Positions 1-64,000 of a stretch of 64,000 bases of DNA are shown here, piece by piece. This DNA is from Gemmatimonadaceae bacterium (GTDB lineage: Bacteria > Gemmatimonadota > Gemmatimonadetes > Gemmatimonadales > Gemmatimonadaceae): assembly GCA_036003045.1 (NCBI GenBank), contig DASYSS010000050.1, positions 1-64,000 of the forward strand, written 5' to 3'. How positions within the stretch are numbered: position 1 is the stretch's first letter; the number at the start of each line of letters is the position of its first letter. The notes beneath the pieces are model-generated. The model saw only the letters and a list, made by a program, of their open reading frames with translations, did no database searches and had not been told where the DNA came from. Both the position numbers and the translations under genes were made by a program.

Positions 1-932
1 AACAGAATGCCGTCGTCGTTGCGCCGTGCGCAAAGTTGCAACGTGACGGCCGTCGCCGAGTGTGTGAGCGCATTTTGCACCAGATTGCCCAGCACGCGCT
101 TGATGAGCGATCGATCGGCTTCGAAGACCGGCGCATCATCAGTAACGTCGACCACGGCCGTCGCACCTTCCTGCTGGAACCGAATCGACCACTCGTGCGC
201 GACTTCGTTGAGCAGCGCCGCCGGCGCGATGGGCTGCAAGTCCAGCGTCATCGTGGCTTCTTCGATGCGCGAGACCTCGAGCAAGTCTCCGATTAGCGCG
301 AGCAGATCGTCGGCCTTGCCTTCCGCGTCGGTCAGCATCTTTCGCTGCTCGGCGTTGAGGGGACCGAAGTCGCCGTCGATCAACATCTCTGTCGTGGCGA
401 GAATCGACGTGAGCGGCGTTTTGAGATCGTGCACGATCATCTTCATCAGATCGTCGCGCATCTTCTCGACCTCGCGCAGCTTCCGCAGCGTATCCTCGAG
501 CGAGTCCGTCGTCGCCTTGAGCTTGAGCAGGCTGCGGACGCGTGCGCCGAGCACGAGGCGATTGTGCGGCTTGGTGAGAAAATCGTCGCCGCCCGCCTCG
601 ATCGCCTTCACGCGATCGGTGGTGTCGTTGAGCGCGGTGACGAAGATGATCGGAATGCTCTTCGTGCGCGGGTCGCGCTTGATGCGGCGGCACACCTCGA
701 ACCCGGTGGAGCGGTCGTCCACCCCCAGATCACCGGCCGGCATCGACACGTCGAGAATGCACAGATCCGGACGCCGCTCGAAGCACATGGCCAGCGCCGA
801 CGGGCCGTCGGCCGCCGCGATCGCGCGAAATCCCAACACGTGGAGTTGGTCGAACAACAACTCCACGTTCGCCGACACGTCGTCGGCGACGAGAATCAGC
901 GGGGCGTTCGCGGGCGGGCTGTTGTTCTCCAC
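1..932 (-). CDS. Response regulator / histidine kinase hybrid, 3' end outside window
   Basis: Two-component signalling protein with a receiver domain first and a kinase after it; about 310 residues lie in the window and the end of the ATPase domain is cut off. The receiver (about 10-135) has the acidic pair ADD near 16-18, the phospho-acceptor Asp at 61 (ILDVSMP), a Thr at 99 and the Lys of LTKPH at 121. It is followed by a short helix and a HisKA domain with H-box MIVHDLKTP (His 168), then the N box VLGNLVQNAL. No membrane segment is seen, so it is probably cytoplasmic and senses through phosphotransfer or a partner. A GTG start at 932 lies 8 bases after the upstream stop; no clear ribosome binding site is visible. 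The receiver carries about eight extra residues after the phospho-acceptor loop (GDLGVDDRST), which is unusual. Family assignment is firm, the signal is unknown. Confidence 0.85.
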   Translation of the reverse strand, partial: MENNSPPANAPLILVADDVSANVELLFDQLHVLGFRAIAAADGPSALAMCFERRPDLCILDVSMPAGDLGVDDRSTGFEVCRRIKRDPRTKSIPIIFVTALNDTTDRVKAIEAGGDDFLTKPHNRLVLGARVRSLLKLKATTDSLEDTLRKLREVEKMRDDLMKMIVHDLKTPLTSILATTEMLIDGDFGPLNAEQRKMLTDAEGKADDLLALIGDLLEVSRIEEATMTLDLQPIAPAALLNEVAHEWSIRFQQEGATAVVDVTDDAPVFEADRSLIKRVLGNLVQNALTHSATAVTLQLCARRNDDGIL

Positions 933-939
933 GTGCGGA

Positions 940-2103
940 TCATGGACGAATGCTGAGACCGATGCTGAGGGTCCACGCGCTTTCCGTCGCGTTCAAGTCC
1001 GCGCTCCGGTTCGCATGGATCAACGCAAAATCGCTCAACACCCGACCGTTCGCGAACAACGTGCCGAGGCCGACACTCTCGCTCTTTTCCGTCACGGTGT
1101 TCGCGTTGGCCGTGAACGGAAGCGTGCGGTCGCGGAGCCCGACGCGCAAGAAGAGCGGCCGCGCGCCCAGCTTGGGCCCGGAAATGTCCGCCCCAACGCT
1201 CGTATCCCAGCCGTCGACGCCCTGAAGTCCGGGATTCCCGAGGCTGCCGAGCACCGACCAGTTGTCGTGCGCCGTGCGCACCGAGATGAACGAGTTCGCG
1301 ACCCCGGTATACGTCAGGGACGCGCCGAAGCGATTCGGAACCCGGGCGCGCGAGAGGATGGTGTCGCCGGCCGACAACGACAGCGGGCCGCCCTGCCTCG
1401 CCGACGCGGCGAACGTCAGACCCTTGCCGACAACCTGGACGCCGGCCGACGCCGCCGACCCGCTGAAGCTGAGAATGCGCTGGTTCCGCGCGGTCGCAAA
1501 GGCCACCGTGTCGTCGAACGACTGTGTCAACGTCACGAGGTTGCGTCCGGTGATGGCGTGCGCGCCGAGTCCGAAACGGAACCATGTCGTCGGCGACCAT
1601 CCCGCGGCCAGCTGCACGTCGTTCATGGCCCCCTGGATCTGGAGCTTGGTCGTCATGAGCACCGTGTCGGTGCCCGAGAGCACCTGGGGCGACGCGAAGG
1701 TCGTGGTACCAGTTCGATCGAGCAGGCTCGACGAACCGAGGCTCATCACCAACCCGCCTCCGATCGGAATCGCGCCGAAAAAGTTCGGATAGCGCGGCGT
1801 CGTGGTATGGTCGGTCCCGTTCTGTGAGTGAACCGTCCTGTATTCCGGTTCCGCCTGCACGTAGATCATTCGCGTCAACAGCAGCGCGACGCTCGCCGGG
1901 TTCACCGGCGTCAACGGATCGATCTCCGCCAACGATCCGCCCGCTCCGAGCGTGCGCGTGCTCATCTGGCCCGCCGGAAAGCCGAAACCTTGCAGGCTCA
2001 GGCTCGCCTGTGCCGACGCGCGCGACGCGAGACCGGTGGTCCCGATCAGCGCGCCGACCGCGACGAGCCAAAAACCATTCGAGCGAACGCGGAGTCGTAT
2101 CAT
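940..2103 (-). CDS. Secreted, probable outer-membrane beta-barrel protein
   Basis: A 387-residue exported protein of unknown function. Residues 1-31 form a Sec signal peptide (positive RLRVR, hydrophobic core, cleavage after ASA before Q). The mature part is rich in alternating polar and hydrophobic short strands, Gly, Ser and Thr, and ends in the aromatic/hydrophobic strand SIGLSIRP, which resembles an outer-membrane barrel of the PorV/FadL-like type; that is inference from composition only. The stop of the upstream lipoprotein gene directly abuts this ATG (2103/2104), so the two are co-translated, and the response-regulator kinase follows after 8 bases. It may act with the lipoprotein at the cell surface. 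No named family is recognised with confidence. Confidence 0.7.
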   Translation of the reverse strand: MIRLRVRSNGFWLVAVGALIGTTGLASRASAQASLSLQGFGFPAGQMSTRTLGAGGSLAEIDPLTPVNPASVALLLTRMIYVQAEPEYRTVHSQNGTDHTTTPRYPNFFGAIPIGGGLVMSLGSSSLLDRTGTTTFASPQVLSGTDTVLMTTKLQIQGAMNDVQLAAGWSPTTWFRFGLGAHAITGRNLVTLTQSFDDTVAFATARNQRILSFSGSAASAGVQVVGKGLTFAASARQGGPLSLSAGDTILSRARVPNRFGASLTYTGVANSFISVRTAHDNWSVLGSLGNPGLQGVDGWDTSVGADISGPKLGARPLFLRVGLRDRTLPFTANANTVTEKSESVGLGTLFANGRVLSDFALIHANRSADLNATESAWTLSIGLSIRP

Positions 2104-3390
2104 TTACGGCAGCCCGTAGTTGATCGCCGGTACGAAGGTGATGCGGAGCCGCGGCCGTAAGGCCGCCGGCGCGCGGGTCGAGAAGAAGTCGATCTGGGCA
2201 GGGCGCTGCCCCTCTGTGCCGCTCAGCAGCGCCAGCGCGCGCTGGGCTACTGTCGAGGATTGTCCCTTCCACAGACGCGTCAGTCCCACGACCTCGAACG
2301 ACCTCACGCCGCTGTCGCTGGGGGCCATGGAGAGCGAATCCAGACCAAACTCGCCGGCGTTCCCCAGGAACTGAAGCATCGAACTGATGTCGGTGACCGT
2401 CGGCGCCGACAGCACCGCGACGGGGAAGACTTTGATCGAGTCCTTCGTGTCGACGAAGCGATTCGGCGATTGCGTGAGCAGCAGCGACGCGCGCACGATT
2501 GTCGTCGAGTCGATGATGTGCGACGGAATGTTGAAGCGAAGGAACGCGCGCCGCGGCGGCGGCCCGCCCACGCTCAACAGCATCGGGTTGATCGGCTGCG
2601 CGCCTTTGACGAGAATGCTGAAGTCCGACAGCGGTCCCGAGAGGAACAGCTGATTGGTCGGCGTGGTCGAGATTGGCGTCACCACAACGGGGGTGGCGGC
2701 CGTGTCCTTGGAGGCCTTGATCCGCAGCCCGACCGACTGCCCGCCGGCGGACGAACCGACGCGAATGTCGTAGCCGGGACGCGCAAGCAACCGAAGCCCG
2801 ACGCGCAGCTTCGTCCCGCTCTTGATCCGGTTTAGAACCGTGTCAGTGGAGATCGGGACGCGAAGCGTGTCGGCGATCGATTCCGGCGCGAAGGTCTTGC
2901 TGCCGAGGAATCGGTCGGGACGGAACAGCGTGGCGAGGATCGACGAGACGGTGTCGGTCGCCGCGGTGTCCACGTCGTACGCTTCGATCGTCACCGGCGC
3001 CTTCGGGCGCCGCAACGTGTCCTCAGCCGCGATCGGGATCACCAGCTGCGCGCTGTCGACTTCGGTGATGATGCTGTCGGTCGAGCTGGCCCCGGTAAAA
3101 TCCGTTGGAAGAGTGTCGTAGCGAATGATCGCTCGGCTGTCGAGCGTATCGCCGTGCGACGAGAGCATCAAAAAGACTTCGTTGCCGATCGACGGAATGC
3201 CGCCGACAGTCGTGTCGGCGATCACGGCGTCGATGATCGTGTCCTGCAGGGTGACCGCCTGCTCCGGGCAGAGCAGCGGGCATGACTTGCCGCCGTTGGT
3301 GTTGTCGCTGCAAGCGGCAATCGCCAACGCCGACGCGACCATGCCAAGGAGGACGGCGCGCTTCTGTTTAATAAGGAACTCTCCGGTCAT
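2104..3390 (-). CDS. Lipoprotein with DNRLRE-like surface domains
   Basis: A 428-residue exported lipoprotein. The start is chosen at 3390 because its ATG overlaps the stop of the cytidine deaminase gene as ATGA (3387-3390), and because it gives a good lipoprotein signal: basic IKQKR, hydrophobic core, lipobox IAAC with the lipidated Cys followed by SDN. The mature part holds segments such as IIRYDTLP and AFLRFNIPS followed by strand-forming stretches (RASLLLTQS); this pattern resembles DNRLRE/CBM96-type beta-sandwich domains of bacterial surface proteins, but the match is judged by eye. It ends with LRITFVP and is directly followed by the outer-membrane-type protein. Probably anchored in the outer membrane; substrate or partner unknown. 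Confidence 0.7.
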   Translation of the reverse strand: MTGEFLIKQKRAVLLGMVASALAIAACSDNTNGGKSCPLLCPEQAVTLQDTIIDAVIADTTVGGIPSIGNEVFLMLSSHGDTLDSRAIIRYDTLPTDFTGASSTDSIITEVDSAQLVIPIAAEDTLRRPKAPVTIEAYDVDTAATDTVSSILATLFRPDRFLGSKTFAPESIADTLRVPISTDTVLNRIKSGTKLRVGLRLLARPGYDIRVGSSAGGQSVGLRIKASKDTAATPVVVTPISTTPTNQLFLSGPLSDFSILVKGAQPINPMLLSVGGPPPRRAFLRFNIPSHIIDSTTIVRASLLLTQSPNRFVDTKDSIKVFPVAVLSAPTVTDISSMLQFLGNAGEFGLDSLSMAPSDSGVRSFEVVGLTRLWKGQSSTVAQRALALLSGTEGQRPAQIDFFSTRAPAALRPRLRITFVPAINYGLP

Positions 3391-3830
3391 CGCCGGTGCA
3401 GTGAATTCGTGGTGAACGCTCGAGGGAGAAGCTCGTCGAGTGTCCAGCGGGCCTCGCGACCCTCGCGGGTCGTGGACACGACGAGCAGGTGCGGAGAGAA
3501 CTCCTCCAGCACTTGGCGGCACATGCCGCACGGTGGAGTCGGTTCTTCGGCTTCCGTCGCGATCACGACCGCCTCGAACCGTTGGTTGCCGCGGGCCACC
3601 GCTGCCGCGACCGCGCTACGCTCCGCGCAAATACCCGCCGGGTACGACGCGTTTTCGACGTTGCACCCTTCCGCGACGCTGCCGTCGGTGGACAGCAGCG
3701 CGACTCCGACCCGAAAGCCGGAATAGGGGGCGTACGCACGATCCATGGCGGCGAAGGCACGCTCGCGCAGCATGGTCATAGTACGTTCGTCGCCGGTCGG
3801 CTCCACGCCCGGCCGCTGCTCGACCGCCAT
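3387..3830 (-). CDS. cdd: Cytidine deaminase
   Basis: Deaminates cytidine and deoxycytidine to uridine forms in pyrimidine salvage. All zinc-site signatures of the small tetrameric class are present: the CAE motif (ICAERSAV) with the catalytic Glu, and the PCGMC pair of zinc Cys. The substrate-binding NVENASYPAG segment and the N-terminal YAPYSGFRVG motif are intact. With ATG at 3830 the protein has 147 residues and begins one base after the deoB stop; an internal ATG at 3779 would give 130 residues, closer to the usual length, so the true start is uncertain. It lies between deoB and a surface lipoprotein, and the deoB pairing fits nucleoside catabolism. Confidence 0.9.
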   Translation of the reverse strand: MAVEQRPGVEPTGDERTMTMLRERAFAAMDRAYAPYSGFRVGVALLSTDGSVAEGCNVENASYPAGICAERSAVAAAVARGNQRFEAVVIATEAEEPTPPCGMCRQVLEEFSPHLLVVSTTREGREARWTLDELLPRAFTTNSLHRR

Positions 3831-3831
3831 G

Positions 3832-5007
3832 TCAGCGGACGATCGCCTGCGAGAGAAACGACGTCCCGCGGCCTCGGAACCCGATCCCGAACCACTCGGC
3901 AACCGACGCGCCCAGATCCGAGAACGTGGAGCGCGTGCCGACGCTGCCCGGCCGAACCCGAGGTCCGAGGACCAACAGCGGCACGCATTCGCGCGCGTGG
4001 TCGGTCGACGCGGTCGTCGGATCGTTTCCGTGGTCGGCAGTGATGAAGAGCAGATCGTCCCCTTGAAGCGAGGCCAGCATAGGTGGGAGCGCCGCGTCGA
4101 ACTCGCGCAGCGCCCCATAAAACCCCGCAGCGTCGTTCCGGTGCCCAAAAGCTTGGTCGAAATCTACCAAGTTCGCTAAAAGTAACCCCTGATCACCGCC
4201 AGAAAGCCACTTCGAAATCGCCGTGATCCCATCGGCATTCGAGGCCGTGTGTTTGGACTCGATGCTCCGCCCCGCAAAAAGGTCGTCGACCTTGCCGACC
4301 CCGGCGCGCGGCACACCCGCGGCGGCCAGCGCGTCGAGCAGAGTCTCCGAAGGCGGAGCGATGGAGAAATCACGGCGGTTCTTCGTCCGTGTGTACGCGC
4401 CCGGCTCGCCGACGAATGGTCGGGCGATGACTCGCGACACGTCGTTCGGCGCCACGAGCATCTCTCGCGCCACCGCGCACACCCGGTACAGCTCGTCGAG
4501 CGGCACGACTTGCTCATGGGCGGCGATCTGAAAAACTGAATCAGCCGACGTATACAGTATCAGAGCGCCAGTCCGCTCATGCTCCGGCCCGAACCGATCG
4601 ATGATCGTCGTTCCACTCGCCGCGACGTTCCCAATGGTCCTCTTCCCGGACTTCGCCTCGAACTCGGCGACGATTTCCTTCGGGAAGCCGTTCGGGTAGG
4701 TCGGAAACGCACTGTCGAGATGAACCCCGGCGATCTCCCAGTGACCCGTCGTGCTGTCTTTGCCCGCGGATCGCGGGACCATTTTTCCCCAGGCACCGCT
4801 CGACTCGTCCGCACCGCGGGCACGCATGCCGTCGAGTGTCGAGATGTTTCCCAACCCTGCTCTCTCGAGATTGGGCAATGAGAAGCCGCCGACTGCTCGC
4901 GACAGGTTGCCAAGCGTATCACTTCCCCGGTCGCCGTAGACGTCGGCGTCCGGCGCCTCGCCGATCCCGACTCCATCGAGAATGATGATCGCCGCTCGAC
5001 GCGTCAT
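3832..5007 (-). CDS. deoB: Phosphopentomutase
   Basis: Interconverts ribose/deoxyribose 1-phosphate and 5-phosphate, linking nucleoside phosphorolysis to central metabolism. The 391-residue protein has the alkaline-phosphatase-fold metal motif IILDGVGIGEAPDA at the N terminus, the GSDTLGN segment, the nucleophile Thr in DSTTGHWE, and the C-terminal metal ligands in FITADHGNDPTT and DHARE. The ATG at 5007 overlaps the alr stop (ATGA, 5004-5007), so alr and deoB are translationally coupled. A purine nucleoside phosphorylase is encoded near 61 kb, so both steps of the purine nucleoside route are present in the window, though not in one operon. Confidence 0.95.
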   Translation of the reverse strand: MTRRAAIIILDGVGIGEAPDADVYGDRGSDTLGNLSRAVGGFSLPNLERAGLGNISTLDGMRARGADESSGAWGKMVPRSAGKDSTTGHWEIAGVHLDSAFPTYPNGFPKEIVAEFEAKSGKRTIGNVAASGTTIIDRFGPEHERTGALILYTSADSVFQIAAHEQVVPLDELYRVCAVAREMLVAPNDVSRVIARPFVGEPGAYTRTKNRRDFSIAPPSETLLDALAAAGVPRAGVGKVDDLFAGRSIESKHTASNADGITAISKWLSGGDQGLLLANLVDFDQAFGHRNDAAGFYGALREFDAALPPMLASLQGDDLLFITADHGNDPTTASTDHARECVPLLVLGPRVRPGSVGTRSTFSDLGASVAEWFGIGFRGRGTSFLSQAIVR

Positions 5008-6092
5008 TCCGCCCCTGCTCCGATGTAGCGGCGCGGCAAGCGCCCCCGAAGTCCGGTGAGCACCTCGTAGGGACTCAGCCCGCCGAAACGCGCGACATCC
5101 GAAATCGTGATCTCTTCGTCGCCGTCTCGCCCGATCAGCGTGGCGACGTCGCCGGTCTCGCATGGAACGTCCGTCACGTCGAGCATCGTCATGTCCATCG
5201 TCACGACCCCGATCACCGGCGCGCGCCGTCCTCCGACCAGCGCGACGGCACGATTTCCGAGGATTCGCCGATATCCATCCGCGTAGCCGATTCCGAGCGT
5301 CGCGATCCGACGGCGGCCCATCGCGCGATACGTGGCGCCATAGCTCACCGTCTCACCGTCCTCGATCACGCGAAGATCCACGACTCGCGCGCGAACCGTC
5401 GCCACATGACACGGCGTGAGACCACTCTCGACGCCGATGCCGACGCCATAGAGAAAGATTCCGGGCCGCGCCACGGTCCACGGCGATTTTCCTCTGCGTT
5501 CAACGGCGGCGCTGTTTTCGGCGTGCAGCATCGCTGGCCGCACTGGGGCGGGGAGCGTCGCGATGGCGCGAGTGAACCGCTCTTCTTGCGTCGCACGAGA
5601 CTCGTCGGCGGCGTCCGCGGAGTGAAAGTGCGTAAACGCGCCTTCGGGCGGAAACGCCGCAACGAGGTCCGCGATCGAGCCGATGTCGTTCCATTGTATT
5701 CCGGCCCGGCTCATCCCCGTATCGATCGCCAACTGCCAGGGACGGCCGGTCTCGCGCCAACGGACGATCGTGTCGCGCGCCCCAAGCGTCGGCGTGAGCC
5801 CGGCCTTTGCCGCCGGACCGAGATCGTCGACGAGGAGTGGCGTAAAGACGACGATCGGCCGAGTCACGCCGGCTTGCCGCAACTCTTCGCCTTCGACGAC
5901 GGTCGCGACGCCAAAACCCCACGGATCCAGCCGTTCCAACGCCCGCGCGACCGGAACCGCACCCAGGCCGTACGCATCCGCCTTGACCATGGGCAGAAGA
6001 GGCACGCCGGCTCGTGCCGCGTACGCGGTTCCATTTTGCAAGAGCGCGCCGAGGTCGACATCGACCCAGGCGCGCGCGTTCAAAGCGTGCAT
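5004..6092 (-). CDS. alr: Alanine racemase
   Basis: PLP enzyme making D-alanine for peptidoglycan. The 362-residue protein has the PLP lysine in PMVKADAYGLGA (Lys 36), the fold-type III barrel, the phosphate-binding region ending in RPGIFLYGVG, and the catalytic Tyr in VSYGATYRA of the C-terminal beta domain. The ATG at 6092 is the first gene of a minus-strand unit running alr-deoB-cdd-lipoprotein-barrel-kinase. A TATACT -10 element lies about 25 bases upstream in the spacer shared with mazG. D-Ala-D-Ala ligase is not encoded in the window. Length and motifs are normal for the family. Confidence 0.95.
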   Translation of the reverse strand: MHALNARAWVDVDLGALLQNGTAYAARAGVPLLPMVKADAYGLGAVPVARALERLDPWGFGVATVVEGEELRQAGVTRPIVVFTPLLVDDLGPAAKAGLTPTLGARDTIVRWRETGRPWQLAIDTGMSRAGIQWNDIGSIADLVAAFPPEGAFTHFHSADAADESRATQEERFTRAIATLPAPVRPAMLHAENSAAVERRGKSPWTVARPGIFLYGVGIGVESGLTPCHVATVRARVVDLRVIEDGETVSYGATYRAMGRRRIATLGIGYADGYRRILGNRAVALVGGRRAPVIGVVTMDMTMLDVTDVPCETGDVATLIGRDGDEEITISDVARFGGLSPYEVLTGLRGRLPRRYIGAGAE

Positions 6093-6145
6093 TGACCGGT
6101 CGTTCAGAGGGCGGGTAGTATACCGGACCCGTGGAGGCTATGCAA
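6092..6145. promoter_or_regulatory. Overlapping divergent promoters for alr and mazG
   Basis: The 38-base gap between alr and mazG holds two promoter-like elements that share their -10 bases. Plus strand: TTGACC at 6092-6097, 18 bases, TAGTAT at 6116-6121; transcription would begin near 6128, giving mazG almost no leader. Minus strand: TATACT reading from 6122 to 6117, with a weak TTGCAT -35 at 6145-6140, giving alr a leader of about 18 bases. Because the -10 boxes overlap, polymerase could occupy only one at a time. Judged by eye from consensus matches. Confidence 0.55.
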
Positions 6146-6895
6146 GTGAAACCGTCGCTTGAAGATACGTTGTCTCTGATGCGCGACCTTCGTGCCCGCT
6201 GCGACTGGGACGCCGCGCAGACGCACGAGTCGCTTCGGCCATACCTGATCGAGGAAGCCTACGAGGTCGACGACGCCATTCGCGGCGGAGACGACCCGAA
6301 GCTCCGCGAGGAACTCGGCGACCTCCTCCTGCAAGTCTTGTTTCATTCCGTTCTGGCTGAAGAACGCGGCGCGTTCGACATGCACGACGTCGCTGACACC
6401 TTCATCACGAAGATGAAGGCACGGCATCCTCACCTGTACGGCGACGGAGTAAAACAGCCGTGGGAGCGGATGAAGGCCTCTCGGCGGGCGAGCATCGTCG
6501 ACGGACTACCGGCTGACCTTCCTGCCCTCCACCGCGCCTTTCGACTTCAAGATCGCGCCGCCGGCGTCGGCTTCGACTGGCCAAGTGTCGAAGGCCCGCT
6601 CGAGAAAGTCGACGAGGAGATCGCCGAGGTTCGCGCCGAGCTCGCGTCGCCGGCCGCCGACGCGCCGAGTCGCAAGCGCTTGGAGGCGGAGCTCGGCGAC
6701 CTGCTGTTCGCCGTCGTCAACCTCTGCCGCAAGGCGGACGTCCATCCGGCTCTCGCGCTCGACTCCGCGAACGTGAAGTTCGCGCGCCGCTTCGAAGCCG
6801 TCGAACGCATCGCCGCCGAACGCGGTCTCGTCGTCGGTAAGGCCACGCTCCACGAGCTCGACTCGATTTGGGACGAGGTCAAGCGCGGCGAGTAG
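6131..6895 (+). CDS. mazG: Nucleoside triphosphate pyrophosphohydrolase, MazG family
   Basis: Hydrolyses (d)NTPs to monophosphate and pyrophosphate, a house-cleaning role in the cytoplasm. The 254-residue protein has two MazG-type all-alpha domains. The N-terminal one carries the metal motif EEAYEVDDAI followed by REELGDLLLQVLFH; the C-terminal one carries the matching EEIAEVRAEL and EAELGDLLFAVVNLCRKA. The segment LRARCDWDAAQTHESL is the usual family start. GTG at 6131 is used here; ATG at 6140 is equally possible, since GGAGG at 6133-6137 is too close to it to be an ideal ribosome binding site. Transcribed divergently from alr, with a secreted protein gene following on the same strand. Confidence 0.92.
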   Translation: MEAMQVKPSLEDTLSLMRDLRARCDWDAAQTHESLRPYLIEEAYEVDDAIRGGDDPKLREELGDLLLQVLFHSVLAEERGAFDMHDVADTFITKMKARHPHLYGDGVKQPWERMKASRRASIVDGLPADLPALHRAFRLQDRAAGVGFDWPSVEGPLEKVDEEIAEVRAELASPAADAPSRKRLEAELGDLLFAVVNLCRKADVHPALALDSANVKFARRFEAVERIAAERGLVVGKATLHELDSIWDEVKRGE

Positions 6896-6981
6896 TCGCC
6901 TGGCGCTGCCGCCTGGCACAACAGCGCGCGCACCGCGTCGCGCTTGACCTTTCCCGCCTCCGAGCGGACTGTTCGAGCGAG

Positions 6982-8658
6982 ATGCGCCTCTCACTCCCAC
7001 CCACGTGGCGAGGCGTGGCCGTCGGCGCGGCGTTGTGGCTCGCGGCCGGCGTGTCTGCGCCGACAGCCAGCGCGCAGGAATTGCGCGGTACCGTCCGCGA
7101 CAGCGCATCGCGCCAGCCGATTTCGACCGTCGTTTTGATCCTCGCCGACTCCGCCGGCAAGCCGATCGTTCGCAACCTCACCAACGAGCGCGGTGAATTC
7201 CGGGTGCAGCTGCCCGTTGGTGCTCGCCGCCTGCAACTCCTTCGCATCGGCTTTCGTCCGCGCGACGTCGCCCTGCCGGCGCCGATCGACGGCGTCGTGA
7301 ATCTCGATCTCGCGATGCGCATGATCCCGACGCTTCTCGATCCGGTGCAGGTCACCGACTCGCCGAATTGTCCGCGGCGAGACGATCGAGCGGCGGCGCT
7401 CGCGCTGTGGGATCAGGCGCGGTCCGCGCTGCTCGCCGCGGTCGTGGCGCGCGAGACGGAGCATACGGTGATGAAGCGGTTGCACTTCGACCGGCAGATG
7501 GGACAAGACGGCTTCACGCCCGTGAGTCAGGCCGTGCACGTCGACTCGAGCTCCGGTGCGCGTCCGTTCGTCGCGACCCGCCCGGCGTCTGAGTTCATCG
7601 AGCGCGGATTCGTCGACGACAGCGCGAACGTGGCGATATTCAACGGGCCCGATGCGGACGTGATGCTCGACGACGCGTTCCCGCGCGGCTACTGCTTTCA
7701 GCTCGCGACGCCCGATCGCGATCGGCCGCATCAGGTCGGCCTCGCGTTCGAGGCGGCCGCGCACAAACGCGGGCGGGTCGACGTCGAGGGTGCCGTGTGG
7801 ATCGATTCGACGACGCGGTCCCTCGTCGAAATCGTGTTTCGATACGTCGGCATCGACCGCCGCTTCGAGAAGTATGAACCCGGCGGCCGCGTGTCCTTCC
7901 ACACCATGGCCGACGGAATTCCCATCATCGACCGGTGGTCCATTCGCCCGATCGGTGTGCCCGCGTCGTCGCGCCTCGGCATCGTCGCCGTATTGCCGAG
8001 CGACATGCACGAAAGCGGCGGCGAGGTTGCCGGTGTTCGATGGGAGGACGGCCGAACGTGGGCTGCGCCGCTCGGAACCCTGACGGGGATCGTCACCCAC
8101 GGACACGTTCCCATCGGTGGTCAAATCATCACGCTCGCCGGAACGGACTACTTCGCGATCAGCGATTCGGCGGGCCGGTTCACCATCACCGATCTCGTCC
8201 CGGGGCCGTACGCGATAGCGGTCGCGGACACGGTTCTCACGCCGCTCGACATCGTTCTTCGAACTCGGTTGGCGGTCAACGCCGTTCGTGATTCCACCAT
8301 CAGGGTAGGGTTCGAGGCGCCGACGGCCGACGATTTCGCGGCGCAGCTCTGCTCACAACGCGCGCTCGCGGCCGGACGAGTCATCATCCTTGGGCGCGCC
8401 CTGCTCCCCGACGGTTCGCCCGCGGTCGGCGCGGTCGTCGAGACGGCCGTCGTCAAGCTCACGGGCGTCGACGTCGTTTCGAAGGTGAAAGTCGACGGGC
8501 GGGGACTCTTCCACGTTTGCGACGTCCCGAAGGGCGCGCGCGTCGAGGTGCGCGCGGAGCGCGAGTCAAGAGCGCTGACGATGTCGGCCAGCAACGTTCA
8601 CGACGCCGTTCGTCCGGTCGACGTGATGCGTCTTACCCTGCACGCCGACCCGCGGTAG
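6982..8658 (+). CDS. Secreted protein with carboxypeptidase-regulatory-like domains
   Basis: A 558-residue exported protein. The start at 6982 gives a signal peptide of about 31 residues (RLSLPPTWRG, hydrophobic core, cleavage after ASA before QE) and is preceded by a purine-rich GAGCGAG. Directly after it comes a carboxypeptidase-regulatory-like beta-sandwich (about 32-110: LRGTVRDSASRQPIS ... GEFRVQLP ... LRIGFRPRDV), of the kind found at the front of TonB-dependent receptors; two similar modules follow, around LTGIVTHGHVPIGG and around VIILGRALLPDGS. There is no barrel, so it is not a receptor itself. Such proteins are common in Gemmatimonadota and Bacteroidota; the role is unknown. It ends 14 bases before the convergent asnS stop. 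Confidence 0.75.
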   Translation: MRLSLPPTWRGVAVGAALWLAAGVSAPTASAQELRGTVRDSASRQPISTVVLILADSAGKPIVRNLTNERGEFRVQLPVGARRLQLLRIGFRPRDVALPAPIDGVVNLDLAMRMIPTLLDPVQVTDSPNCPRRDDRAAALALWDQARSALLAAVVARETEHTVMKRLHFDRQMGQDGFTPVSQAVHVDSSSGARPFVATRPASEFIERGFVDDSANVAIFNGPDADVMLDDAFPRGYCFQLATPDRDRPHQVGLAFEAAAHKRGRVDVEGAVWIDSTTRSLVEIVFRYVGIDRRFEKYEPGGRVSFHTMADGIPIIDRWSIRPIGVPASSRLGIVAVLPSDMHESGGEVAGVRWEDGRTWAAPLGTLTGIVTHGHVPIGGQIITLAGTDYFAISDSAGRFTITDLVPGPYAIAVADTVLTPLDIVLRTRLAVNAVRDSTIRVGFEAPTADDFAAQLCSQRALAAGRVIILGRALLPDGSPAVGAVVETAVVKLTGVDVVSKVKVDGRGLFHVCDVPKGARVEVRAERESRALTMSASNVHDAVRPVDVMRLTLHADPR

Positions 8659-8671
8659 CCGGAGTCCGCGT

Positions 8672-9997
8672 CTACGGCTTGAGCCGATGCATCATCCGCG
8701 GGAACGCGATCACCTCGCGGATGTGTTGCAGCCCACAAACCCACGCCACCGTGCGCTCGAGTCCGAGCCCGAACCCCGAGTGAACGAACGTGCCGTAGCG
8801 GCGCAGGTCGAGGTACCAGTCGTATGCATCGACCGGCAGCCCCTCTTCGTGAATGCGATGCAGCAGCTTTTCGAGATCGTCCTCGCGCTGCGAGCCGCCG
8901 ATGATTTCGCCGTAGCCTTCCGGGGCGAGGCAGTCGTCGCATAACACCGTGCGCGGATCGGCGGGATTCTCTTTCATGTAGAACGCCTTCGCGCCCTTGG
9001 GGTAGTTCAACACGAACACGGGCCGGTCGTAGTCGGCCACGAGCAGTGCCTCGTCTTCGGCCCCGAGATCGTCGCCCCAGACGATCGAGCTTCCCTTCCC
9101 TTGCAGAATCGTCACGGCGTCGCCGTAGTCCACGCGATGAAACGGCGGCTTCACGCGCTCGAGCGGAGCGGTGTCCCGCTCCAATTCCTTCAGTTCCGCG
9201 GCGCGGCGCCCCAGACAACGCTGCACGATGAACGAGACGAAATCCTCTTGCAAACGCATGTTGTCCGCCGAGTCGTTCCACGCGACTTCCGGCTCGATCA
9301 TCCAGAATTCGGTCAGGTGGCGTCGCGTTTTCGACTTTTCGGCCCTGAACGTCGGCCCGAACGTGTAGATCCGTCCAAACGCCGCGGCCGCGGCTTCGCC
9401 ATAGAGCTGGCCGGTCTGCGCGAGGTAGGCCGTGCCCTCGTCGAAGTATTTGGTCTCGAACAACCCGCTCCGCTCGCCGATCGCCGCGGTGAGAATCGGC
9501 GTGTCGATCCGCAGAAATCCGCGCTCGTAGAAGAAGTCGTGGATCGCCTGCTCGATCTCGTTGCGGATCGAAAAGATCGCGCGTACACGATTGCTGCGCA
9601 GCCAAAAGTGCCGGTTGTCGAGCAGGAAATCGATTCCGTGCTCCTTCGGTTGCACGGGGTAGTCGATCGGGCTCGCGCCGAAAACTGTGAGACCCGTCAC
9701 GCCCAGTTCGTACCCGCCCGGCGCGCGCGGCTCGGCGCGCACCTCGCCCGACACATGGACGGACGTTTCGAGTGTAAGTTCCTTGAAACGCTCCCAAACG
9801 TCCGGTGGCAATTGCGTCTTGACGAATACCGCTTGAACGATCCCGGTCCCGTCGCGCAGTACGGCGAACGCCACTTTCCCCGACGATCTGACGTGGGTGA
9901 CCCAGCCACGAATCGTGACGAGTTGGCCAACGAACTGATTGAGCTCGCCGATTCGCGGAGTCGGGGTGTTCGGCTGGGTCGGCGCGGAATCGGCCAT
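8672..9997 (-). CDS. asnS: Asparaginyl-tRNA synthetase
   Basis: Class II synthetase charging tRNA-Asn. The 441-residue protein has the N-terminal OB-fold (VTIRGWVTHVRSSGKVAF), motif 1 around the RNRVRAIFSIRNEIEQAI region, motif 2 in FGPTFRAEKSKTRRHLTEFW, and motif 3 in GFGLGLERTVAW; it ends FPRMMHRLKP. The E-x-E pattern after motif 2 (MIEPEVAW) and overall length separate it from AspRS. The ATG at 9997 has no obvious ribosome binding site. It is a single-gene minus-strand unit, convergent with the preceding secreted-protein gene and divergent from the histidine kinase. Presence of asnS means Asn-tRNA need not be made by transamidation. Confidence 0.93.
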   Translation of the reverse strand: MADSAPTQPNTPTPRIGELNQFVGQLVTIRGWVTHVRSSGKVAFAVLRDGTGIVQAVFVKTQLPPDVWERFKELTLETSVHVSGEVRAEPRAPGGYELGVTGLTVFGASPIDYPVQPKEHGIDFLLDNRHFWLRSNRVRAIFSIRNEIEQAIHDFFYERGFLRIDTPILTAAIGERSGLFETKYFDEGTAYLAQTGQLYGEAAAAAFGRIYTFGPTFRAEKSKTRRHLTEFWMIEPEVAWNDSADNMRLQEDFVSFIVQRCLGRRAAELKELERDTAPLERVKPPFHRVDYGDAVTILQGKGSSIVWGDDLGAEDEALLVADYDRPVFVLNYPKGAKAFYMKENPADPRTVLCDDCLAPEGYGEIIGGSQREDDLEKLLHRIHEEGLPVDAYDWYLDLRRYGTFVHSGFGLGLERTVAWVCGLQHIREVIAFPRMMHRLKP

Positions 9998-10161
9998 GGT
10001 CGTTCGAAGGACGGGCGAAGGAGACGCCTGGGAGGACGCGGACGGTCCCGAGCGAGAGGCTTAAGGCTATACGTGCCTTTCGCTCGTGGGTACCCCTGGC
10101 GCGTGAACTGCGGTAGACGCGTCGCTCTATCCGTGGGCGGGCCGATCACCACTGCTGCGTC
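9998..10161. other. Divergent spacer between asnS and the sensor kinase
   Basis: 164 bases holding the start regions of two opposed genes. The only structure seen is a small inverted repeat AAGGC / GCCTT around a TATACG core near 10062-10079. No convincing -35/-10 pair was found on either strand. Confidence 0.35.
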
Positions 10162-11667
10162 GTGCGAATGACCCTCCGGTCGAGACTTGGGTTGGGCTTG
10201 GTCCTCATCGCGGTCATCCTGGTCGGTCCGCTCGTGTGGGCCATCTGGGGAATTTTCGCCCTGCGCGGCGACGCCAAGAACCTGCGCGAACGTGACTTCG
10301 CGGCGTCGCAACTCATCGGCCGGTTGAGCGATGGGTTGAACGATCTGCGACGTCAGGAATTGGCGCTGCTCTTCACACCGTCGGTCAGGAACAAGGAGTT
10401 GATGAACCAGGAGTTGCAGCGAGTCGGTGTGTTGACGGACTCGCTGGCCGCGCTCCAACTCCCCGACTATGCGCGCGGCATCGAGCCGTCGGTCGACAGC
10501 ATGACGCGTGTGGCGCCGGCCGAGTTCGACGCCGCCATCCGGGGAGACACCGCCGCCGCGGACTCGCTGTCGTCCAAGGCATTCGTGCCGGCCCTCACCC
10601 GGGCCGATTCTCTCGTCAAACTGGCGGAACGGGCGCTTTTCACGCGCACTTCGGACGACGCCGACGCTGAGGGAGCGCGGATCACGCTCATCGCTTCCGG
10701 GTCCGTGCTCGCCCTCATACTGGCGATCGCCGTCGCCGCGGGGGTCGCGTTCTGGCTCACACGGTCGATCACGAGCCCGATACTCGATCTCCGGGCCGGC
10801 ATGCGCGCGGTGGCCGACGGCGATCTCACGTATCGCCTCGGCACGGTGCCGAGCAAGTCCGACGAGTTCGGGCAGCTCGCCGCCAGCTTCACCGAGATGA
10901 CGCGCCAGCTGTCGGAGCTCGATAAGCTCAAGGCGGAATTCGTGTCCGTCGCGTCGCACGAGCTCAAGACGCCGATCAACGTCATGATCGGCTATCTACA
11001 GCTGCTCGACGAAGGAGTGTACGGACCGGTGGACGTTCGGCACGCCGAGGTGCATCGCACGCTCGTCGTTCAAGCGAACACGCTGGCGCGTCTCGTGAAG
11101 CAGCTTCTCGACGTCAGTCGTTTCGAGGCCGGCGGCGGCCGCCTCGAGCTCCGCAGCGTGAATCTCGAAAGCATGCTCGCGGAGCTCGAGCGCTCGTTCC
11201 ACGTGTTGGCGGTGCAGCGCGAAGTCGCGTTCCACGTCGAGAGCGAGGGCGGGCTCCCGCGCGAAGTGTACTGGGACGACGACCGCATCAACGAAGTCCT
11301 CGGCAATCTGTTGTCCAATGCGTTCAAGTTCACACCGCATGGCGGAACGGTGTCGCTCACGATCGAGCCGGACGACGGATCGGTAATCATGCGCGTCACG
11401 GACACGGGGGCGGGTATCCCCCCGGAACAGCTGCCGCGCATCTTCGAAAAGTTCTATCAGGCGGACAACCAGCGTGCCCGCGGGATCGGGACGGGCTTGG
11501 GACTTGCGATCGCCAAGGAGATTGTCGAAGCGCACGGAGGATGGATCTCGTGCGAAAGCACGCTTGGAGTCGGAACGACGTTCACGATCAGGCTGCCAGT
11601 GCGCGCCGTGCGGCGTTCAATCGCGCAGCGCGCCACGCCCGCCATCCCAAGCGCCGCGGCCCTGTGA
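10162..11667 (+). CDS. HAMP sensor histidine kinase
   Basis: Membrane sensor kinase of 501 residues. A first transmembrane helix lies at about 9-33, a mostly helical extracytoplasmic domain at 34-171 (four-helix-bundle-like, rich in Leu, Ala and charged residues), and a second helix at about 176-200. HAMP follows (RSITSPILDLRAGMRAVADG), then HisKA with the H-box ASHELKTP (His 266). The HATPase_c domain has N box NLLSNAFKF, G1 DTGAGIPPEQ and G2 GTGLGLAIAKE. The start is GTG 10162 or ATG 10168. Its stop overlaps the GTG start of the next gene, a lipoprotein, which suggests a shared signalling unit; no response regulator is adjacent. Confidence 0.92.
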   Translation: MRMTLRSRLGLGLVLIAVILVGPLVWAIWGIFALRGDAKNLRERDFAASQLIGRLSDGLNDLRRQELALLFTPSVRNKELMNQELQRVGVLTDSLAALQLPDYARGIEPSVDSMTRVAPAEFDAAIRGDTAAADSLSSKAFVPALTRADSLVKLAERALFTRTSDDADAEGARITLIASGSVLALILAIAVAAGVAFWLTRSITSPILDLRAGMRAVADGDLTYRLGTVPSKSDEFGQLAASFTEMTRQLSELDKLKAEFVSVASHELKTPINVMIGYLQLLDEGVYGPVDVRHAEVHRTLVVQANTLARLVKQLLDVSRFEAGGGRLELRSVNLESMLAELERSFHVLAVQREVAFHVESEGGLPREVYWDDDRINEVLGNLLSNAFKFTPHGGTVSLTIEPDDGSVIMRVTDTGAGIPPEQLPRIFEKFYQADNQRARGIGTGLGLAIAKEIVEAHGGWISCESTLGVGTTFTIRLPVRAVRRSIAQRATPAIPSAAAL

Positions 11668-12278
11668 CGCAACGCACGTCGCGCTCGGCCATCCTGGCCG
11701 CGTCGGCTGGCCTCGCGCTCGCTTGCGCTCCGATGTCGAGAGTGGTCGGTCCGGCGCCGGTTCGCGCCTGGCCCGGCGCGCTCTCTCGAGCCCAGCACTC
11801 GGCCGCGCGCGGTGAATTCGATTTAGCCGACTCTGCGCTGGCGAACTTCGCGACACGCTTTCCCACGAGCGAAGAGGCTCTCGAAGCGTCGTATTGGCGC
11901 GCCCTCTTCGAGCTCGATCCGTCGAATCGCTCCGAATCGGTCCCCGGCGCCATCGCGTTGCTCGACACCTACCTCGCCGCCACACGGCCGCGAGAGCACG
12001 TGCTCGAGGCGACGACGTTGCGGCGCGTCGCGGGCCAGCTGGACGCGCTGAATCGGCTCGCCGCCGGCGCGATGGCGCAGGCCAAGGACGCGAACGCCGC
12101 CGCGGCGATCGCGCGAGCGTTGTCCGACGCGCGCATCGAGACTCCGCGCGCCGCGGCCGAGAGCACCGCCACGGCCGACGCCGAGATCAAGCGCCTGAAG
12201 GATGAGCTGGCGAAGGCAAACGCGGAGCTCGAGCGCATTCGCCGGCGGCTCGGACAGCCGCCGCCGTCACCGCGCTGA
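11664..12278 (+). CDS. Putative lipoprotein with TPR-like helical region and C-terminal coiled coil
   Basis: A 204-residue protein beginning at a GTG that overlaps the kinase stop as GTGA (11664-11667). The N terminus TQRTSRSAILAASAGLALAC looks like a lipoprotein signal, although the lipobox (LALAC) is not ideal. The centre has repeated helix pairs typical of tetratricopeptide-like modules (HSAARGEFDLADSALANFA, then ALEASYWRALFEL). The C terminus, about 165-200, is a charged coiled coil (IKRLKDELAKANAELERI) ending in a Pro-rich tail. It may be an outer-membrane or periplasmic partner of the coupled sensor kinase; that is inferred only from the overlap. The stop lies four bases from the convergent recG stop. 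Confidence 0.65.
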   Translation: MTQRTSRSAILAASAGLALACAPMSRVVGPAPVRAWPGALSRAQHSAARGEFDLADSALANFATRFPTSEEALEASYWRALFELDPSNRSESVPGAIALLDTYLAATRPREHVLEATTLRRVAGQLDALNRLAAGAMAQAKDANAAAAIARALSDARIETPRAAAESTATADAEIKRLKDELAKANAELERIRRRLGQPPPSPR

Positions 12279-12282
12279 CGCT

Positions 12283-14397
12283 CTAGCCGACTCGAAACAG
12301 TTCGAGCGACCGCGCGTACCGGTCGCCCAACACGCGTCGAAGCCCGGCGTGATCGGGACGCTCGAGCGCCGCGTCGCGCTCCAGGATCGCCGCGGCGGCC
12401 TCTCGAGCGCGCTCGCTGAGCGCCTCGTCGCGAAACGGATCGGCGATGCGGAACGTCGGCACGCCGCTCTGCCGCTCGCCGAACAGGTCGCCCATGCCGC
12501 GTAGCCGCAGGTCTTCGCGCGCGATCTCGAATCCATCTTCCGTCTGCACGAACACCTGCAGCCGGTCTGCCGCCTCCGGACTCACGTCGCCGAGCAGAAT
12601 GCAGTAGGACTCTTCCGCCCCGCGGCCGACGCGCCCGCGCAGCTGGTGAAGCTGCGAGAGCCCGAAGCGCTCCGGGTGTTCGACGAGCATCACCGTGGCA
12701 TTCGGCACGTCGATTCCCACCTCGATCACGGTCGTCGCCACCAGGAGATCGACCGTGCCATCTCGAAAGCGCCGCATGATGTCGTCGCGCTCTTCGCTCG
12801 GGATCCGGCCGTGCAGCAGCGCCACGCGTCGATTGGCGAATGGGCCGGCGGCGAGCGTCTCGAACATCGTCGTCGCGGCCTTGAGGTCCGTCTTCTCCGA
12901 CTCTTCGATGACCGGGTACACGACGTACGCCTGGCGCCCCAGCTCGAGCTGCCGGTCCACGAATTGGAGCACGCGCCCGCGGGCCGACTCTTTCCGCAAC
13001 GCGGTCGTGATTGGACGGCGGCCGGGAGGACGCTCGTCGAGCATGCTGAGATCGAGATCGCCGTACATCGTGAGCGCGAGCGAGCGCGGGATCGGAGTCG
13101 CCGACATGAGCAGGACGTCCGGCGCTTCGCCTTTCGCGGCGAGCGCTTTGCGCTGCTCGACGCCGAATCGGTGTTGCTCGTCGATCGCCGCGAATCCGAG
13201 CTTCGAGAACGCCGTTGCCTCTTGCACGAGGGCGTGCGTTCCCACGACCAGCAGCGACTCGTCGCTCGCCAGTCGCGCCGCGATCTCTTTACGCCGCTTC
13301 GCGGGCAAACTTCCCGTGAGCAACACGGGCTCGATGCCGAGCGGCGCGAGCAGGCGACTCATCGAGACGGCGTGCTGTTCGGCCAGCAGTTCGGTCGGCA
13401 CCATGATCGCGGCTTGCCGTGAGTTCTCGATCGCGAGCAGTGCGGCGAACAGCGCGACGATCGTCTTGCCGCTGCCGACATCGCCTTGGAGCAGCCGCTG
13501 CATCCGGCGGTCGCTGCACATGTCGGCCACGATCTCGCGGACGGCGCGCACCTGCGCGCCGGTGAGCTGAAATGGGAGCGCTTCGCGCAACGCGGTGGTG
13601 AGCTTCCGTTTGTTCACGAAGCGAATTCCCGCCCGCGGTTCGCGGGCCAGCGCCTTCGCTCGCTGATGCAGCAGGTGCACGAAGAACAGCTCCTCGAACG
13701 CGAGCCGCGCACGTCCTTGCATCGCTTCGGCGAGCGACGCCGGCCGATGCATCATGCGCAACGCGTCGCCGATGGCCGGAACGCCGGCCGCTTTCACGAC
13801 GCTCGGCGGCAGATACTCCGTGACCAGCGGCAGCAACGCACCGAGGTGCGCGTCGATGATCGACCGGATCACCTTGAACGACAGTCCTTCCGTGGCCGGA
13901 TAGACCGACAGCACGCGTCCCGTCGCGGCGCCTTCGTCGTCCCCGAGGTTCACATACTCGCGCGGCTGGAGCTGCCGGCCGTGGAAGAAGCGCACGTTGC
14001 CGCTCACCAGCAGCACGTCCCCCTTGCCGATCGTGCGGTCGAGGAATGGCTGGCCGGGCCATGAGACTTCTATCATGCCCGTCTCGTCGCGCAAAACCGC
14101 TTGAAAGATTCGCAGCCCTTTCCGCGTCGGCAGAACGCCTTTGGAGATCACCGTGCCGACGACCGTGCCGTGCATGCCCGGCTCGAGACTCTTGATCGGC
14201 GTGATCGTGCTCGCGTCCTCGTACCGGTGCGGCACGTGGTACAGCAGATCGCCGGCCGTCGTGATGCCGAGCCGCCGCAGCGCCTCCGCGCGGGCCGGGC
14301 CCACGCCTTTGAGGTAAGTGACGGGCGTGTCGAGATACAGACGGCGTCCGCCGCCGGTGTCGGCCGAGCGCCGGTCGCTCTGCGCGGGCGCGCTCAC
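12283..14397 (-). CDS. recG: ATP-dependent DNA helicase RecG
   Basis: Branch-migrating helicase that reverses stalled forks and processes Holliday junctions. The 704-residue protein has the N-terminal wedge domain with an OB fold (KGVGPARAEALRRLGI, then the VVGTVISKGVLPTRKG region), Walker A GDVGSGKT, a DEQH box (IDEQHRFGVEQR), motif III LMSATPIPRSLAL, and motifs V and VI in TTVIEVGIDVPNA and QLRGRVGRG. The GTG start at 14397 overlaps the ftsY stop as GTGA; the same reading frame stays open far upstream across ftsY but that part is not RecG. Length is normal. It is the last gene of the unit running from ftsZ. Confidence 0.95.
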   Translation of the reverse strand: MSAPAQSDRRSADTGGGRRLYLDTPVTYLKGVGPARAEALRRLGITTAGDLLYHVPHRYEDASTITPIKSLEPGMHGTVVGTVISKGVLPTRKGLRIFQAVLRDETGMIEVSWPGQPFLDRTIGKGDVLLVSGNVRFFHGRQLQPREYVNLGDDEGAATGRVLSVYPATEGLSFKVIRSIIDAHLGALLPLVTEYLPPSVVKAAGVPAIGDALRMMHRPASLAEAMQGRARLAFEELFFVHLLHQRAKALAREPRAGIRFVNKRKLTTALREALPFQLTGAQVRAVREIVADMCSDRRMQRLLQGDVGSGKTIVALFAALLAIENSRQAAIMVPTELLAEQHAVSMSRLLAPLGIEPVLLTGSLPAKRRKEIAARLASDESLLVVGTHALVQEATAFSKLGFAAIDEQHRFGVEQRKALAAKGEAPDVLLMSATPIPRSLALTMYGDLDLSMLDERPPGRRPITTALRKESARGRVLQFVDRQLELGRQAYVVYPVIEESEKTDLKAATTMFETLAAGPFANRRVALLHGRIPSEERDDIMRRFRDGTVDLLVATTVIEVGIDVPNATVMLVEHPERFGLSQLHQLRGRVGRGAEESYCILLGDVSPEAADRLQVFVQTEDGFEIAREDLRLRGMGDLFGERQSGVPTFRIADPFRDEALSERAREAAAAILERDAALERPDHAGLRRVLGDRYARSLELFRVG

Positions 14398-15326
14398 GCT
14401 CCGCTCAGGAGCTCCCGTGAGAACGCGGCCGCGTCGAACGCCTCGAGGTCTTCCGCGCCCTCTCCGACGCCAAGAAACTTGACGGGCACGTCGATGGCCT
14501 CGTGCACCGCGATCACGACTCCGCCCCGCGCCGTGCCGTCGAGCTTCGTGACGACGAGCCCCGACACCGGCACCGCTTCGCTGAAGATCTTCGCTTGTTG
14601 CACGGCGTTCTGCCCGATCGTGCCGTCGAGCACGAGCAGCGTCTCGTGCGGCGCGCCGGGAAGCCGCTTGGCGACGACGCGCGCGACTTTGCGCAGCTCG
14701 TCCATGAGCCCTTCGCTCGTGTGCAATCGGCCGGCGGTATCGATGATGAGCACCCCCGCGCCGCGCGCCACCGCGGCGTCGATCGCGTCGAAGGCGACGG
14801 CGGCGGGATCGGCCCCCGCTTTCGCGCCGACGAACATCGAGCCGGTGCGATCCGCCCACACACGCAGCTGGTCGATGGCCCCCGCGCGAAACGTGTCCGC
14901 GGCGGCGACCATCACCTTGTTTCCGCCGCGGCGCAGGCGCTCGGCCAGCTTTCCGATGAACGTCGTCTTTCCCGCGCCGTTCACGCCCACGACGAGGATG
15001 ACGGTCGGCGCGGCGAGGGCCAGCCGGAGCGATGGATCGCTGTTTCCGGCGCGCAGCGAAGTTTCGATGCCGCGCGCCAGCACGTCGAGGAACTGCTCCT
15101 GGCTCGTGACCCCGCCGCGCTTCGCGCGCTGCTCGACCTCGTCCACCAGCCGCAGCGTCACCGGGACGCCGAAATCCGACTCGAGCAGCAGCTGCTCCAG
15201 GCTCTCGAGCGAGGTCGTCGACACGCCGCCGCGGATGAACACGCCGGCATCCATCAACGCGACGTCCTTGATGCGCTGCCACAGCGAGCGCTTTGGTACG
15301 TCTCCGGACTTGCGTAAAAGTCTCAT
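14394..15326 (-). CDS. ftsY: Signal recognition particle receptor FtsY
   Basis: SRP-receptor GTPase docking ribosomes to the membrane for co-translational insertion. The 310-residue protein has the helical N domain (about 10-100), then the NG GTPase: G1 GVNGAGKTTFIGKLA, the DTFRAGA insertion, G3 DTAGRLHT, G4 TKLDGTARGG and the closing GVGEGAEDLEAFD. There is almost no acidic A domain, as in many non-enteric bacteria; the leader MRLLRKSGDVPKRSLW is basic instead. The ATG at 15326 starts 13 bases after the preceding gene's stop. It is coupled to recG by overlap. Confidence 0.95.
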   Translation of the reverse strand: MRLLRKSGDVPKRSLWQRIKDVALMDAGVFIRGGVSTTSLESLEQLLLESDFGVPVTLRLVDEVEQRAKRGGVTSQEQFLDVLARGIETSLRAGNSDPSLRLALAAPTVILVVGVNGAGKTTFIGKLAERLRRGGNKVMVAAADTFRAGAIDQLRVWADRTGSMFVGAKAGADPAAVAFDAIDAAVARGAGVLIIDTAGRLHTSEGLMDELRKVARVVAKRLPGAPHETLLVLDGTIGQNAVQQAKIFSEAVPVSGLVVTKLDGTARGGVVIAVHEAIDVPVKFLGVGEGAEDLEAFDAAAFSRELLSGA

Positions 15327-15339
15327 GATTCCAGTATGA

Positions 15340-17160
15340 TCAACGCATGCCGCGCCGGCGGCGCAGAACCCACTCGACGCATACCAGCAATATCGCCAAC
15401 GCGTACGCCCAGCCGGCACCGCGAATCCGCGGCGCCGCGTCGGCCGACAGCGTGCTGCGTGTCTGCTCGCCGGCCTTGACGGTCGGCGAGCGCGGCAGCC
15501 ACTCGCGCGACGGGTTCACCGGCAAGAGCACCGATCCGCCGCGCGTCGTGACGTCGTAGACACCGGCCGCGAGCGGCGGCGTCTGTGTGACGCTGACACC
15601 GGGCGGGAAGCGGAGCGTCAGCGTATCGCCGCGTGGCGCACCATGCTGTTGCACGACCACCGTGACCAGCGAGTCCGCCGCCGAACCGCGTCGCCACCGC
15701 ACCGGGTCTCCGGCGCGGACGACGCGCTCGTCGGGCACCGCGGCGCGGTGGTCGGCGCGCTCGGCCGCCAGCCAATCGAACACGCTTCCCCACACCGCGG
15801 TGAACGCGTCGCCCGAAACACCGCCGCGGAACTTCCAGCGCCAAAGGCCCGACGCCGCGATCACCGCGACCCGGCGCGGCTCCTCCATACCCACGACGAC
15901 CGGCCTCCGCTCGTCGCCGCGGCCGCGACGCGCTTCGACGCCGACCCAACTTCCCTTGGGCACGTTCGGCGACAGACCCACGGGCGGCAGGCTATCCCAC
16001 ACAACGCCCGACAGGGACGGTGCCAGCGGCGACAGCGGCGCCGCCGACGGGTACCATTCCCCCTCCGTTCCGGTCGTGACGAGGAGCGCGAGAGGCCCGG
16101 CCGTCGCCGCCCGAGGCGGGCCGAAGATGGCCGTGTCGCCGTGAATGATGGCCACCGGAGCGTCGTGCAGCGCCTGGCGTACGTCCGCTTCGGACGCGGG
16201 CGCCAGCGAGCCGTCGGCGCGCCATTCGCCCGGCGCGACGCGGAAGAATCCGCGACTCGGAATGCCGAGCGACCCGCGCAGCACCGAGAGCGCGTAGCGT
16301 GCGTCGAAGTCGGGCGACGTCGACACGAACACCGCGCTGGCCGCCCGCGAGAGATCGACGGCCACGCTCAACGTGTCGTCGTGCGCGTTCGAGTCGCCGG
16401 GCGACGACACGGCCGCCTTCAACAGAGTCGAGCCGCTCGCGCCCTGCAGCCGCGCCTTCACGGAGACCGTGCGCTCAGCGAAGGGCGCCATCGAATCCAC
16501 CGGCGCCGTCGCGATTGGACGGTCGTTCAGTGTCAGAGACAACGAACCCGGCGCCGCGCCGCCGCCGCCGGCCGCGAGCGTGACCCGCACCTCCACCGTA
16601 TCGCCGCTGACGAGCGCGCGCGGGGCATCGATGGAGACGACGCCTAGATCGCGTCGCGGCGGATGCTTCAGGACGACGAGCCGCGAACCCGCGGGAAGCG
16701 ACGCCGCCGCGTCCGGATCGTCGATCTCGCCGTCCGTGATGATGAGAAGCGGATGGCCCGCTCCAAGCGCGCGTTCGACGACGGGACGCAGGCGCGTCGT
16801 CGGATCCGACGGCGTGCCTGCATCGCTGCCTCGCCGAATCGAATCGCCGAATACGAAAACGCTCTCCGCCGCCCCGCCTCCCGCCCGCTGAGCGCGAGTC
16901 AGCGAATCGCGGGCGGCGCGCCACGTCGTCGAATCGTCGCGGACCATGCTCGACGACACGTCGAGCGCGACCCACGCCGAGGCCGGTGCCGCGAAGCCGA
17001 GCGGCGCGTCGAGCAGCAACGCGACGATGAGCGAGACCACAGCCGCCCGCAGCAACGCTGCGACGACTGTGAACGCGCCCCCCGTTCGAAGCTCGCGCAG
17101 GCCGTATTGAGTGAGCGCCACCACGACGCCGGCAACGACGGCGAGCAGCCAGGCTGACAT
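15340..17160 (-). CDS. Membrane protein with von Willebrand A-type domain
   Basis: A 606-residue membrane protein of unknown function. Two N-terminal transmembrane helices (about 3-21 and 28-55) are followed by a von Willebrand factor A-type domain with a clear metal-ion-dependent adhesion site, DVSSSM (DxSxS), and LLIITDGEIDD. A long beta-rich extracytoplasmic part follows, with Ig-like segments (GDTVEVRVTLAAGG). A third helix near the C terminus (GWAYALAILLVCVEW) ends in RRRRGMR, so the protein is anchored at both ends. The layout resembles BatA/BatB-like or glutamine-amidotransferase-like membrane proteins common in Gemmatimonadota and Bacteroidota. Its place between the division-linked M23 peptidase and ftsY may hint at an envelope role, but nothing shows this directly. 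Confidence 0.7.
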   Translation of the reverse strand: MSAWLLAVVAGVVVALTQYGLRELRTGGAFTVVAALLRAAVVSLIVALLLDAPLGFAAPASAWVALDVSSSMVRDDSTTWRAARDSLTRAQRAGGGAAESVFVFGDSIRRGSDAGTPSDPTTRLRPVVERALGAGHPLLIITDGEIDDPDAAASLPAGSRLVVLKHPPRRDLGVVSIDAPRALVSGDTVEVRVTLAAGGGGAAPGSLSLTLNDRPIATAPVDSMAPFAERTVSVKARLQGASGSTLLKAAVSSPGDSNAHDDTLSVAVDLSRAASAVFVSTSPDFDARYALSVLRGSLGIPSRGFFRVAPGEWRADGSLAPASEADVRQALHDAPVAIIHGDTAIFGPPRAATAGPLALLVTTGTEGEWYPSAAPLSPLAPSLSGVVWDSLPPVGLSPNVPKGSWVGVEARRGRGDERRPVVVGMEEPRRVAVIAASGLWRWKFRGGVSGDAFTAVWGSVFDWLAAERADHRAAVPDERVVRAGDPVRWRRGSAADSLVTVVVQQHGAPRGDTLTLRFPPGVSVTQTPPLAAGVYDVTTRGGSVLLPVNPSREWLPRSPTVKAGEQTRSTLSADAAPRIRGAGWAYALAILLVCVEWVLRRRRGMR

Positions 17161-17199
17161 TGGCCGAAACCTAACGTCGACCCGCGGCAGCCCCCGCGA

Positions 17200-18471
17200 T
17201 CAGCGGAGCGCCAGCTTTGCCACGCCCGGGGCGGCGGAGTCGAGATACGAAAGGATGCGGTCGCGGGCCTGCTCGAACTCGTCGCGGTCCGCGGCCGGTA
17301 CCGGCGCACCGCCGACCGACTTGAGCGCGACTCGCGGGTCGCGCTGTCTGCCCGCGACCAGCACCTCGAAATGCAAATGCGGCCCCGTCGCCAATCCCGT
17401 GCTGCCGACGAACGCCACGGTCTGGCCGATCGTGACGCGTGAGCCGGCTCGCACACCCGCCGCGAATCGGCTCAAGTGGCCATAGCGCGTGACGAAGCCG
17501 TTTGGATGGCGAATCTCGAGCACGTTGCCATAGCCGTTTCCCCAACCTTCGCGAATCACGACGCCGCTGCCGATGGCCCGCACCGGCGTTCCCGCGTTTG
17601 CCGCGTAGTCGGTTCCCTTGTGTTCGCGCCAACCGCCGAGAATCGGATGTTCGCGCCCGCCGAATACACTCGAGATGCGGCGGAATTCGAGCGGCGCGCG
17701 AAGGAAGGCGGCCCTCATCGACTTTCCGCTTTGGTCGAAGAATTCGCCGTTCGATGAGTCGTGCGCGAACCGCACTGCCTTGATGACCGACCCTGACAAC
17801 GTGAATGTCGCCGCGATCAGCTGCCCGATTCGCACGGCGCCTGTCGGCGACACTTCCCGCTCCGCGACCACGCCGAAGTTGTCGCCTACCTGCAGGTCGC
17901 GGCTCATGTCCACGCGGTACTCGTAAACGTCGGCGAGCGACCACGCGAGTTGCTGCCGCGCGGCGGCGGGCAAATCACGCCTCGCGCTCTCGTCCATCGC
18001 GTCGTACAGATTCGACTCGATCCTCCCGGCGACGATGATCGTGTCCGTCGTCCACCGAACGCGTTCCTCGGCACCCGTCCACCCGTTCCCCGACCGACTC
18101 AGGTGCAGCACGCGATCGAGTGACAGTTGAAGCGAGATCTCTGATGGAATCGAGTCCGCGGCGCGGGTCCGCAGGGTGACGAGCATTCCCGCGGGGATGC
18201 GCCTCACGTTCAGCGAAGCCGAAGCCGCCGCCCGCATCGCGAGATCGGCGTCCGCGTCGCTCAGCCCACCCCGGTGGAAGAGCGACTGAAGCGACTCGCC
18301 GCGACCCAACGTGTCGAACCGGAGCCTCCACGACGGCATCGCCGCCTGCGTCGTGAAGACGTCAGCCGGCCGGTGGGCTTCTTCGGAAAGTCTGGGTGTG
18401 AAGCGAATCGCGCCGGCCAAGGCCAGCGCGATGAGGGAGTAGAGAGCGATTCGGAAGAGCGCCGGCTTCAA
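17200..18471 (-). CDS. M23-family peptidoglycan endopeptidase (LytM type)
   Basis: A 423-residue membrane-anchored zinc peptidase predicted to act on peptidoglycan cross-links in the periplasm. An uncleaved signal anchor lies at about 5-23. A middle domain (about 45-250) of OapA/LysM-like style precedes the M23 core, which has the zinc ligands in [19 protein letters not shown] and the active-site GPHLHFEV. The core region [20 protein letters not shown] is typical. The start is a TTG at 18471 overlapping the ftsZ stop (TTGA, 18468-18471); an ATG further in would remove the anchor, so TTG is preferred. Sitting just behind ftsZ, it is a strong candidate for a division-associated hydrolase. All zinc ligands appear present, so it is probably active rather than an EnvC-like regulator. 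Confidence 0.85.
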
Positions 18472-19673
18472 TCCATCTGCCGACGGATGAACGTCGGGAT
18501 CTCCATGTCGGTGACGTCTTGCGGCGCACGCTCACCGAGGGAAGGCCGGGAGGAGCGGGTGGGATCGGTTGAACGGTTGGCCGTGCCTGCCCCGCCGGTA
18601 TTGGCCACACGGGTGGGCCGAGTCTGCGGGAACTGGATGACCGGCGACCCGGTGCTCTTGGTCACCGTCGGCGACGTGACGATGTCCGCGGGCCGCGTCG
18701 TTCCCATATTGAGGGCACGGTCGAAGCCGGTCGCGATGACCGTCACGCGGATCTCGCCCTGCATGGCCGGCTCGTGGACCGCTCCAAAGATGATCTCGGC
18801 GTCGTCACCGACGGCGTCGTGAATGATCTCGTTGATCTGGTGCACTTCGCCGAGCGTGAGGTCCGCGCCCCCGGTGATGTTCACGAGGACGCCGGTCGCG
18901 CCCGACACGCTCACGTTGTCGAGCAACGGCGAGCTGATCGCCTGCTGGGCGGCTTCCATCGCGCGATTTTCGCCGCGGCCGATGCCGGTGCCCATGAGCG
19001 CGGACCCGCCCGCCTGCATCACGGTTCGGACGTCGGCGAAGTCGACGTTCACGAGCCCCGTGACGCTGATCAGCGAGGAGATGCCCTGGGTCGCATGGAG
19101 CAGGACCTCGTCCGCTTTCTTGAGCGCGTCCTGGAACGGAATCCCTTTCCCGACCACCGCGAGTAACCGTTCATTCGGCACGACGATCATCGTGTCGACG
19201 TTCTTGCGCATGTCGTTGATACCCTGCTCCGCCTGGCGCATCCGCTTGCGCCCTTCGAACAGGAACGGTTTGGTCACGATGCCGACTGTCAGCGCGCCCG
19301 CCTCACGGGCCAGCTCGGCGATCACCGGGGCGGCTCCCGTACCGGTTCCGCCGCCCATTCCGCACGTGATGAACACCAGGTCGGCGCCGGTCAGCGACCG
19401 GCCGACTTCATCGCGGTTTTCCTCGATCGCCTGGCGGCCGATTTCGGGCCGCGCGCCGGCGCCGAGACCGCGCGTAAGTTTTTTGCCGATTTGGACTTTG
19501 ACGTCGGACTTCGAGTTGAGCAGCGCCTGGGCGTCGGTGTTCACCGAGATGAACTCGACCCCCTCGAGGTGCTCGTCGATCATCCGGTTGACGGCGTTGC
19601 CGCCGCCCCCGCCGACGCCGACGACCTTCATGCGGGCGTTCTGTGTCGCGCTCTCTTCGAACTCGAAGATCAT
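18468..19673 (-). CDS. ftsZ: Cell division protein FtsZ
   Basis: Tubulin-like GTPase forming the Z ring. The 401-residue protein starts [19 protein letters not shown]; the nucleotide site has [14 protein letters not shown] and the tubulin signature GGGTGTGA, and the T7 loop [11 protein letters not shown] is intact. A variable linker rich in Thr, Ser and Pro follows, and the conserved C-terminal peptide [11 protein letters not shown], which binds FtsA and other partners, is present. No ribosome binding site is seen before ATG 19673. A 280-base gap separates it from ftsA, the largest within the cluster, so it may have its own promoter. Its stop overlaps the start of an M23 peptidase. Confidence 0.97.
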
Positions 19674-19953
19674 TGCGGACGGTCCGTACGTCGAATGTTG
19701 GCGAGTCGAATCAAGGAAGGAACGACTGGACGACACTACGTCGAGCCGCGGCTCATAGGGCTCGGAAGCGCTCGCGCAATATAATGCTTTCCGGCGTTCC
19801 GACTACCCCTTTTGACGACGCCCACGCGAATTCTTCACGAAGAATAGCCGTCCGACTTTTCCACAACCGTGACGTACGTGACACAAATTTGATGCGCCCC
19901 GTCTCGGTGCGACGGTCCACCCCGCCAGCATTCTCGAACTCTGATTCCAGTTC
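19674..19953. promoter_or_regulatory. ftsA-ftsZ intergenic region with inverted repeats
   Basis: The longest non-coding stretch in the window, and richer in A+T than the genes around it. It contains a 7+2+7 inverted repeat (ATTCTTC / GAAGAAT, 19830-19845), a short palindrome ACGTACGT near 19873, a small CGGAC/GTCCG repeat just before the ftsZ start, and a TATATT reading toward ftsZ near 19780 that could be a -10 box, though its -35 is poor. A DnaA-box-like TTTTCCACA (one mismatch from TTATCCACA) lies at 19857-19865. A promoter or operator for ftsZ is plausible; no single element is decisive. Confidence 0.45.
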
Positions 19954-21210
19954 CTAGAAAAAGTCCTGGAGCCAGAATTTCAGCTTCGCGGTGATCCCTT
20001 CCATTCCCTTGCCGATCGGCGTTCGTCGTGCGCTGGTCGTCGCGGCGCCCAACGCCACCCGGTTGGCGCCGTACTGCGCGAGCCCGACGACCGTCGCGAA
20101 CCGGGGCGCGTCCACCGTATCCACGAGTCCCCCGACGTTCTGCGTCGGAACCCCGACCCGGACGCCCGTCCCGAAGACTTCGTTCGCCAGCTCGGCCGTG
20201 CCGGGCATTGCCGCGGCCCCGCCCGTCAGGACAACGCCGGCGCTCAGCTTCCCCGCGAACCCCGCGGCTGTGATCTCGCGCTGAACGAGGTCGAAAACCT
20301 CGTCCATTCGCTGGTGGATGATGTGCGCCAGCAACTCGCGTGGAATGTGGCGCTCACCTTGGGCCGCCGTACTCGGCAGCTGAATCACCTCGCCCGGATC
20401 GACCAGTGGTTCGTACGCCGAGCCGAACCGTTCCTTGAGGCGCTCGGCGTCGGCCTGGGTCACGCCGAGTCCGTGGACGATGTCACGCGTCACGTTCTTG
20501 CCGCCGAACTTGATCGTCCCGAGGTGCCGGATCTTTCCCTCGTGGAAGATCGCCAAGTCCGTCGTGCTCGCGCCCATCTCCACGTGAGCGACGCCGAGCT
20601 CCTTCTCGTCTTCCGTGAGCACGGCGAGCGCCGCGGCCAGCGGCTCGAGCACCAGCTCGCGCAGCTTGTACCCGGCCCGCTCGATCGAGCGGCGCAGGTG
20701 GATCGGCGGCGAATTGCCGATCGTCACCAGGTACATCTCGGTCTCGAGCCGCGTGCCGGTCATGCCGATCGGGTCGCGAATCCCCGCGTTCCGGTCGACG
20801 GTGTACTCCTGTGGAATCGCGTGCAGGAGCTGACGGTCCGGCGGAATCGCCTGAGCTCGCGCCACCTCGTTCACACGCTCGACGTCAGACAGCGTGATCT
20901 CGTCATGGCTGATCGCCACGATTCCTTTGCTCGTCATCGCCTGCGCGTGCTCGCCGGCGATTCCGCAGAAGAGATCCTCGACGTCGGCGCCCGCCATCCG
21001 TTCCGCGTCCTCGACTGCTTTCTTGATCGAGTTCGTGGTCTCCTCGATGTCCGACACGACGCCTTGGTGTACGCCCGTCGTGCGCGACTGACCGACGCCC
21101 AGCACCTTGATCGTCGGGTGCTTCGGCAGATCGCCCTCCACCTCGGCGATGATGGCGGTGGTCTTGGCCGACCCGATGTCGAGTCCCGCGACGATGCGTT
21201 CGGAGTTCAT
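19954..21210 (-). CDS. ftsA: Cell division protein FtsA
   Basis: Actin-fold ATPase that tethers FtsZ to the membrane. The 418-residue protein has the phosphate-1 motif AGLDIGSAKTTAII, the 1C subdomain typical of FtsA, the phosphate-2 segment HVEMGASTTDLAIF, and the adenosine motif VLTGGAAAMPG. The C terminus KLKFWLQDFF forms the amphipathic membrane-targeting helix. Its ATG overlaps the ftsQ stop as ATGA (21207-21210). A 280-base gap follows before ftsZ, so although the gene order is classical, expression of ftsA and ftsZ may be separable. Confidence 0.96.
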   Translation of the reverse strand: MNSERIVAGLDIGSAKTTAIIAEVEGDLPKHPTIKVLGVGQSRTTGVHQGVVSDIEETTNSIKKAVEDAERMAGADVEDLFCGIAGEHAQAMTSKGIVAISHDEITLSDVERVNEVARAQAIPPDRQLLHAIPQEYTVDRNAGIRDPIGMTGTRLETEMYLVTIGNSPPIHLRRSIERAGYKLRELVLEPLAAALAVLTEDEKELGVAHVEMGASTTDLAIFHEGKIRHLGTIKFGGKNVTRDIVHGLGVTQADAERLKERFGSAYEPLVDPGEVIQLPSTAAQGERHIPRELLAHIIHQRMDEVFDLVQREITAAGFAGKLSAGVVLTGGAAAMPGTAELANEVFGTGVRVGVPTQNVGGLVDTVDAPRFATVVGLAQYGANRVALGAATTSARRTPIGKGMEGITAKLKFWLQDFF

Positions 21211-21908
21211 GGAAGTCTGGCGATCACTTGGTCACGGAACCGCAGATCGATTTCCGTTGCCCGCAGTTGCTTCTTCGAGAGGTCCTGCTCCACCGGCTCC
21301 ACGTCGGCCAGACGCTCCAACGTCAGGTCGTCGTTTGCGCGAACGGTTTCGGTTTGCGTCGCGCCGGTTCCCGCAGGTTTGAGGTCCAACGCGATCTCCC
21401 CGTGCCCGGGCCGGCGCGCGCCGCTCACCCGCGCGTACATCGCCGGCATGTTCGCGCGCATCGAGCCCAAGAGCTTGAGCAAGGGAACGTCGCGCTCCAT
21501 CAGTACCGGTGCGTCCACGGCCACGCGCGTCGGATCGATCGGCAGCGCCGTGCCATGATCGTCATAGGCACGAAGTCCAGTCGGCGCCGACACGAGTGCC
21601 ACGGGCACTCGTTCGACGATCTCGACGACCAGGGTTCCCGGCAACTTTCTGCGGACGTTCGCGTGCGCCACCCCCGGGTATTGCTCGACTCTCGCGGCCA
21701 ACGGATGGGTCGGTTCCCAGACAGACGCCAGCGTATCGACGTTCAGCCGAGCGATTATGTCACTGGGGGCCAAATAGCGAGCGCCGATGATCTCCACCCG
21801 CCTCACGCGAAAGAATGACATTTCGCGCAGCGCGAGCGGTCCCCAAAACGGCGCCGACCCGAGCACGACGAGCACCGCTCCGCCGATGGCCAGCTTGGTG
21901 CGAGTCAT
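21207..21908 (-). CDS. ftsQ: Cell division protein FtsQ
   Basis: Bitopic division protein linking the FtsLB pair to the divisome. The 233-residue form starts at ATG 21908, overlapping the murC stop (ATGA). One transmembrane helix lies at about 5-27 (KLAIGGAVLVVLGSAPFW). It is followed by a POTRA domain (FFRVRRVEIIGARYLAPSDII) and the FtsQ/DivIB beta domain (RRKLPGTLVVEIVERVPVALV). The protein is shorter than many homologues and has almost no cytoplasmic tail. Position between murC and ftsA is classical. Assignment rests on POTRA, topology and context. Confidence 0.9.
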   Translation of the reverse strand: MTRTKLAIGGAVLVVLGSAPFWGPLALREMSFFRVRRVEIIGARYLAPSDIIARLNVDTLASVWEPTHPLAARVEQYPGVAHANVRRKLPGTLVVEIVERVPVALVSAPTGLRAYDDHGTALPIDPTRVAVDAPVLMERDVPLLKLLGSMRANMPAMYARVSGARRPGHGEIALDLKPAGTGATQTETVRANDDLTLERLADVEPVEQDLSKKQLRATEIDLRFRDQVIARLP

Positions 21909-23302
21909 CGTGGCGCCCCCCCAGCCGCGCGCGGGTGCCCGAGTTCCTCGAGGAGGGCCGGCCCGACTTTCGTCACGTCGCCGGCCCCCACCGTGAGCAC
22001 CAGGTCTCCCGCCTGCACGCCTGCCGCGAGGGCGCCCGGCAAGTCCTCGCGCGCGCCGCGCCACGCCAATCGTCCGCCTGCCGCCGTGAGGGCGTCGGCC
22101 ACGAGGCCCGACGTGACTCCTTCGATCGGACGCTCCCGCGCGGGATAGATCTCGGTCAGATAGACGGCGTCGGCGGCGGCGAGCGCGGATCCGAACTCGC
22201 GTGCGAAATCGCGCGTCCGCGTGAATAGGTGCGGCTGAAACGCGATCAGGATGCGTCGGTCGGGAAACGCGCCGCGCGCCGCGGCGAGGGTCGCGGCAAT
22301 TTCGGTCGGATGATGGGCGTAGTCATCCACCACCAGGACGCCGCCCCGCTCTCCCAGCCGCTGAAACCGCCGCTCGGCGCCGGTGAACGAGGCCAGACCC
22401 TGCGCTAGCTCGGCGAACTCGGCGCCGAGCGCCAGACCCGTGCCCACGGCGGCGAGCGCGTTCAACACATTGTGCTGCCCGGGAACGCTCAGCTGCACGC
22501 GGCCCAACAGTTCGTCGTCGTACACGACGTCGAAGCTCGAGGTGCCGGCGTGAGATTCGATTCTGCGGGCGATGAGACGCGCGTCGCGCGACGTGATCCC
22601 GTAGCGGATTATTTCCGTGGTGCTTGGCGTCGCGAGCCGGTTCGCTCTCGCGTCTTCCGCGCAAAGCACGATCGATCGCGCACCGCGCACGAACTGGGCG
22701 AACGCTCGCTCGATGTCGGTGATGTCCGAATAGATGTCGAGGTGATCGGCCTCGATGTTCGTGACGACGGCCACGGTTGGCGACAGCGCGAGGAACGAGC
22801 GGTCGTATTCGTCGGCCTCGACGATGTAGAGCCGCTCGCCACCCGCCAGCAGATTCCCTCCCCACGCCGCGACGCGGCCGCCCACCAGCGCCGTTGGCTC
22901 ACGCCCCGCCGCCGAAAGCGCCATCGCCGTCATCACGGTCGTCGTCGTCTTGCCGTGCGTCCCGGCGATTCCAACGAGCTCGCGGCCGACGGTGACTTCG
23001 CCGAGCGCCTCGGCACGGCGAATCACGGGAACCCCCACTTCGTGCGCGCGCATGAGCTCGGGGTGGTTCTTCGGCATCGCCGACGTCACGACGAGTGCGC
23101 GCGCGCCATCCACGTGCGACGGATCGTGCGGCACGACGTTCACGCCGAGACGAACCAGGTCGGTGGCCGCCTCCGGGTTCGCGTCGCACCCGGTGACCTT
23201 CACGCCGCGCCGAATGAACAGCTCGGCGAGCGCGCTCATACCGGCTCCGGCTATCCCGACAAAGTGAATCGGACGCGCGTCGTTGGGATCGAGGAGAGGC
23301 AT
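21905..23302 (-). CDS. murC: UDP-N-acetylmuramate--L-alanine ligase
   Basis: Adds L-Ala to UDP-MurNAc, the first amino-acid step of the peptidoglycan stem. The 465-residue protein has the N-terminal Rossmann motif HFVGIAGAGMSALAE, the ATP P-loop GIAGTHGKTTTT, the central EADEYDRSF, and the Mur-ligase C-terminal motif VVDDYAHHPTEI. ATG 23302 is chosen because it directly precedes PLLDPNDARPIHFVGI, the normal family start; the longer open frame upstream lies in the spacer and in murG. MurB, which normally follows or is fused to murC in many groups, is absent. Overlaps ftsQ by four bases. Confidence 0.96.
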   Translation of the reverse strand: MPLLDPNDARPIHFVGIAGAGMSALAELFIRRGVKVTGCDANPEAATDLVRLGVNVVPHDPSHVDGARALVVTSAMPKNHPELMRAHEVGVPVIRRAEALGEVTVGRELVGIAGTHGKTTTTVMTAMALSAAGREPTALVGGRVAAWGGNLLAGGERLYIVEADEYDRSFLALSPTVAVVTNIEADHLDIYSDITDIERAFAQFVRGARSIVLCAEDARANRLATPSTTEIIRYGITSRDARLIARRIESHAGTSSFDVVYDDELLGRVQLSVPGQHNVLNALAAVGTGLALGAEFAELAQGLASFTGAERRFQRLGERGGVLVVDDYAHHPTEIAATLAAARGAFPDRRILIAFQPHLFTRTRDFAREFGSALAAADAVYLTEIYPARERPIEGVTSGLVADALTAAGGRLAWRGAREDLPGALAAGVQAGDLVLTVGAGDVTKVGPALLEELGHPRAAGGAPR

Positions 23303-23339
23303 GTCGTGGATGGGCAATATAGAAACCGGCTCAACCGGC

Positions 23340-24437
23340 TCAAAACGAGTCGAGGAGCGCCAGGATGCGGCGCGCGATTTCCTCGGCGGCGTCGGGGCGT
23401 GCTCGCCCACGAGCCCCCGCGGCGAGACGCTCCAGCTCCGCCGGCCGGTCGAGGATCGAGCGCACTGTGGCATCGAGACGTTCCGCGGTCAGTTGGGACT
23501 GCGGCAAATGAATCGCGGCACCCGCGCGCTCGAGCGTCACCGCGTTCACCGTCTGGTGGTCCGCGGCAGCTGTCGGCAGCGGAACGAGCACGGCGGGAAT
23601 CCCCCACGCGAACAGCTCGGCTGTCGTCATCGCGCCGGCGCGGGCGATCGCCAGGTCGACCGCGGCGTACGAGTCCGAGATGGGCGCGAGATAGTCGCGC
23701 ACGCGAACGCGCGGCGATTCCCGGTCCTTGAATTCGGCAAACGACCCGCGTCCGGTGCCCCAGATCAGCGACACTGAATCCGGAAGACCCCGATCGATCC
23801 ATTGCGCGACGGCGCGGTTGATCGCGAGCGACCCCTGGCTGCCTCCGTAGACGAGAAGGACGCGACCCTCCGTGGGAAGCCCCCACGACTGGCGAGCCGC
23901 GCGCCGATCCGGTCGCGGCGACGGCGGCGGTTCGATCGGCGCGCCGGTGTCCACGAGTGAACCCGGATGGTGCGCGCGCAGCGCGCGCGACGCCTCGGGA
24001 AAGCTCAGATACATCTCGCGCGACCATCGGCTGAATGCGCGCGCGGTGAGTCCGGGATGACTGTCGCCCGCCTGCTGGACGATCGGAATGCGATGCACGA
24101 CCGCGTAGGCCATCGCGAACGCGGCGGCGTAGCCACCCGTGCCGATCACGAGCTTGGGATTCTCAGCGCGTGCCAGCCGTCCCAGCTCCCGCCAGGTTCC
24201 AATTCCGCCAGTCACCGTCTTCGCGTTGTTCCACACGGCGCGGCGATACAGCGGATGCGCGTCGAGGAGAGCGTACGGGAACTCCAGCTTCGGGAGAACG
24301 TCGCGCTCGATGCCCCGCTTCGCGCCGATGAAAAACGGCTCGATCGCCGGACGCGCACGCACGAGCGCGCGGGCAATCGCGACGCCCGGGTAGAGGTGGC
24401 CGCCCGTTCCTCCGCCCGCGACGAAGATCCGCGCCAT
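23340..24437 (-). CDS. murG: UDP-GlcNAc:undecaprenyl-PP-MurNAc-pentapeptide GlcNAc transferase
   Basis: Converts lipid I to lipid II at the inner face of the membrane. The 365-residue GT28 protein has the N-terminal membrane/acceptor loop ARIFVAGGGTGGHLYPG, the GTGGYAAAFAMAYA segment, and the donor-binding motifs VYGGSQGSLAINRAV and ARAGAMTTAELFAWGIPAVLVPLP. The ATG at 24437 has no Shine-Dalgarno; instead the mRNA just before it is a long C tract. The gene lies between ftsW and murC as usual. Confidence 0.96.
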   Translation of the reverse strand: MARIFVAGGGTGGHLYPGVAIARALVRARPAIEPFFIGAKRGIERDVLPKLEFPYALLDAHPLYRRAVWNNAKTVTGGIGTWRELGRLARAENPKLVIGTGGYAAAFAMAYAVVHRIPIVQQAGDSHPGLTARAFSRWSREMYLSFPEASRALRAHHPGSLVDTGAPIEPPPSPRPDRRAARQSWGLPTEGRVLLVYGGSQGSLAINRAVAQWIDRGLPDSVSLIWGTGRGSFAEFKDRESPRVRVRDYLAPISDSYAAVDLAIARAGAMTTAELFAWGIPAVLVPLPTAAADHQTVNAVTLERAGAAIHLPQSQLTAERLDATVRSILDRPAELERLAAGARGRARPDAAEEIARRILALLDSF

Positions 24438-24455
24438 GGGGGTGGGGGTGGGGGG
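24438..24455 (+). repeat. Three long G runs abutting the murG start
   Basis: On the plus strand 5, 5 and 6 consecutive G separated by single T bases directly precede the murG ATG (which reads on the minus strand); the mRNA therefore has an uninterrupted C-rich block where a ribosome binding site is expected. It has three G runs, one short of a standard four-run G-quadruplex. Confidence 0.6.
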
Positions 24456-24468
24456 AGCCGAGGAGAGT

Positions 24469-25734
24469 CTAGGCAGCTACAGCCAGCGGGTCGGTCGCCG
24501 AGACGCCGACCACGCGCTCGCGCGTGCTGCCAATGTTCACGAGGATGCCGGTGAACAGGAGGGTCAGCACGAGATTCGAGCGGCCGTACGAAACGAAGGG
24601 AAGCGTCAGGCCGGTCGTCGGGAGGAGACCGATCACCACGCCGATGTGCAGGAAGGCCGTGAGCACGGTCGTGAACGTGAGGCCGACGGCGACGAGTTGG
24701 AGAAACGGCGTCCGCGCCTGCCGCGCGATGCGGAATCCAAGCAACGCGTACAACGCGAACGCGATCGTGATGCCGGCAAGACCGATGAACCCCCACTCTT
24801 CGCCCACGTTGCTCGCGACGAAGTCGCTGTAGGGGAACGGGACGAAGAATGCCTGCTGCATTCCCTCGCCGAAACCTCGCCCGAACCACCCTCCCGACCC
24901 CACCGCGATGAGCGACTGGTTGAGCTGAAAGCTCACCGCTGACGGCTCGTTTCCGGGATGCAGGAACGCCGTGACCCGCGACAGCGCGTACCGCCACTTC
25001 TCGACCTTGGCAATGAACACCGGCAGACACATCGCGCCGAGGGCGATGAAGTGCCCCATGCGTGCGCCACCGACGAACAGGAGGAGCGCCATGAGCAATG
25101 TGAGCAGCATCGCCACCGACAGATCCGGTTCCAGCGCGGCGAGCACGTCGAGCACGCCGATGACGGCGACGAACGGGATCAACCCTTTCGTGAGGCGGCG
25201 GAGCGCCTCGCCCTTCTTCACGATCAGCATCGAGACCCAGACGACCACGGCGAGCTTCGCGAACTCCGACGGCTGGAAGGACGCGCCGAAGAGAAATCGC
25301 TTGGAGCCGTGTATCGTCGGCGCGATGCGCCCGGGAAGGACGAGCACGGCGGCCATCGCGACGATCGTGAACCACATGATCGGCCACGCCCAGCGCCGCA
25401 GCTTCTCGGCGTCGAGCTTGGCCGTGATCAGGAACATCAGCGTTCCGGCCGCGAGCCCCTCGACCTGGCGAATGAAGAAGAACGTGCTCGAGCCGTGGTC
25501 CGCGACCGCGACGAAGGCGCTCGAACTGTAGAGGACAGCGAGGCCGAAGGCACACAGAATCGCGCTCACGAGCACGAGCATTCGCGCTTCGGCGCCCATG
25601 CGCCAGCGATAGCGAACGTCCGCGCGAGCGTCGATCGCCGCCGCGGCCCGAGCGTCGCGCTTGGGGGCGTCGGAGCGAGAATCCGGCTTCGCCGCGGCTG
25701 GCCGCGGCTGCGAGGGGAACAGCAACTCGGTCAT
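24469..25734 (-). CDS. ftsW: Lipid II glycosyltransferase/division protein FtsW
   Basis: SEDS-family polymerase acting with FtsI in septal peptidoglycan synthesis. The 421-residue protein has a charged, Ala-rich cytoplasmic N tail of about 50 residues, then about ten transmembrane helices. The family signature near the C terminus, GLLPTTGLTLPFVSYGRSN, is intact, as are the QPSEFAKLAVVV segment and the catalytic-loop region around WRYALSRVTAFLHP. A periplasmic motif reads GEEWGFIGLAG. It lies 16 bases after murD and 31 before murG. Choice of FtsW over RodA rests on location in the division cluster. Confidence 0.93.
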   Translation of the reverse strand: MTELLFPSQPRPAAAKPDSRSDAPKRDARAAAAIDARADVRYRWRMGAEARMLVLVSAILCAFGLAVLYSSSAFVAVADHGSSTFFFIRQVEGLAAGTLMFLITAKLDAEKLRRWAWPIMWFTIVAMAAVLVLPGRIAPTIHGSKRFLFGASFQPSEFAKLAVVVWVSMLIVKKGEALRRLTKGLIPFVAVIGVLDVLAALEPDLSVAMLLTLLMALLLFVGGARMGHFIALGAMCLPVFIAKVEKWRYALSRVTAFLHPGNEPSAVSFQLNQSLIAVGSGGWFGRGFGEGMQQAFFVPFPYSDFVASNVGEEWGFIGLAGITIAFALYALLGFRIARQARTPFLQLVAVGLTFTTVLTAFLHIGVVIGLLPTTGLTLPFVSYGRSNLVLTLLFTGILVNIGSTRERVVGVSATDPLAVAA

Positions 25735-25750
25735 CTGTTGTCGTTGAGAT

Positions 25751-27145
25751 CTACGCCGCAGTCACGAGCTGTTTGAAGACAGCGCCGCGATGCTCGTAGT
25801 TGTCGAACATGTCGTAGCTCGAACAGGCGGGAGACAGCAGCACGGCGTCGCCGGGCTGCGCCACATGGCGCGCGGTGGCAACGACGTCCTCAAACGACGA
25901 TCCGAGACGGGTCAACGGCACCACGTCCTTCAGATCGGCCTCGATGAGCGGCGCTGCCTCGCCGTACGCGATCACGGCGCGACCGATTCGCCGCAACTCA
26001 GGGGCCAGCGCCGTATAGGGCTCACCCTTGTGCTTGCCACCGAGCAACAAGACGGTCGGACGCGTCATTCCTCGAATGGCGACGAGCGTCGATGTCACAT
26101 TTGTGGACTTGGAATCGTTAATCCACAAAACCCCATCTTGCTCCGCCACCGTCTCGATGCGGTGCTCGAGCGCGTGGAATCCGCGCATCCCGTCGCGGAT
26201 CCGAGCCAACGCGTGCGGCGTGCGATGCTCACGGTCGGCGAGCATCACGGCGAGCGACGCGGCCAGCGCGTTCGCCACGTTGTGGTCGCCGAGGAGGGGA
26301 AGTTCGCTCCGCGCCATGAGCGGATGGCCGAGCACGACGAGCGTATCCGTCGCGCGGTCCAGATATGCCTCCGCGCTGCCATCCACGGAGAACCGGCAGC
26401 GGAGTCCGCCCAGTTGGGCGGTGAGCCGCTCTGAATCCGCGTCGTCGGCGTTGGTGACCCAGCTCGAGGTCGGTCTGGCGTTCCTGAACATCAGCATCTT
26501 GTCGCCGTAGTAGTCGTCGACGCTCGCGTACCGATCGAGATGGTTCGCCGAGAGGTTGGTCAGCACACCAACGGTCGGATCGATCGACGGCGTGTCGTGC
26601 AGCTGGAAGGATGAGATCTCGAGCGCGACCCAAGCGGGCGGCGTTCTCGACGCGGCGAGCTCACACAAGGGCGTGCCGATGTTCCCCGCCGTCGACGCGC
26701 GCCGGTCGAGCGCGGTGAGCAGCTGCCTCGTGAGCGCCGTCGTCGTGGTCTTGCCGTTGGAGCCCGTGATGGCGATGTACGACAGGCGCGGAAGGAACCG
26801 CAGCCCGATCTCCACCTCGCTCACGATGTCGACCCCGGCTCCGCGCGCCGCGACGAACGGCGGCGCGTCCGGCGGCACCCCCGGGCTCGCGACGATGAGC
26901 GACGCGCGGGCGATCCGTTCGAGATCGTGGTGGCCGACGTCCGTGCTGACGCCCTCGTCGCGAAGCGCGCTCGCCGCGGCGTCTACTGCCGCCGAGGAAG
27001 AAACATCCGACGCGTAGACGTCGGCGCCGGCGCGGGCGAGCAGTTGCGCGGCGCTGCGGCCGCTCCGCGCCAACCCGATGACCGCGATCTCACCGCGCAG
27101 CCATCGAGCCGGAAGCGCCGCGTCGAGGACGCGCTCCTTGATCAC
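25751..27145 (-). CDS. murD: UDP-N-acetylmuramoylalanine--D-glutamate ligase
   Basis: Adds D-Glu to UDP-MurNAc-L-Ala. The 464-residue protein starts at GTG 27145, which overlaps the mraY stop as GTGA. Motifs are the N-terminal nucleotide-sugar fold (EIAVIGLARSGRSAAQLL), the P-loop ITGSNGKTTTTALT, the GNIGTPLCE segment, and the C-terminal WINDSKSTNVTSTLVAI and LLLGGKHKG. Length is normal. Confidence 0.96.
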   Translation of the reverse strand: MIKERVLDAALPARWLRGEIAVIGLARSGRSAAQLLARAGADVYASDVSSSAAVDAAASALRDEGVSTDVGHHDLERIARASLIVASPGVPPDAPPFVAARGAGVDIVSEVEIGLRFLPRLSYIAITGSNGKTTTTALTRQLLTALDRRASTAGNIGTPLCELAASRTPPAWVALEISSFQLHDTPSIDPTVGVLTNLSANHLDRYASVDDYYGDKMLMFRNARPTSSWVTNADDADSERLTAQLGGLRCRFSVDGSAEAYLDRATDTLVVLGHPLMARSELPLLGDHNVANALAASLAVMLADREHRTPHALARIRDGMRGFHALEHRIETVAEQDGVLWINDSKSTNVTSTLVAIRGMTRPTVLLLGGKHKGEPYTALAPELRRIGRAVIAYGEAAPLIEADLKDVVPLTRLGSSFEDVVATARHVAQPGDAVLLSPACSSYDMFDNYEHRGAVFKQLVTAA

Positions 27146-28290
27146 CGCAGCTTGAGGGTGCTCAGGGCGAAGAAAGCGCACAGGATCCCGATGATCCAAA
27201 AGCGGACGACCACCTGACTCTCTGACCAACCCAACTCCTCGAAATGGTGGTGCAGCGGCGCGCGGCGAAAGACGCGATGCGCCCTCGCGTACTCGACGCC
27301 GCGACGGCGCTTGTGCCACTTGAACGTGTAGCGCTGCACGATCACCGACATCATCTCGGCGACGAACACCGCGCCGACGAAGGCCAGCACGAACTCCGAC
27401 TTCAGAAGAATCGCCACTGCGCCCAAGCCGCCGCCTAGCGCGAGCGAGCCTGTATCGCCCATGAAGATTTTCGCGGGATACGTGTTGTACCAGAGAAAGC
27501 CGATGAGCGCACCCACGATCGAGATGCAGAATACCGTCAGCTCACCGGAGTCCTGGAGGTACGGCATGAACAGGAAACGACTGTAGTCCACTCGGCCCAT
27601 GATGTACGCGAAGATCGCGAACGTGCCGAACGCGATCGCCGAGAGGCCGGCCGCCAGTCCGTCGAGCCCGTCGGTGATGTTCACCGCGTTGCTCGTCCCC
27701 GTGAGGATGAACGTCGTGAACAGCACATATGCCCACGCGAATCCCGGCAGGAAGATGACGATGTAGTACTTGAAGAACGGCAGCGTGGTGGACGCGGGCG
27801 GAAGGTTCGGCTGCAGCGGGTAGTGCAGCAGATACCATCCGAGCGCGAGTCCCGCCGTCACCTGGCCGACGAGCTTGTACCCCTCGACGAGCCCGTCCTT
27901 TCGCTCGCCGCGGCGCTTCTGACGCAGCTTGAGCACGTCGTCGATGAACCCGATCACGCCCATCCAGAGAGTGATCGCGACGGCGACGTAGAGATATGGA
28001 TGCTGGAGACTGAAGCGCCCCCACAAGGCGACGGAGATCAGCGCGCTGTTGAGGATGATGAGCCCGCCCATCGTCGGCGTCGCACCCTTCACCGCGTGCG
28101 AATCCGGAGTTCCGTCGCGCACCCCCTGGCTCACCGACTCGCGTTTCAGCGCTGCGAGAATGATCGGACCGACGACGAACGACAACAGCAAAGCCGTCAC
28201 GGCCCCTCCCACCGCACGGAAGGAGATGTACGTGAGGACGTTCAGGACCTTCAGCTGTTTGGCGAACGGTAGGAGGAAAGCGTAGAGCAA
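27142..28290 (-). CDS. mraY: Phospho-N-acetylmuramoyl-pentapeptide transferase
   Basis: Integral membrane enzyme making lipid I from UDP-MurNAc-pentapeptide and undecaprenyl phosphate. The 382-residue protein has about ten helices and the three cytoplasmic signatures: KGATPTMGG, the Asp-rich GFIDDVLKL with NAVNITDGLDGLAAG, and the His cluster APLHHHFEELGWSE. The start appears to be TTG 28290, one base after the murF stop, giving LYAFLLPFAKQLKVLN. Catalytic Asp residues are all present. Confidence 0.96.
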   Translation of the reverse strand: MLYAFLLPFAKQLKVLNVLTYISFRAVGGAVTALLLSFVVGPIILAALKRESVSQGVRDGTPDSHAVKGATPTMGGLIILNSALISVALWGRFSLQHPYLYVAVAITLWMGVIGFIDDVLKLRQKRRGERKDGLVEGYKLVGQVTAGLALGWYLLHYPLQPNLPPASTTLPFFKYYIVIFLPGFAWAYVLFTTFILTGTSNAVNITDGLDGLAAGLSAIAFGTFAIFAYIMGRVDYSRFLFMPYLQDSGELTVFCISIVGALIGFLWYNTYPAKIFMGDTGSLALGGGLGAVAILLKSEFVLAFVGAVFVAEMMSVIVQRYTFKWHKRRRGVEYARAHRVFRRAPLHHHFEELGWSESQVVVRFWIIGILCAFFALSTLKLR

Positions 28291-28291
28291 G

Positions 28292-29713
28292 TCAGCAACC
28301 GGCTGAGGTTGGCGCCGTCGCGGATTGCCGCGCGGCCCAGTCGGCGATGGGTTTTAGAAGTCTCTCGAGACGCATTCCCCGAGAACCTTTCAGGAGGATA
28401 ACGGCATCGGGTGTGACGCGCGACGATAATCCCGCCCACAAACCATCCGTATCACCGGCCGTGACGACGCGCGCCTCGCGCGGCGCGAGCCGCTCGAACG
28501 CCGCGCCGAACTCGCCCAGCGCGCCGATGAGCTCGATGCCCGAGTCGAGCACTTCGCGCGCGATCTCGTCGTGCAACCGCGGCGTGTGCGGACCGAGCTC
28601 GAGCATCGAGCCGAGAATGGCGACGCGCTGTTTGCCCCGCCCCGCATGGCTGAGCAGTTCGAGCGCGGCTCGCGTGGAGCCCGGATTCGCATTGTACGCA
28701 TCGTTGATCAGCGTCAACGCGCCAAGCCGCTCGAGGTTCGACCGCATCGGCGGCGCGGGCATGGCGCCGATGCCTCGTGCGGCGTCGGCGACGGAGACCC
28801 CCGACGCGCCGGCCGCGGCGATCGCCAGCATCGCGTTCCGCAAGTTGTGAGTTCCGCGAAGCGGCACGACGACTTCCACGCCGTCCACCGTCGCGTGCCC
28901 TCGCCCCTCGGCGTCGACCGACGCATTTACGCCCGCCACGTCTCCCTGATCGATCCCCGCCGTCGTCACGTGGCGTGCCCGGCGGCGCGCGACTTCAGCG
29001 ACGTTCTCTTGCGACGCGGGCACGATCGCCAGCGCCACGCCGTCGGTCGCCGCCATCTCTTCGCGCATCACGCCGTCGAGATCGCCCAACCCTTCGAGGT
29101 GTTCTTCGCCGATCGACGTGACCACCGTCACGTCCGGTTCGACGATCGCGCGGAGCCGTGGAACCTCGCCCGGTTGGTTGGTCCCCATCTCGATCACGGC
29201 GATGTCCGCCGCGTCGGGGATCGACAAGAGCGTGAGCGGCACGCCGACCAGATTGTTCAAGTTCGCGCTCGTCGCGTGCACCTCGAGCACGCTCCCCAAC
29301 GCGGCGCGCAGCAGCTCCTTTGTGCTCGTCTTCCCGTTCGTGCCCACGACGCCGATCACCGGCTTGTTCCACGCGCGTCGCCGATAGGTGCCGAGTGCGC
29401 CCAGCGCGACCAGCGTATCCGCGACGAGGTAGACAGGAACGCCGAGTCCCTTCGCCGGCGTCGCGCTCGAGACGACGACGCCTGCCGCGCCCCCCCCCTT
29501 GCCCGTCGCCTCCTTCAAGAAATCGTGCGCGTCGAATTTCTCACCGACGAGCGCCACGAACAGGTCGCCCGGCTCGATCGTACGCGTGTCGGTCCAGACG
29601 CGCCGAAACCCAATCGTCGTGACCGGCGCGTTCGTGATCATCAGCGACGACAGCGCATCCGACACCCGGTCGGCGGTCCAGAACACCTGGCCCACTTTCA
29701 CCGAAGTGCTCAC
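28292..29713 (-). CDS. murF: UDP-MurNAc-tripeptide--D-Ala-D-Ala ligase
   Basis: Adds the D-Ala-D-Ala dipeptide to complete the stem pentapeptide. The 473-residue protein has the MurE/F N domain (RRVWTDTRTIEPGDLFVAL), P-loop VVGTNGKTSTKELL, NLNNLVGVPLTLL, and the C-terminal motif LINDAYNANPGSTRAAL that is specific to MurF. The GTG start at 29713 overlaps the murE stop (GTGA). The dipeptide-making ligase Ddl is not in the window. Confidence 0.95.
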   Translation of the reverse strand: MSTSVKVGQVFWTADRVSDALSSLMITNAPVTTIGFRRVWTDTRTIEPGDLFVALVGEKFDAHDFLKEATGKGGGAAGVVVSSATPAKGLGVPVYLVADTLVALGALGTYRRRAWNKPVIGVVGTNGKTSTKELLRAALGSVLEVHATSANLNNLVGVPLTLLSIPDAADIAVIEMGTNQPGEVPRLRAIVEPDVTVVTSIGEEHLEGLGDLDGVMREEMAATDGVALAIVPASQENVAEVARRRARHVTTAGIDQGDVAGVNASVDAEGRGHATVDGVEVVVPLRGTHNLRNAMLAIAAAGASGVSVADAARGIGAMPAPPMRSNLERLGALTLINDAYNANPGSTRAALELLSHAGRGKQRVAILGSMLELGPHTPRLHDEIAREVLDSGIELIGALGEFGAAFERLAPREARVVTAGDTDGLWAGLSSRVTPDAVILLKGSRGMRLERLLKPIADWAARQSATAPTSAGC

Positions 29714-31197
29714 GAGTGCGCTCCGCCGGATGCGACGCCGCGTTCCGAGAGCTCGGCGACGATCTCTTTCTCGTCAAAGTGCAGTTTCGTCGTGCCGCGG
29801 ATCTGGTACGTCTCGTGACCTTTGCCGGCGAGAAGCACGACGTCGTTCGGCGCCGCGATCTCCAGCGCGCGCGCGATCGCCGCGCGACGGTCCTCGATCC
29901 GCTCGTGGTTCGTCTTGGTCATGCCGCGCTCGATGTCGTCGAGAATCGCTTCGGGATCCTCGCGCCGCGGATTGTCGCTCGTCAGAATCACCCAGTCGGC
30001 GTCGCGCTCGGCGATCGCGCCCATCTCGGGGCGCTTCCCCTTGTCGCGATCGCCGCCGCAGCCGAACACCACGATGAGGCGCCCCGCCGTGAACGGGCGT
30101 ACCGCGGCGATCGCCCGCTCGAGTGCGTACGGCTTGTGCGAGTAGTCGCGCAGCACCGTCGGATGGTTGCGGAGAATCTCGAGACGCCCGGGCACCTGCG
30201 GCACCGTGTCGAGCCGCGACGCGATCCGCGGCACGGGCACCGACAACGCGTGCGCCGCCGCCGCCGCACCGAGCGCATTGATCACATTGAAATCGCCGAT
30301 GAGCGGCAACCGCACGGGCGCGCGCTGGTCTCCGACGACGAGCGTCCAGTCGCTTCCCTTCCCCGAAAACCGCACGTCCGCGGCATGCACCTCGGCCGTG
30401 GGAATTCGTTCGCTGAACCCGACGGTCGAGCGGTCCGTAGGCAGCGCGCTCCACGAAGCGTCGTCGCGATTCACGATGACCGTCGACGTCGGCGTGAGAT
30501 GATCGAGGAGCCGCGCCTTGGCGCGGAAGTAGGCTTCCATCGTGTGATGATAGTCGAGGTGCTCGCGCGTGAAGTTCGTGAACACCGCGACCGCGAACAG
30601 CAGCCCGTCGACTCGGTGCTGCTCGAGCGAGTGCGACGACACCTCCATCGCGATGCGGCGCACTCCGCGGTCGCGAAGCGCTCGCATCACACGCTGCAGA
30701 TCTATGGGCCCGGGGGTTGTCAACCCGCCGTCGTGCGCGCCGAGCACTTCACCCGCCTGGCCGATCAGTACACCGAGCGTTCCGATCGACGCCGCCGTGT
30801 TCCCGTCGTCGAGGAGGTGCCGCAGCATGTTGACGGTCGTCGTCTTGCCGTTCGTGCCCGTGACGCCGACGAGTTGCATCTCGCGCGCCGGCCAGCCGAA
30901 GAACGCGGACGCGGCGACCGCCGCCGCCCTCCGGCCGTCGCTCACGACGAGCGCCGGAAGATCGGTGCGCGACGCGTCCTGCACGATCGCCATCGATGCG
31001 CCCGCGTTTGCCGCGTTGGGGAGATAGTCGTGGCCGTCTCGTTCCGTGCCGCGCACCGCGACGAACAGGGCTCGCGCGCCGACCGCGCGGCTGTCGTCGG
31101 TGATGTCGGCGATCGATTCCGGAAGCGCGCCGCGCCGCTCGACGAGAAGTCCGGCATCGTCGAGCGCGCGCGCGATCAATTCCGTTCGGACGTTCAT
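29710..31197 (-). CDS. murE: UDP-MurNAc-L-Ala-D-Glu--meso-diaminopimelate ligase
   Basis: Adds the third stem residue. The 495-residue protein has the N-domain TDDSRAVGARALFVAVRG, P-loop VTGTNGKTTTVNML, and the C-terminal DNPRREDP, the DNPR signature that goes with meso-diaminopimelate rather than lysine. An oddity is the family motif DYAHxPD, which here reads DYSHKPY; the His is kept but three other positions differ. The ATG at 31197 directly abuts the ftsI stop. Overlaps murF by four bases. Assignment is firm; the motif change is noted among the findings. Confidence 0.95.
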   Translation of the reverse strand: MNVRTELIARALDDAGLLVERRGALPESIADITDDSRAVGARALFVAVRGTERDGHDYLPNAANAGASMAIVQDASRTDLPALVVSDGRRAAAVAASAFFGWPAREMQLVGVTGTNGKTTTVNMLRHLLDDGNTAASIGTLGVLIGQAGEVLGAHDGGLTTPGPIDLQRVMRALRDRGVRRIAMEVSSHSLEQHRVDGLLFAVAVFTNFTREHLDYHHTMEAYFRAKARLLDHLTPTSTVIVNRDDASWSALPTDRSTVGFSERIPTAEVHAADVRFSGKGSDWTLVVGDQRAPVRLPLIGDFNVINALGAAAAAHALSVPVPRIASRLDTVPQVPGRLEILRNHPTVLRDYSHKPYALERAIAAVRPFTAGRLIVVFGCGGDRDKGKRPEMGAIAERDADWVILTSDNPRREDPEAILDDIERGMTKTNHERIEDRRAAIARALEIAAPNDVVLLAGKGHETYQIRGTTKLHFDEKEIVAELSERGVASGGAHS

Positions 31198-33213
31198 CTA
31201 GTGTTCGATGAGCAGTCGGACCAGCGTTCCAGTCGGTGCGAGCTCGCCGGCCGCGGGCGACGTGCTCGTCGGCGAAGTTCCGCTGCCGGAACCGCGGGCG
31301 AGCCTCACGCGGAAGCCCGCGACGTGTAGCGATCGCACCGCGTCGCGCAGCGGCAGACCTCGCACGTCGGGAATCGGATGCGACACGCGCGGCGCCGGGC
31401 GCTGTGCCGCCATTGGCAGCGCGACGACGAACGTTTCTGTGCCCTGGTCGCGCAGCGAAGCCGCCGAGTCGGCGAGTGCGACTGTCCCCGCGGCGGTCGC
31501 GGGCGTCCCCGCCTGTTGCACGGGCTCGCGCGCCGAGTCGTGCTTCGTCGGAACGACGCTCGACGCGAGCTTGCCGCGATCGAGCGCCGCATCGCGCGCC
31601 GCGAGCGCCGCTTGGAGAATCGCCTTCGTGACCGGCGCCGCCGTCTCGGCGGCGAAGATGGAGCTCCGCGGTGCCGTGAGCTTCACCACGATGACGTACT
31701 GCGGATTGTCGCCCGGAAAGAGTCCCACGAAGTTCGGATTGTAACGGCCGTCGACGTAACGCCCCCGAAGCGTCGCGCGGGGCGTGCCCGTCTTGCCGGC
31801 AAGCATGTAGTTCTCGAGCGCCGCCTGCAGCGCGGTGCCTTCATCGACGACGTTGAGCAACAGATGGCGCACTTTCTCCGCCGTCGCCGGCGACACGACT
31901 TGTCTCACGACCTGCGGCGTGTGGCGGTATCGCACGCTGCCGTCCGGCCCGACGATCTCATCGACGAGGGCCGGCTCGACGAGTTTGCCGCCATTCGCGA
32001 AGACCGCGTAGGCCGCGGCCAGCTGCAACGGCGTAACCGCGACTTCGTAGCCCATCGCCATCTGCGCCGCCGACTGCGTCGACCACGATTTCGGCGCGTG
32101 CAGCGTGCCGCCGGATTCGGTGGGATACGGGACGCCGGTCGCCGTGCCAAATCCGAAATCGCGCAGCGTCTCGAACTCTTCGCGTGCGCTCAGTCGCTGC
32201 GCGAACTTGATGATGCCGATGTTGCTCGACCAGCGAATCACGTCGGCCAGCGGCGCTTTACCGATGCGGTGCTCGTCGCGGATGGGATTCTTGCGCCCCT
32301 TGATCTCGAGCACGCCGTCGCCCGTGTCGACCGAGTCGGCATCATTTACGCGGCCGCGATCGATCAGCCCGGCCGCAATGAACGGCTTGGCCGTGGACCC
32401 CGGTTCGAACGGCTCGGTGATCACCGTCGCCGACGTCTGCTTTGGATCGAGCCGCCGGCTCGCCATCGCGCGAATCGCCCCCGTGTGGGGATCGAGCACG
32501 ACGATGTCACCGCCTTCGGCGCCCATCCGTGCGACCGCATCGGCGAGCGCGCGCTCGGCGATCTCCTGCAAGTCGGCGTTGATCGTGAGGACGACGCTGT
32601 TTCCCTTCACCGGCGCCGTTCCGGGTTCGATCGGCGACTCGCGACCTTGACCGCGCGGATCGCGCACCATGGTCGCCGTTCCGGGCTGGCCGCGCAGAAT
32701 CGAATCGAGCGACATCTCGAGCCCGTCGACGGCCGTGTTGTCCGCGTCGACGTGACCGACCAGTCCTTCCGTTCCCGCCGACACTGCGTCCTCGCGGACC
32801 AGGGTGGCGAAGGAATGGACGCCGCGCAGCGCCATCGCCGGAGCCGCGTCGAGGGCGAGGAATTGCTTAGGCACGACCAAGTATTTCGATGACGTATCGA
32901 CGGCGCGGGCGATCAGCGCCGGATCGACGCGCAGCTTGGACAGCGCCGCCTTGAGCTTGCGCGGCTCTCGCACCTCGCGCGGCGCGATCTCCAGCCGCAC
33001 GGTCTCGCGGCTTTGCGCCAGAATGCGATGCGTCGCGTCCATGATGTCGCCGCGCGGCGCAGGGACGACCTTTTCCGCCGTTTGCTGTCGCGCGGCGCGG
33101 GCACGCCACCTCGTGCCCTGCACGAGTTGGACGTCGGCGGCCTTGACGAGGATCGCGAGCGCGAACACGGCCAACACCGCGTGCGCGAGCCCGATCCGCT
33201 TTGAGCGAATCAC
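31198..33213 (-). CDS. ftsI: Division transpeptidase FtsI (class B PBP) with PASTA domain
   Basis: Septal DD-transpeptidase. The 671-residue protein has a signal-anchor helix (about 9-26), the class B dimerisation domain (APRGDIMDATHRILAQS), and a transpeptidase domain with SxxK in EPGSTAKPF, SxN in RWSSNIG and KTG in LAGKTGTPR. A linker of low complexity (Ala, Thr, Asp-rich) precedes one C-terminal PASTA domain (IPDVRGLPLRDAVRSLHVAGF). A PASTA tail is more usual in Gram-positive division PBPs and Spo-type proteins. The GTG start at 33213 overlaps the ftsL-like stop. The Ser of SxxK and the KTG motif are intact, so it should be active and beta-lactam-sensitive in principle. Confidence 0.94.
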   Translation of the reverse strand: MIRSKRIGLAHAVLAVFALAILVKAADVQLVQGTRWRARAARQQTAEKVVPAPRGDIMDATHRILAQSRETVRLEIAPREVREPRKLKAALSKLRVDPALIARAVDTSSKYLVVPKQFLALDAAPAMALRGVHSFATLVREDAVSAGTEGLVGHVDADNTAVDGLEMSLDSILRGQPGTATMVRDPRGQGRESPIEPGTAPVKGNSVVLTINADLQEIAERALADAVARMGAEGGDIVVLDPHTGAIRAMASRRLDPKQTSATVITEPFEPGSTAKPFIAAGLIDRGRVNDADSVDTGDGVLEIKGRKNPIRDEHRIGKAPLADVIRWSSNIGIIKFAQRLSAREEFETLRDFGFGTATGVPYPTESGGTLHAPKSWSTQSAAQMAMGYEVAVTPLQLAAAYAVFANGGKLVEPALVDEIVGPDGSVRYRHTPQVVRQVVSPATAEKVRHLLLNVVDEGTALQAALENYMLAGKTGTPRATLRGRYVDGRYNPNFVGLFPGDNPQYVIVVKLTAPRSSIFAAETAAPVTKAILQAALAARDAALDRGKLASSVVPTKHDSAREPVQQAGTPATAAGTVALADSAASLRDQGTETFVVALPMAAQRPAPRVSHPIPDVRGLPLRDAVRSLHVAGFRVRLARGSGSGTSPTSTSPAAGELAPTGTLVRLLIEH

Positions 33214-33560
33214 GGAATGCGTTGAGGCGAGGCTGGAGTCGTGGGGCGCGCCAGCAAGACCTGCTGGTCCGGGGAGGGGATGTGCATGTTCAGCCGCTGC
33301 TCGGCGATCGGCTGCAGGCGCGCCCGGCTCGACGCTTCACGGATCACGCCCTCGAGCCGGATCCGCTCCGCCTCGAGCCCGTCTCTCCGCTGGCGCAGGC
33401 GGCGAATGGAGGACTCCGCCGCCACACCGAGCACCCTGCGTGCTATGACGCCCGTGGCCATCAAGACGAAACCAACGAGGACCAGGGCGATGAACGACCT
33501 GGTTCCGGGACGAGGGCCTGCGCCCCGTTTCGAGCGCGACTTGGCTACGCCTTTCGCCAT
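33210..33560 (-). CDS. ftsL: FtsL-like bitopic division protein
   Basis: A 116-residue protein in the usual place of ftsL, between rsmH and ftsI. It has a very basic cytoplasmic N tail (KGVAKSRSKRG), one transmembrane helix (about 24-43, SFIALVLVGFVLMATGVIA), then a short coiled coil (SIRRLRQRRDGLEAERIRLEG) and a Pro-rich tail. This is the FtsL/DivIC topology; sequence identity in the family is low, so context carries the call. The ATG at 33560 lies inside the end of rsmH (16-base overlap), and its stop overlaps the ftsI start (GTGA). Confidence 0.8.
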   Translation of the reverse strand: MAKGVAKSRSKRGAGPRPGTRSFIALVLVGFVLMATGVIARRVLGVAAESSIRRLRQRRDGLEAERIRLEGVIREASSRARLQPIAEQRLNMHIPSPDQQVLLARPTTPASPQRIP

Positions 33561-34477
33561 GCGCGAAGCCGCGCGCTGCGAGCGCGAGGGTTGGCCGTCG
33601 TTTCGGAGTCCGTCGGAAAGACCGGGCGCTTCGTGAGCGTCGAACCCAGCGGGTGGCCGCGGCACGTGCACACCGGCTGCCCCGGCGGGCAGACGCACGC
33701 TGCGCTCCATTCACGGAAGGCGTTCTTCACGATTCGGTCCTCGCCCGAGTGATACGCGATGACGACGAACGTCCCGCCGGGCAACAGCCGGTCTCGAAGC
33801 GCCGGAAGCGCGCGCTCGAGCGACGAGAGCTCGTCGTTCACGGCGATCCGTATCGCTTGAAAGAGCCGGGCGAAATCGGGCGCGCCGCTGCGAGGACCGA
33901 GCACCGCACGGATCGCGCCGACGAAGTCGTCGCTCGTCGTCATCGTGCGCGTCTGTCGGCGCCGAACCACTTCGGCCGCCAGCCGCCTCGCGTGTCGCTC
34001 GTCGCCATACGATCGAAACGCATCGACGAGCGTTTCGAGGTCGGACGTGTTGAGGTAGTCCGCGGCGGTCATGACCTCCATGCCGTCATCGCCGAGACCC
34101 ATGCGCATGTCGAGCGGAGCGCCCGGGCGAAAGCTGAACCCTCGGGCTTCGTCGTCGACCTGATGCGACGAGATGCCGAGATCGAGGAGCACGCCGTCGA
34201 TCGGCGTGCCGTCGAGGACATGGAGCCGCGGCGCATTCACGAAGTTCGTTCGGTACGCCGCGAATCGGCCCGCGGCCGCGAAATCCTGAAGGCGCATCGT
34301 CGCCGCATCGATCGCCTCGGGATCACGATCGAGGCCAATGACTTCCGGCACACCCGCCTCGAGGAGAGCAAGCGCGTGCCCTCCACCGCCTAGCGTTCCG
34401 TCGAGGACGCGCTTCGCGTCACGCAGATAGTCCATCACCTGCGCAACCAGAACGGGCGCGTGATACTCGCTGATCAA
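33545..34477 (-). CDS. rsmH: 16S rRNA (cytosine(1402)-N(4))-methyltransferase
   Basis: Methylates the ribosomal P-site base C1402; also called MraW. The protein has the SAM motif VLDGTLGGGGHALALLE, the LDLGISSHQVDD segment, RGFSFRPGAPLDMRM, and the C-terminal AYHSGEDRIVKNAFRE. Family members normally start just before the YHxPVL motif, so TTG 34477 (310 residues, ISEYHAPVL) is preferred; a GTG at 34519 would give 324 residues but its extra codons fall in a tandem repeat. It is the first gene of the division cluster; the usual upstream regulator gene mraZ is missing. Confidence 0.92.
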   Translation of the reverse strand: MISEYHAPVLVAQVMDYLRDAKRVLDGTLGGGGHALALLEAGVPEVIGLDRDPEAIDAATMRLQDFAAAGRFAAYRTNFVNAPRLHVLDGTPIDGVLLDLGISSHQVDDEARGFSFRPGAPLDMRMGLGDDGMEVMTAADYLNTSDLETLVDAFRSYGDERHARRLAAEVVRRRQTRTMTTSDDFVGAIRAVLGPRSGAPDFARLFQAIRIAVNDELSSLERALPALRDRLLPGGTFVVIAYHSGEDRIVKNAFREWSAACVCPPGQPVCTCRGHPLGSTLTKRPVFPTDSETTANPRARSARLRAWRKA

Positions 34478-34488
34478 TCGAATTTCCC

Positions 34489-34520
34489 GGTCCACCGGTC
34501 TACCTGTCCACCGGTCCACC
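34489..34520 (-). repeat. Four copies of an 8-base tandem repeat before rsmH
   Basis: Reading on the minus strand, GGTGGACC, GGTGGACA, GGTAGACC and GGTGGACC follow each other without a gap (two mismatches in 32 bases). They lie between the terminator-like hairpin and the rsmH start, the place where MraZ operator repeats sit in other bacteria. Confidence 0.8.
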
Positions 34521-34530
34521 CGAAGCGAAG

Positions 34531-34565
34531 AGCCCGCCCGCCGCGCGGTGCGCGGCGGGCGGGCT
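34531..34565 (-). terminator. 16-base-pair GC hairpin after the periplasmic TPR gene
   Basis: Perfect inverted repeat (arms 34531-34546 and 34550-34565, three-base loop) about 15 bases downstream of the TPR gene stop and upstream of rsmH. The stem is nearly all G+C. On the minus strand it is followed by CTTCGCTTC, a weak U tract, so termination is likely but may be incomplete; on the plus strand it is followed by TGTTT. Confidence 0.7.
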
Positions 34566-34580
34566 GTTTGCGTCGCTTGG

Positions 34581-36359
34581 CTACTTGCAGGCGAGCGCTT
34601 TCTTGAACTGCGGGACGTAGCCGCTGTAGGTCTGAATGCCCTGCATGATTTGTCCGGCAGCGCCCTTGTCGACCGAGGCGCCGGCGGGCATGGCGATCTG
34701 CGCGGTCGTGAAGTTGTCCTCCGCGACCTTCACCTCCTCGCAGGCCTGAGCCTTTTCTTCCTTGGTCGCCTTCGGCTTGCTCTGAATCTTCTGCGCGTTG
34801 GTGAGCGCGTCGGCCGCGATACTGAACGATGACACGGCGATGAAGAACTTGCTCTGCGGCGACGGCGCGACGCCGTCGACTGTCTGAGCCGCCTTCAACG
34901 AAGCTTCCCAGTCGACTCGCTCCTTCGAGGTCTGCGCCTTCTGGAACGCCGGGATGGCGTTGCTGAGCAGCATCTGACCGAGCGAGTCCTTGCTCGCCCC
35001 GCTCGCGATCGCTTTCTGGGCGATGGCCATCGCGGTATCGGGCTGGTTCATGTTGTTCGCGGCCGTCATCGCCAACAGCGCGGCGGTCGTGTTCTTCGGG
35101 TCGACGTCCATCGCGCGGCGCGACGCCGCCATCGCCTGTTGCGACTGTCCGGCTTTCAGGTACATCTGCGCGAGGAGCAGCTGGAAGCTGAGCTCCTTCG
35201 GGAATTTCTGTGCGGCCTTGGCGGCGATCTCCTGCGTCTTGGCCACGTCGTTGTCGCTCTGCGCGGCGCCGATCTGACGCTGGAAATAGTCGAGATTCGC
35301 CGCCATGGAGTCGGCCTTCACGAGCTCTTCGCCTGCCGTGATCGCCGGCTTCCACAGCTTCGGGTTGCCCGCGCGCGCGGCCTTGAGGAGAATCTTCCAC
35401 TTCGTGGCGAGCATCTCCGGGTCGCCCGGCGTCTGGACCAACATCGTGTCGATGATCGGCACCGCGACCTCGGGCGAGCCCGACGTGGCGAGCACCTGGA
35501 TGATCGATTTCGCGATCGTCTGGTTGGTCGGATCCGCCTTCCACATCTTCATCGTGTACTCGATGCCCTTCGTCGTGTCGCCCTTCGCCATGTACGCGTC
35601 CGCGGCGTTTCCGAGGGCGAGAAGGCTGCCCGGGTCGTTCTTCAGAATCGCTTCGGACACCGAGATGACTTCGTCGGGCGCCGGCTTTTGCTGGCTATAC
35701 ACCATCAGCAGGCACGTGCGAGCGAGCGTCGAATTCGGATACGCCGCGATCGACGCCTGTGCGTCCTTGATCGCGGCATCGTACTTCTGCGCCATATAGT
35801 CGTTTCGGCACAGCTTGTAGGCGGGAGCTCCCTTGAGAGCTTCGCTCACCACGTGCTCGACCTGCTTCGCCGCATCGCCGACGTCCTTGGCGTCGATCGC
35901 GGGAAGCGGCTGCGCCAGCGTCTGCTGGCCTGACTTGGTGAGAAGCCGCGTTTCGAGGTGGACGGCGTTGCCGGTGCCCGTTTTGTTGACCTTACCCTCG
36001 AGCACGTACTCGCCGCGAAGCTGCTTGGCCAGCTCCATCACGTCGGCGGAATTGAGCGCGGAGTCCGGCTTGTAGCCCGACGCCTCGAGCGTGTTGTTGA
36101 TGTTGGTCTTCGTGATGACGAAGAGCTCTTGGGCGGAGTGCTCGCTTTGGAAGCGGGAGCGGATTTCATCCGCCGCCGTCACTCCGAGCACACGGTCGGT
36201 GCTTTGCAGGACCGGAATCAGAATGTACGGCGTGTCTTGTTTCGGGATGCCGCCCCGCTGCGCGGGCTGCGCCCCTGGGCGCGGTTGCGCCAGCACCGGC
36301 GCCGCAACGAGAATCGCCAACAGGCTCGCGGCCGATGCCGCATGGCGTCGCAATGACAT
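34581..36359 (-). CDS. Exported tetratricopeptide-repeat protein
   Basis: A 592-residue secreted protein of unknown function. The start at 36359 has a good Shine-Dalgarno (GGAGG about ten bases before) and gives a signal peptide of about 24 residues cleaved after VLA before QPRP. After a low-complexity Gln/Pro-rich stretch comes a TolB/caspase-associated-like alpha-beta segment (about 40-150: YILIPVLQSTDRVLG ... YVLEGKVNKTG), then tetratricopeptide-like helices to the C terminus (YMAQKYDAAIKDAQASIAAYP, and AQMYLKAGQSQQAMAASRRAM). Codon and residue use (more Lys, Asn, Gln, Met) differs mildly from the neighbouring GC-driven genes, perhaps because of high expression. It stands alone between tRNA-Val and the division cluster. 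Confidence 0.75.
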   Translation of the reverse strand: MSLRRHAASAASLLAILVAAPVLAQPRPGAQPAQRGGIPKQDTPYILIPVLQSTDRVLGVTAADEIRSRFQSEHSAQELFVITKTNINNTLEASGYKPDSALNSADVMELAKQLRGEYVLEGKVNKTGTGNAVHLETRLLTKSGQQTLAQPLPAIDAKDVGDAAKQVEHVVSEALKGAPAYKLCRNDYMAQKYDAAIKDAQASIAAYPNSTLARTCLLMVYSQQKPAPDEVISVSEAILKNDPGSLLALGNAADAYMAKGDTTKGIEYTMKMWKADPTNQTIAKSIIQVLATSGSPEVAVPIIDTMLVQTPGDPEMLATKWKILLKAARAGNPKLWKPAITAGEELVKADSMAANLDYFQRQIGAAQSDNDVAKTQEIAAKAAQKFPKELSFQLLLAQMYLKAGQSQQAMAASRRAMDVDPKNTTAALLAMTAANNMNQPDTAMAIAQKAIASGASKDSLGQMLLSNAIPAFQKAQTSKERVDWEASLKAAQTVDGVAPSPQSKFFIAVSSFSIAADALTNAQKIQSKPKATKEEKAQACEEVKVAEDNFTTAQIAMPAGASVDKGAAGQIMQGIQTYSGYVPQFKKALACK

Positions 36360-36443
36360 CAGTCCCTTTCCTCCCAAACGTTGATCCAAGATACCCCGCG
36401 TCGCTCGTCCCGGTTCGTCATCGCAGGCGTCCCACTAGCAAAA

Positions 36444-36517
36444 TGGGCGAAGAGGGACTCGAACCCCCGACCCCCTGCGTGTAAGGCAGGTGCTCTAACC
36501 AACTGAGCTATTCGCCC
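36444..36517 (-). tRNA. tRNA-Val (anticodon TAC)
   Basis: A 74-base cloverleaf. The acceptor arms GGGCGAA / TTCGCCC pair perfectly, with A as discriminator base; the D arm is GCTC-AGTTGGTTA-GAGC, the anticodon arm CCTGC-CTTACAC-GCAGG gives anticodon TAC, and the T arm carries GGTTCGAGTCC with one G-T pair. The terminal CCA is not encoded. It lies 84 bases upstream of the TPR gene on the same strand and just downstream of a small membrane protein that has a near-consensus promoter. Confidence 0.97.
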
Positions 36518-36534
36518 GCCCAATACGCCTTCAG

Positions 36535-36705
36535 TTACTTCAAGATGGCGATTGGAACGAGCACGCAGTACCCGACCGCCAGCAGGATCGGGGCGATGGT
36601 ATCACCGCCGCGCGCCAGATCGGCAAAACCCGCGAGGATTACCAGCGCCGCGAGTCCCCACCACATCCAGCGTCGTGTACGTGTTTCCGTTCCGATCTCC
36701 ACCAT
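36535..36705 (-). CDS. Small two-helix membrane protein, possibly leaderless
   Basis: A 56-residue protein with a short charged N tail (VEIGTETRTRR) and two hydrophobic segments, WMWWGLAALVILAGF and PILLAVGYCVLVPIAI, separated by DLARGGDT. Nothing identifies its function. The predicted transcript from the promoter at 36715-36743 would begin about three bases before this ATG, so it would be translated without a leader. It ends 17 bases before tRNA-Val and probably shares its transcript. A non-coding alternative, in which the promoter serves only the tRNA, cannot be excluded. Confidence 0.55.
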   Translation of the reverse strand: MVEIGTETRTRRWMWWGLAALVILAGFADLARGGDTIAPILLAVGYCVLVPIAILK

Positions 36706-36714
36706 AGGGCGTGT

Positions 36715-36743
36715 AGTGTAGACCACCACGAGAGGGGTGTCAA
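36715..36743 (-). promoter_or_regulatory. Near-consensus sigma-70-type promoter before tRNA-Val
   Basis: Minus strand: TTGACA (36743-36738), exactly 17 bases, TACACT (36720-36715). This is the best promoter match seen in the window. The expected start is near 36708, upstream of the 56-residue membrane protein and tRNA-Val. Confidence 0.75.
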
Positions 36744-36795
36744 GCAAAGTCCTGACGCGAAGTTACGCGATGATGACCACAACATTACGGACAGG

Positions 36796-37842
36796 TTAAG
36801 ACGGCGTCGATTCCGTCCGATCGCTCCCAGATTCCGGCGGCTCGTCCCCGCGCAAGAGAGCCTCGATCGCGCTCTCGCGCGCCGCCACTTCCGCCACCCG
36901 GTCAGCCTCCACGAGAGCCGCCATGCGACGACGGTCGCGCTGCGCCCTCAACACGTAGAGCGGGACGATGATCACGAGCAACAACAGGCCCGCGAGCGTC
37001 ACGTCGCCGACCAACGCGAGACCACCGTATCGGCGCCGCGTCTGTTGCTGCCAGCGCTGCTCGAACTCTGCCATTGTCATGCCGTACGTCAAACGGACCG
37101 CACGTTCCATCGACGCCTCTTGCTTCCACGTCGCGAAAAATCTCGAGAGGCCGTGCGCCGTGTCGAGCGACGCCAGTTGATCCACCGCGCCGTACGCCAG
37201 CGCGTACGCCGTCTGCGCCGTCGTCGCTCCCTCGAAGAACTCGCTGTCGAGCTCATCGAAGCTCGGCGTTCCCTTGATGACCAGCGCGAGGTTCGCCGCC
37301 AGCGCGTCGGCGCGGCCGGTCTCGCGCGCGGAATAGCTCGCGTACCCCTCGTCGAACCAGCGTGGCGAGAGGTCGCCCAGATACTCGTGGAGGGCCAGGT
37401 GTGCGAGCTCGTGGCGAAACACCTCTCGCGGATCGCCCGCGTCGGCGCCGGCCCCGCGTCCCTGCATCACGATGCGGCGCGAGTCGGGGAACGCGACCGC
37501 GGCTCCCCACTCCGGCGCGTGGGGCCCCACCCACTCGCGAAACCGGCGCCGGTCCGGCGCGATCGCCAGAAGCACATGTTGCGTCGGCCGCGGGAGACCG
37601 GGAAACGTGTCGTGCGCGATGGCGAGCGCGATCAGCGACTGCGCGAGCGTCTGCTCGCTCGGATAGAACAGCGCGGTGAATCGCGCTCGATCGAGGCGGA
37701 GCGGCGCGTCCTGCGCGCCGGCACTACGCGTCGGGAGAATCCCTGAAAGCGCGAACGCGGCGAGCGCGAGCGCGCGGCGAACAGTCAGGGCACGCCGCCG
37801 GCGGCCACCGTCTCGATGGCCTCGACGCAGCGCTTTCCCCAT
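36796..37842 (-). CDS. Membrane metallopeptidase of the MA-like (HExxH) type
   Basis: A protein of about 348 residues. A signal or anchor sequence (RRALALAAFALSGILPT) is followed by a domain with the zincin motif HELAHLALHEY, the downstream RWFDEGYASY typical of peptidase-MA-like proteins where the Glu supplies the third ligand, and the substrate-side WGAAVAFPDSRRIVM. One transmembrane helix (VTLAGLLLLVIIVPLYV) near the C terminus leads into a charged cytoplasmic tail. The catalytic domain is therefore likely periplasmic. The start is unclear: ATG 37842 overlaps the upstream gene by 58 bases, and a CTG at 37788 overlapping the stop (CTGA) would place the signal peptide better. Substrate unknown. 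Last gene of the chemosensory unit. Confidence 0.75.
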   Translation of the reverse strand: MGKALRRGHRDGGRRRRALTVRRALALAAFALSGILPTRSAGAQDAPLRLDRARFTALFYPSEQTLAQSLIALAIAHDTFPGLPRPTQHVLLAIAPDRRRFREWVGPHAPEWGAAVAFPDSRRIVMQGRGAGADAGDPREVFRHELAHLALHEYLGDLSPRWFDEGYASYSARETGRADALAANLALVIKGTPSFDELDSEFFEGATTAQTAYALAYGAVDQLASLDTAHGLSRFFATWKQEASMERAVRLTYGMTMAEFEQRWQQQTRRRYGGLALVGDVTLAGLLLLVIIVPLYVLRAQRDRRRMAALVEADRVAEVAARESAIEALLRGDEPPESGSDRTESTPS

Positions 37843-38648
37843 GGATTGAACTTGTTCGCCGCAAATCCGGCCTGCCACGTCGACGTCGCCTTGTCACGCT
37901 GCGAGTTGAACCAATACGCGCGCCCGAGCTCGAAGTACGCCTCGATGAGGTTCGGTCCCAGAATCAGCGTCTTCTGGAAGAACGTCTGCGCGTCCTCGAA
38001 CATCTCCCGCTCGAGATAGACCAGGCCCAGATAGAAGTGCGCGTACAGCGTCGCCTTCTTGTCGTTGTCGAGCCGGATCGCCCTCGAGAGATGTTCGATC
38101 GCCTCTCCAAAGATACGCTTCTTGAGGCAGATGTAGCCGAGGTTCACCCGCGCCAACGCGTTAATCGGCTCCCGAACCAGAACGCGCTGGAAGCTGACGA
38201 GCGCGTCGTCGTACCGGTCCTGGAGCATCAGCGACCAGCCGAGGAGGGACTCGGCCTGGGGATCTCCCGGCGACAGCTCGAGCGCCTTCGTGAGCATCGT
38301 ATCCGCCTCGGCGTACTCGCCGGCCGAGATCTTGTGCCATCCCTTCTCGATGAACGTCGACGCGCCGAGATGGTCGCTGTGCACGGCGGCCGGCTTGGCG
38401 CCGTCGAGATGCGGAGCCACGGCGGCGGTGTTCGCGCGCACGCCCTTCCATTTCTCGACCAGCGCCAGGACCTCGTCGCGGAGCGCGCCGAGCTCGCGGT
38501 ACTCCTGGTCGATGGTCTTGAACAACGCGCCGATGTCCGCCTTGAGCGCATCGAGCTTCGCGCCGGCGTCCGGTTCCTCGAGTCGCGCGTCGAGCAGCGC
38601 GCGTCGCGCGCGCAGCCCATCCATCACCGCTTCAGTCAACCGCGGCAT
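37785..38648 (-). CDS. Tetratricopeptide-repeat protein in the chemosensory cluster
   Basis: A 287-residue soluble protein. The N-terminal third is a charged helical bundle (LRARRALLDARLEEPDAGA and IDQEYRELGALRDEVLAL), the rest four or five TPR units, such as EYAEADTMLTKALELSPGD and MFEDAQTFFQKTLILGPN. No signal peptide. It starts inside the end of the cheW gene (17-base overlap), which argues for co-translation with the chemosensory proteins, and it is followed by the HExxH peptidase. Probably a protein-protein scaffold. Function not recognised. Confidence 0.75.
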   Translation of the reverse strand: MPRLTEAVMDGLRARRALLDARLEEPDAGAKLDALKADIGALFKTIDQEYRELGALRDEVLALVEKWKGVRANTAAVAPHLDGAKPAAVHSDHLGASTFIEKGWHKISAGEYAEADTMLTKALELSPGDPQAESLLGWSLMLQDRYDDALVSFQRVLVREPINALARVNLGYICLKKRIFGEAIEHLSRAIRLDNDKKATLYAHFYLGLVYLEREMFEDAQTFFQKTLILGPNLIEAYFELGRAYWFNSQRDKATSTWQAGFAANKFNPWGKRCVEAIETVAAGGVP

Positions 38649-39147
38649 CCCCCACGCCCCAGTCCTGCGACGCGTGTTCGACAACGATGCGGTCGGCGTT
38701 CCACATCACGCGATCCACGTCGAGCACGACAACGAGTTGGTCGCGCACCTTCGTGACGGCGCGCACGACGTCGGTCGCCACTCCCTTGAGGAGCGCCGGC
38801 GGCGGCGACATCGACTCCGCCGGTACGACCGCCACCTCGAGCACGGCGTCCACGATCGCCCCGACGCGCCCGTTGCTCGTGTTCAGCACGAGCGTGCGCG
38901 TCTCCGGCGTGATCGTGGCTTCGGCCAGTTCGATGCGGCGGCGCAGGTCGATCACCGGGATCACTTCGCCGCGATGTTCGGTGACGCCCTCGACCCACTT
39001 CGGGACGTCAGGCACACTGTTCGGCGGCGAATAGCGCAGAACGCGATCCACCGCCAACACGTCGGCGGCGAAAAGGTCGACGCCGAGCTGGAAGATCACG
39101 AGCTTCACTCCGCCGGCCGCGCCAAATGCGGTTCCGCTGGTCTTCAT
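38632..39147 (-). CDS. cheW: CheW-like coupling protein (second of three)
   Basis: A 171-residue CheW-fold protein expected to couple CheA to receptors or to other CheW-domain proteins. The core has LVIFQLGVDLFAADVLAVDRVLR, VEGVTEHRGEVIPVIDLRRR, the VLNTSNGRVGAIVDAVLEV strand and the closing VVVLDVDRVMW. Its ATG overlaps the stop of the next upstream cheW gene (ATGA, 39144-39147). It is longer than canonical CheW by a C-terminal tail ending in Asp/Val-rich residues. Being paired with another CheW, it may be an adaptor for a different input. Confidence 0.9.
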   Translation of the reverse strand: MKTSGTAFGAAGGVKLVIFQLGVDLFAADVLAVDRVLRYSPPNSVPDVPKWVEGVTEHRGEVIPVIDLRRRIELAEATITPETRTLVLNTSNGRVGAIVDAVLEVAVVPAESMSPPPALLKGVATDVVRAVTKVRDQLVVVLDVDRVMWNADRIVVEHASQDWGVGDAAVD

Positions 39148-39644
39148 GTGGTCTCTTCTCCTGGCGTCGTCGCCAGCACACCGTCGAGCAACGCGCGCAC
39201 GTCCAGCACCCCGATCAACTCCGACCCGCGCAGCACCAGGCCCATGAGCGCGCCGTCGGAGCCGTCGCTCCCGGGCACGCCGCGCAGCTCGGACTCGCCG
39301 ATCGTGATGGCGTCGTACACGTCGTCAACGGCCAGGCCGACGCAGTGGCCGCCGCCGGGATTGAAGACGAGCGTCGCACCCGCCGTCGACTCGGCGCTCG
39401 AATCCGGCGCGACATCGGAGGGCGCGCGATTCCCTGCCCCCGACACGCCCAAAAGTGCGAGCGGGTCGTAGACCGAGAGCAACTCTCCGCGCAGCGTCGC
39501 GACGCCGCGAACGTGTTCCGGCGCGTCGGGCATTCGTTGGAGCTCCGGGGACTCGATGACTTCGGCGACTGCCGGCAGCGAGACGGCGAAGCGTTCACTG
39601 CCAACCCGGAAGACGAGAACTCGCGCCACGCCGTCACGGAACAT
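39144..39644 (-). CDS. cheW: CheW-like coupling protein (third of three)
   Basis: A 166-residue CheW-fold protein. Core segments are VLVFRVGSERFAVSLPAVAEV, VRGVATLRGELLSVYDPLALL, HCVGLAVDDVYDAI and LIGVLDVRALLDG. A non-conserved loop of about 20 residues (GAGNRAPSDVAPDSS) interrupts the fold in the middle. It overlaps the cheB stop region by 11 bases and is coupled to the following cheW. Three cheW-like genes for one cheA suggests that adaptors with different receptor or scaffold partners share this kinase. Confidence 0.9.
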   Translation of the reverse strand: MFRDGVARVLVFRVGSERFAVSLPAVAEVIESPELQRMPDAPEHVRGVATLRGELLSVYDPLALLGVSGAGNRAPSDVAPDSSAESTAGATLVFNPGGGHCVGLAVDDVYDAITIGESELRGVPGSDGSDGALMGLVLRGSELIGVLDVRALLDGVLATTPGEETT

Positions 39645-40704
39645 GGCCGACCTCCTCCATCACCATGCGGCCGATGACCCGCCCGATTTCCGGCAGCGGC
39701 GCGATGCAATCGGCCCCCGCGAGCTGCAGCGCGGCACCCGGCATCCCGAAGATCGTCGCGGTCTCGCGATCCTGAATCACGGCCCGGCCGCCCGCGGCGC
39801 GAATGGCGCGAGTTCCGTCGGCGGAGTCGCGCCCCATGCCGGTGAGCACCACGGCCAGCACCGAGGATCCGAACACTTGCACGGCCGAGTGAAAGAGCAG
39901 ATCCGCCGCGGGGCGCACACCCCAGACGGCGGGCCTCTCGTCGAGGGCGATGATGGGACCCGCGCCGTCGTCGCGGACGGTCATGTGCTGTCCGCCCGGC
40001 GCGACGTACACACGCCCATGCACGACCGACTCCCCTTCCTCGGCCTCGGCGATACGGATCGGACACATCGAGTCGAGCCGCTGCGCGAAGCTCTTCGTGA
40101 ATCCGCGCGGCATGTGCTGCACGATGAGCACCGCCGCCGGAATCGCCCGCGGCAGATGGGGCACGATGGCGGCGAGTGCGCGCGGTCCTCCCGTGGAGGC
40201 CGCGATCACCACCGCGCTCGACGCCGGCGGGCCGGCCGGCGCGACGCGCTCCACGAAGATCGGCGTGCGCCGCTGGAGCTGGCGCAATCCGACGGGGTTC
40301 GCGGCGGCGGCGGCGCGGAGCGCGTCGAGCAACCGGGGCGCGATCGTCGCGAGATCGAGGCTGATCGCGCCGGAGGGCTTGAGCACGAAATCCACCGCTC
40401 CGAGCTCGAGAGCGCGGAGCGTCGCGGCTTGCCCGCCCTTGGTCGTTCCGGCGCTCAGCATCACGACAGGACGCGGCGCTTCGCTCATGATGTAGCCGAG
40501 CGCGCCGAGCCCGTCGAGCTCCGGCATGTCCACGTCGAGCGTGATGATGTCCGGATTGAGCGCGTGCACGAGCGACAACGCTTCGTTGCCGTCGCGCGCG
40601 ACGCCGGCGACCTCGAATTCCCCCGATTCCTCGAGGATCTGCGAGATCAGCCGCCGCATGAAGGCGCTGTCGTCGACGACGAGGACGCGGCGCTTAAAGG
40701 ACAC
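39634..40704 (-). CDS. cheB: Receptor methylesterase/deamidase CheB
   Basis: Response regulator and methylesterase removing methyl groups from chemoreceptors. The 356-residue protein has a receiver domain (RRVLVVDDSAFMRR, phospho-acceptor in IITLDVDMPELDG, Lys in DFVLKPSG), a linker, and the CheB catalytic domain with Ser in IAASTGGPRAL, His in IVQHMPRGFT and Asp in LTGMGRDSADG. The start is GTG 40704, just inside the end of cheD. With cheR and cheD it forms a complete adaptation module, even though no receptor gene is in the window. Confidence 0.95.
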   Translation of the reverse strand: MSFKRRVLVVDDSAFMRRLISQILEESGEFEVAGVARDGNEALSLVHALNPDIITLDVDMPELDGLGALGYIMSEAPRPVVMLSAGTTKGGQAATLRALELGAVDFVLKPSGAISLDLATIAPRLLDALRAAAAANPVGLRQLQRRTPIFVERVAPAGPPASSAVVIAASTGGPRALAAIVPHLPRAIPAAVLIVQHMPRGFTKSFAQRLDSMCPIRIAEAEEGESVVHGRVYVAPGGQHMTVRDDGAGPIIALDERPAVWGVRPAADLLFHSAVQVFGSSVLAVVLTGMGRDSADGTRAIRAAGGRAVIQDRETATIFGMPGAALQLAGADCIAPLPEIGRVIGRMVMEEVGHVP

Positions 40705-41191
40705 GCGACCCCTTTCGCACCGACCGCACCTCGAGTCGGCCGTCGGCGAGGTGGAAGTAGACGCTGCGACCGTGGTCGCTTCCCACGTCTTCGCCGACGA
40801 TCTCGATGCGGCGCGACGCGAGCGCCTCGCGCACGGCGGCGACATTCCGCTCGCCGATGTTGATCCCCCCCCCGCCGGCCGATGAGAAATTGCTGAACAT
40901 GCTGGCGCCGCCGGCGATCTTCGCGCGGATGCGAATCGGCATGGCGCCGAGCTTCTGCATGTGCTCGACCAGGAGCGGAACGGCCGTGGCCGGGAACTTC
41001 GCCGGGTTCGACCGGTCGCGGGACATGGCCTGGTCGGGCAGCAGGACGTGCGCGAGCCCGCCGACGCGCGCCACCGAGTCGTAGAGCGCGATGGCGACGC
41101 ACGAGCCCAACCCGACGGTCGTGATCAGGCCGTCGGCGGCCACCGCGTAGTCGGCGACCTTCACCCGCAGCTCGTAGGAATCGGCGATCAT
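40694..41191 (-). CDS. cheD: Chemoreceptor glutamine deamidase CheD
   Basis: Deamidates receptor glutamines and, in many bacteria, binds CheC to regulate phosphatase activity. The 165-residue protein has the catalytic Cys in TVGLGSCVAIAL, the His in GGLAHVLLPD, and the Thr/Ser region AKIAGGASMF, followed by NIGERNVAAVREAL. ATG 41191 overlaps the cheR stop (ATGA). A cheC is present in the same cluster at 51690, which fits the CheC-CheD pair of non-enteric systems. Confidence 0.95.
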   Translation of the reverse strand: MIADSYELRVKVADYAVAADGLITTVGLGSCVAIALYDSVARVGGLAHVLLPDQAMSRDRSNPAKFPATAVPLLVEHMQKLGAMPIRIRAKIAGGASMFSNFSSAGGGGINIGERNVAAVREALASRRIEIVGEDVGSDHGRSVYFHLADGRLEVRSVRKGSRVL

Positions 41192-42006
41192 TTGCGGCGG
41201 AAGATGCGTTCGCGCGCGTCGACGGCGACCAACCTGGCGCGCGCCGGCCCGAGCACGGTTTCGACTTTGCCGAGCAGCAGGAAGCCGCCCGGCGCGAGCG
41301 CGTCGTGGAACATTTCGAACAGCCGCGTTTGCGTGTCGCGGTCGAAGTAGATCAGCACGTTGCGGCAGGCGATCAGGTGAAAGGGGCCGCCCGCCGGCGG
41401 GCCGTCGGTGAGGAGGTCGCGTTTCTCGAACCGCACCATGCCGCGGACCGACGGCGAGAGAGTGAACGGCGCGCTCGACGAGAAATAGCGCGCTCGAAGA
41501 TCGGCCGGCGTGTCGGCGAAGTCTGGTTCGGAGAACTGGCCGTGCCGCGCGGCCGTCAGCGAGCGACGGTCGATGTCGGTTCCCACCACGTCGACGCGTG
41601 ACAGCCGCGAGAGCGCTTGTTGCTCGTCGGCATGCCGATGAAAGAGCACGGCGAGCGAATAGGGCTCGTGTCCTGAAGAGCAACCGGCGCTCCAAACGCG
41701 AATCGTCGACAGCGGCGCCGACCAGAGCGCGGGCACCACGTGCGTCGAGACCGCGCGATACGCATCCCAGTTTCGGAACAGCTTCGTGACGTTGATCGTG
41801 AGGGCGTCGAGCAGGCGGTCGTACTCCGACGCGTCGTCGTCCAGCACGCGCGAGTACTCGCTGTAGGTATGCACGCCGCGAGCGCGCATCCGCACCGCGA
41901 TGCGCCGCTGCAGACACTTTTCCTTGTAGCTCGCGCAGCCGAATCCCCGTTCGTCGGAGATCTTGCGCGTCAGGGCGAGAAAGTCGCCGAGGGCCCGGTC
42001 GACCAT
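41188..42006 (-). CDS. cheR: Chemoreceptor methyltransferase CheR
   Basis: SAM-dependent methylation of receptor glutamates. The 272-residue protein has the N-terminal helical domain, the substrate motif LTINVTKLFRNWDAY (usually NxTxFFRD), the SAM motif RVWSAGCSSGHEPYSLA, and ACRNVLIYFDRDTQ. ATG 42006 shares one base with the upstream stop (TGATG). There is no pentapeptide-binding TPR tail; a separate TPR protein precedes it in the operon. Confidence 0.95.
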   Translation of the reverse strand: MVDRALGDFLALTRKISDERGFGCASYKEKCLQRRIAVRMRARGVHTYSEYSRVLDDDASEYDRLLDALTINVTKLFRNWDAYRAVSTHVVPALWSAPLSTIRVWSAGCSSGHEPYSLAVLFHRHADEQQALSRLSRVDVVGTDIDRRSLTAARHGQFSEPDFADTPADLRARYFSSSAPFTLSPSVRGMVRFEKRDLLTDGPPAGGPFHLIACRNVLIYFDRDTQTRLFEMFHDALAPGGFLLLGKVETVLGPARARLVAVDARERIFRRK

Positions 42007-43625
42007 CAGTACGCCTGCCGCACGGATTCGAGGTTCGATCGAACGATCGCGTTGTCCGGGTCGAGCTCGAGGGCTCGCTCCCAACAGCGCAACGCCTCCT
42101 CGCGCTCCATTCGCCGCAGGCGAATGTTCCCGAGCTTGAGGTAGGTGTCCGGCCCGATTTCCGGATTGGCGCGCGTCGCGCGCGAGTACGCCTCGAGCGC
42201 CTCGTCATAACGTCCGGCGCGATAGCGCAGGTCGCCGATGTTCTTGTGCACGTGCGCGACGCCGGCGTCCTCGTGCAGCCCGCGCTCGGCGGCGGCGTAC
42301 GCCCCGTCGTAGTCGCCGAGCCGTTCCTTGACCGCCGCGAGGTTGTTGTGGAGTGTCGCGGCGTGCGGGTACGCCGACACGCCGTCGGCGAGGACCGACG
42401 CCGCGCGCTTGCTGTCGCCGACGAGCGCCGCGGCGAGCGCCGCGAAATGGAACCACGCCGGCGTCGGCGGCTTGGCGCCGAACAACGCTCGCGCGGCGGT
42501 CAGGACTTGGTCGGCCGTGCCGAGATCTCCCGTGAGAAGGCACACGACGCCAAGCGACGTCTGCACGCGCGGATCCTTGGCCGCGCCCCGTTCGATCGCC
42601 GTATTCAACGCGGTGCGCGCCTCGTCGTAGCGGTGCTGCTGCTCGAGCACGAACGCCAGGTTGTGGAACACGGCGGGCTTCGCGCCCGGCACCGTCGTGC
42701 ACTCCCTCAGCGCCGCCGACGCCTCTTCCCATTTCGCTTGCCGCGCGAGCACGAGCCCGATGTAATAACGTGCCCCGCTATCTCCCGCGCGAAGCTCGAC
42801 GACGCGGCGAAACTCGCGCAGCGACTCGTCGAACATTCCCGTCTTGAAGAACGCGACGCCGAGGTTGCGGTGCTCCTCCGCTCGGCCGTACGGGGCCGCG
42901 GCGGGAGCCGGCGCCGTCTTGCCGATGCGATGGATGAAGCCCGCGTTGAGCAGCCCGAGCAGCGCCTTGCCGACCTCGAATTCGACGAGCCCCGTCGCGT
43001 CGATGATTTGCTGCACGTCGCGCATGCCGTCGACCTGCTCGAGCACGCACGTCTGCTCGTCCGTGAGCTCGGCGTCGCTCTTCAGAATGCGGTTGCGATC
43101 CGCTTCGAAGATCAGGTCGAAGCTCGGAATCTTCTTTTCGACGAGGCTCCACTCGTCCACGCGGCGGGCGCCCTCGAGGAGCAGCGACTCGGGGTTGATC
43201 GACACGAGCTGGTCCTGACCCTCGGGCGCGACGTCGGCCTCGAAGTTGAACGTGCCGTGGTGCCACGTGAAAAGGAAATACACGGCCTCGCGAATCTGCA
43301 CGTCCACCGCCTCGCGCAGCTGGTCGGCGCTCACGGCGCCCTGTTCCACGAGCAGGCGGCCGAGCGGCGTATCGGAGCGCTTCGCCTGCGCGTCGAGCGC
43401 GAAGTCGAGCTGCACCTGCGACACGACGCCGGTCTTGACGAGCATGTCGCCCAGACGGTCGCGCCGATTGACGACCGAGGCGTAGCAGATTCGCCCCTTG
43501 TCGAAGTAGATGTAGCCGAAGCTCGTGCGGTGCGTGATGCTGAGGCACCCGGTCTTCTTGCCCATCGCCAGGAGCTGCAGCACGTCCGGGAGGCTCGCCT
43601 CCTTGAGGTTTCCGCGGATCGCCAT
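42006..43625 (-). CDS. DUF4388/PATAN-domain protein with TPR tail
   Basis: A 539-residue soluble protein. Residues 1 to about 70 match the PATAN/DUF4388 domain (AIRGNLKEASLPDVLQLLA, KTGCLSITH, GYIYFDKGRICYAS). A helical MshEN-like segment follows (RLGDMLVKTGVVSQVQLDFAL; PLGRLLVEQGAVSADQL), then a second PATAN-like stretch and a winged-helix-like part (LLGLLNAGFIHRIGK). From about 265 to the end lie TPR units (HRNLGVAFFKTGMFDESLREF and others). PATAN domains in cyanobacterial response regulators contact the pilus-extension motor; by analogy this could be an output or localisation protein. It follows the DnaA-like gene and is coupled to cheR. Confidence 0.85.
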   Translation of the reverse strand: MAIRGNLKEASLPDVLQLLAMGKKTGCLSITHRTSFGYIYFDKGRICYASVVNRRDRLGDMLVKTGVVSQVQLDFALDAQAKRSDTPLGRLLVEQGAVSADQLREAVDVQIREAVYFLFTWHHGTFNFEADVAPEGQDQLVSINPESLLLEGARRVDEWSLVEKKIPSFDLIFEADRNRILKSDAELTDEQTCVLEQVDGMRDVQQIIDATGLVEFEVGKALLGLLNAGFIHRIGKTAPAPAAAPYGRAEEHRNLGVAFFKTGMFDESLREFRRVVELRAGDSGARYYIGLVLARQAKWEEASAALRECTTVPGAKPAVFHNLAFVLEQQHRYDEARTALNTAIERGAAKDPRVQTSLGVVCLLTGDLGTADQVLTAARALFGAKPPTPAWFHFAALAAALVGDSKRAASVLADGVSAYPHAATLHNNLAAVKERLGDYDGAYAAAERGLHEDAGVAHVHKNIGDLRYRAGRYDEALEAYSRATRANPEIGPDTYLKLGNIRLRRMEREEALRCWERALELDPDNAIVRSNLESVRQAY

Positions 43626-43659
43626 CAGCCGCCCCCGTGCCCCGTCGAGAGAGGTCGCG

Positions 43660-45582
43660 TCATGGCGCCTCCTCGATCAATCGGGCCGCGGGATCCGGCC
43701 ACTGCCAGATCACCTTCTCGCGGTCGAGGAAGAACGGATCGCTCGCCGCCTTGAGCGCCGCGGCGCGCGCCGGCTCCGTCTCGTCGGGTTCGAGCGAGGC
43801 GCGGATGAAGCCGATCGTCACGGGCACCGCGGCGACTTCGGCCGACGCCACGATGCGATTGGCGATGCCGATGATCTCGCGTACGCTCGACACCGCGCGC
43901 TCGGCGAGATAGCCGATCATCTCCGCGTTCGGTTCGACGCCGAGATCGCGGAGGTAGCGGGCGTAGAGACGTTCCCGGAGTGAACGATCGGGCGCCTGCA
44001 TCGGGACGACGAGCCCGCCCTCGAATCGCGAACGCAAGCGGTCCTCGAGCCCCGACAACTCGCGCGGCGGCCGGTCGCTCGCCAGCACGAGTTGCTTGCC
44101 CTCGGCGTACAGCGAATTGAAAACGTGGAAGAGCTCTTCCTGCGTGCGCTCTTTCCCGGCGACGAACTGCACGTCGTCCAACAGCAACGCCGACGCGGCG
44201 CTGTAGCGGGCGCGCCAGCGATCGACCGTCCCTTCCTGCAAGGCCGCGATCAACTCGTCGACGAAGAGTTGCGCCGGCACGCACGCGATCGATCCGCGAC
44301 CCGCCGTCGTCGGGAGCAGCCCGTGACCGATCGCGTTCAGCAGATGCGTCTTCCCGACGCCGCTCGGACCGTGGACGAACAGCGGGTTGTAGCGCGCCCC
44401 CGGCGCGCCGACGACGGCGTCCGCGGCGCGCACCGCCATCTGGTTGCTCCCGCCGACCTCGAAGCCGGAACGCGTGAACGCGGACGACGGCCCCGGCGGC
44501 GGCGACGCCACGCGAAGCGCCCGCTCGAGCACCTGCTCCGCCTCGTCGAGACGGGCCGGGTCGCGGAACGCCGGATGGATCGCCATCGACGCGTCGGCGC
44601 GCGCGGTCAGTCGCTCCAGCTCGCGCAGCCGCGCGACGCGGCCCTCGAATTCGCGGAGAAAGGACTCGACGCCGTTCGCCGGCGCGCTTTCCTGGAGTGC
44701 GCGCTCGAGGCTCGCGGTGCGATAGCCCTCGCTCGACCAGTATCCGATCGCCTCGGAAACGCGCTGCCGCCATTGCTCGACGTGCTGCGCGACCGCCGAC
44801 GCGATGTCCGTGAGAAAGCTGGCGAACTCGCCGCTCGGCCGCGGCGGCGTCGAGCGCCGTCGCCGTTCGGCGAGATCGCCCAGCACCGTCATCACGTTGT
44901 CGACGGACACCGGTTCGCCGCCGAGCGCCTGGAATGCGATCAGGCGGTTGAGCGCGCCTTGCAGCTCGCGGATGTTGTCGAATTCCAGGCGGCCGACTTC
45001 GTCGATCACACCGGCGCGGAAGCGCACGCCGCGCTCTTCGCACTTCGCTTTGAGAATCGCCATGCGCGTCTCGAAATCCGGCGCGCCGATGTCGACGATC
45101 AACCCGCCGGCGAGCCGCGTGATGAGACGCTCGTCCACGTCGGCGATCTCCGCCGGGGGCCGGTCGCTCGTCATGACGATTTGCCGGCCGTCGCCTTGCA
45201 GCGCGTTGAAGATTCGCAGCAGCTCGCTCTGCGTCTCTTTGCGCGACGTGAGGAACTGGATGTCGTCGATCAGCAGGACGCCGATGCCGAGGTAGCGCGA
45301 CTTGAACGCGTCGACCGCGCCGTCGGCGATCGCCGCGTGCAGCTCACCGACGAACTCGTCGAGCGTCACGGCGGCAACGGTGAGCGACGGCCGCCGTTGC
45401 GCGACATGGTGGCCGATCGCGCTCATGAGATGCGTCTTGCCGAGTCCCGACCCGCTGTAGACGAAAAGCGGGTTGTACGCCGTACCGGGCGCCTCGGCCA
45501 CCGCGTGCGCGGCCGCGACGGCCAGTCGATTCGACGAGCCGACGATGAAGTTGTCGAAGCGGAGCTTCGAGTCGAGCTGCAT
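43660..45582 (-). CDS. Protein with two tandem DnaA-type AAA+ ATPase domains and no DNA-binding domain
   Basis: A 640-residue ATPase. Domain A: Walker A GSGLGKTH at 44-51, Walker B LLIDD at 103-107, sensor 1 near MTSD (137-140), arginine-finger box ERLITRL at 151-157, sensor 2 NIRELQGALNRL at 203-214. Domain B repeats all of these: GPSGVGKTH at 405-413, LLLDD at 466-470, ASDRPP at 501-506, DRLRSRF at 514-520, SVREIIGIANRI at 566-577. Both begin with the DnaA-style FxxFIVGSSN / FEVGGSN and RYNPLFV. Residues about 240-370 form a charged helical linker. DnaA domain I and the domain IV helix-turn-helix are absent; the tail instead has FFLDREKVIWQWPD (617-630). It sits 9 bases after mglA, so it is not the replication initiator. 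I infer an ATP-driven assembly or scaffold factor for the GTPase/Che system. Confidence 0.93.
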   Translation of the reverse strand: MQLDSKLRFDNFIVGSSNRLAVAAAHAVAEAPGTAYNPLFVYSGSGLGKTHLMSAIGHHVAQRRPSLTVAAVTLDEFVGELHAAIADGAVDAFKSRYLGIGVLLIDDIQFLTSRKETQSELLRIFNALQGDGRQIVMTSDRPPAEIADVDERLITRLAGGLIVDIGAPDFETRMAILKAKCEERGVRFRAGVIDEVGRLEFDNIRELQGALNRLIAFQALGGEPVSVDNVMTVLGDLAERRRRSTPPRPSGEFASFLTDIASAVAQHVEQWRQRVSEAIGYWSSEGYRTASLERALQESAPANGVESFLREFEGRVARLRELERLTARADASMAIHPAFRDPARLDEAEQVLERALRVASPPPGPSSAFTRSGFEVGGSNQMAVRAADAVVGAPGARYNPLFVHGPSGVGKTHLLNAIGHGLLPTTAGRGSIACVPAQLFVDELIAALQEGTVDRWRARYSAASALLLDDVQFVAGKERTQEELFHVFNSLYAEGKQLVLASDRPPRELSGLEDRLRSRFEGGLVVPMQAPDRSLRERLYARYLRDLGVEPNAEMIGYLAERAVSSVREIIGIANRIVASAEVAAVPVTIGFIRASLEPDETEPARAAALKAASDPFFLDREKVIWQWPDPAARLIEEAP

Positions 45583-45591
45583 GGTCGCCCG

Positions 45592-46221
45592 TTACCCGGC
45601 GCGCGCCGTCACGCGCGCGGTGGCCGTCGGCGACCCGGCGCTGAGACGTTTGAGGACGAGCTCGGAGATGGAGCGCAGCGTCTCGAAGACGCCCGGGCCG
45701 TGGAGCGCGTCGGCGGAGAATTCGGGGACGCCGCGAAAATTGAGCGCGTCGGACAACGTGCCGGCCTCGAGGATCAACTCGCTCGGCAGGTCCTGCTTGT
45801 TGTACTGGATCACGAGCGGCACGGCGCGAGCGTCCACGCCCTGGTCGCCGAGGTTGGCGTGGAGGTCCTGAAAGCTCTCGATGTTCTCGTCGAGCTGGCG
45901 CGCCTGGCTGTCGGCGACGAAAACGACGCCGTCGGCGCCTTGGAGGACGAGCTTGCGCGTGGTCTGATAGTAGACCTGTCCGGGGACGGTGTAGAGCTGA
46001 AAGCGGGTGGTGAAGCCGGAGATGGTGCCGAGGTCGAGCGGGAGGAAATCGAAGAACAGCGTGCGGTCGGTTTGCGTCGCCAACGACACCATCTTCCCCC
46101 GCCGGTCCGCGGGGACCTGCTCATAGATGTAGTGCAGATTCGTCGTTTTTCCGGACCGCCCGGGTCCGTAATAGACGATCTTGCACGTAATCTCTCTGGT
46201 GGCGTAGTTGACGAGGGACAT
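45592..46221 (-). CDS. mglA: MglA-type small GTPase
   Basis: Ras-like GTPase of the MglA family, which sets front-rear polarity and controls gliding or type IV pili in Myxococcus and relatives. The 209-residue protein has P-loop GPGRSGKTT (19-27), the switch region with TDRTLFFDFLPLDLG (51-65), PM3 TVPGQ (78-82), where the usual Asp is replaced as in known MglA proteins, and NKQD (141-144). A C-terminal tail of about 15 Ala/Thr-rich residues extends past the core. No ribosome binding site is visible; an AT-rich spacer of 83 bases precedes it. No classical MglB is adjacent, but three roadblock-type genes are directly upstream. Confidence 0.95.
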   Translation of the reverse strand: MSLVNYATREITCKIVYYGPGRSGKTTNLHYIYEQVPADRRGKMVSLATQTDRTLFFDFLPLDLGTISGFTTRFQLYTVPGQVYYQTTRKLVLQGADGVVFVADSQARQLDENIESFQDLHANLGDQGVDARAVPLVIQYNKQDLPSELILEAGTLSDALNFRGVPEFSADALHGPGVFETLRSISELVLKRLSAGSPTATARVTARAG

Positions 46222-46304
46222 CAGTAAATATTAGTTGGTGTATTTATTGTCTCAACAATTCACGAAGTTTCTTTAGTTGGCGATTGAGCATTCTCATTTT
46301 CTGA
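46222..46304 (-). promoter_or_regulatory. AT-rich spacer before mglA
   Basis: 83 bases, strikingly A+T-rich against the surrounding genes, inside an otherwise tightly packed operon. On the minus strand TTGAGA followed 16 bases later by TAATAT could be a promoter. A small inverted repeat, ATTGT / ACAAT, lies at 46246-46259. It may give mglA and the DnaA-like gene their own transcription start. Confidence 0.5.
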
Positions 46305-46820
46305 TCACCGGCCACCCGGCGGCTGGCCGCCTCGTCCCTCCCAGCGATCGCGCGGGCGGAACAGCGCGGCGAGATTGCGATTGAGCTCGGCCTCGAAGCC
46401 GCCGGCCAGGGCCGCCGTGGGCGCGGGCGGCGCCTCCAGCGACGCCGCCGCCAGCTCCCGGACGAGCTCCTCGAAGTAGATCCGGATCAGGCCAAGCGAC
46501 GTGTCCTCGCCGAAGACCGTGAAGCAGATGTACGAACCGCGCGACGTCTCGAGCGGCGCCAGATACATCTGCTTCTCCTGGCCGCCGAAGTGCAGGCCGC
46601 CGAACGCGCGACCGTCGACCTGGCGCCCCAGCTCTCCCGCCGTCGCGTGGACCGCCGACGCCAGCGCGCACGCCGTCATCACGTCCACTTCGCGCGTGAA
46701 GCCGGCCTGCGCCAGCACCTGCCCCGTGGGATGGAGCAGCAGCGCGAGCCGCGCGCGCGCGTCGTCGACGAAGCGCCTGAGCGGCGCTTCGACCCACGGC
46801 TCGACGGCGGCGATTTTCAT
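46305..46820 (-). CDS. Roadblock/LC7-like protein, MglA-linked (first)
   Basis: A 171-residue soluble protein. The region 15-125 has the roadblock/LC7 pattern: helix EAPLRRFVDDARARLALLLH, then TGQVLAQAGFTREVDVMTACALASAVHA, QMYLAPLETSRGSYICFTVF and GLIRIYFEELVRELAAA. A loop of Pro/Ala and an Arg/Gly-rich tail end the protein. Roadblock proteins dimerise and, as MglB, act as GTPase regulators of MglA. The ATG at 46820 overlaps the next upstream roadblock gene (ATGA). Whether it is the GTPase-activating partner is inference from position. Confidence 0.8.
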   Translation of the reverse strand: MKIAAVEPWVEAPLRRFVDDARARLALLLHPTGQVLAQAGFTREVDVMTACALASAVHATAGELGRQVDGRAFGGLHFGGQEKQMYLAPLETSRGSYICFTVFGEDTSLGLIRIYFEELVRELAAASLEAPPAPTAALAGGFEAELNRNLAALFRPRDRWEGRGGQPPGGR

Positions 46821-47167
46821 GCGATCAGCTCCAGGGCCTTGAACAGTTCCATCCGAATCAGCCCCACGTTCGCCGCGGGGTCGGCCACCGTCACGATCAC
46901 GAGGTCGGTCCCCGCGCCGGCGACGCAAATGCGGCCCCGTTCCGCGTCGAGCTGCAAGAACGTCACCGCCCCCAGCTGGGCGGCTTTCGCCGACAAACGC
47001 GCCTTGCGATACACGGATGCGGCGAGCGCCGCTACGCGCTCGCCATCCTGGCCGAACCGGAGACTGGAATCGATCACGAGACCGTCTTTTTCCGAGACGA
47101 TCAAGCTCGCCCGCACGCCACGCTGGCGTGTGAGGGTTTCGAGGACGGGGCGGAGCGACGCGCTCAT
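46817..47167 (-). CDS. Roadblock/LC7-domain protein (second), MglB-like
   Basis: A 116-residue protein made of a single roadblock/LC7 domain: LRPVLETLTRQRGVRASLIVSEKDGLVIDSS is the usual helix-strand-hairpin start (given here as its key parts LETLTRQRGV and SEKDGLVIDSS), followed by VAALAASVYRKARLSA, TFLQLDAERGRICVAG and VGLIRMELFKAL. Its length and simplicity are closest to MglB, the GTPase-activating partner of MglA. It overlaps both neighbouring genes by four bases (46817-46820 and 47164-47167), so the three roadblock-type proteins are probably made in fixed proportion. Confidence 0.85.
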   Translation of the reverse strand: MSASLRPVLETLTRQRGVRASLIVSEKDGLVIDSSLRFGQDGERVAALAASVYRKARLSAKAAQLGAVTFLQLDAERGRICVAGAGTDLVIVTVADPAANVGLIRMELFKALELIA

Positions 47168-48045
47168 TGGGTCACCTTCCCGTCCCCGTCCGCCGCACCC
47201 TTCCGCAACCACGCCGACGCGCGGACCGAACACCGATCCAGCAGGCGCCGGAGAAGGCCCAGCGGGGTGACCTTCGACGCCGCGACGACCAGCAGCCCGC
47301 CGTCCTCGCTCGGCGACATGGCGACGACCGTTCCGCGAGTCTCGAACGTGATCGAGCGCCACTCGCCGACGTCGAGGTATTTCGTCGATCGGCGCACCTC
47401 GTCCGAGATGCCGCTGAGCTGCGCCCCCACGTCCTGCGACACGTCGGCGCCCTGCGCGTCGATGTACACGCCGGCAAGCACCAGTCCATTCGCGTCGAGC
47501 AGAAGCGCAGTCTGTCCGTCGTCCACGAGCAGCGTCGCGAACAACCGGCGTGAATCGTTCGTGCGCTCCGGCGGCACGTACGCGGCCGGGTTCGCGGCCG
47601 GGTTCGCGGCCGGGTTCGCGGCCGCGTTGACGGCGATCGCCGCGTAGCTGCCCGAGGCATGGCGGACCGCGCGCAGCGCGCTCGCGACGGAGGTCCCGTC
47701 GGTCGCCGCCGCATCCGTGAGATAGCGCTCGGCGTCGTCCACGCGCCCCTGCTGGAAGCTCAGATAGCCGAGCCCTTTGAGCGCGCCGGGGTGGCCGGGC
47801 ACGAGACGCAGAACCGCGTTCCATTCGTCCCGCGCGCGAGCGAAGTCGCGACGGTCCACGGCGATCCGCGCGAGAAGGTCGTGCGCGTCGGCATTGTGCG
47901 GATGCCGCTCGAGACCGCGGAGCGCCACCTTGTGCGCCAAATCGAGCTGCTGCTGCCGGCGCAGCGCGTCACCGAGTTGGAGGAACACGAGGCTCCCCGG
48001 CTCGCGCGCGAGCTCTTCGCTCCAACGGCGGACGTCGTCAGCCAT
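47164..48045 (-). CDS. TPR plus roadblock-like protein with AANP repeat linker
   Basis: A 293-residue soluble protein. Residues 1 to about 125 are TPR units (DALRRQQQLDLAHKVALRGLE, ARDEWNAVLRLVPGHPGALK). A flexible linker follows with NPAANPAANPAA, encoded by a 12-base tandem repeat. The C-terminal half (about 165-270) has roadblock-like segments: LFATLLVDDGQTALLLDANG, LVLAGVYIDA, and ITFETRGTVVAMSPSEDGGL. It is the third protein of this type in the block. It probably bridges TPR partners to the MglA/roadblock complex. Overlaps the DUF4388 gene by eight bases. Confidence 0.75.
   Translation of the reverse strand: MADDVRRWSEELAREPGSLVFLQLGDALRRQQQLDLAHKVALRGLERHPHNADAHDLLARIAVDRRDFARARDEWNAVLRLVPGHPGALKGLGYLSFQQGRVDDAERYLTDAAATDGTSVASALRAVRHASGSYAAIAVNAAANPAANPAANPAAYVPPERTNDSRRLFATLLVDDGQTALLLDANGLVLAGVYIDAQGADVSQDVGAQLSGISDEVRRSTKYLDVGEWRSITFETRGTVVAMSPSEDGGLLVVAASKVTPLGLLRRLLDRCSVRASAWLRKGAADGDGKVTQ
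47582..47629 (-). repeat. 12-base in-frame tandem repeat in the TPR-roadblock gene
   Basis: Plus-strand unit GCGGCCGGGTTC repeated three times exactly, plus a fourth changed copy. On the coding strand it encodes the linker NPAANPAANPAA. Its length is a multiple of three bases, so copy number could change without a frameshift. Confidence 0.9.
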
Positions 48046-48985
48046 TGACGTTCACCGCAAGCACACGTTCGAGCCGCGCGAGCGCCTCGACTGCGTCGCG
48101 AGCCTCGGGCGCAACCACGCCCGTCGGCGCGCGCCGCAGCAGTTGCTCGACCGCCGCGCGCGCCGCGCTCACCTGCGCGGCGACGCCGGTCGGCAAGAAG
48201 TCCAACGTATCGGGCGGCGCCGGCATGGGCGACGGCTCCGGTGCACGCCGGATCGCCACGACGCCGGTCGTCGCCAGTCCGTACGCGATCTTGGCAGTCT
48301 CGAATTCGTCGCGGCCGAGCAGCGCGGCGATCGCCCGCAGGTCGCGATCGCCGTCGATCATCGTGAGGACCTGCCACTCGTGTGGCAGCAGATCGAGCGT
48401 TGGTCCGCCCGCGCCGTCGCCCGCCCGGTCGTCGGCCACCGGCGCCAGCTCGGGGACGACGTCGACGCTCGGCACGACGTCGGCGATGCGCGACCACTCG
48501 TCGATGCGCCGCGCCCCTTCCATCAACAGCGATTCGGTCGACACGGCGATGCGCGTGTCGTGGGGCAACGCTTTCCGCGCCCGCTCCTCGAAGGAGAAGA
48601 AGCCTTCGCGCCACGACATGAGCTCGAACACCACGCTCTCGATCTGCAAGCGGAGTTGTCGCTCCAGCTCGCGCTGTGTGATCGCGCCGACGCGCACGAG
48701 TGAGTCGACGATGGTGAGGTCGCCGCCCCGCGCGTCGCCGCCGGCGCTGTGCGCGTGGTCGAGGTCGGCCTGCGTGATCCGTCCCGCTTCCAGGAGCACG
48801 AGCTCGATCGGCACGCTCTTGCTGCGGATCGACGCGTGCACGACGCGCCCGTCGTCGAAGTGCACGACGCCTTCGTCCTCGCGCAGCTTCGACGACACGC
48901 AGAGCATCCCCGTCTTCCGGCTCAAGTCGAGCAGCTGGAAGACGTCGTGGATGCCGAGCTCGCGAAGTGGGCCTTCGATCGCCAT
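48038..48985 (-). CDS. DUF4388/PATAN-domain protein (second)
   Basis: A 315-residue soluble protein and paralogue of the N-terminal part of the protein encoded at 42006-43625. It has the PATAN/DUF4388 start AIEGPLRELGIHDVFQLLDLS, KTGMLCVSS, then VVHFDDGRVVHASIRS. A helical segment follows (VLLEAGRITQADLDHAH; LVRVGAITQRELERQL), then SWREGFFSFEERA, LLMEGARRIDEW and a winged-helix-like part (FETAKIAYGLATTGVVAI). It has no TPR tail; the long C-terminal helix (VSAARAAVEQLLRR) ends the protein. ATG 48985 is preceded by the stop of the giant TPR protein two bases away. It likely shares partners with the other PATAN protein. Confidence 0.85.
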   Translation of the reverse strand: MAIEGPLRELGIHDVFQLLDLSRKTGMLCVSSKLREDEGVVHFDDGRVVHASIRSKSVPIELVLLEAGRITQADLDHAHSAGGDARGGDLTIVDSLVRVGAITQRELERQLRLQIESVVFELMSWREGFFSFEERARKALPHDTRIAVSTESLLMEGARRIDEWSRIADVVPSVDVVPELAPVADDRAGDGAGGPTLDLLPHEWQVLTMIDGDRDLRAIAALLGRDEFETAKIAYGLATTGVVAIRRAPEPSPMPAPPDTLDFLPTGVAAQVSAARAAVEQLLRRAPTGVVAPEARDAVEALARLERVLAVNVNG

Positions 48986-48987
48986 CG

Positions 48988-51693
48988 TCAGCTCGCCCGC
49001 AGAGTGAGGATGCGTTGCAGATCGGACGCGCTGCGCAGATCTCGCCGCGCGCGCCGGGCAAATGCCGACCCGGGATCGAGCGCGATCACCTTGCGCCAAC
49101 GGTCGGACGCTTCGCGGAACCGGTGCTGCTCGGCGAGGAGCTTGCCGTCGAAGTACACCGCGCCCACGTTGTCCGGGTCGAAGCGCAGCACGCGTCCGAA
49201 CGCCAGGCCGGCGTCGCGATGCCGCGACAGTTCCATGAGCACTTCGCCGAGCGCGATGAGCGCGTCGAAGTTGTACGGATCGCGGTGCAGCAGCTCGATG
49301 AGCAGCGGCATCGCGTCCCCCGGGCGGCCGAATCGGCGCCGCAGCTCGGCGAGCGCGAGGGTCGCTTCGGCGTACGTCGGCACGGCGTCGAGCGCCGCGA
49401 CGAGCTCCCGCTCGGCTTCGCGATCGCGTCCCTGCGACTGGAGCAGCTCGGCCAGGCGGAAGCGCACGACGGCGAAATCCGCGTCGAGGTCGAGCGCCGC
49501 CCGGTACATGTCGATCGCGCCGTCGACGTCGCCGATCGACTTCGCGATGTCGCCGGTGCGGAGCAACACGTCGGCGCGGCGCGGCGCGACGCGTCGCGCG
49601 CGCGCCAGCAGCTCGATCGCCGACGCCGGATCTCCGGCGTCGGCGCAGGCGGCCGCCGCGAGCAGCAGCGCGTCGACGTCGGTGGGATCGCGGTCGACGA
49701 GCCGCTGCGCGATGGGGCGCGCCTCGCTGGCGCGGCCGAGCCGCAACAAAGCCAACGCTTCACCGGCGAGCGCCGACGAGCGCTCCTGGTCGAGCGAGAG
49801 CGCGGCGCGATAGCGCTCGAGCGCCTCGCCGAACAGTCCCTGCTTGGCGAAGACGTCGCCGAGGAGGGTCATCCCTTCGGCCCGGTCGTGGCCGCGCGAC
49901 AGCGCGCGGTTGATCTCGACCGACGCGCGATCGTAGTAGCCTTTCGACAGATAGTCCGATGCCATCGAGAACGGCGACGTGTCGCTCGCGTGTCTGGCGA
50001 CGGGCGCTTCCGTCTGAGCCGCGGTTCCGGGAACGAGCTCGGTGAACAGCGTGTCGAGCGACCCCGGATCGAAGTCGAAATCGGCGACGACCTCCTCGGT
50101 CTGATGCGCGCCACCCAGGTCCGGCGTGACGGTGAGGTCGGGATCCTCGTACTCCACGTCCATCGCCAGCTCGAACTTCTGGGGGACGTAGTACGGGTCC
50201 AGCTCGAGGGCGCGCTTGGTCTCGCGAAGCGCGCCCTCGAAGTCGCCGAGGTTCGACAAGGTGAAGCTCATGTTGTAGTGCGCCTCGGCGAAATCGGGGC
50301 GCGCCTGGATGGCCCGGGCGAACGCGTTGCGCGCTTCCTCGTACTTGTGCAGTTCGGCCAGCACCAAGCCGACGCCGTTCCACGCCACCGGATGTTCCGC
50401 CGCGGAGCGCAACACGGTGCGGTAGGCGTCGAGCGCCTGCTGGAATTTCTTCGCGCGGCTGGCGAGGAGCGCGAGGTTGAGTCGCGCTTTCACGAACTCC
50501 GGACGGTGCGCGAGCGCGGCGCCGAAGACGGCGAGCGACTCCTCGGCCGAGCCCCCGTGATAGAGCGCCACGCCGAGGTTGTTCTGCGCGATCGCGTACG
50601 ACGGCTCTTCGTCGAGCGCGCGACGGTAGCTCGACTCGGCGTCGGCAAAGCGGCCCTCTTGATGCAGCGCGACGCCGCGCTCGTTCCACAGTTTCGGACT
50701 GTGGGGCTGTCGATGCAGCAGATCGTCGTACAGGGCGATCGCTTCGCCCGGCTGGCGCAGCAGAAGGTGGACCTCGGCCATCGCCTGCAGCACGAGGTCG
50801 CGGTCCTCGCCCCGGTCGAGCGCGACGCCGTACTCGCGCATCGCTTCCGCGTAGTATCCCTTGCTCCGGAATGCGAGGCCCAGGTTGTAGTGGGCCAGCT
50901 GCCCGTCGACCGACACCTGCAGCTCTCGCTTCGCCGGCGCCGCGTCGCGGCTGGCGCGCTGTTGCTCCAGCGAGAGATTGGCGTGCGCGCGCGACAGTGT
51001 CGGGTTCAGCTTGATCGCGCGGCGCGTCGCCGCCTGGGCATCCTCGTGCCGTCCGATGTCTCCGAGCACGAAGCCCATGAGGTACAGGGCGTCGTGATTC
51101 TCCGGGTTCAGCTCGATCGCGCGCTCGAGCGCGCGGAGGGCATCTTCATTCAGCCCCCTGTGATATAGAATCTCGCCGAGCGTGAACCGGAGCAGCGAGC
51201 TGTCCGGGTCGCGGACCAGCGCGCGCTCGATGCACTCCTGCGCGCGTTCCATGTCGCCCGCGTTCTTTTCGGCAAGCGCGAGCTGCAATAGCGCGGCGAC
51301 GTCGTTGGGCGCGTACTTCAACAAAGCGCGAAACTCCTCGGCAGCTTCTTCCTGCTTGCCGAGGAGTGAGAACGTGCGCCCGAGCTCCCAGCGCGCGTCG
51401 CGGTCGTCGGGACATTGCCGCAGGCGCTCGCGCAATTCGGGGACGCGCGTGTCGTAGTAGCCGGTGTTGAAGTAGGCGATCTCGAGGTTCTTCTGCGCGA
51501 CCTGCATCGTGTGGTCGAGCTCGAGCGCCTTCATGAACGCGGCGACGGCTTCCTGGTACAGCCCCTTGTTGTAGTACAGCACCCCGAGGTTGTTGTGCGC
51601 GCCGGCGTCCGACGGATTGATCCGCCGGGCGAAGGAGCGCAACACCTCGCGGTCGCGTTCCGACGTCAGGGGTGACCCCGGGAACATGATCAC
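48988..51693 (-). CDS. Large tetratricopeptide-repeat protein in the chemosensory cluster
   Basis: A 901-residue soluble protein almost entirely of TPR units, about twenty in two arrays. Array one runs to about 505 (AGAHNNLGVLYYNKGLYQEAV, then units such as NLGVALYHGGSAEESLAVF). An acidic, repeat-free spacer at about 510-570 (DVEYEDPDLTVTPDL, VVADFDFDPGSLDTL) separates it from array two (YLSKGYYDRASVEINRALS and onward). The start is GTG 51693 overlapping the cheC stop (GTGA), or ATG 51687. No signal peptide. In Myxococcus-like systems TPR proteins organise motility complexes; this one likely acts as the scaffold for PATAN and roadblock partners. Function otherwise unknown. Confidence 0.8.
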   Translation of the reverse strand: MIMFPGSPLTSERDREVLRSFARRINPSDAGAHNNLGVLYYNKGLYQEAVAAFMKALELDHTMQVAQKNLEIAYFNTGYYDTRVPELRERLRQCPDDRDARWELGRTFSLLGKQEEAAEEFRALLKYAPNDVAALLQLALAEKNAGDMERAQECIERALVRDPDSSLLRFTLGEILYHRGLNEDALRALERAIELNPENHDALYLMGFVLGDIGRHEDAQAATRRAIKLNPTLSRAHANLSLEQQRASRDAAPAKRELQVSVDGQLAHYNLGLAFRSKGYYAEAMREYGVALDRGEDRDLVLQAMAEVHLLLRQPGEAIALYDDLLHRQPHSPKLWNERGVALHQEGRFADAESSYRRALDEEPSYAIAQNNLGVALYHGGSAEESLAVFGAALAHRPEFVKARLNLALLASRAKKFQQALDAYRTVLRSAAEHPVAWNGVGLVLAELHKYEEARNAFARAIQARPDFAEAHYNMSFTLSNLGDFEGALRETKRALELDPYYVPQKFELAMDVEYEDPDLTVTPDLGGAHQTEEVVADFDFDPGSLDTLFTELVPGTAAQTEAPVARHASDTSPFSMASDYLSKGYYDRASVEINRALSRGHDRAEGMTLLGDVFAKQGLFGEALERYRAALSLDQERSSALAGEALALLRLGRASEARPIAQRLVDRDPTDVDALLLAAAACADAGDPASAIELLARARRVAPRRADVLLRTGDIAKSIGDVDGAIDMYRAALDLDADFAVVRFRLAELLQSQGRDREAERELVAALDAVPTYAEATLALAELRRRFGRPGDAMPLLIELLHRDPYNFDALIALGEVLMELSRHRDAGLAFGRVLRFDPDNVGAVYFDGKLLAEQHRFREASDRWRKVIALDPGSAFARRARRDLRSASDLQRILTLRAS

Positions 51694-52307
51694 GCGACGC
51701 GGATCGCCTTGAGAATCGCGCTGAGCGACGCGGTGTCGGGCAGAAGGAGGAAGAAGCCGCGCAGCTTCTCCTCGGACTGGTTCAACACGAACTCGCTCTC
51801 GACGCAGAACACGAAGTCCTTGTCGCCGCCGAACTGGACGTAGGTCGTCGTGAGCACGGCATCGGACATGTCGATCGCCAGCGACGGCGGCGACGGGATC
51901 AACATCATCCCCATGAAATCGCTCAGCGCGTTCATGTACGCCGAGCTGAGGATGTTGCCCGCCTCCTTGATCGCCGACTGCTGCATGACCGAAAAGTCGT
52001 CGGTCGTCTCCCGGCGGCGGAGCAGCAGCTCGGCGAGACGCAGCGCCGTGCGCCGCGGGAACACGAGCAACGTGCGGCCGGTGAGGTCGCCGAGCATGTG
52101 CATCAACACGGCGGCGACCGGCTCGTCGGGCGTCGTGATGTGCGGCGGCACCTCTTCCAGCTTCGCGACGTTGATCGTCGGCACGCTGATCATGATCGTC
52201 TCGCCGATCATCTGCGACAGCGCGGTCGCCGCGTGTCCCGCGCCGATGTTCGCCACTTCGCGGAGCGCGTCGAGTTGCAGCTCCTTCAATGCCATGAGGT
52301 CTTCCAT
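51690..52307 (-). CDS. cheC: CheY-P phosphatase CheC
   Basis: Phosphatase dephosphorylating CheY and regulated by CheD. The 205-residue protein has the two CheC phosphatase motifs: the first in LREVANIGAGHAATALSQM (Glu-x2-Asn) and the second in IKEAGNILSSAYMNALSDF, each followed by a conserved Pro (VPTIN, IPSPP). Both Glu/Asn pairs are intact, so both sites could be active. It lies ten bases after cheA and is coupled to the giant TPR gene. No cheZ is present. Confidence 0.93.
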   Translation of the reverse strand: MEDLMALKELQLDALREVANIGAGHAATALSQMIGETIMISVPTINVAKLEEVPPHITTPDEPVAAVLMHMLGDLTGRTLLVFPRRTALRLAELLLRRRETTDDFSVMQQSAIKEAGNILSSAYMNALSDFMGMMLIPSPPSLAIDMSDAVLTTTYVQFGGDKDFVFCVESEFVLNQSEEKLRGFFLLLPDTASLSAILKAIRVA

Positions 52308-52316
52308 ACGAGTCCT

Positions 52317-54323
52317 TTAAAGGAGGCTGCTGACGTCGACAATGAGGGACGGCCGGCCGTCGCCGAGAAGCGTCGCGCCCCCGAAGAACGGCGGACCGTC
52401 GCGGACCGCGTCATACTGTTTGACCACGATTTCTTCCTGCCCCGTGAGCTCGTCGATGACGAGACCGGCCCGGCGGTCGCCAAGGTCGATCACCACGACG
52501 TGCTCGAGATCGATCTCCGTCGCCGCCGTGTACGCCGGGAGACCGACCAACGACCGCAACCGAAGCAGCGGCAGCACTTCGTCCCGCGCGAGCAGGACTT
52601 CTTTTCCTTTGACCGTCCGCAAGACGTCGGGCACCAGCTCGACCGTCTCGCTCACGTGCGCGAGCGGGATCGCGTAGGTCTCGCCCCCGACGCGCGCCAG
52701 GAGCGCGCGCATGATGGCGAGCGTCAGCGGCAGCCGGATCAGCACCGTCGTTCCCTGCCCCGGCACCGACCGGATGTCCATCGCGCCGCCGAGCGCGCGC
52801 ACTTTCGTGTAGACGGCGTCGACGCCCACGCCGCGGCCGGAAAGGCCCGTCACCTTTTCCGCCGTCGAAAAGCCGGGGCGCGCCAGGAGGCGAAGCAGCT
52901 CGTCCTCGGTGAGGTCGGTCTTCGCCGCATCGACGAGACCGTCGCGCTTCGCGCGCTCGAGGACGCGCTCGCGGTCGATGCCTTTTCCGTCGTCGCTGAC
53001 TTTGATCACGACCGCCGACCGGTCGCGGACCGCGCTGAGCACGAGGCGTCCGACCGCCGGCTTTCCGGCGGCGGCGCGCGCGTCGGCCGGCTCGATGCCG
53101 TGGTCCACCGCGTTGCGCAGCAAGTGCACGAGCGAGTCGGCGATCTCGTCGAGCATCGACCGATCGAGCTCGATGTCCTTTCCCTCGATCACGAACTCGA
53201 CCGGCTTGCCGACGGCGCGCGCCGCGTCGCGCACGACGCGCGGGAACCGGTCGAACACCTGCGACACGGGAACCATGCGGCTCGCCGTGATCTCGTCGCG
53301 CAACTCGGTGATCAGCCGCGACGACTGCATGACCGTTTCTTCCAGCGGCAGGTCGCCGAGCTCGGTCGCGAGCTGGGTGAGGCGCCCGCGGGCGATCACC
53401 AGCTCACCGATGAGGTTCATCAGCGCGTCGAGACGGCGCACGTCGATGCGCACCGAGCGCACGCGCCCCGTCTCCGATCTCGCGTCGCCGCTCGGGGCGG
53501 CGGGGATTCCCTGCGCGGGCGTGAGCGTCATCGCCGACAACGCCGCCATGTCGTGCGCCGGCGTCATCGTGAGTGCCGGCATTCCCCAAGCCGGCGTCGG
53601 CGCGGCCCACGCGCCCGACGCGCGCGGCTCGCCGATCTGAACGTCGAGGACGTCGCCGACGGCGCGGGCGACGCGTTCGATCTCCGCCGCCGGTTGCGAC
53701 GTCACGAGCCGCACCGAAAACTCGTTGTCGAAGTCCTCGTTCTGCAGGGCGGCGATCGCCGGTGCCGTCGAAACGATCTCGCCGAGCGTCGCCAACGCTT
53801 GCACGATCAGGAACGCGCGCACGCCGCGAAGCGGTGTTTCCGGCTGCAACGAGATCCGCACCAACTCTCCGATTTTTCCGGACGTCTCGGACGGCGGCGG
53901 CGACGCGGATGGGGGCGCGACGGGCGCCGCGCCCGGAGCCGCGGTCAGCGCGCGGAGCGCGGCGATGAGATCCGGCGGAACGGTCTCGCCCTCGCGTCCC
54001 GCGACCGCCGCCTCGACGGCCTGCTCGAGCACGTCGGCGGAGCGGAACAGCGTGTCCATGATCGTCGTTTCGATCGACAACTCGCCGCGGCGCACGCAGT
54101 CGAGAACCGTCTCGAGCTCGTGCGCGAGATCGGCGACGGGCGAGTAGCCCATCGTCGCGGCCATTCCTTTGATCGTGTGGACGGCGCGAAAAATCTCACC
54201 GACCGCCGAGGCAGCGCCGGGACCGGTCGAATCGCGCTCGAGTTGCAGCAGCGATTGATTGACGGCGGCGACGTGCTCTCGGCTCTCGGTGAGAAAGAGC
54301 TGCGCGTATTCGCGGTTATCCAC
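52317..54323 (-). CDS. cheA: Chemotaxis histidine kinase CheA
   Basis: Central kinase phosphorylating CheY and CheB. The 668-residue protein has an HPt domain with His 49 (RAVHTIKGMA), a P2-like response-regulator-binding domain (about 148-235), a long linker with three TPA-type repeats (TPAWGM, TPAHDM, TPAQGI), then the dimerisation helix (RRLDALMNLIGELVIARGRL), the N box LLRNAVDHGIE, G1 SDDGKGIDRERV, G2 GRGVGVDAVYTKV, and the C-terminal CheW domain (ARVGGETYAIPLAHVSETVE). The start is a GTG at 54323 with no clear ribosome binding site. Length and all catalytic boxes are normal. Membrane segments are absent, so it depends on receptors encoded elsewhere. Confidence 0.96.
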   Translation of the reverse strand: MDNREYAQLFLTESREHVAAVNQSLLQLERDSTGPGAASAVGEIFRAVHTIKGMAATMGYSPVADLAHELETVLDCVRRGELSIETTIMDTLFRSADVLEQAVEAAVAGREGETVPPDLIAALRALTAAPGAAPVAPPSASPPPSETSGKIGELVRISLQPETPLRGVRAFLIVQALATLGEIVSTAPAIAALQNEDFDNEFSVRLVTSQPAAEIERVARAVGDVLDVQIGEPRASGAWAAPTPAWGMPALTMTPAHDMAALSAMTLTPAQGIPAAPSGDARSETGRVRSVRIDVRRLDALMNLIGELVIARGRLTQLATELGDLPLEETVMQSSRLITELRDEITASRMVPVSQVFDRFPRVVRDAARAVGKPVEFVIEGKDIELDRSMLDEIADSLVHLLRNAVDHGIEPADARAAAGKPAVGRLVLSAVRDRSAVVIKVSDDGKGIDRERVLERAKRDGLVDAAKTDLTEDELLRLLARPGFSTAEKVTGLSGRGVGVDAVYTKVRALGGAMDIRSVPGQGTTVLIRLPLTLAIMRALLARVGGETYAIPLAHVSETVELVPDVLRTVKGKEVLLARDEVLPLLRLRSLVGLPAYTAATEIDLEHVVVIDLGDRRAGLVIDELTGQEEIVVKQYDAVRDGPPFFGGATLLGDGRPSLIVDVSSLL

Positions 54324-54353
54324 GGCGCTGGGGTCGCACGAGGACGTCCGTGC

Positions 54354-54716
54354 TTAGCCGAGGACGCGTTGAACCGCTTCGAGAACGCGACTGGGTTGGA
54401 ACGGCTTGACGACGAAGTCCTTCGCGCCGGCTTGGATCGCTTCGACGACGAGCGCCTGCTGCCCCATGGCGCTGCACATGAGAATCTTCGCGCCGGGGTC
54501 GAACTTGCAGATCTCGCGCACGGCATCGATGCCGCCCATGTCCGGCATGACGATGTCCATCGTCACGAGGTCCGGACGGAGCTCGCGGTACTTCTCCACC
54601 GCCTGAAGTCCCGTCTCGGCTTCGCCGACGATCTCGAACCCGGCCTGGGTGAGAATGTCCCCGACCATGGTGCGCATGAAAATGGCGTCGTCGCAGACCA
54701 ACACTCGTTGATTCAA
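54354..54716 (-). CDS. cheY: Single-domain response regulator CheY
   Basis: Diffusible output of CheA. The 120-residue receiver has the acidic pair CDD, phospho-acceptor in TMDIVMPDMGG, the Ser of LMCSAMG and Lys in DFVVKPFQP. The start is a TTG at 54716 (NQRVLVCDDAIFMR), five to six bases after a strong GGGAGGGGAGG; this is one of the clearest ribosome binding sites in the window. What it binds is not shown here, since no flagellar or pilus genes are present. PATAN, MglA or the DnaA-like ATPase are possible targets. Confidence 0.95.
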   Translation of the reverse strand: MNQRVLVCDDAIFMRTMVGDILTQAGFEIVGEAETGLQAVEKYRELRPDLVTMDIVMPDMGGIDAVREICKFDPGAKILMCSAMGQQALVVEAIQAGAKDFVVKPFQPSRVLEAVQRVLG

Positions 54717-54738
54717 GAAAGCCTCCCCTCCCGAAGAC

Positions 54739-55182
54739 CTAGGACAGCAGCACTTGGCGAATGAGAGCGGCCAGATCGAGCACCACCAGCGGTGCGCCGT
54801 CGAGCGTTGCCACGCCACGCACGAGATCTCCCGCCGCCTTCGACGCGCCCGAGCAGTCGACCTCGAGCTGGCGAACGTCGGCGACCTCGTCCACCACTAC
54901 CCCGACGAGGCGGTCTCGGTGACGGACGAGCAGAATGGATCCCTCGGTGGCGGGCTCGGCTGACGGGTCGAGCCGGACCCCCAGGTCTAGTATCGTCACG
55001 ATGGTGCCGCGGACATTGATCAAGCCGCGCACGAACGCGGGTGCGCCCGGGAGACGGGTGATCTCGCCCATCGGGATCAGCTCTCTCACGTCCGCGCCAT
55101 CGGCACCAAACACCGTCTTCCCCGCGCGGAATGTCAGCGCGGAGGTGAGCGTGGTGTCAGGGGTCGACGCGATAGAAGTCAA
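54739..55182 (-). CDS. cheW: CheW coupling protein (first of three)
   Basis: A 147-residue CheW of normal length lying next to cheY and cheA, so the most likely main coupler. Core segments are LTFRAGKTVFGADGADVRELI, VRGLINVRGTIVTILDLGVRL, ILLVRHRDRLVGVVVDEVADV and LVVLDLAALIRQ. The start at 55182 lies within the end of rluD (26-base overlap), so the chemosensory operon is joined to the rluD-lspA-ileS housekeeping unit without a spacer. Confidence 0.93.
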   Translation of the reverse strand: MTSIASTPDTTLTSALTFRAGKTVFGADGADVRELIPMGEITRLPGAPAFVRGLINVRGTIVTILDLGVRLDPSAEPATEGSILLVRHRDRLVGVVVDEVADVRQLEVDCSGASKAAGDLVRGVATLDGAPLVVLDLAALIRQVLLS

Positions 55183-56140
55183 AGCGATCGAGTGGGTCTG
55201 AGTCTGCGGCGATTGGCTCGGAGCCGGCGGCGACTCCGAGAGCCCGGTGGAGCTCTTCCGGCAGCGGCGAGCGCAGATCCACCAGGTCCCCGGACACCGG
55301 GTGCCTGAAGATCAGCCAGGCCGCATGCAGGAAGTGACGTCGCGGCGGGAGGCCCACGAGCTTGCGACCACCGCCACCGCCATAAGTGTCGTCACCAACG
55401 ACCGGATGGCCGATCGACGCGACGTGCACCCGGATCTGATGCGTGCGACCGGAGTGCAGGTGCGCCCGCAACAGGTCGGCGGAGTCGAAGCGCGCGAGCC
55501 GTGTGAGATCCGTCCTCGCCGGCCGTCCTGTAGAGACGACCGCCATGCGCTTTCGGTCTCGGGGATCCCGTGCAACAGGCCTGTCGATCGTGACCCGATC
55601 CTGGGCCAAATGGCCCCAGGTCAGGGCCGCGTATCGGCGGACGATTTGGCGGGCCTGGAGTGCGGCTCCGAGCACTTTGTGAGCGCGGTCACTTTTTGCC
55701 ACGAGGAGGAGGCCGGAGGTCTCCTTGTCGAGGCGGTGGACGATGCCTTCGCGCCCACTGTCCGACCCGGCTGACAGGGACGTTCCTCGCCCCTTTAGCG
55801 CGTTCACGAGCGTGCCGGACCAGTTGCCCGGCGCCGGATGCACGACCATCCCCGCCGGCTTGTCGATGACGAGGACGTCGTCATCCTCGAACACCACCGC
55901 GAGCGGAATCGATTCGCCGAGCACGGGGCGGGTCGCCGGCGGCGGCACGTCGACGTCGATCCGCTCCCCGCTCGTCGCGCGGTAGCTCGCGCGTTCTCGC
56001 CGACCGCCGACGAGCACCTGCCCGTTGGCGATCAAGGTCGCGGCCTGATTTCTGGAGATCCCGAGGTGCTGCGCGACCAGGAGATCGAGGCGCGGCGCGT
56101 CGTCCGGCGAGTCGAAGCGCCGGCGCCCGCTTTCCGTCAC
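55157..56140 (-). CDS. rluD: RluD-type 23S rRNA pseudouridine synthase
   Basis: Converts uridines to pseudouridine in large-subunit rRNA. The 327-residue protein has an N-terminal S4 RNA-binding domain (RLDLLVAQHLGISRNQAATLI), then the catalytic core with the RluA-family motif GIVHRLDKETSGLLLVAKS carrying the catalytic Asp, LHSGRTHQIRVH and GDDTYGG. The GTG start at 56140 overlaps the lspA stop (GTGA). The exact target uridines cannot be read from the sequence, so RluD rather than RluC is a family-level choice. Confidence 0.9.
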   Translation of the reverse strand: MTESGRRRFDSPDDAPRLDLLVAQHLGISRNQAATLIANGQVLVGGRRERASYRATSGERIDVDVPPPATRPVLGESIPLAVVFEDDDVLVIDKPAGMVVHPAPGNWSGTLVNALKGRGTSLSAGSDSGREGIVHRLDKETSGLLLVAKSDRAHKVLGAALQARQIVRRYAALTWGHLAQDRVTIDRPVARDPRDRKRMAVVSTGRPARTDLTRLARFDSADLLRAHLHSGRTHQIRVHVASIGHPVVGDDTYGGGGGRKLVGLPPRRHFLHAAWLIFRHPVSGDLVDLRSPLPEELHRALGVAAGSEPIAADSDPLDRFDFYRVDP

Positions 56141-56697
56141 TGCGCTCCGGGGGAGGATTGATCTCGCATGGGCTGATCGCGCATGGCCGCTTCGCCCGCG
56201 GCCAGCGCGAGTTTCTCGCGGTCCTCGCGCCAGAGGATGAACGCGAGCGTGATCGCGCCGATCGTCACCGCGGAGTCCGCGACGTTGAACGTCCAGAAGC
56301 GAACGTTGCCGACCCCGATATCGATGAAATCGACGACGCCTCGGCTGCCGCGAAGCCGGTCGACGAGATTGCCGGCGGCGCCGCCCCACGCCAGGCCCAG
56401 CGCGAGCACGCGAACCCAGTCGCCGCTCTTCGTCGATCGATAGAGCCACCAGAGCACGACGAGCGCGACGACGGCGAGTCCGCCGAAGAAGTAGCGCGAC
56501 TTGTCGCCGACCGACATGCTGAAGGCGGCGCCGGGGTTGAACGCGAGCCTGAAGCGGACGACGTCGCCGATGATGCGACTCGGCACGCCTTCGAGCAGCT
56601 TGGCGACGACGAGCTTCTTGGTGATGAAGTCGAGCACGACGACCGAAACAGCCGCGGTCCAGAACACGAGGCTGTTTCTCGATCGCGAAGCGTTCAT
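56137..56697 (-). CDS. lspA: Prolipoprotein signal peptidase (first copy)
   Basis: Aspartic membrane protease cleaving lipoprotein signal peptides. The 186-residue protein has four membrane helices and the family boxes: VLDFITKKLVV, FNPGAAFSM, GNLVDRLRGSRGVVDFIDI and TFNVADSAVTIG, in which the two catalytic Asp residues are kept (NLVDR and FNVAD). A charged C tail of about 25 residues follows the last helix. A second, similar gene lies directly upstream. Several lipoproteins are encoded in the window. Confidence 0.94.
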   Translation of the reverse strand: MNASRSRNSLVFWTAAVSVVVLDFITKKLVVAKLLEGVPSRIIGDVVRFRLAFNPGAAFSMSVGDKSRYFFGGLAVVALVVLWWLYRSTKSGDWVRVLALGLAWGGAAGNLVDRLRGSRGVVDFIDIGVGNVRFWTFNVADSAVTIGAITLAFILWREDREKLALAAGEAAMRDQPMRDQSSPGAQ

Positions 56698-56724
56698 GTC
56701 GTACCGGATGTCGTGCGGGAAATG

Positions 56725-57285
56725 CTACGAGAGCTCGCGCGTGTCGGCTGAAACCGGAACGGGCGTCGGAGCGCCCGCGGCCTGCGTTTCGGCATCCTCA
56801 CCCCACAGGACCCAGGCGAGCACAAAAGCGCCGATGCTCACCGCCATGTCGGCGACGTTGAACGTCGGCCATCGCGAATCGCCGAACCCGATGTCGATGA
56901 AATCCACCACGCCGACCCGCGACGTGATGCGGTCGATCAGGTTGCCGATGGCGCCGCCGCAGACCATCGCCAGCGCCATCGAGCGCATGGCGTCGCCGCG
57001 ACGCGTCGACGTGTACAGAAACCCGAGGATCACCAACGCCACGATCGTCAGCGCCATGAAGATCCATCGCGACTGCGAGCCGAGGTGCAATCCGAACGCC
57101 GCGCCTGGATTGCGCACCAGCGTGAATCGAACCCAATCGCCGAACACTTCGTGAGGGAGTCCCTGCGGCAGGAGCCGCCGCGCGGCGAGGTACTTCGTGC
57201 CGAAGTCCACCGCTGCGATCGTGCACAGCACCGGCCAGAAGAGTCCCGCGTTCCCGTGTTCGGTACTTCCGTTACTTCTTTGCAT
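56725..57285 (-). CDS. lspA: Prolipoprotein signal peptidase (second copy)
   Basis: A second complete LspA of 186 residues, 27 bases from the first. It has VDFGTKYLAARRL, RNPGAAFGLHLG, GNLIDRITSRVGVVDFIDI and TFNVADMAVSIG, with both catalytic Asp residues present. The two copies share the motif layout but differ widely in helices and tails, so this is an old duplication, not a recent one. The ATG at 57285 lies inside the end of the DksA-like gene (14-base overlap). Different lipoprotein sets, or one copy with another role, are possible. Confidence 0.92.
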   Translation of the reverse strand: MQRSNGSTEHGNAGLFWPVLCTIAAVDFGTKYLAARRLLPQGLPHEVFGDWVRFTLVRNPGAAFGLHLGSQSRWIFMALTIVALVILGFLYTSTRRGDAMRSMALAMVCGGAIGNLIDRITSRVGVVDFIDIGFGDSRWPTFNVADMAVSIGAFVLAWVLWGEDAETQAAGAPTPVPVSADTRELS

Positions 57286-57688
57286 CTTCCTCGCGCTGCT
57301 TGCAGTTGATGCAGTAGCGTGCGTGTGGTAGTGCGTCGAGTCGATCGTACGCAATCTCGTTGCCGCACTGGTGGCACTTGCCGAAGTTGTCCGGATCACG
57401 ATAGAGGCGGCGAAGCGCCTCGTCGATATGCCACAGGAACCGGCCTTCTTGGCTCGCGAAAAGGAACGCCTTTTCGCGCTCCATCGCATCGGTACCTTGG
57501 TCCGCCATGTGGAACGAGTAGCTGCTCAGGTCGCCGTCCGCCGATTGCGGCGTGGCGCCGAACGCTTCGTCGGCGCGGCCCAATTCCTTGAGGACTCGCC
57601 TTCGCTCGTCGAGCAGACGCTTCTCGAAATGCTGAAGCATCTTCTTGCTCAGCCCCTTCACCTTCTTCGCGCTGTTCGCGGTTGCCAT
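57272..57688 (-). CDS. DksA/TraR-type zinc-finger protein
   Basis: A 138-residue protein expected to bind RNA polymerase through its secondary channel or to act as a general regulator. It has a long N-terminal coiled coil (LQHFEKRLLDERRRVLKEL) and a C-terminal four-Cys zinc finger (KCHQCGNEI ... RYCINCKQ). The coiled-coil tip lacks the obvious DxxDxA of Escherichia coli DksA, having instead TDAMEREKAFLF near the middle, so it may be of the YteA/TraR branch. It starts two bases before the ileS stop codon boundary, right after ileS. Confidence 0.88.
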   Translation of the reverse strand: MATANSAKKVKGLSKKMLQHFEKRLLDERRRVLKELGRADEAFGATPQSADGDLSSYSFHMADQGTDAMEREKAFLFASQEGRFLWHIDEALRRLYRDPDNFGKCHQCGNEIAYDRLDALPHARYCINCKQREEDAKK

Positions 57689-57690
57689 TG

Positions 57691-60600
57691 CTACGGTATC
57701 CTGGTAATGGCCACGAAGGCCGTCATTCCGTCGAGATCGACCGGCGTCATGCCCGCGTTGGCGTCGCCGGAGCTCGGCGAATCCACCAACACGATGTCGG
57801 TCGCCAGCGTTTCGTCCGCTATCCACGCGCGATGAGCGCGAACGACAGCGTGCACATCGCTTCCCCCACCAATGGCCAGCGTGATTCGGTCGCTGACCGC
57901 GAACGAAGCCTCCTTTCGCATGCGCTGTACCCGGCTAACCAGCTCGCGGGCGTATCCCTCGAGCTCCAGCTCCGGCGTCACCGCCGGATCGATCGCAGCG
58001 AAGAACCCGCCGTCCTCCTGAACCACGAGGTCGCCCGACGCCCGACGAATGATCGTCACATCGTCAAGCGTCAGGTTGTGCGACTGCCCCCCAACGCTAA
58101 TGACCAACGGCTCTCCGTGCTCGAACGCACGGAGCCGGTCGCTTGTAAGCAGGTTGGTCGCTTCCGCGGCCAACGGCGTGCTCTTGCCGAACCTCTTACC
58201 CAGCGCCTTGAAATTCGGTTTCGGATGGAGCGTCACGAGCTCGTCCGCGGAGGTCGCGAAATCTACTCGTTTGACGTTGAGCTCCGACGCCAGCAGTGGG
58301 ACGAGCGGGACGAGGGCCGATTCCGCGACGCCCGGCGCGACGCAGACCATCCGGGCTAGCGGGCGCCGGACCTTGATGCCGACCTCTTCCCTAGCCGCCC
58401 GCCCTAGGCGGGCGAGGTTCCGGACTGCTTCCATGGGCGCGTCCAGCTCAGTCGTCACCGCACCGCGCGGCGCAACGAACGGCGCCAGATGCACCGACTC
58501 GCCCGTCAGCTCACGATGGATCCAATCGCTCACGAACGGGGCGATGGGCGCCAACAGCCGGCATACCGAAACGAGGACCTCGTGCAGCGTGGCGAACGCG
58601 GCGCGATTCTCGTCGCCCTCGACGTCGTAGAATCGCGAGCGGCTCAGCCGTACATACCAGTTGGCGACGTCGTCGTCGACGAACTCGATGATCGCGCGCG
58701 ACGCGGCGGTCGCGTCGTACGCGGCGAGCGCGTCGTCGACGGTCCGCTCCAGGCGCGCAAGGCGGCTGATCATCCAGCGGTCGAGCGCCGGCCGCGCTTC
58801 GACCGGCGGATCCGCGTCGGATGGATTCCAGCCGAAGTTCGCGTACTGCGCGAAGATCCCGCTGTACACGTTCTTCAGCGTGCGCAGGAAGCGACCCGCC
58901 TGCTCGGCGAGAATCTTCTCGTCGAACTTGCGCTCCACCCACACGGCGCTCGACGCGACGAAGAACAAGCGCGCCGCGTCCGCCCCGTGGCGTGACATCA
59001 CGGCCATCGGGTCGACGACGTTGCCGACGCTCTTCGACATCTTCTTGCCTTCGGCGTCGAGCACCTGGTCGTTCACGACGACCGCGCGGTACGGCGAGGC
59101 GACGTTCGTGACCGCGTTGGCGCCGCCGGACGGGCCTGCGTTGTTCGGGAGCGCATCACCGAGGCCGGTTGCGACTGCGAGCAGCGAGTAGAACCAGCCG
59201 CGCGTTTGGTCGACGCCCTCGGCGATGAAGTCCGCGGGGAACTGGTCGGCGATCTTGTCGCGGTTCTCGAACGGATAGTGCCACTGGGCGAACGACATCG
59301 AGCCCGAGTCGAACCAGGTGTCGATGACCTCCGGCGCGCGGCGCATCGTGCCGCCGCATCCAGGTGACGCGCAGCACCATGTGTAGCGATCGACGTTCGG
59401 CTTGTGTGGGTCGAATTCGGCGGTGAGGTGCTCGCCGGATCGCGCGCTCAGATCGGCGAACGACCCGATGCACTCGACGTGCGACGGTTCACGCTCGCAG
59501 ATCCACACAGGGAGCGGCGTGCCCCAATAGCGGTCGCGGGAGATGGTCCAGTCGATGTTGTTCGACAGCCATTCGCCGAAGCGCCCTTCGCCCACGGCCG
59601 GCGGATGCCAGTCGACGCGCGCGTTGCGCGCCATCATCGCGTCGCGATACGCCGTCGTGCGCACGAACCACGACGTGCGCGCGTAGTAGATGAGCGGCGT
59701 GCCGCAGCGCCAGCAATGCGGATACTGGTGCGAGATGCGCCCCGACCTGAACAACACGCCGCGACGCTTCAGCTCTTCGATGATCAGATCGTCCGCGTCC
59801 TTCACGAACAAGCCGCCGACGAGCGGCATCGACGACGGGAATTCACCGCGCAGTCCGACCGGCTGGATGAACGCCAGATTGTTTCGCTTGCCCGCCGCGT
59901 AGTCGTCCGCGCCGAATGCCGGCGACATGTGCACGACGCCGCTGCCATCGTCGGCGGAAACGAAGTGTTCGCCTACTATGATCTCGTGCTCGCCTTCGGG
60001 CGGAAACTCGACCCAGTCGAGCGGCCGCTTGTAGCGGCGGCCCACGAGGTCCGCGCCCTTGATGCGCCGCACCGACTCCCAGCGATTCTCGTAGTCCTCG
60101 CCCAGCGCCGCGCGCACGCGCGACTCGCCAAGGATGAGCGTTCTCTTATCCTTGCCTTCTTCGCGCCGCACCAGCTCCACGTACTCGAGATCCGGGTGAA
60201 CGGCGAGCGCGGTATTCGAGACGAGCGTCCACGGCGTCGTCGTCCAGACGAGGATGCGACGGCCGACCGTTGGATGGAGCGTGGCGTCGCGCTCACTCGG
60301 TTCCTCGACGAGATCGAGCGCGACGTAGATGCTCGGGTCTTCGTCTTCGCGATAGCCGAGCGACAGCTCGTGGCTGGACAGCGCGGTGCCGCACCGCGAG
60401 CAGTACGGCAGAATCTTGTGCCCGCGATAGAGCAGATTCTTGTCAAACAGGGTCTTCAGAGCCCACCACACGCTCTCGACGTACTCGTTGTGATAGGTGA
60501 CGTACGGATGCTCGTAGTCGAGCCAGTAGGCCATGCGGGCACTCAGCTTCTCCCAATCGGAGCGGTACTTGAACACGCTCTCCCGGCAGAGGCGGTTGAA

Positions 60601-60966
60601 CTCGGCCACGCCGAGCGACTCGATCTGCTGCTTGCCGCTGATGCCGAGCTGCTTTTCGACCTCGATCTCGACCGGCAGTCCGTGCGTGTCCCACCCCGCC
60701 TTGCGCGCGACGCGATAGCCTTTCATCGCGCGATACCGGCAGAAGAGATCCTTGATCGTGCGCGAGAAAACGTGATGGATGCCCGGCCGGCCGTTGGCCG
60801 TCGGCGGCCCTTCGAAGAAGACGAAGTTCGGCGCGCCGTTGCGTGCCTCGAGCGCGCGCGTGAAAAGATCCTCGTCCTCCCAACGCGCGAGCAGCTCGCG
60901 CTCGACGTCGTCCGCCGGGCGGTCGGGTGGCAGTGGTTGGTATCGCGTCAGGCTCGGCGCGGTCAC
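57691..60966 (-). CDS. ileS: Isoleucyl-tRNA synthetase, type 2-like
   Basis: Class I synthetase charging tRNA-Ile. The 1091-residue protein has the HIGH-type motif in PPTANGRPGIHHVF, the GWDTHGLPVEIEVEKQLG segment, the editing domain (LVWTTTPWTLVSNTALAVHP), the WCSRC-like CSRCGTALSS site, and KKMSKSVGNVVDP. Total length and the HIGH neighbourhood match the eukaryote-like type 2 IleRS, which in known cases is less sensitive to mupirocin; that property is not shown here. The GTG start at 60966 overlaps the purine nucleoside phosphorylase stop (GTGA). Confidence 0.94.
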   Translation of the reverse strand: MTAPSLTRYQPLPPDRPADDVERELLARWEDEDLFTRALEARNGAPNFVFFEGPPTANGRPGIHHVFSRTIKDLFCRYRAMKGYRVARKAGWDTHGLPVEIEVEKQLGISGKQQIESLGVAEFNRLCRESVFKYRSDWEKLSARMAYWLDYEHPYVTYHNEYVESVWWALKTLFDKNLLYRGHKILPYCSRCGTALSSHELSLGYREDEDPSIYVALDLVEEPSERDATLHPTVGRRILVWTTTPWTLVSNTALAVHPDLEYVELVRREEGKDKRTLILGESRVRAALGEDYENRWESVRRIKGADLVGRRYKRPLDWVEFPPEGEHEIIVGEHFVSADDGSGVVHMSPAFGADDYAAGKRNNLAFIQPVGLRGEFPSSMPLVGGLFVKDADDLIIEELKRRGVLFRSGRISHQYPHCWRCGTPLIYYARTSWFVRTTAYRDAMMARNARVDWHPPAVGEGRFGEWLSNNIDWTISRDRYWGTPLPVWICEREPSHVECIGSFADLSARSGEHLTAEFDPHKPNVDRYTWCCASPGCGGTMRRAPEVIDTWFDSGSMSFAQWHYPFENRDKIADQFPADFIAEGVDQTRGWFYSLLAVATGLGDALPNNAGPSGGANAVTNVASPYRAVVVNDQVLDAEGKKMSKSVGNVVDPMAVMSRHGADAARLFFVASSAVWVERKFDEKILAEQAGRFLRTLKNVYSGIFAQYANFGWNPSDADPPVEARPALDRWMISRLARLERTVDDALAAYDATAASRAIIEFVDDDVANWYVRLSRSRFYDVEGDENRAAFATLHEVLVSVCRLLAPIAPFVSDWIHRELTGESVHLAPFVAPRGAVTTELDAPMEAVRNLARLGRAAREEVGIKVRRPLARMVCVAPGVAESALVPLVPLLASELNVKRVDFATSADELVTLHPKPNFKALGKRFGKSTPLAAEATNLLTSDRLRAFEHGEPLVISVGGQSHNLTLDDVTIIRRASGDLVVQEDGGFFAAIDPAVTPELELEGYARELVSRVQRMRKEASFAVSDRITLAIGGGSDVHAVVRAHRAWIADETLATDIVLVDSPSSGDANAGMTPVDLDGMTAFVAITRIP

Positions 60967-61832
60967 ATGCGCTCCAGGACGCGACGCACGAGCGTCGTCA
61001 GCGCCGGCTCGGCGCCGTTGGCGACGGCGATGATCTTCTCCACCGTCGCCGGCTCGAGCGCGTCCGGATCGCACATGTCGGTGATGATCGAAAGCCCGAG
61101 CACGCGCATGCCCGAGTGCACCGCGACGATCGTTTCCGGTACGGTCGACATTCCGACGACGTCGGCGCCGATCGCGCGCAGGAAACGATACTCCGCCCGC
61201 GTCTCGAGATTCGGCCCCACGACCGCCACGTAGACGCCTTCGCGCAGCGCGATCCCTTCGTCCGCCGCGACGCGGCGGGCGAGCGCCGAAAGCGCCGGGT
61301 CATACGGCGCCGACATGTCCGGGAACCGCGGACCGAGACGGTCGTCGTTCGGACCGACGAGAGGACTGTCGCCGAGCAAGTTCACGTGGTCAGTGATGAG
61401 CATCAGGTCGCCGGCGCTCCAGAGCGGATTCAATCCGCCGCACGCGTTCGACACGAACAGCGTGTCCGCGCCGAGTGCATGCAGCACGCGAACTGGAAAA
61501 GCGACCTGCTGCGAGGAATACCCTTCATATCGATGAAAGCGCCCCTGCATCGCGACCACGGTCCTGGCACCTAGCGTGCCGCACAGCAGACGCCCCGCGT
61601 GCGACTCGACCGTGGAGGCGGGAAAGCCGGGAATGTCTTCGTAGGGAATGGCCACCGGGCTCTCGATCTCCATCGCGAGACGGCCGAGCCCAGTCCCGAG
61701 GATGATCGCCGCGTCCGGGCGTGCCGAGAACCGCGCGCGAATGACGCGAGCCGCGTCTTCGGCAGCCTCTAATAGTTGAGCGCCCGGCGCCGCATGCGGC
61801 GCCGTCGGTACAACCGGAGCCGCGAGCGTCAT
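60963..61832 (-). CDS. punA: Purine nucleoside phosphorylase
   Basis: Phosphorolysis of purine nucleosides to base and ribose 1-phosphate. The 289-residue protein is of the trimeric PNP/MTAP class: IILGTGLGRLA (phosphate binding), VESHAGRL, MQGRFHRYEGYS, VSNACGGLNP, the Glu of GPNLETRAEYRF and MSTVPETIVA. The ATG overlaps the divIVA stop (61829-61832, ATGA). Together with deoB and cdd at the other end of the window it belongs to nucleoside salvage. Confidence 0.94.
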   Translation of the reverse strand: MTLAAPVVPTAPHAAPGAQLLEAAEDAARVIRARFSARPDAAIILGTGLGRLAMEIESPVAIPYEDIPGFPASTVESHAGRLLCGTLGARTVVAMQGRFHRYEGYSSQQVAFPVRVLHALGADTLFVSNACGGLNPLWSAGDLMLITDHVNLLGDSPLVGPNDDRLGPRFPDMSAPYDPALSALARRVAADEGIALREGVYVAVVGPNLETRAEYRFLRAIGADVVGMSTVPETIVAVHSGMRVLGLSIITDMCDPDALEPATVEKIIAVANGAEPALTTLVRRVLERM

Positions 61833-62362
61833 CCCTTGATCGGCGAAACGGCGCGAACCGGCGAAACGGGCATCCCGTCCCGGCGCAGGCCGTCGAGGTT
61901 CGTCTGCTCGGCGGCGGCGATCTCCGCGAGGTGGCGTTCGACCATCGAGCGCAGCTGCGCGAGATACGCGCGGCGCGAGTGCTCGAGGCCCGCGACGCCT
62001 TCCTGCATCCGGCGAATCTCGCCGCGCGCGTCCTCGATGATACGGTCCGCCTCGGCGCGGGCCTCTCGGATGATGAGCTGTCCCTCCTTGTCGGCCTGCT
62101 CGCGGATGTCGCCGCGGAGCTGCTGCGCCGAGACCAGTGCCTCGTTGATCGCTTTGTCGCGTTCGCGGAACGCGCGGAGCTGCTCGTGGAAGCCTTTTGC
62201 TTTGGCTTCGAGCTCCTGGTTGAGGCGCGACAAGCGTTCCAGCTCCTCGGCGACTTGGTCGCGGAACTGGTTGACTCGCTCGGGATCGTAGCCGCGGATC
62301 GCTTTGCCGAACTCGTAGCGGCGAACGTCGAGCGGTGTGAGGTGGAAGGTTTCGTCCATCAT
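61829..62362 (-). CDS. divIVA: DivIVA-like coiled-coil protein
   Basis: A 177-residue membrane-curvature and polarity protein. The N-terminal DivIVA domain reads FHLTPLDVRRYEFGKAIRGYDPERVNQFRDQV (key parts LTPLDVRRYEF and YDPERVNQF), followed by long coiled coils (LERLSRLNQELEAKAKGFHE; ADRIIEDARGEIRRMQ). In other bacteria DivIVA marks poles and septa and recruits partners; a polarity role here would fit the MglA block of the same strand, but that is a guess. Overlaps yggS and punA by four bases each. Confidence 0.9.
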   Translation of the reverse strand: MMDETFHLTPLDVRRYEFGKAIRGYDPERVNQFRDQVAEELERLSRLNQELEAKAKGFHEQLRAFRERDKAINEALVSAQQLRGDIREQADKEGQLIIREARAEADRIIEDARGEIRRMQEGVAGLEHSRRAYLAQLRSMVERHLAEIAAAEQTNLDGLRRDGMPVSPVRAVSPIKG

Positions 62363-63042
62363 ACAGGTCTGGCTCCGAAGAGAATCGTTCCCAATCGGAC
62401 GTGCGTCGCGCCCTCTTCGATGGCTACTTCGAAATCGTTGGACATGCCCATCGATAGCGCCGTCGCGTCGTGACCGGCCGCACGAAGCTCATCCCGCGCC
62501 GCGCGTGCACCAGCAAAGACGCGCCTGAGGGTCGCCTCGTCAGCGTCCAGCGGGGCCATCGTCATGATGCCCCGTATGCGGATCCCTTCGAGTTTCGACA
62601 GATGCTCCCCCTCGGCCGCGACGTCCCCAGGTCCGAACCCGCCCTTGGACTCCTCGGCGACGACGTTCACCTGGACGAGGGCATCGACCGGGCGACCGGA
62701 TTCCAGCCCCAGCGTGTTGACCGCATCGGCGAGGCGGGAACTATCGAGGGCGTGCAAGAGATCGAAGCGCGGCAGGTATTTCACCTTGTTGCGCTGAAGG
62801 TGTCCAATCAGATGCCAACGAACCGGCGCTGAAACGAGATCCATCTTCGGGAGGGCTTCCTGCACACGGTTCTCGCCCACGTCAGCGAGACCCGCTTCCC
62901 AAGCCGACTGAACGGCATCGGGGCCATGCGTCTTGGTTACTGCGACGATCGTAACCTGCTGACCGTGACCACCACGTCGCACTGCCGCTTCGATTCGGTC
63001 TCGGACTTCGCGAAGCCGGTCCGGGAGGTCAGGAAACGGCAT
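62359..63042 (-). CDS. yggS: PLP homeostasis protein, YggS family
   Basis: Pyridoxal-phosphate-binding protein controlling cofactor and amino-acid balance, with no known catalytic activity. The 227-residue barrel has the PLP lysine in IVAVTKTHGP, the ENRVQEALPK and WHLIGHLQRNKVKYL motifs, and SMGMSNDFEVAIEEGATHVRLG for phosphate binding. It overlaps divIVA by four bases (ATGA); a yggS-divIVA pair is common, often alongside division genes. Confidence 0.94.
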   Translation of the reverse strand: MPFPDLPDRLREVRDRIEAAVRRGGHGQQVTIVAVTKTHGPDAVQSAWEAGLADVGENRVQEALPKMDLVSAPVRWHLIGHLQRNKVKYLPRFDLLHALDSSRLADAVNTLGLESGRPVDALVQVNVVAEESKGGFGPGDVAAEGEHLSKLEGIRIRGIMTMAPLDADEATLRRVFAGARAARDELRAAGHDATALSMGMSNDFEVAIEEGATHVRLGTILFGARPV

Positions 63043-63053
63043 AACGTAGCAAG

Positions 63054-64000
63054 CTACCGGAGGTTACAGAGCGAATCAAGAGAAGCACTCGGCGGCGCGG
63101 CCGCCCCTTCGAGCAACCGGGAGGGGCAAGAGAACAAACGCAGAAAGTACTCGTGTATCGAGTCCGGGCCGCCGCGTGCAGGGCGCCCGAGCCGCCACTC
63201 GCCGATCGATCGCGCCACGCGTCGGAGCGCAACCGTGTCGAACGAGATGTCGGACGGGGCGTCCGAGACCTCGGCCGACTCCGGTTCGGCCAGCGCAACG
63301 AGGCCCACGACGCGCCATCGCCGAGCGATTGCCAGCCGTTCGCTCGACGAGAGTGTGTTGGCGGCTGCGATCGGGCGATTCTGCGCGACGGCGTCGGCCG
63401 CCAGCCGCGTCGCCGCCGTCGGGTCCGCCGCGTTGGTGGCCACACCCAGTCCGTAGCGACGACGCAGCTCCTCCATGTACCACGGGGCATTGAGAAGAGG
63501 GAGCGTCACCACGGTGACGTCGCGACGTTCACCCTCGACTTGCTGGGCGTACCAAAGCGGGTAGGTGTCGTTGTCACCTTCGACGAAGAGCACCGCCCGA
63601 CGAGGCAATGGCTCGAGTAATTGTCGCGCGGTTTCGCGCGGGAGGCTCGCCTCTGGCTCGACGCGGCGATTCACCACGCTCCAATTGAGAACGATGGGGA
63701 GCGCGCCGACCGCGACTCCGATCCACGGCCGCGATACGCGCTGCGCCAAAGCGACGGCGCCGACACCCGCCCAGATCCCCCACGCCCAGAATCCGAGCGT
63801 GAAGAAGTAGTCTCTGTCGCGCGCCTCGTGCGCGGCGTCGTCGGTGATGAAGGACCACGCGAACGTGCGCCCCGCGCGGAGATTCAAGTAGGCGATCACA
63901 CCGAGTGAGCCGCACAGAAAGAGCAGCAGCACCGCCGTCCACGTGCGACGGTCGCGCCGGCGATGCCAAACCGCTCCGGCAAATCCGAGCCCGGCGAAAA
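63054..64000 (-). CDS. DUF2723-type membrane protein, 5' end outside window
   Basis: The last roughly 315 residues of a larger membrane protein; the frame stays open to the window edge. It has two or three membrane helices near the visible N side (LLLFLCGSLGVIAYLNL; FTLGFWAWGIWAGVGAVAL) around the motif HEARDRDYFFTLGFWAWG, which is characteristic of the C-terminal region of DUF2723 (protein O-mannosyltransferase-like) proteins. The soluble part has VLFVEGDNDTYPLWYAQQVEG. These are likely membrane glycosyltransferases. Stop 12 bases before yggS. Confidence 0.75.
   Translation of the reverse strand, partial: FAGLGFAGAVWHRRRDRRTWTAVLLLFLCGSLGVIAYLNLRAGRTFAWSFITDDAAHEARDRDYFFTLGFWAWGIWAGVGAVALAQRVSRPWIGVAVGALPIVLNWSVVNRRVEPEASLPRETARQLLEPLPRRAVLFVEGDNDTYPLWYAQQVEGERRDVTVVTLPLLNAPWYMEELRRRYGLGVATNAADPTAATRLAADAVAQNRPIAAANTLSSSERLAIARRWRVVGLVALAEPESAEVSDAPSDISFDTVALRRVARSIGEWRLGRPARGGPDSIHEYFLRLFSCPSRLLEGAAAPPSASLDSLCNLR

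Follow-up and report, generated by a model that had tools for sequence, protein, structure and literature searches.

Gene Organization and Overall Structure of tDnaA

The window, i.e., the whole 64,000-nucleotide stretch of Gemmatimonadaceae DNA that was analyzed (contig DASYSS010000050.1), contains a genuine open reading frame of coding-type codon composition at positions 43660–45582 of the (−) strand. It encodes a 640-residue protein, hereafter tDnaA, in which Pfam Bac_DnaA (PF00308) matches two stretches (353 bits, E = 3.1e-106). The two DnaA-type AAA+ modules are separated by a helical linker domain and followed by a C-terminal tail (Table 1). The AlphaFold model, built with an alignment of 59 sequences, has a mean pLDDT of 89 and high confidence for both modules and the linker, whose helices lie at residues 254–359 (pLDDT mostly 81–96). 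Each module has an ATPase core and a helical lid, and its second strand is followed by the two helices peculiar to DnaA. In a Foldseek search, the top PDB match of tDnaA was domain III of Bacillus subtilis DnaA (8bv3), with a TM-score of 0.95 by target and 46% identity.

The two end domains of DnaA are absent. Module 1 begins at residue 3, leaving no place for domain I, and the best NCBIfam DnaA stretch stops at 345 of 437, i.e., without domain IV. Pfam gave no match to Bac_DnaA_C or to the DnaA N-terminal domain at E ≤ 0.01, and neither Pfam nor the AlphaFold model places a helix-turn-helix after module 2, where a low-confidence tail is found instead; a helix-turn-helix hidden in the last 60 residues was rejected on these grounds. 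The double PF00308 match, the missing domain I and IV matches, and the model all agree with the original prediction of tandem DnaA modules without domains I and IV.

Searched against the genome, the DnaA ATPase profile scored 190 and 170 bits on the two modules of tDnaA, compared with 230 bits on the genome's own DnaA. This ordinary DnaA lies on a separate contig and is the only further full-strength DnaA-type match. A frameshifted or fused canonical DnaA was rejected as the origin of tDnaA, because an ordinary DnaA is present elsewhere in the genome and the tandem form is kept in more than 100 genomes. From a defence-gene library, only weak ATPase-domain matches were obtained.

Table 1. Features of tDnaA and its neighbors, in window coordinates.
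Feature	Position	Strand	Evidence
DnaA-type AAA+ module 1 (residues 1–232, ATPase core and lid)	44887..45582	(−)	PF00308; AlphaFold pLDDT ~95
Helical linker domain (residues 250–365), opening with helix EFxxFLxDV	44488..44835	(−)	Alignment; AlphaFold
DnaA-type AAA+ module 2 (residues 366–600)	43783..44487	(−)	Pfam and PDB matches
Predicted C-terminal docking tail (residues 614–640), EKxxWxWPDxxxRxIEExR	43663..43743	(−)	Alignment; models
PATAN-TPR protein (DUF4388 and TPR repeats), constant partner	42006..43625	(−)	PF14332 E 1.7e-39; TPR repeats
MshEN-type double c-di-GMP-binding motif in PATAN domain (RLGDMLVKTGVVSQVQLDFALDAQ and PLGRLLVEQGAVSADQLREAVDVQ), PATAN-TPR residues 57–110	43296..43457	(−)	NF053729
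Operon-type MglA small GTPase	45592..46221	(−)	Arf/small_GTP matches; orthologues adjoin tDnaA in most loci
Divergent roadblock-like protein (start reassigned to MKIAAVEP)	46305..46820	(−)	Robl_LC7 13.2 bits, below cut-off
Roadblock/LC7 protein, MglB-like (start reassigned to MSASLRP)	46817..47167	(−)	Robl_LC7 E 5.9e-11
TPR and roadblock protein	47164..48045	(−)	TPR and Robl_LC7 matches
Second PATAN (DUF4388) protein	48038..49099	(−)	PF14332 E 3e-29
901-aa TPR-repeat protein	48988..51693	(−)	Many TPR matches
CheC phosphatase	51690..52307	(−)	PF04509 E 3e-22
CheA kinase	52317..54323	(−)	Hpt, P2, dimer, HATPase, CheW domains
CheR, CheD, CheB, CheW, CheW (named by inspection)	38632..42084	(−)	tblastn synteny; CheW domains

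Operon and Genome Setting

tDnaA belongs to an operon of the order CheW-CheY-CheA-CheC-TPR-PATAN-TPR/roadblock-roadblock-roadblock-like-MglA-tDnaA-PATAN-TPR-CheR-CheD-CheB-CheW-CheW. Synteny extends across most of the taxonomic order, consistent with the proposal of an operon in which mglA and che genes are combined. As predicted, tDnaA lies next to mglA, with a gap of 9 nt on the same strand. The divergent roadblock-like gene is syntenic in most relatives; the first start of its reading frame is probably too far upstream, and MKIAAVEP fits better.

All CheW-domain matches of the genome fall within the operon (window positions 38632–55182), i.e., there is one che locus. The genome has no flagellin match, and eight of its T2SSE-family ATPases score over the cut-off. 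Since all CheW matches lie in the operon and flagellin has no match, this sole chemosensory system probably has a surface or otherwise non-flagellar output.

A second MglA, ~62% identical to that of the operon, was found at another locus in nearly all of 66 related genomes (e.g., L233–L237); because these had been selected by hand so that negatives were included, the counts of mglA co-occurrence are not to be read as frequencies. Genomes of genera g2 and g9 that have no DnaA-type gene likewise have no operon-type MglA. The second MglA is also present in genomes without the operon.

ATPase Residues and the ssDNA-Binding Region

In the window protein, each module has Walker A (GKTH), Walker B (DD), sensor 1 (SD), the box VII arginine, and sensor 2 (VRE or IRE). 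Across 59 tandem proteins, both Walker A lysines, Walker B, the box VII arginine, and sensor 2 of module 1 are nearly invariant. The ATPase positions of module 1 are retained in 52–59 of the 59 relatives, with 53–59 for Walker A/B, the finger, and sensor 2. Module 2 is less strict: the Walker A lysine is kept in 58/59, Asp469 in 59/59, Asp470 in 54/59, the finger arginine in 56/59, and the sensor-2 arginine in 46/59, and the lid is missing in 6/59. In the f4/f5 set, two rows of which are members of the order, Walker A and B are mostly gone from module 2 and the finger arginine is kept in 13/13, as would be expected of a partner acting in trans. Judged by these residues, module 2 is a pseudo-ATPase in one family. 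The claim that both modules keep their ATPase motifs thus holds for the window protein and for module 1 in the relatives, but must be loosened for module 2.

The original prediction also described tDnaA as devoid of a DNA-binding domain. This is correct for the double-strand-binding domain IV, but the ssDNA-binding region of the DnaA AAA+ domain is structurally present in the AlphaFold model. The K-E-R-T stretch, which aligns to canonical DnaA and which we take to be an ssDNA contact from Aquifex DnaA–ssDNA work, is retained in module 2 as the GKERTQ signature (K in 49/59, R in 54/59, and T in 43/59 relatives). It is conceivable that tDnaA is a positional ATPase tethered to the nucleoid or to ssDNA, with a ParA-like role for Che clusters, in which the ssDNA face of DnaA places the signaling complex. 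The initiator-specific motif helices in both modules and the signature of module 2 are in line with such a role; yet the signature is changed in module 1 (E116 in 55/59 relatives) and partly lost in f5, and single-module lineages dispense with module 2 altogether. We therefore consider this role rather unlikely.

Distribution and Variable Number of DnaA Modules

Relatives of tDnaA, 31–75% identical, occur throughout the class Gemmatimonadetes, mostly in the syntenic CheA...MglA-tDnaA-PATAN-TPR-CheR-D-B-W operon. Full-length tandem relatives are present in more than 100 of the 201 genomes of the order, and when 395 genomes sampled from the phylum were searched with a linker profile, 245 contained the family, every match listed belonging to the same class. 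In a pattern scan outside Gemmatimonadota, the other matches, of ~240–280 codons, looked like ordinary DnaA genes.

The number of DnaA modules varies between two, one, and none. Families f6 and f9 and genera g8 and g16 have single-module forms, whereas g22 and g28 have linker-only forms without any AAA+ module. Mini-proteins of ~60–90 residues, consisting of the first linker helix and the tail only, are found in g3, g5, and g14. These mini-proteins (L221–L227 and L240–L242) lie between mglA (or CheC) and the PATAN-TPR gene and are easily missed by annotation. A tree of the PATAN-TPR proteins unites the mini lineages in a single clade (100/99), and the losses that leave one module or none fall at several points of it. 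Because forms with one module or none keep the tail and the linker helix, the retained core of the family seems to be made of these two elements and does not consist of the two ATPase modules.

Such repeated reduction raises the possibility that the DnaA modules are decaying evolutionary leftovers and that only the linker and tail matter; the degenerate module 2 of f5 points the same way. However, the tandem is kept within the order at 31–75% identity, with the ATPase residues near-invariant in 59 relatives, which makes this reading highly improbable.

PATAN-TPR as the Constant Partner

The PATAN-TPR gene lies directly downstream of the DnaA-type, linker, or mini gene in 75 loci counted by script and in L213, i.e., in ~76 of 76 loci with enough flanking sequence. 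PATAN-TPR played no part in the choice of these loci, which rested on a DnaA-type, linker, or mglA match. The adjacency holds for every architecture, with or without mglA or che: ~15 of the ~76 loci have no mglA, and several have no che genes. The number for mglA was taken from neighborhood comparisons, as the script undercounts mglA where matches overlap. Family f5 (L212–L218 and L230–L232) carries the tandem gene beside PATAN-TPR, with neither mglA nor a complete che cluster nearby. Genus g5 has its ~60-residue mini-protein between CheC and PATAN-TPR, again without mglA. In L128 (G104) and L204 (G174), the operon has no mglA and still contains PATAN-TPR together with a DnaA-type or linker protein.

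Thus, the constant neighbor of the DnaA-type gene is PATAN-TPR, not MglA. The conserved link to mglA that had been predicted is common, in that it is seen at most loci, but it is absent in f5, g5, G104, and G174. This bears on the proposal of a tDnaA filament or clamp that depends on ATP and places MglA itself. DnaA AAA+ domains do form ATP-dependent filaments (PMC5448010), and mglA is the upstream neighbor at most loci. Nevertheless, the pairing with PATAN-TPR persists where no MglA is adjacent (f5, g5, and two further genomes), and some lineages with mglA have lost the ATPase modules; a filament or clamp acting on MglA is quite improbable.

The PATAN domain of the partner also carries a putative c-di-GMP-binding site. 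NCBIfam NF053729 scored 52.8 bits on PATAN-TPR, above its cut-off of 38. By inspection, the first of the two motifs fits the published 24-residue MshEN c-di-GMP motif, and the second its relaxed form (PMC5013675). The MshEN insertion is lost in 8/8 PATAN-TPR proteins of the mini-protein clade, which has also lost the AAA+ modules. As one event in one clade, this co-loss is no more than suggestive; some members of the tandem set also show an imperfect motif pattern.

C-Terminal Tail and Docking Model

Trp628 and Arg634 of the tail are invariant in the alignment of 59 relatives. The tail is conserved in most lineages, with weak scores in some f5 rows and in AAA-less linker proteins, and it stays at the C-terminus even in forms without lid 2, module 2, or all AAA+ modules. 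No other copy of the tail was found in the genome.

Modeled alone, the tail of the DnaA-type protein is disordered (pLDDT ~52, range 49–55). For a docking model, the relative L116 was used, in which the tDnaA and PATAN-TPR genes are in frame and 40 codons apart. The read-through, with its two stop codons rendered as glycine, serves as a modeling tether only and yields a single chain: the last 60 residues of the DnaA-type protein, a 40-residue spacer, and PATAN-TPR, with 66 further rows in the alignment. In this model, the tail has pLDDT values of 86, 94, and 82 over residues 31–60, while the spacer remains at ~35 and most of PATAN-TPR exceeds 85. The tail is thus predicted to dock on the PATAN-TPR protein, becoming ordered in the tethered single-chain model. 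That the tail might be a docking site had been part of the original prediction, and its conservation, its terminal position, and its predicted ordering on PATAN-TPR all speak for it.

The EFxxFL helix that opens the linker is kept in the mini-proteins. It was also considered as an MglA site that decays where mglA is absent; this is only partly true. The helix is lost in about half of f5 but kept without mglA in L212, L213, L215, and the g5 mini-proteins. Since it persists in several mglA-less forms, it is not claimed as an MglA site.

Relationship to DnaA and Hda

The known roles of DnaA-clade AAA+ proteins are the initiation of replication and the control of this step, along with the loading of helicases or transposases. 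The modules of tDnaA share with domain III of DnaA the AAA+ fold, the initiator-specific motif helices, which are present in both modules of the model, and box VII. tDnaA differs from DnaA in that its module is doubled, domains I and IV are lacking, a helical linker and a predicted docking tail are added, and its setting is a signaling operon; the lack of the two end domains led to its rejection as DnaA. In an unrooted tree of the modules, module 2 forms one clade and canonical DnaA another, and all single modules group with module 1; thus, module 2 stands apart from canonical DnaA, as do module 1 and the single modules.

Hda/HdaA resembles tDnaA as a DnaA-clade AAA+ protein without a double-strand DNA-binding domain, and its N-terminal clamp-binding motif is of the QLxLPL type. 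The N-terminus of tDnaA (MQLDSKLRFDNF; family consensus MxLDxRxRFDxF) contains no such motif, and the Hda equivalog model gave 167.4 bits summed over the two modules, below its cut-off of 194.8. On these two counts, tDnaA was not accepted as Hda, from which it further differs in its tandem or variable number of modules and its genome setting. A functional analogy may still be drawn, in which the AAA+ modules pair with the cell's DnaA and tune replication initiation by the chemosensory or MglA state. The modules are clearly DnaA-type with arginine fingers, the DnaA ATPase profile has no strong match in the genome beyond tDnaA and a single ordinary DnaA, and there is a precedent in Hda, which acts on DnaA via AAA+–AAA+ contacts (PMC5448010). 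Such a regulator is nonetheless unlikely: apart from the unreached cut-off and the missing motif, several lineages shed the AAA+ modules and retained the rest, and the genomic context is one of signaling, not replication.

Literature searches returned no paper on tandem DnaA-domain proteins, no characterized relative of tDnaA, no experiment on any family member, and no work on MglA in Gemmatimonadota, in agreement with the earlier statement that no protein of this kind is known to have been characterized. That genes for MglA-family GTPases are associated with PATAN genes was already described in 2014, in a survey without mention of DnaA (PMC4316618). Compared with the known PATAN (DUF4388) genes near mglA/mglB, the pair of PATAN-TPR and a DnaA-type adaptor, as well as the tail, is undescribed in the papers found. 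We see in tDnaA a known ATPase clade with a new architecture and in a new setting. The original prediction had named a characterized homologue, a C-terminal helix-turn-helix, and an unconserved mglA link as counter-evidence; neither of the first two was found in these searches and models, and the mglA link is real though not universal.

Proposed Function of tDnaA

We cautiously favor the view that tDnaA is an adaptor in an MglA/chemosensory surface-signaling operon, with its tail on PATAN-TPR and its AAA+ modules as an ATP-dependent assembly switch. Through its C-terminal tail, tDnaA would dock on PATAN-TPR, the product of the next gene, and the helical linker may extend this contact or touch another partner. 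The DnaA-type modules would constitute an added nucleotide switch. From residue conservation and the action of DnaA, module 1 would bind and hydrolyze ATP, and module 2 would mainly donate an arginine finger; likewise, ATP may drive the self-association of tDnaA and hydrolysis may release it. In this way, ATP, and probably c-di-GMP as well, would govern how the cell assembles or positions PATAN-TPR along with MglA and the Che proteins. The output may be the steering of type IV pili or gliding, given the lack of a flagellin match, the single che locus, and the several pilus/secretion-type ATPases of this genome. Counted against the adaptor and switch are the single-module lineages, which do without module 2. 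A broader account, possible rather than probable, is that a DnaA-type ATPase was recruited from replication to signaling. There, a tandem AAA+ machine assembled on PATAN-TPR as a c-di-GMP-binding scaffold would connect ATP and c-di-GMP with the MglA GTPase and determine where the only chemosensory system acts.

To our knowledge, no DnaA-clade AAA+ protein has previously been shown in motility or polarity; tDnaA, if the proposal is true, would be the first to work there. A class-wide family with one or two DnaA modules on a chemosensory/MglA operon would show that a replication ATPase has moved into signaling. Since nature provides the same tail with two modules, one, or none, what the ATPase does can be tested directly by removing domains, and the conserved tail is testable as a peptide. 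The operon probably steers surface movement, and the family also offers an entry point to the surface behavior of Gemmatimonadota.

A comparable known system is the MglA–SgmX polarity and pilus module of Myxococcus xanthus, in which MglA, roadblock, and TPR proteins are likewise tied to a chemosensory system and SgmX is a TPR effector of MglA-GTP (PMC7519303, PMC11580455). Unlike the operon here, that module has no DnaA-type ATPase described in the parts of those reports that were consulted. The 901-aa TPR-repeat protein of the window is a possible SgmX counterpart.
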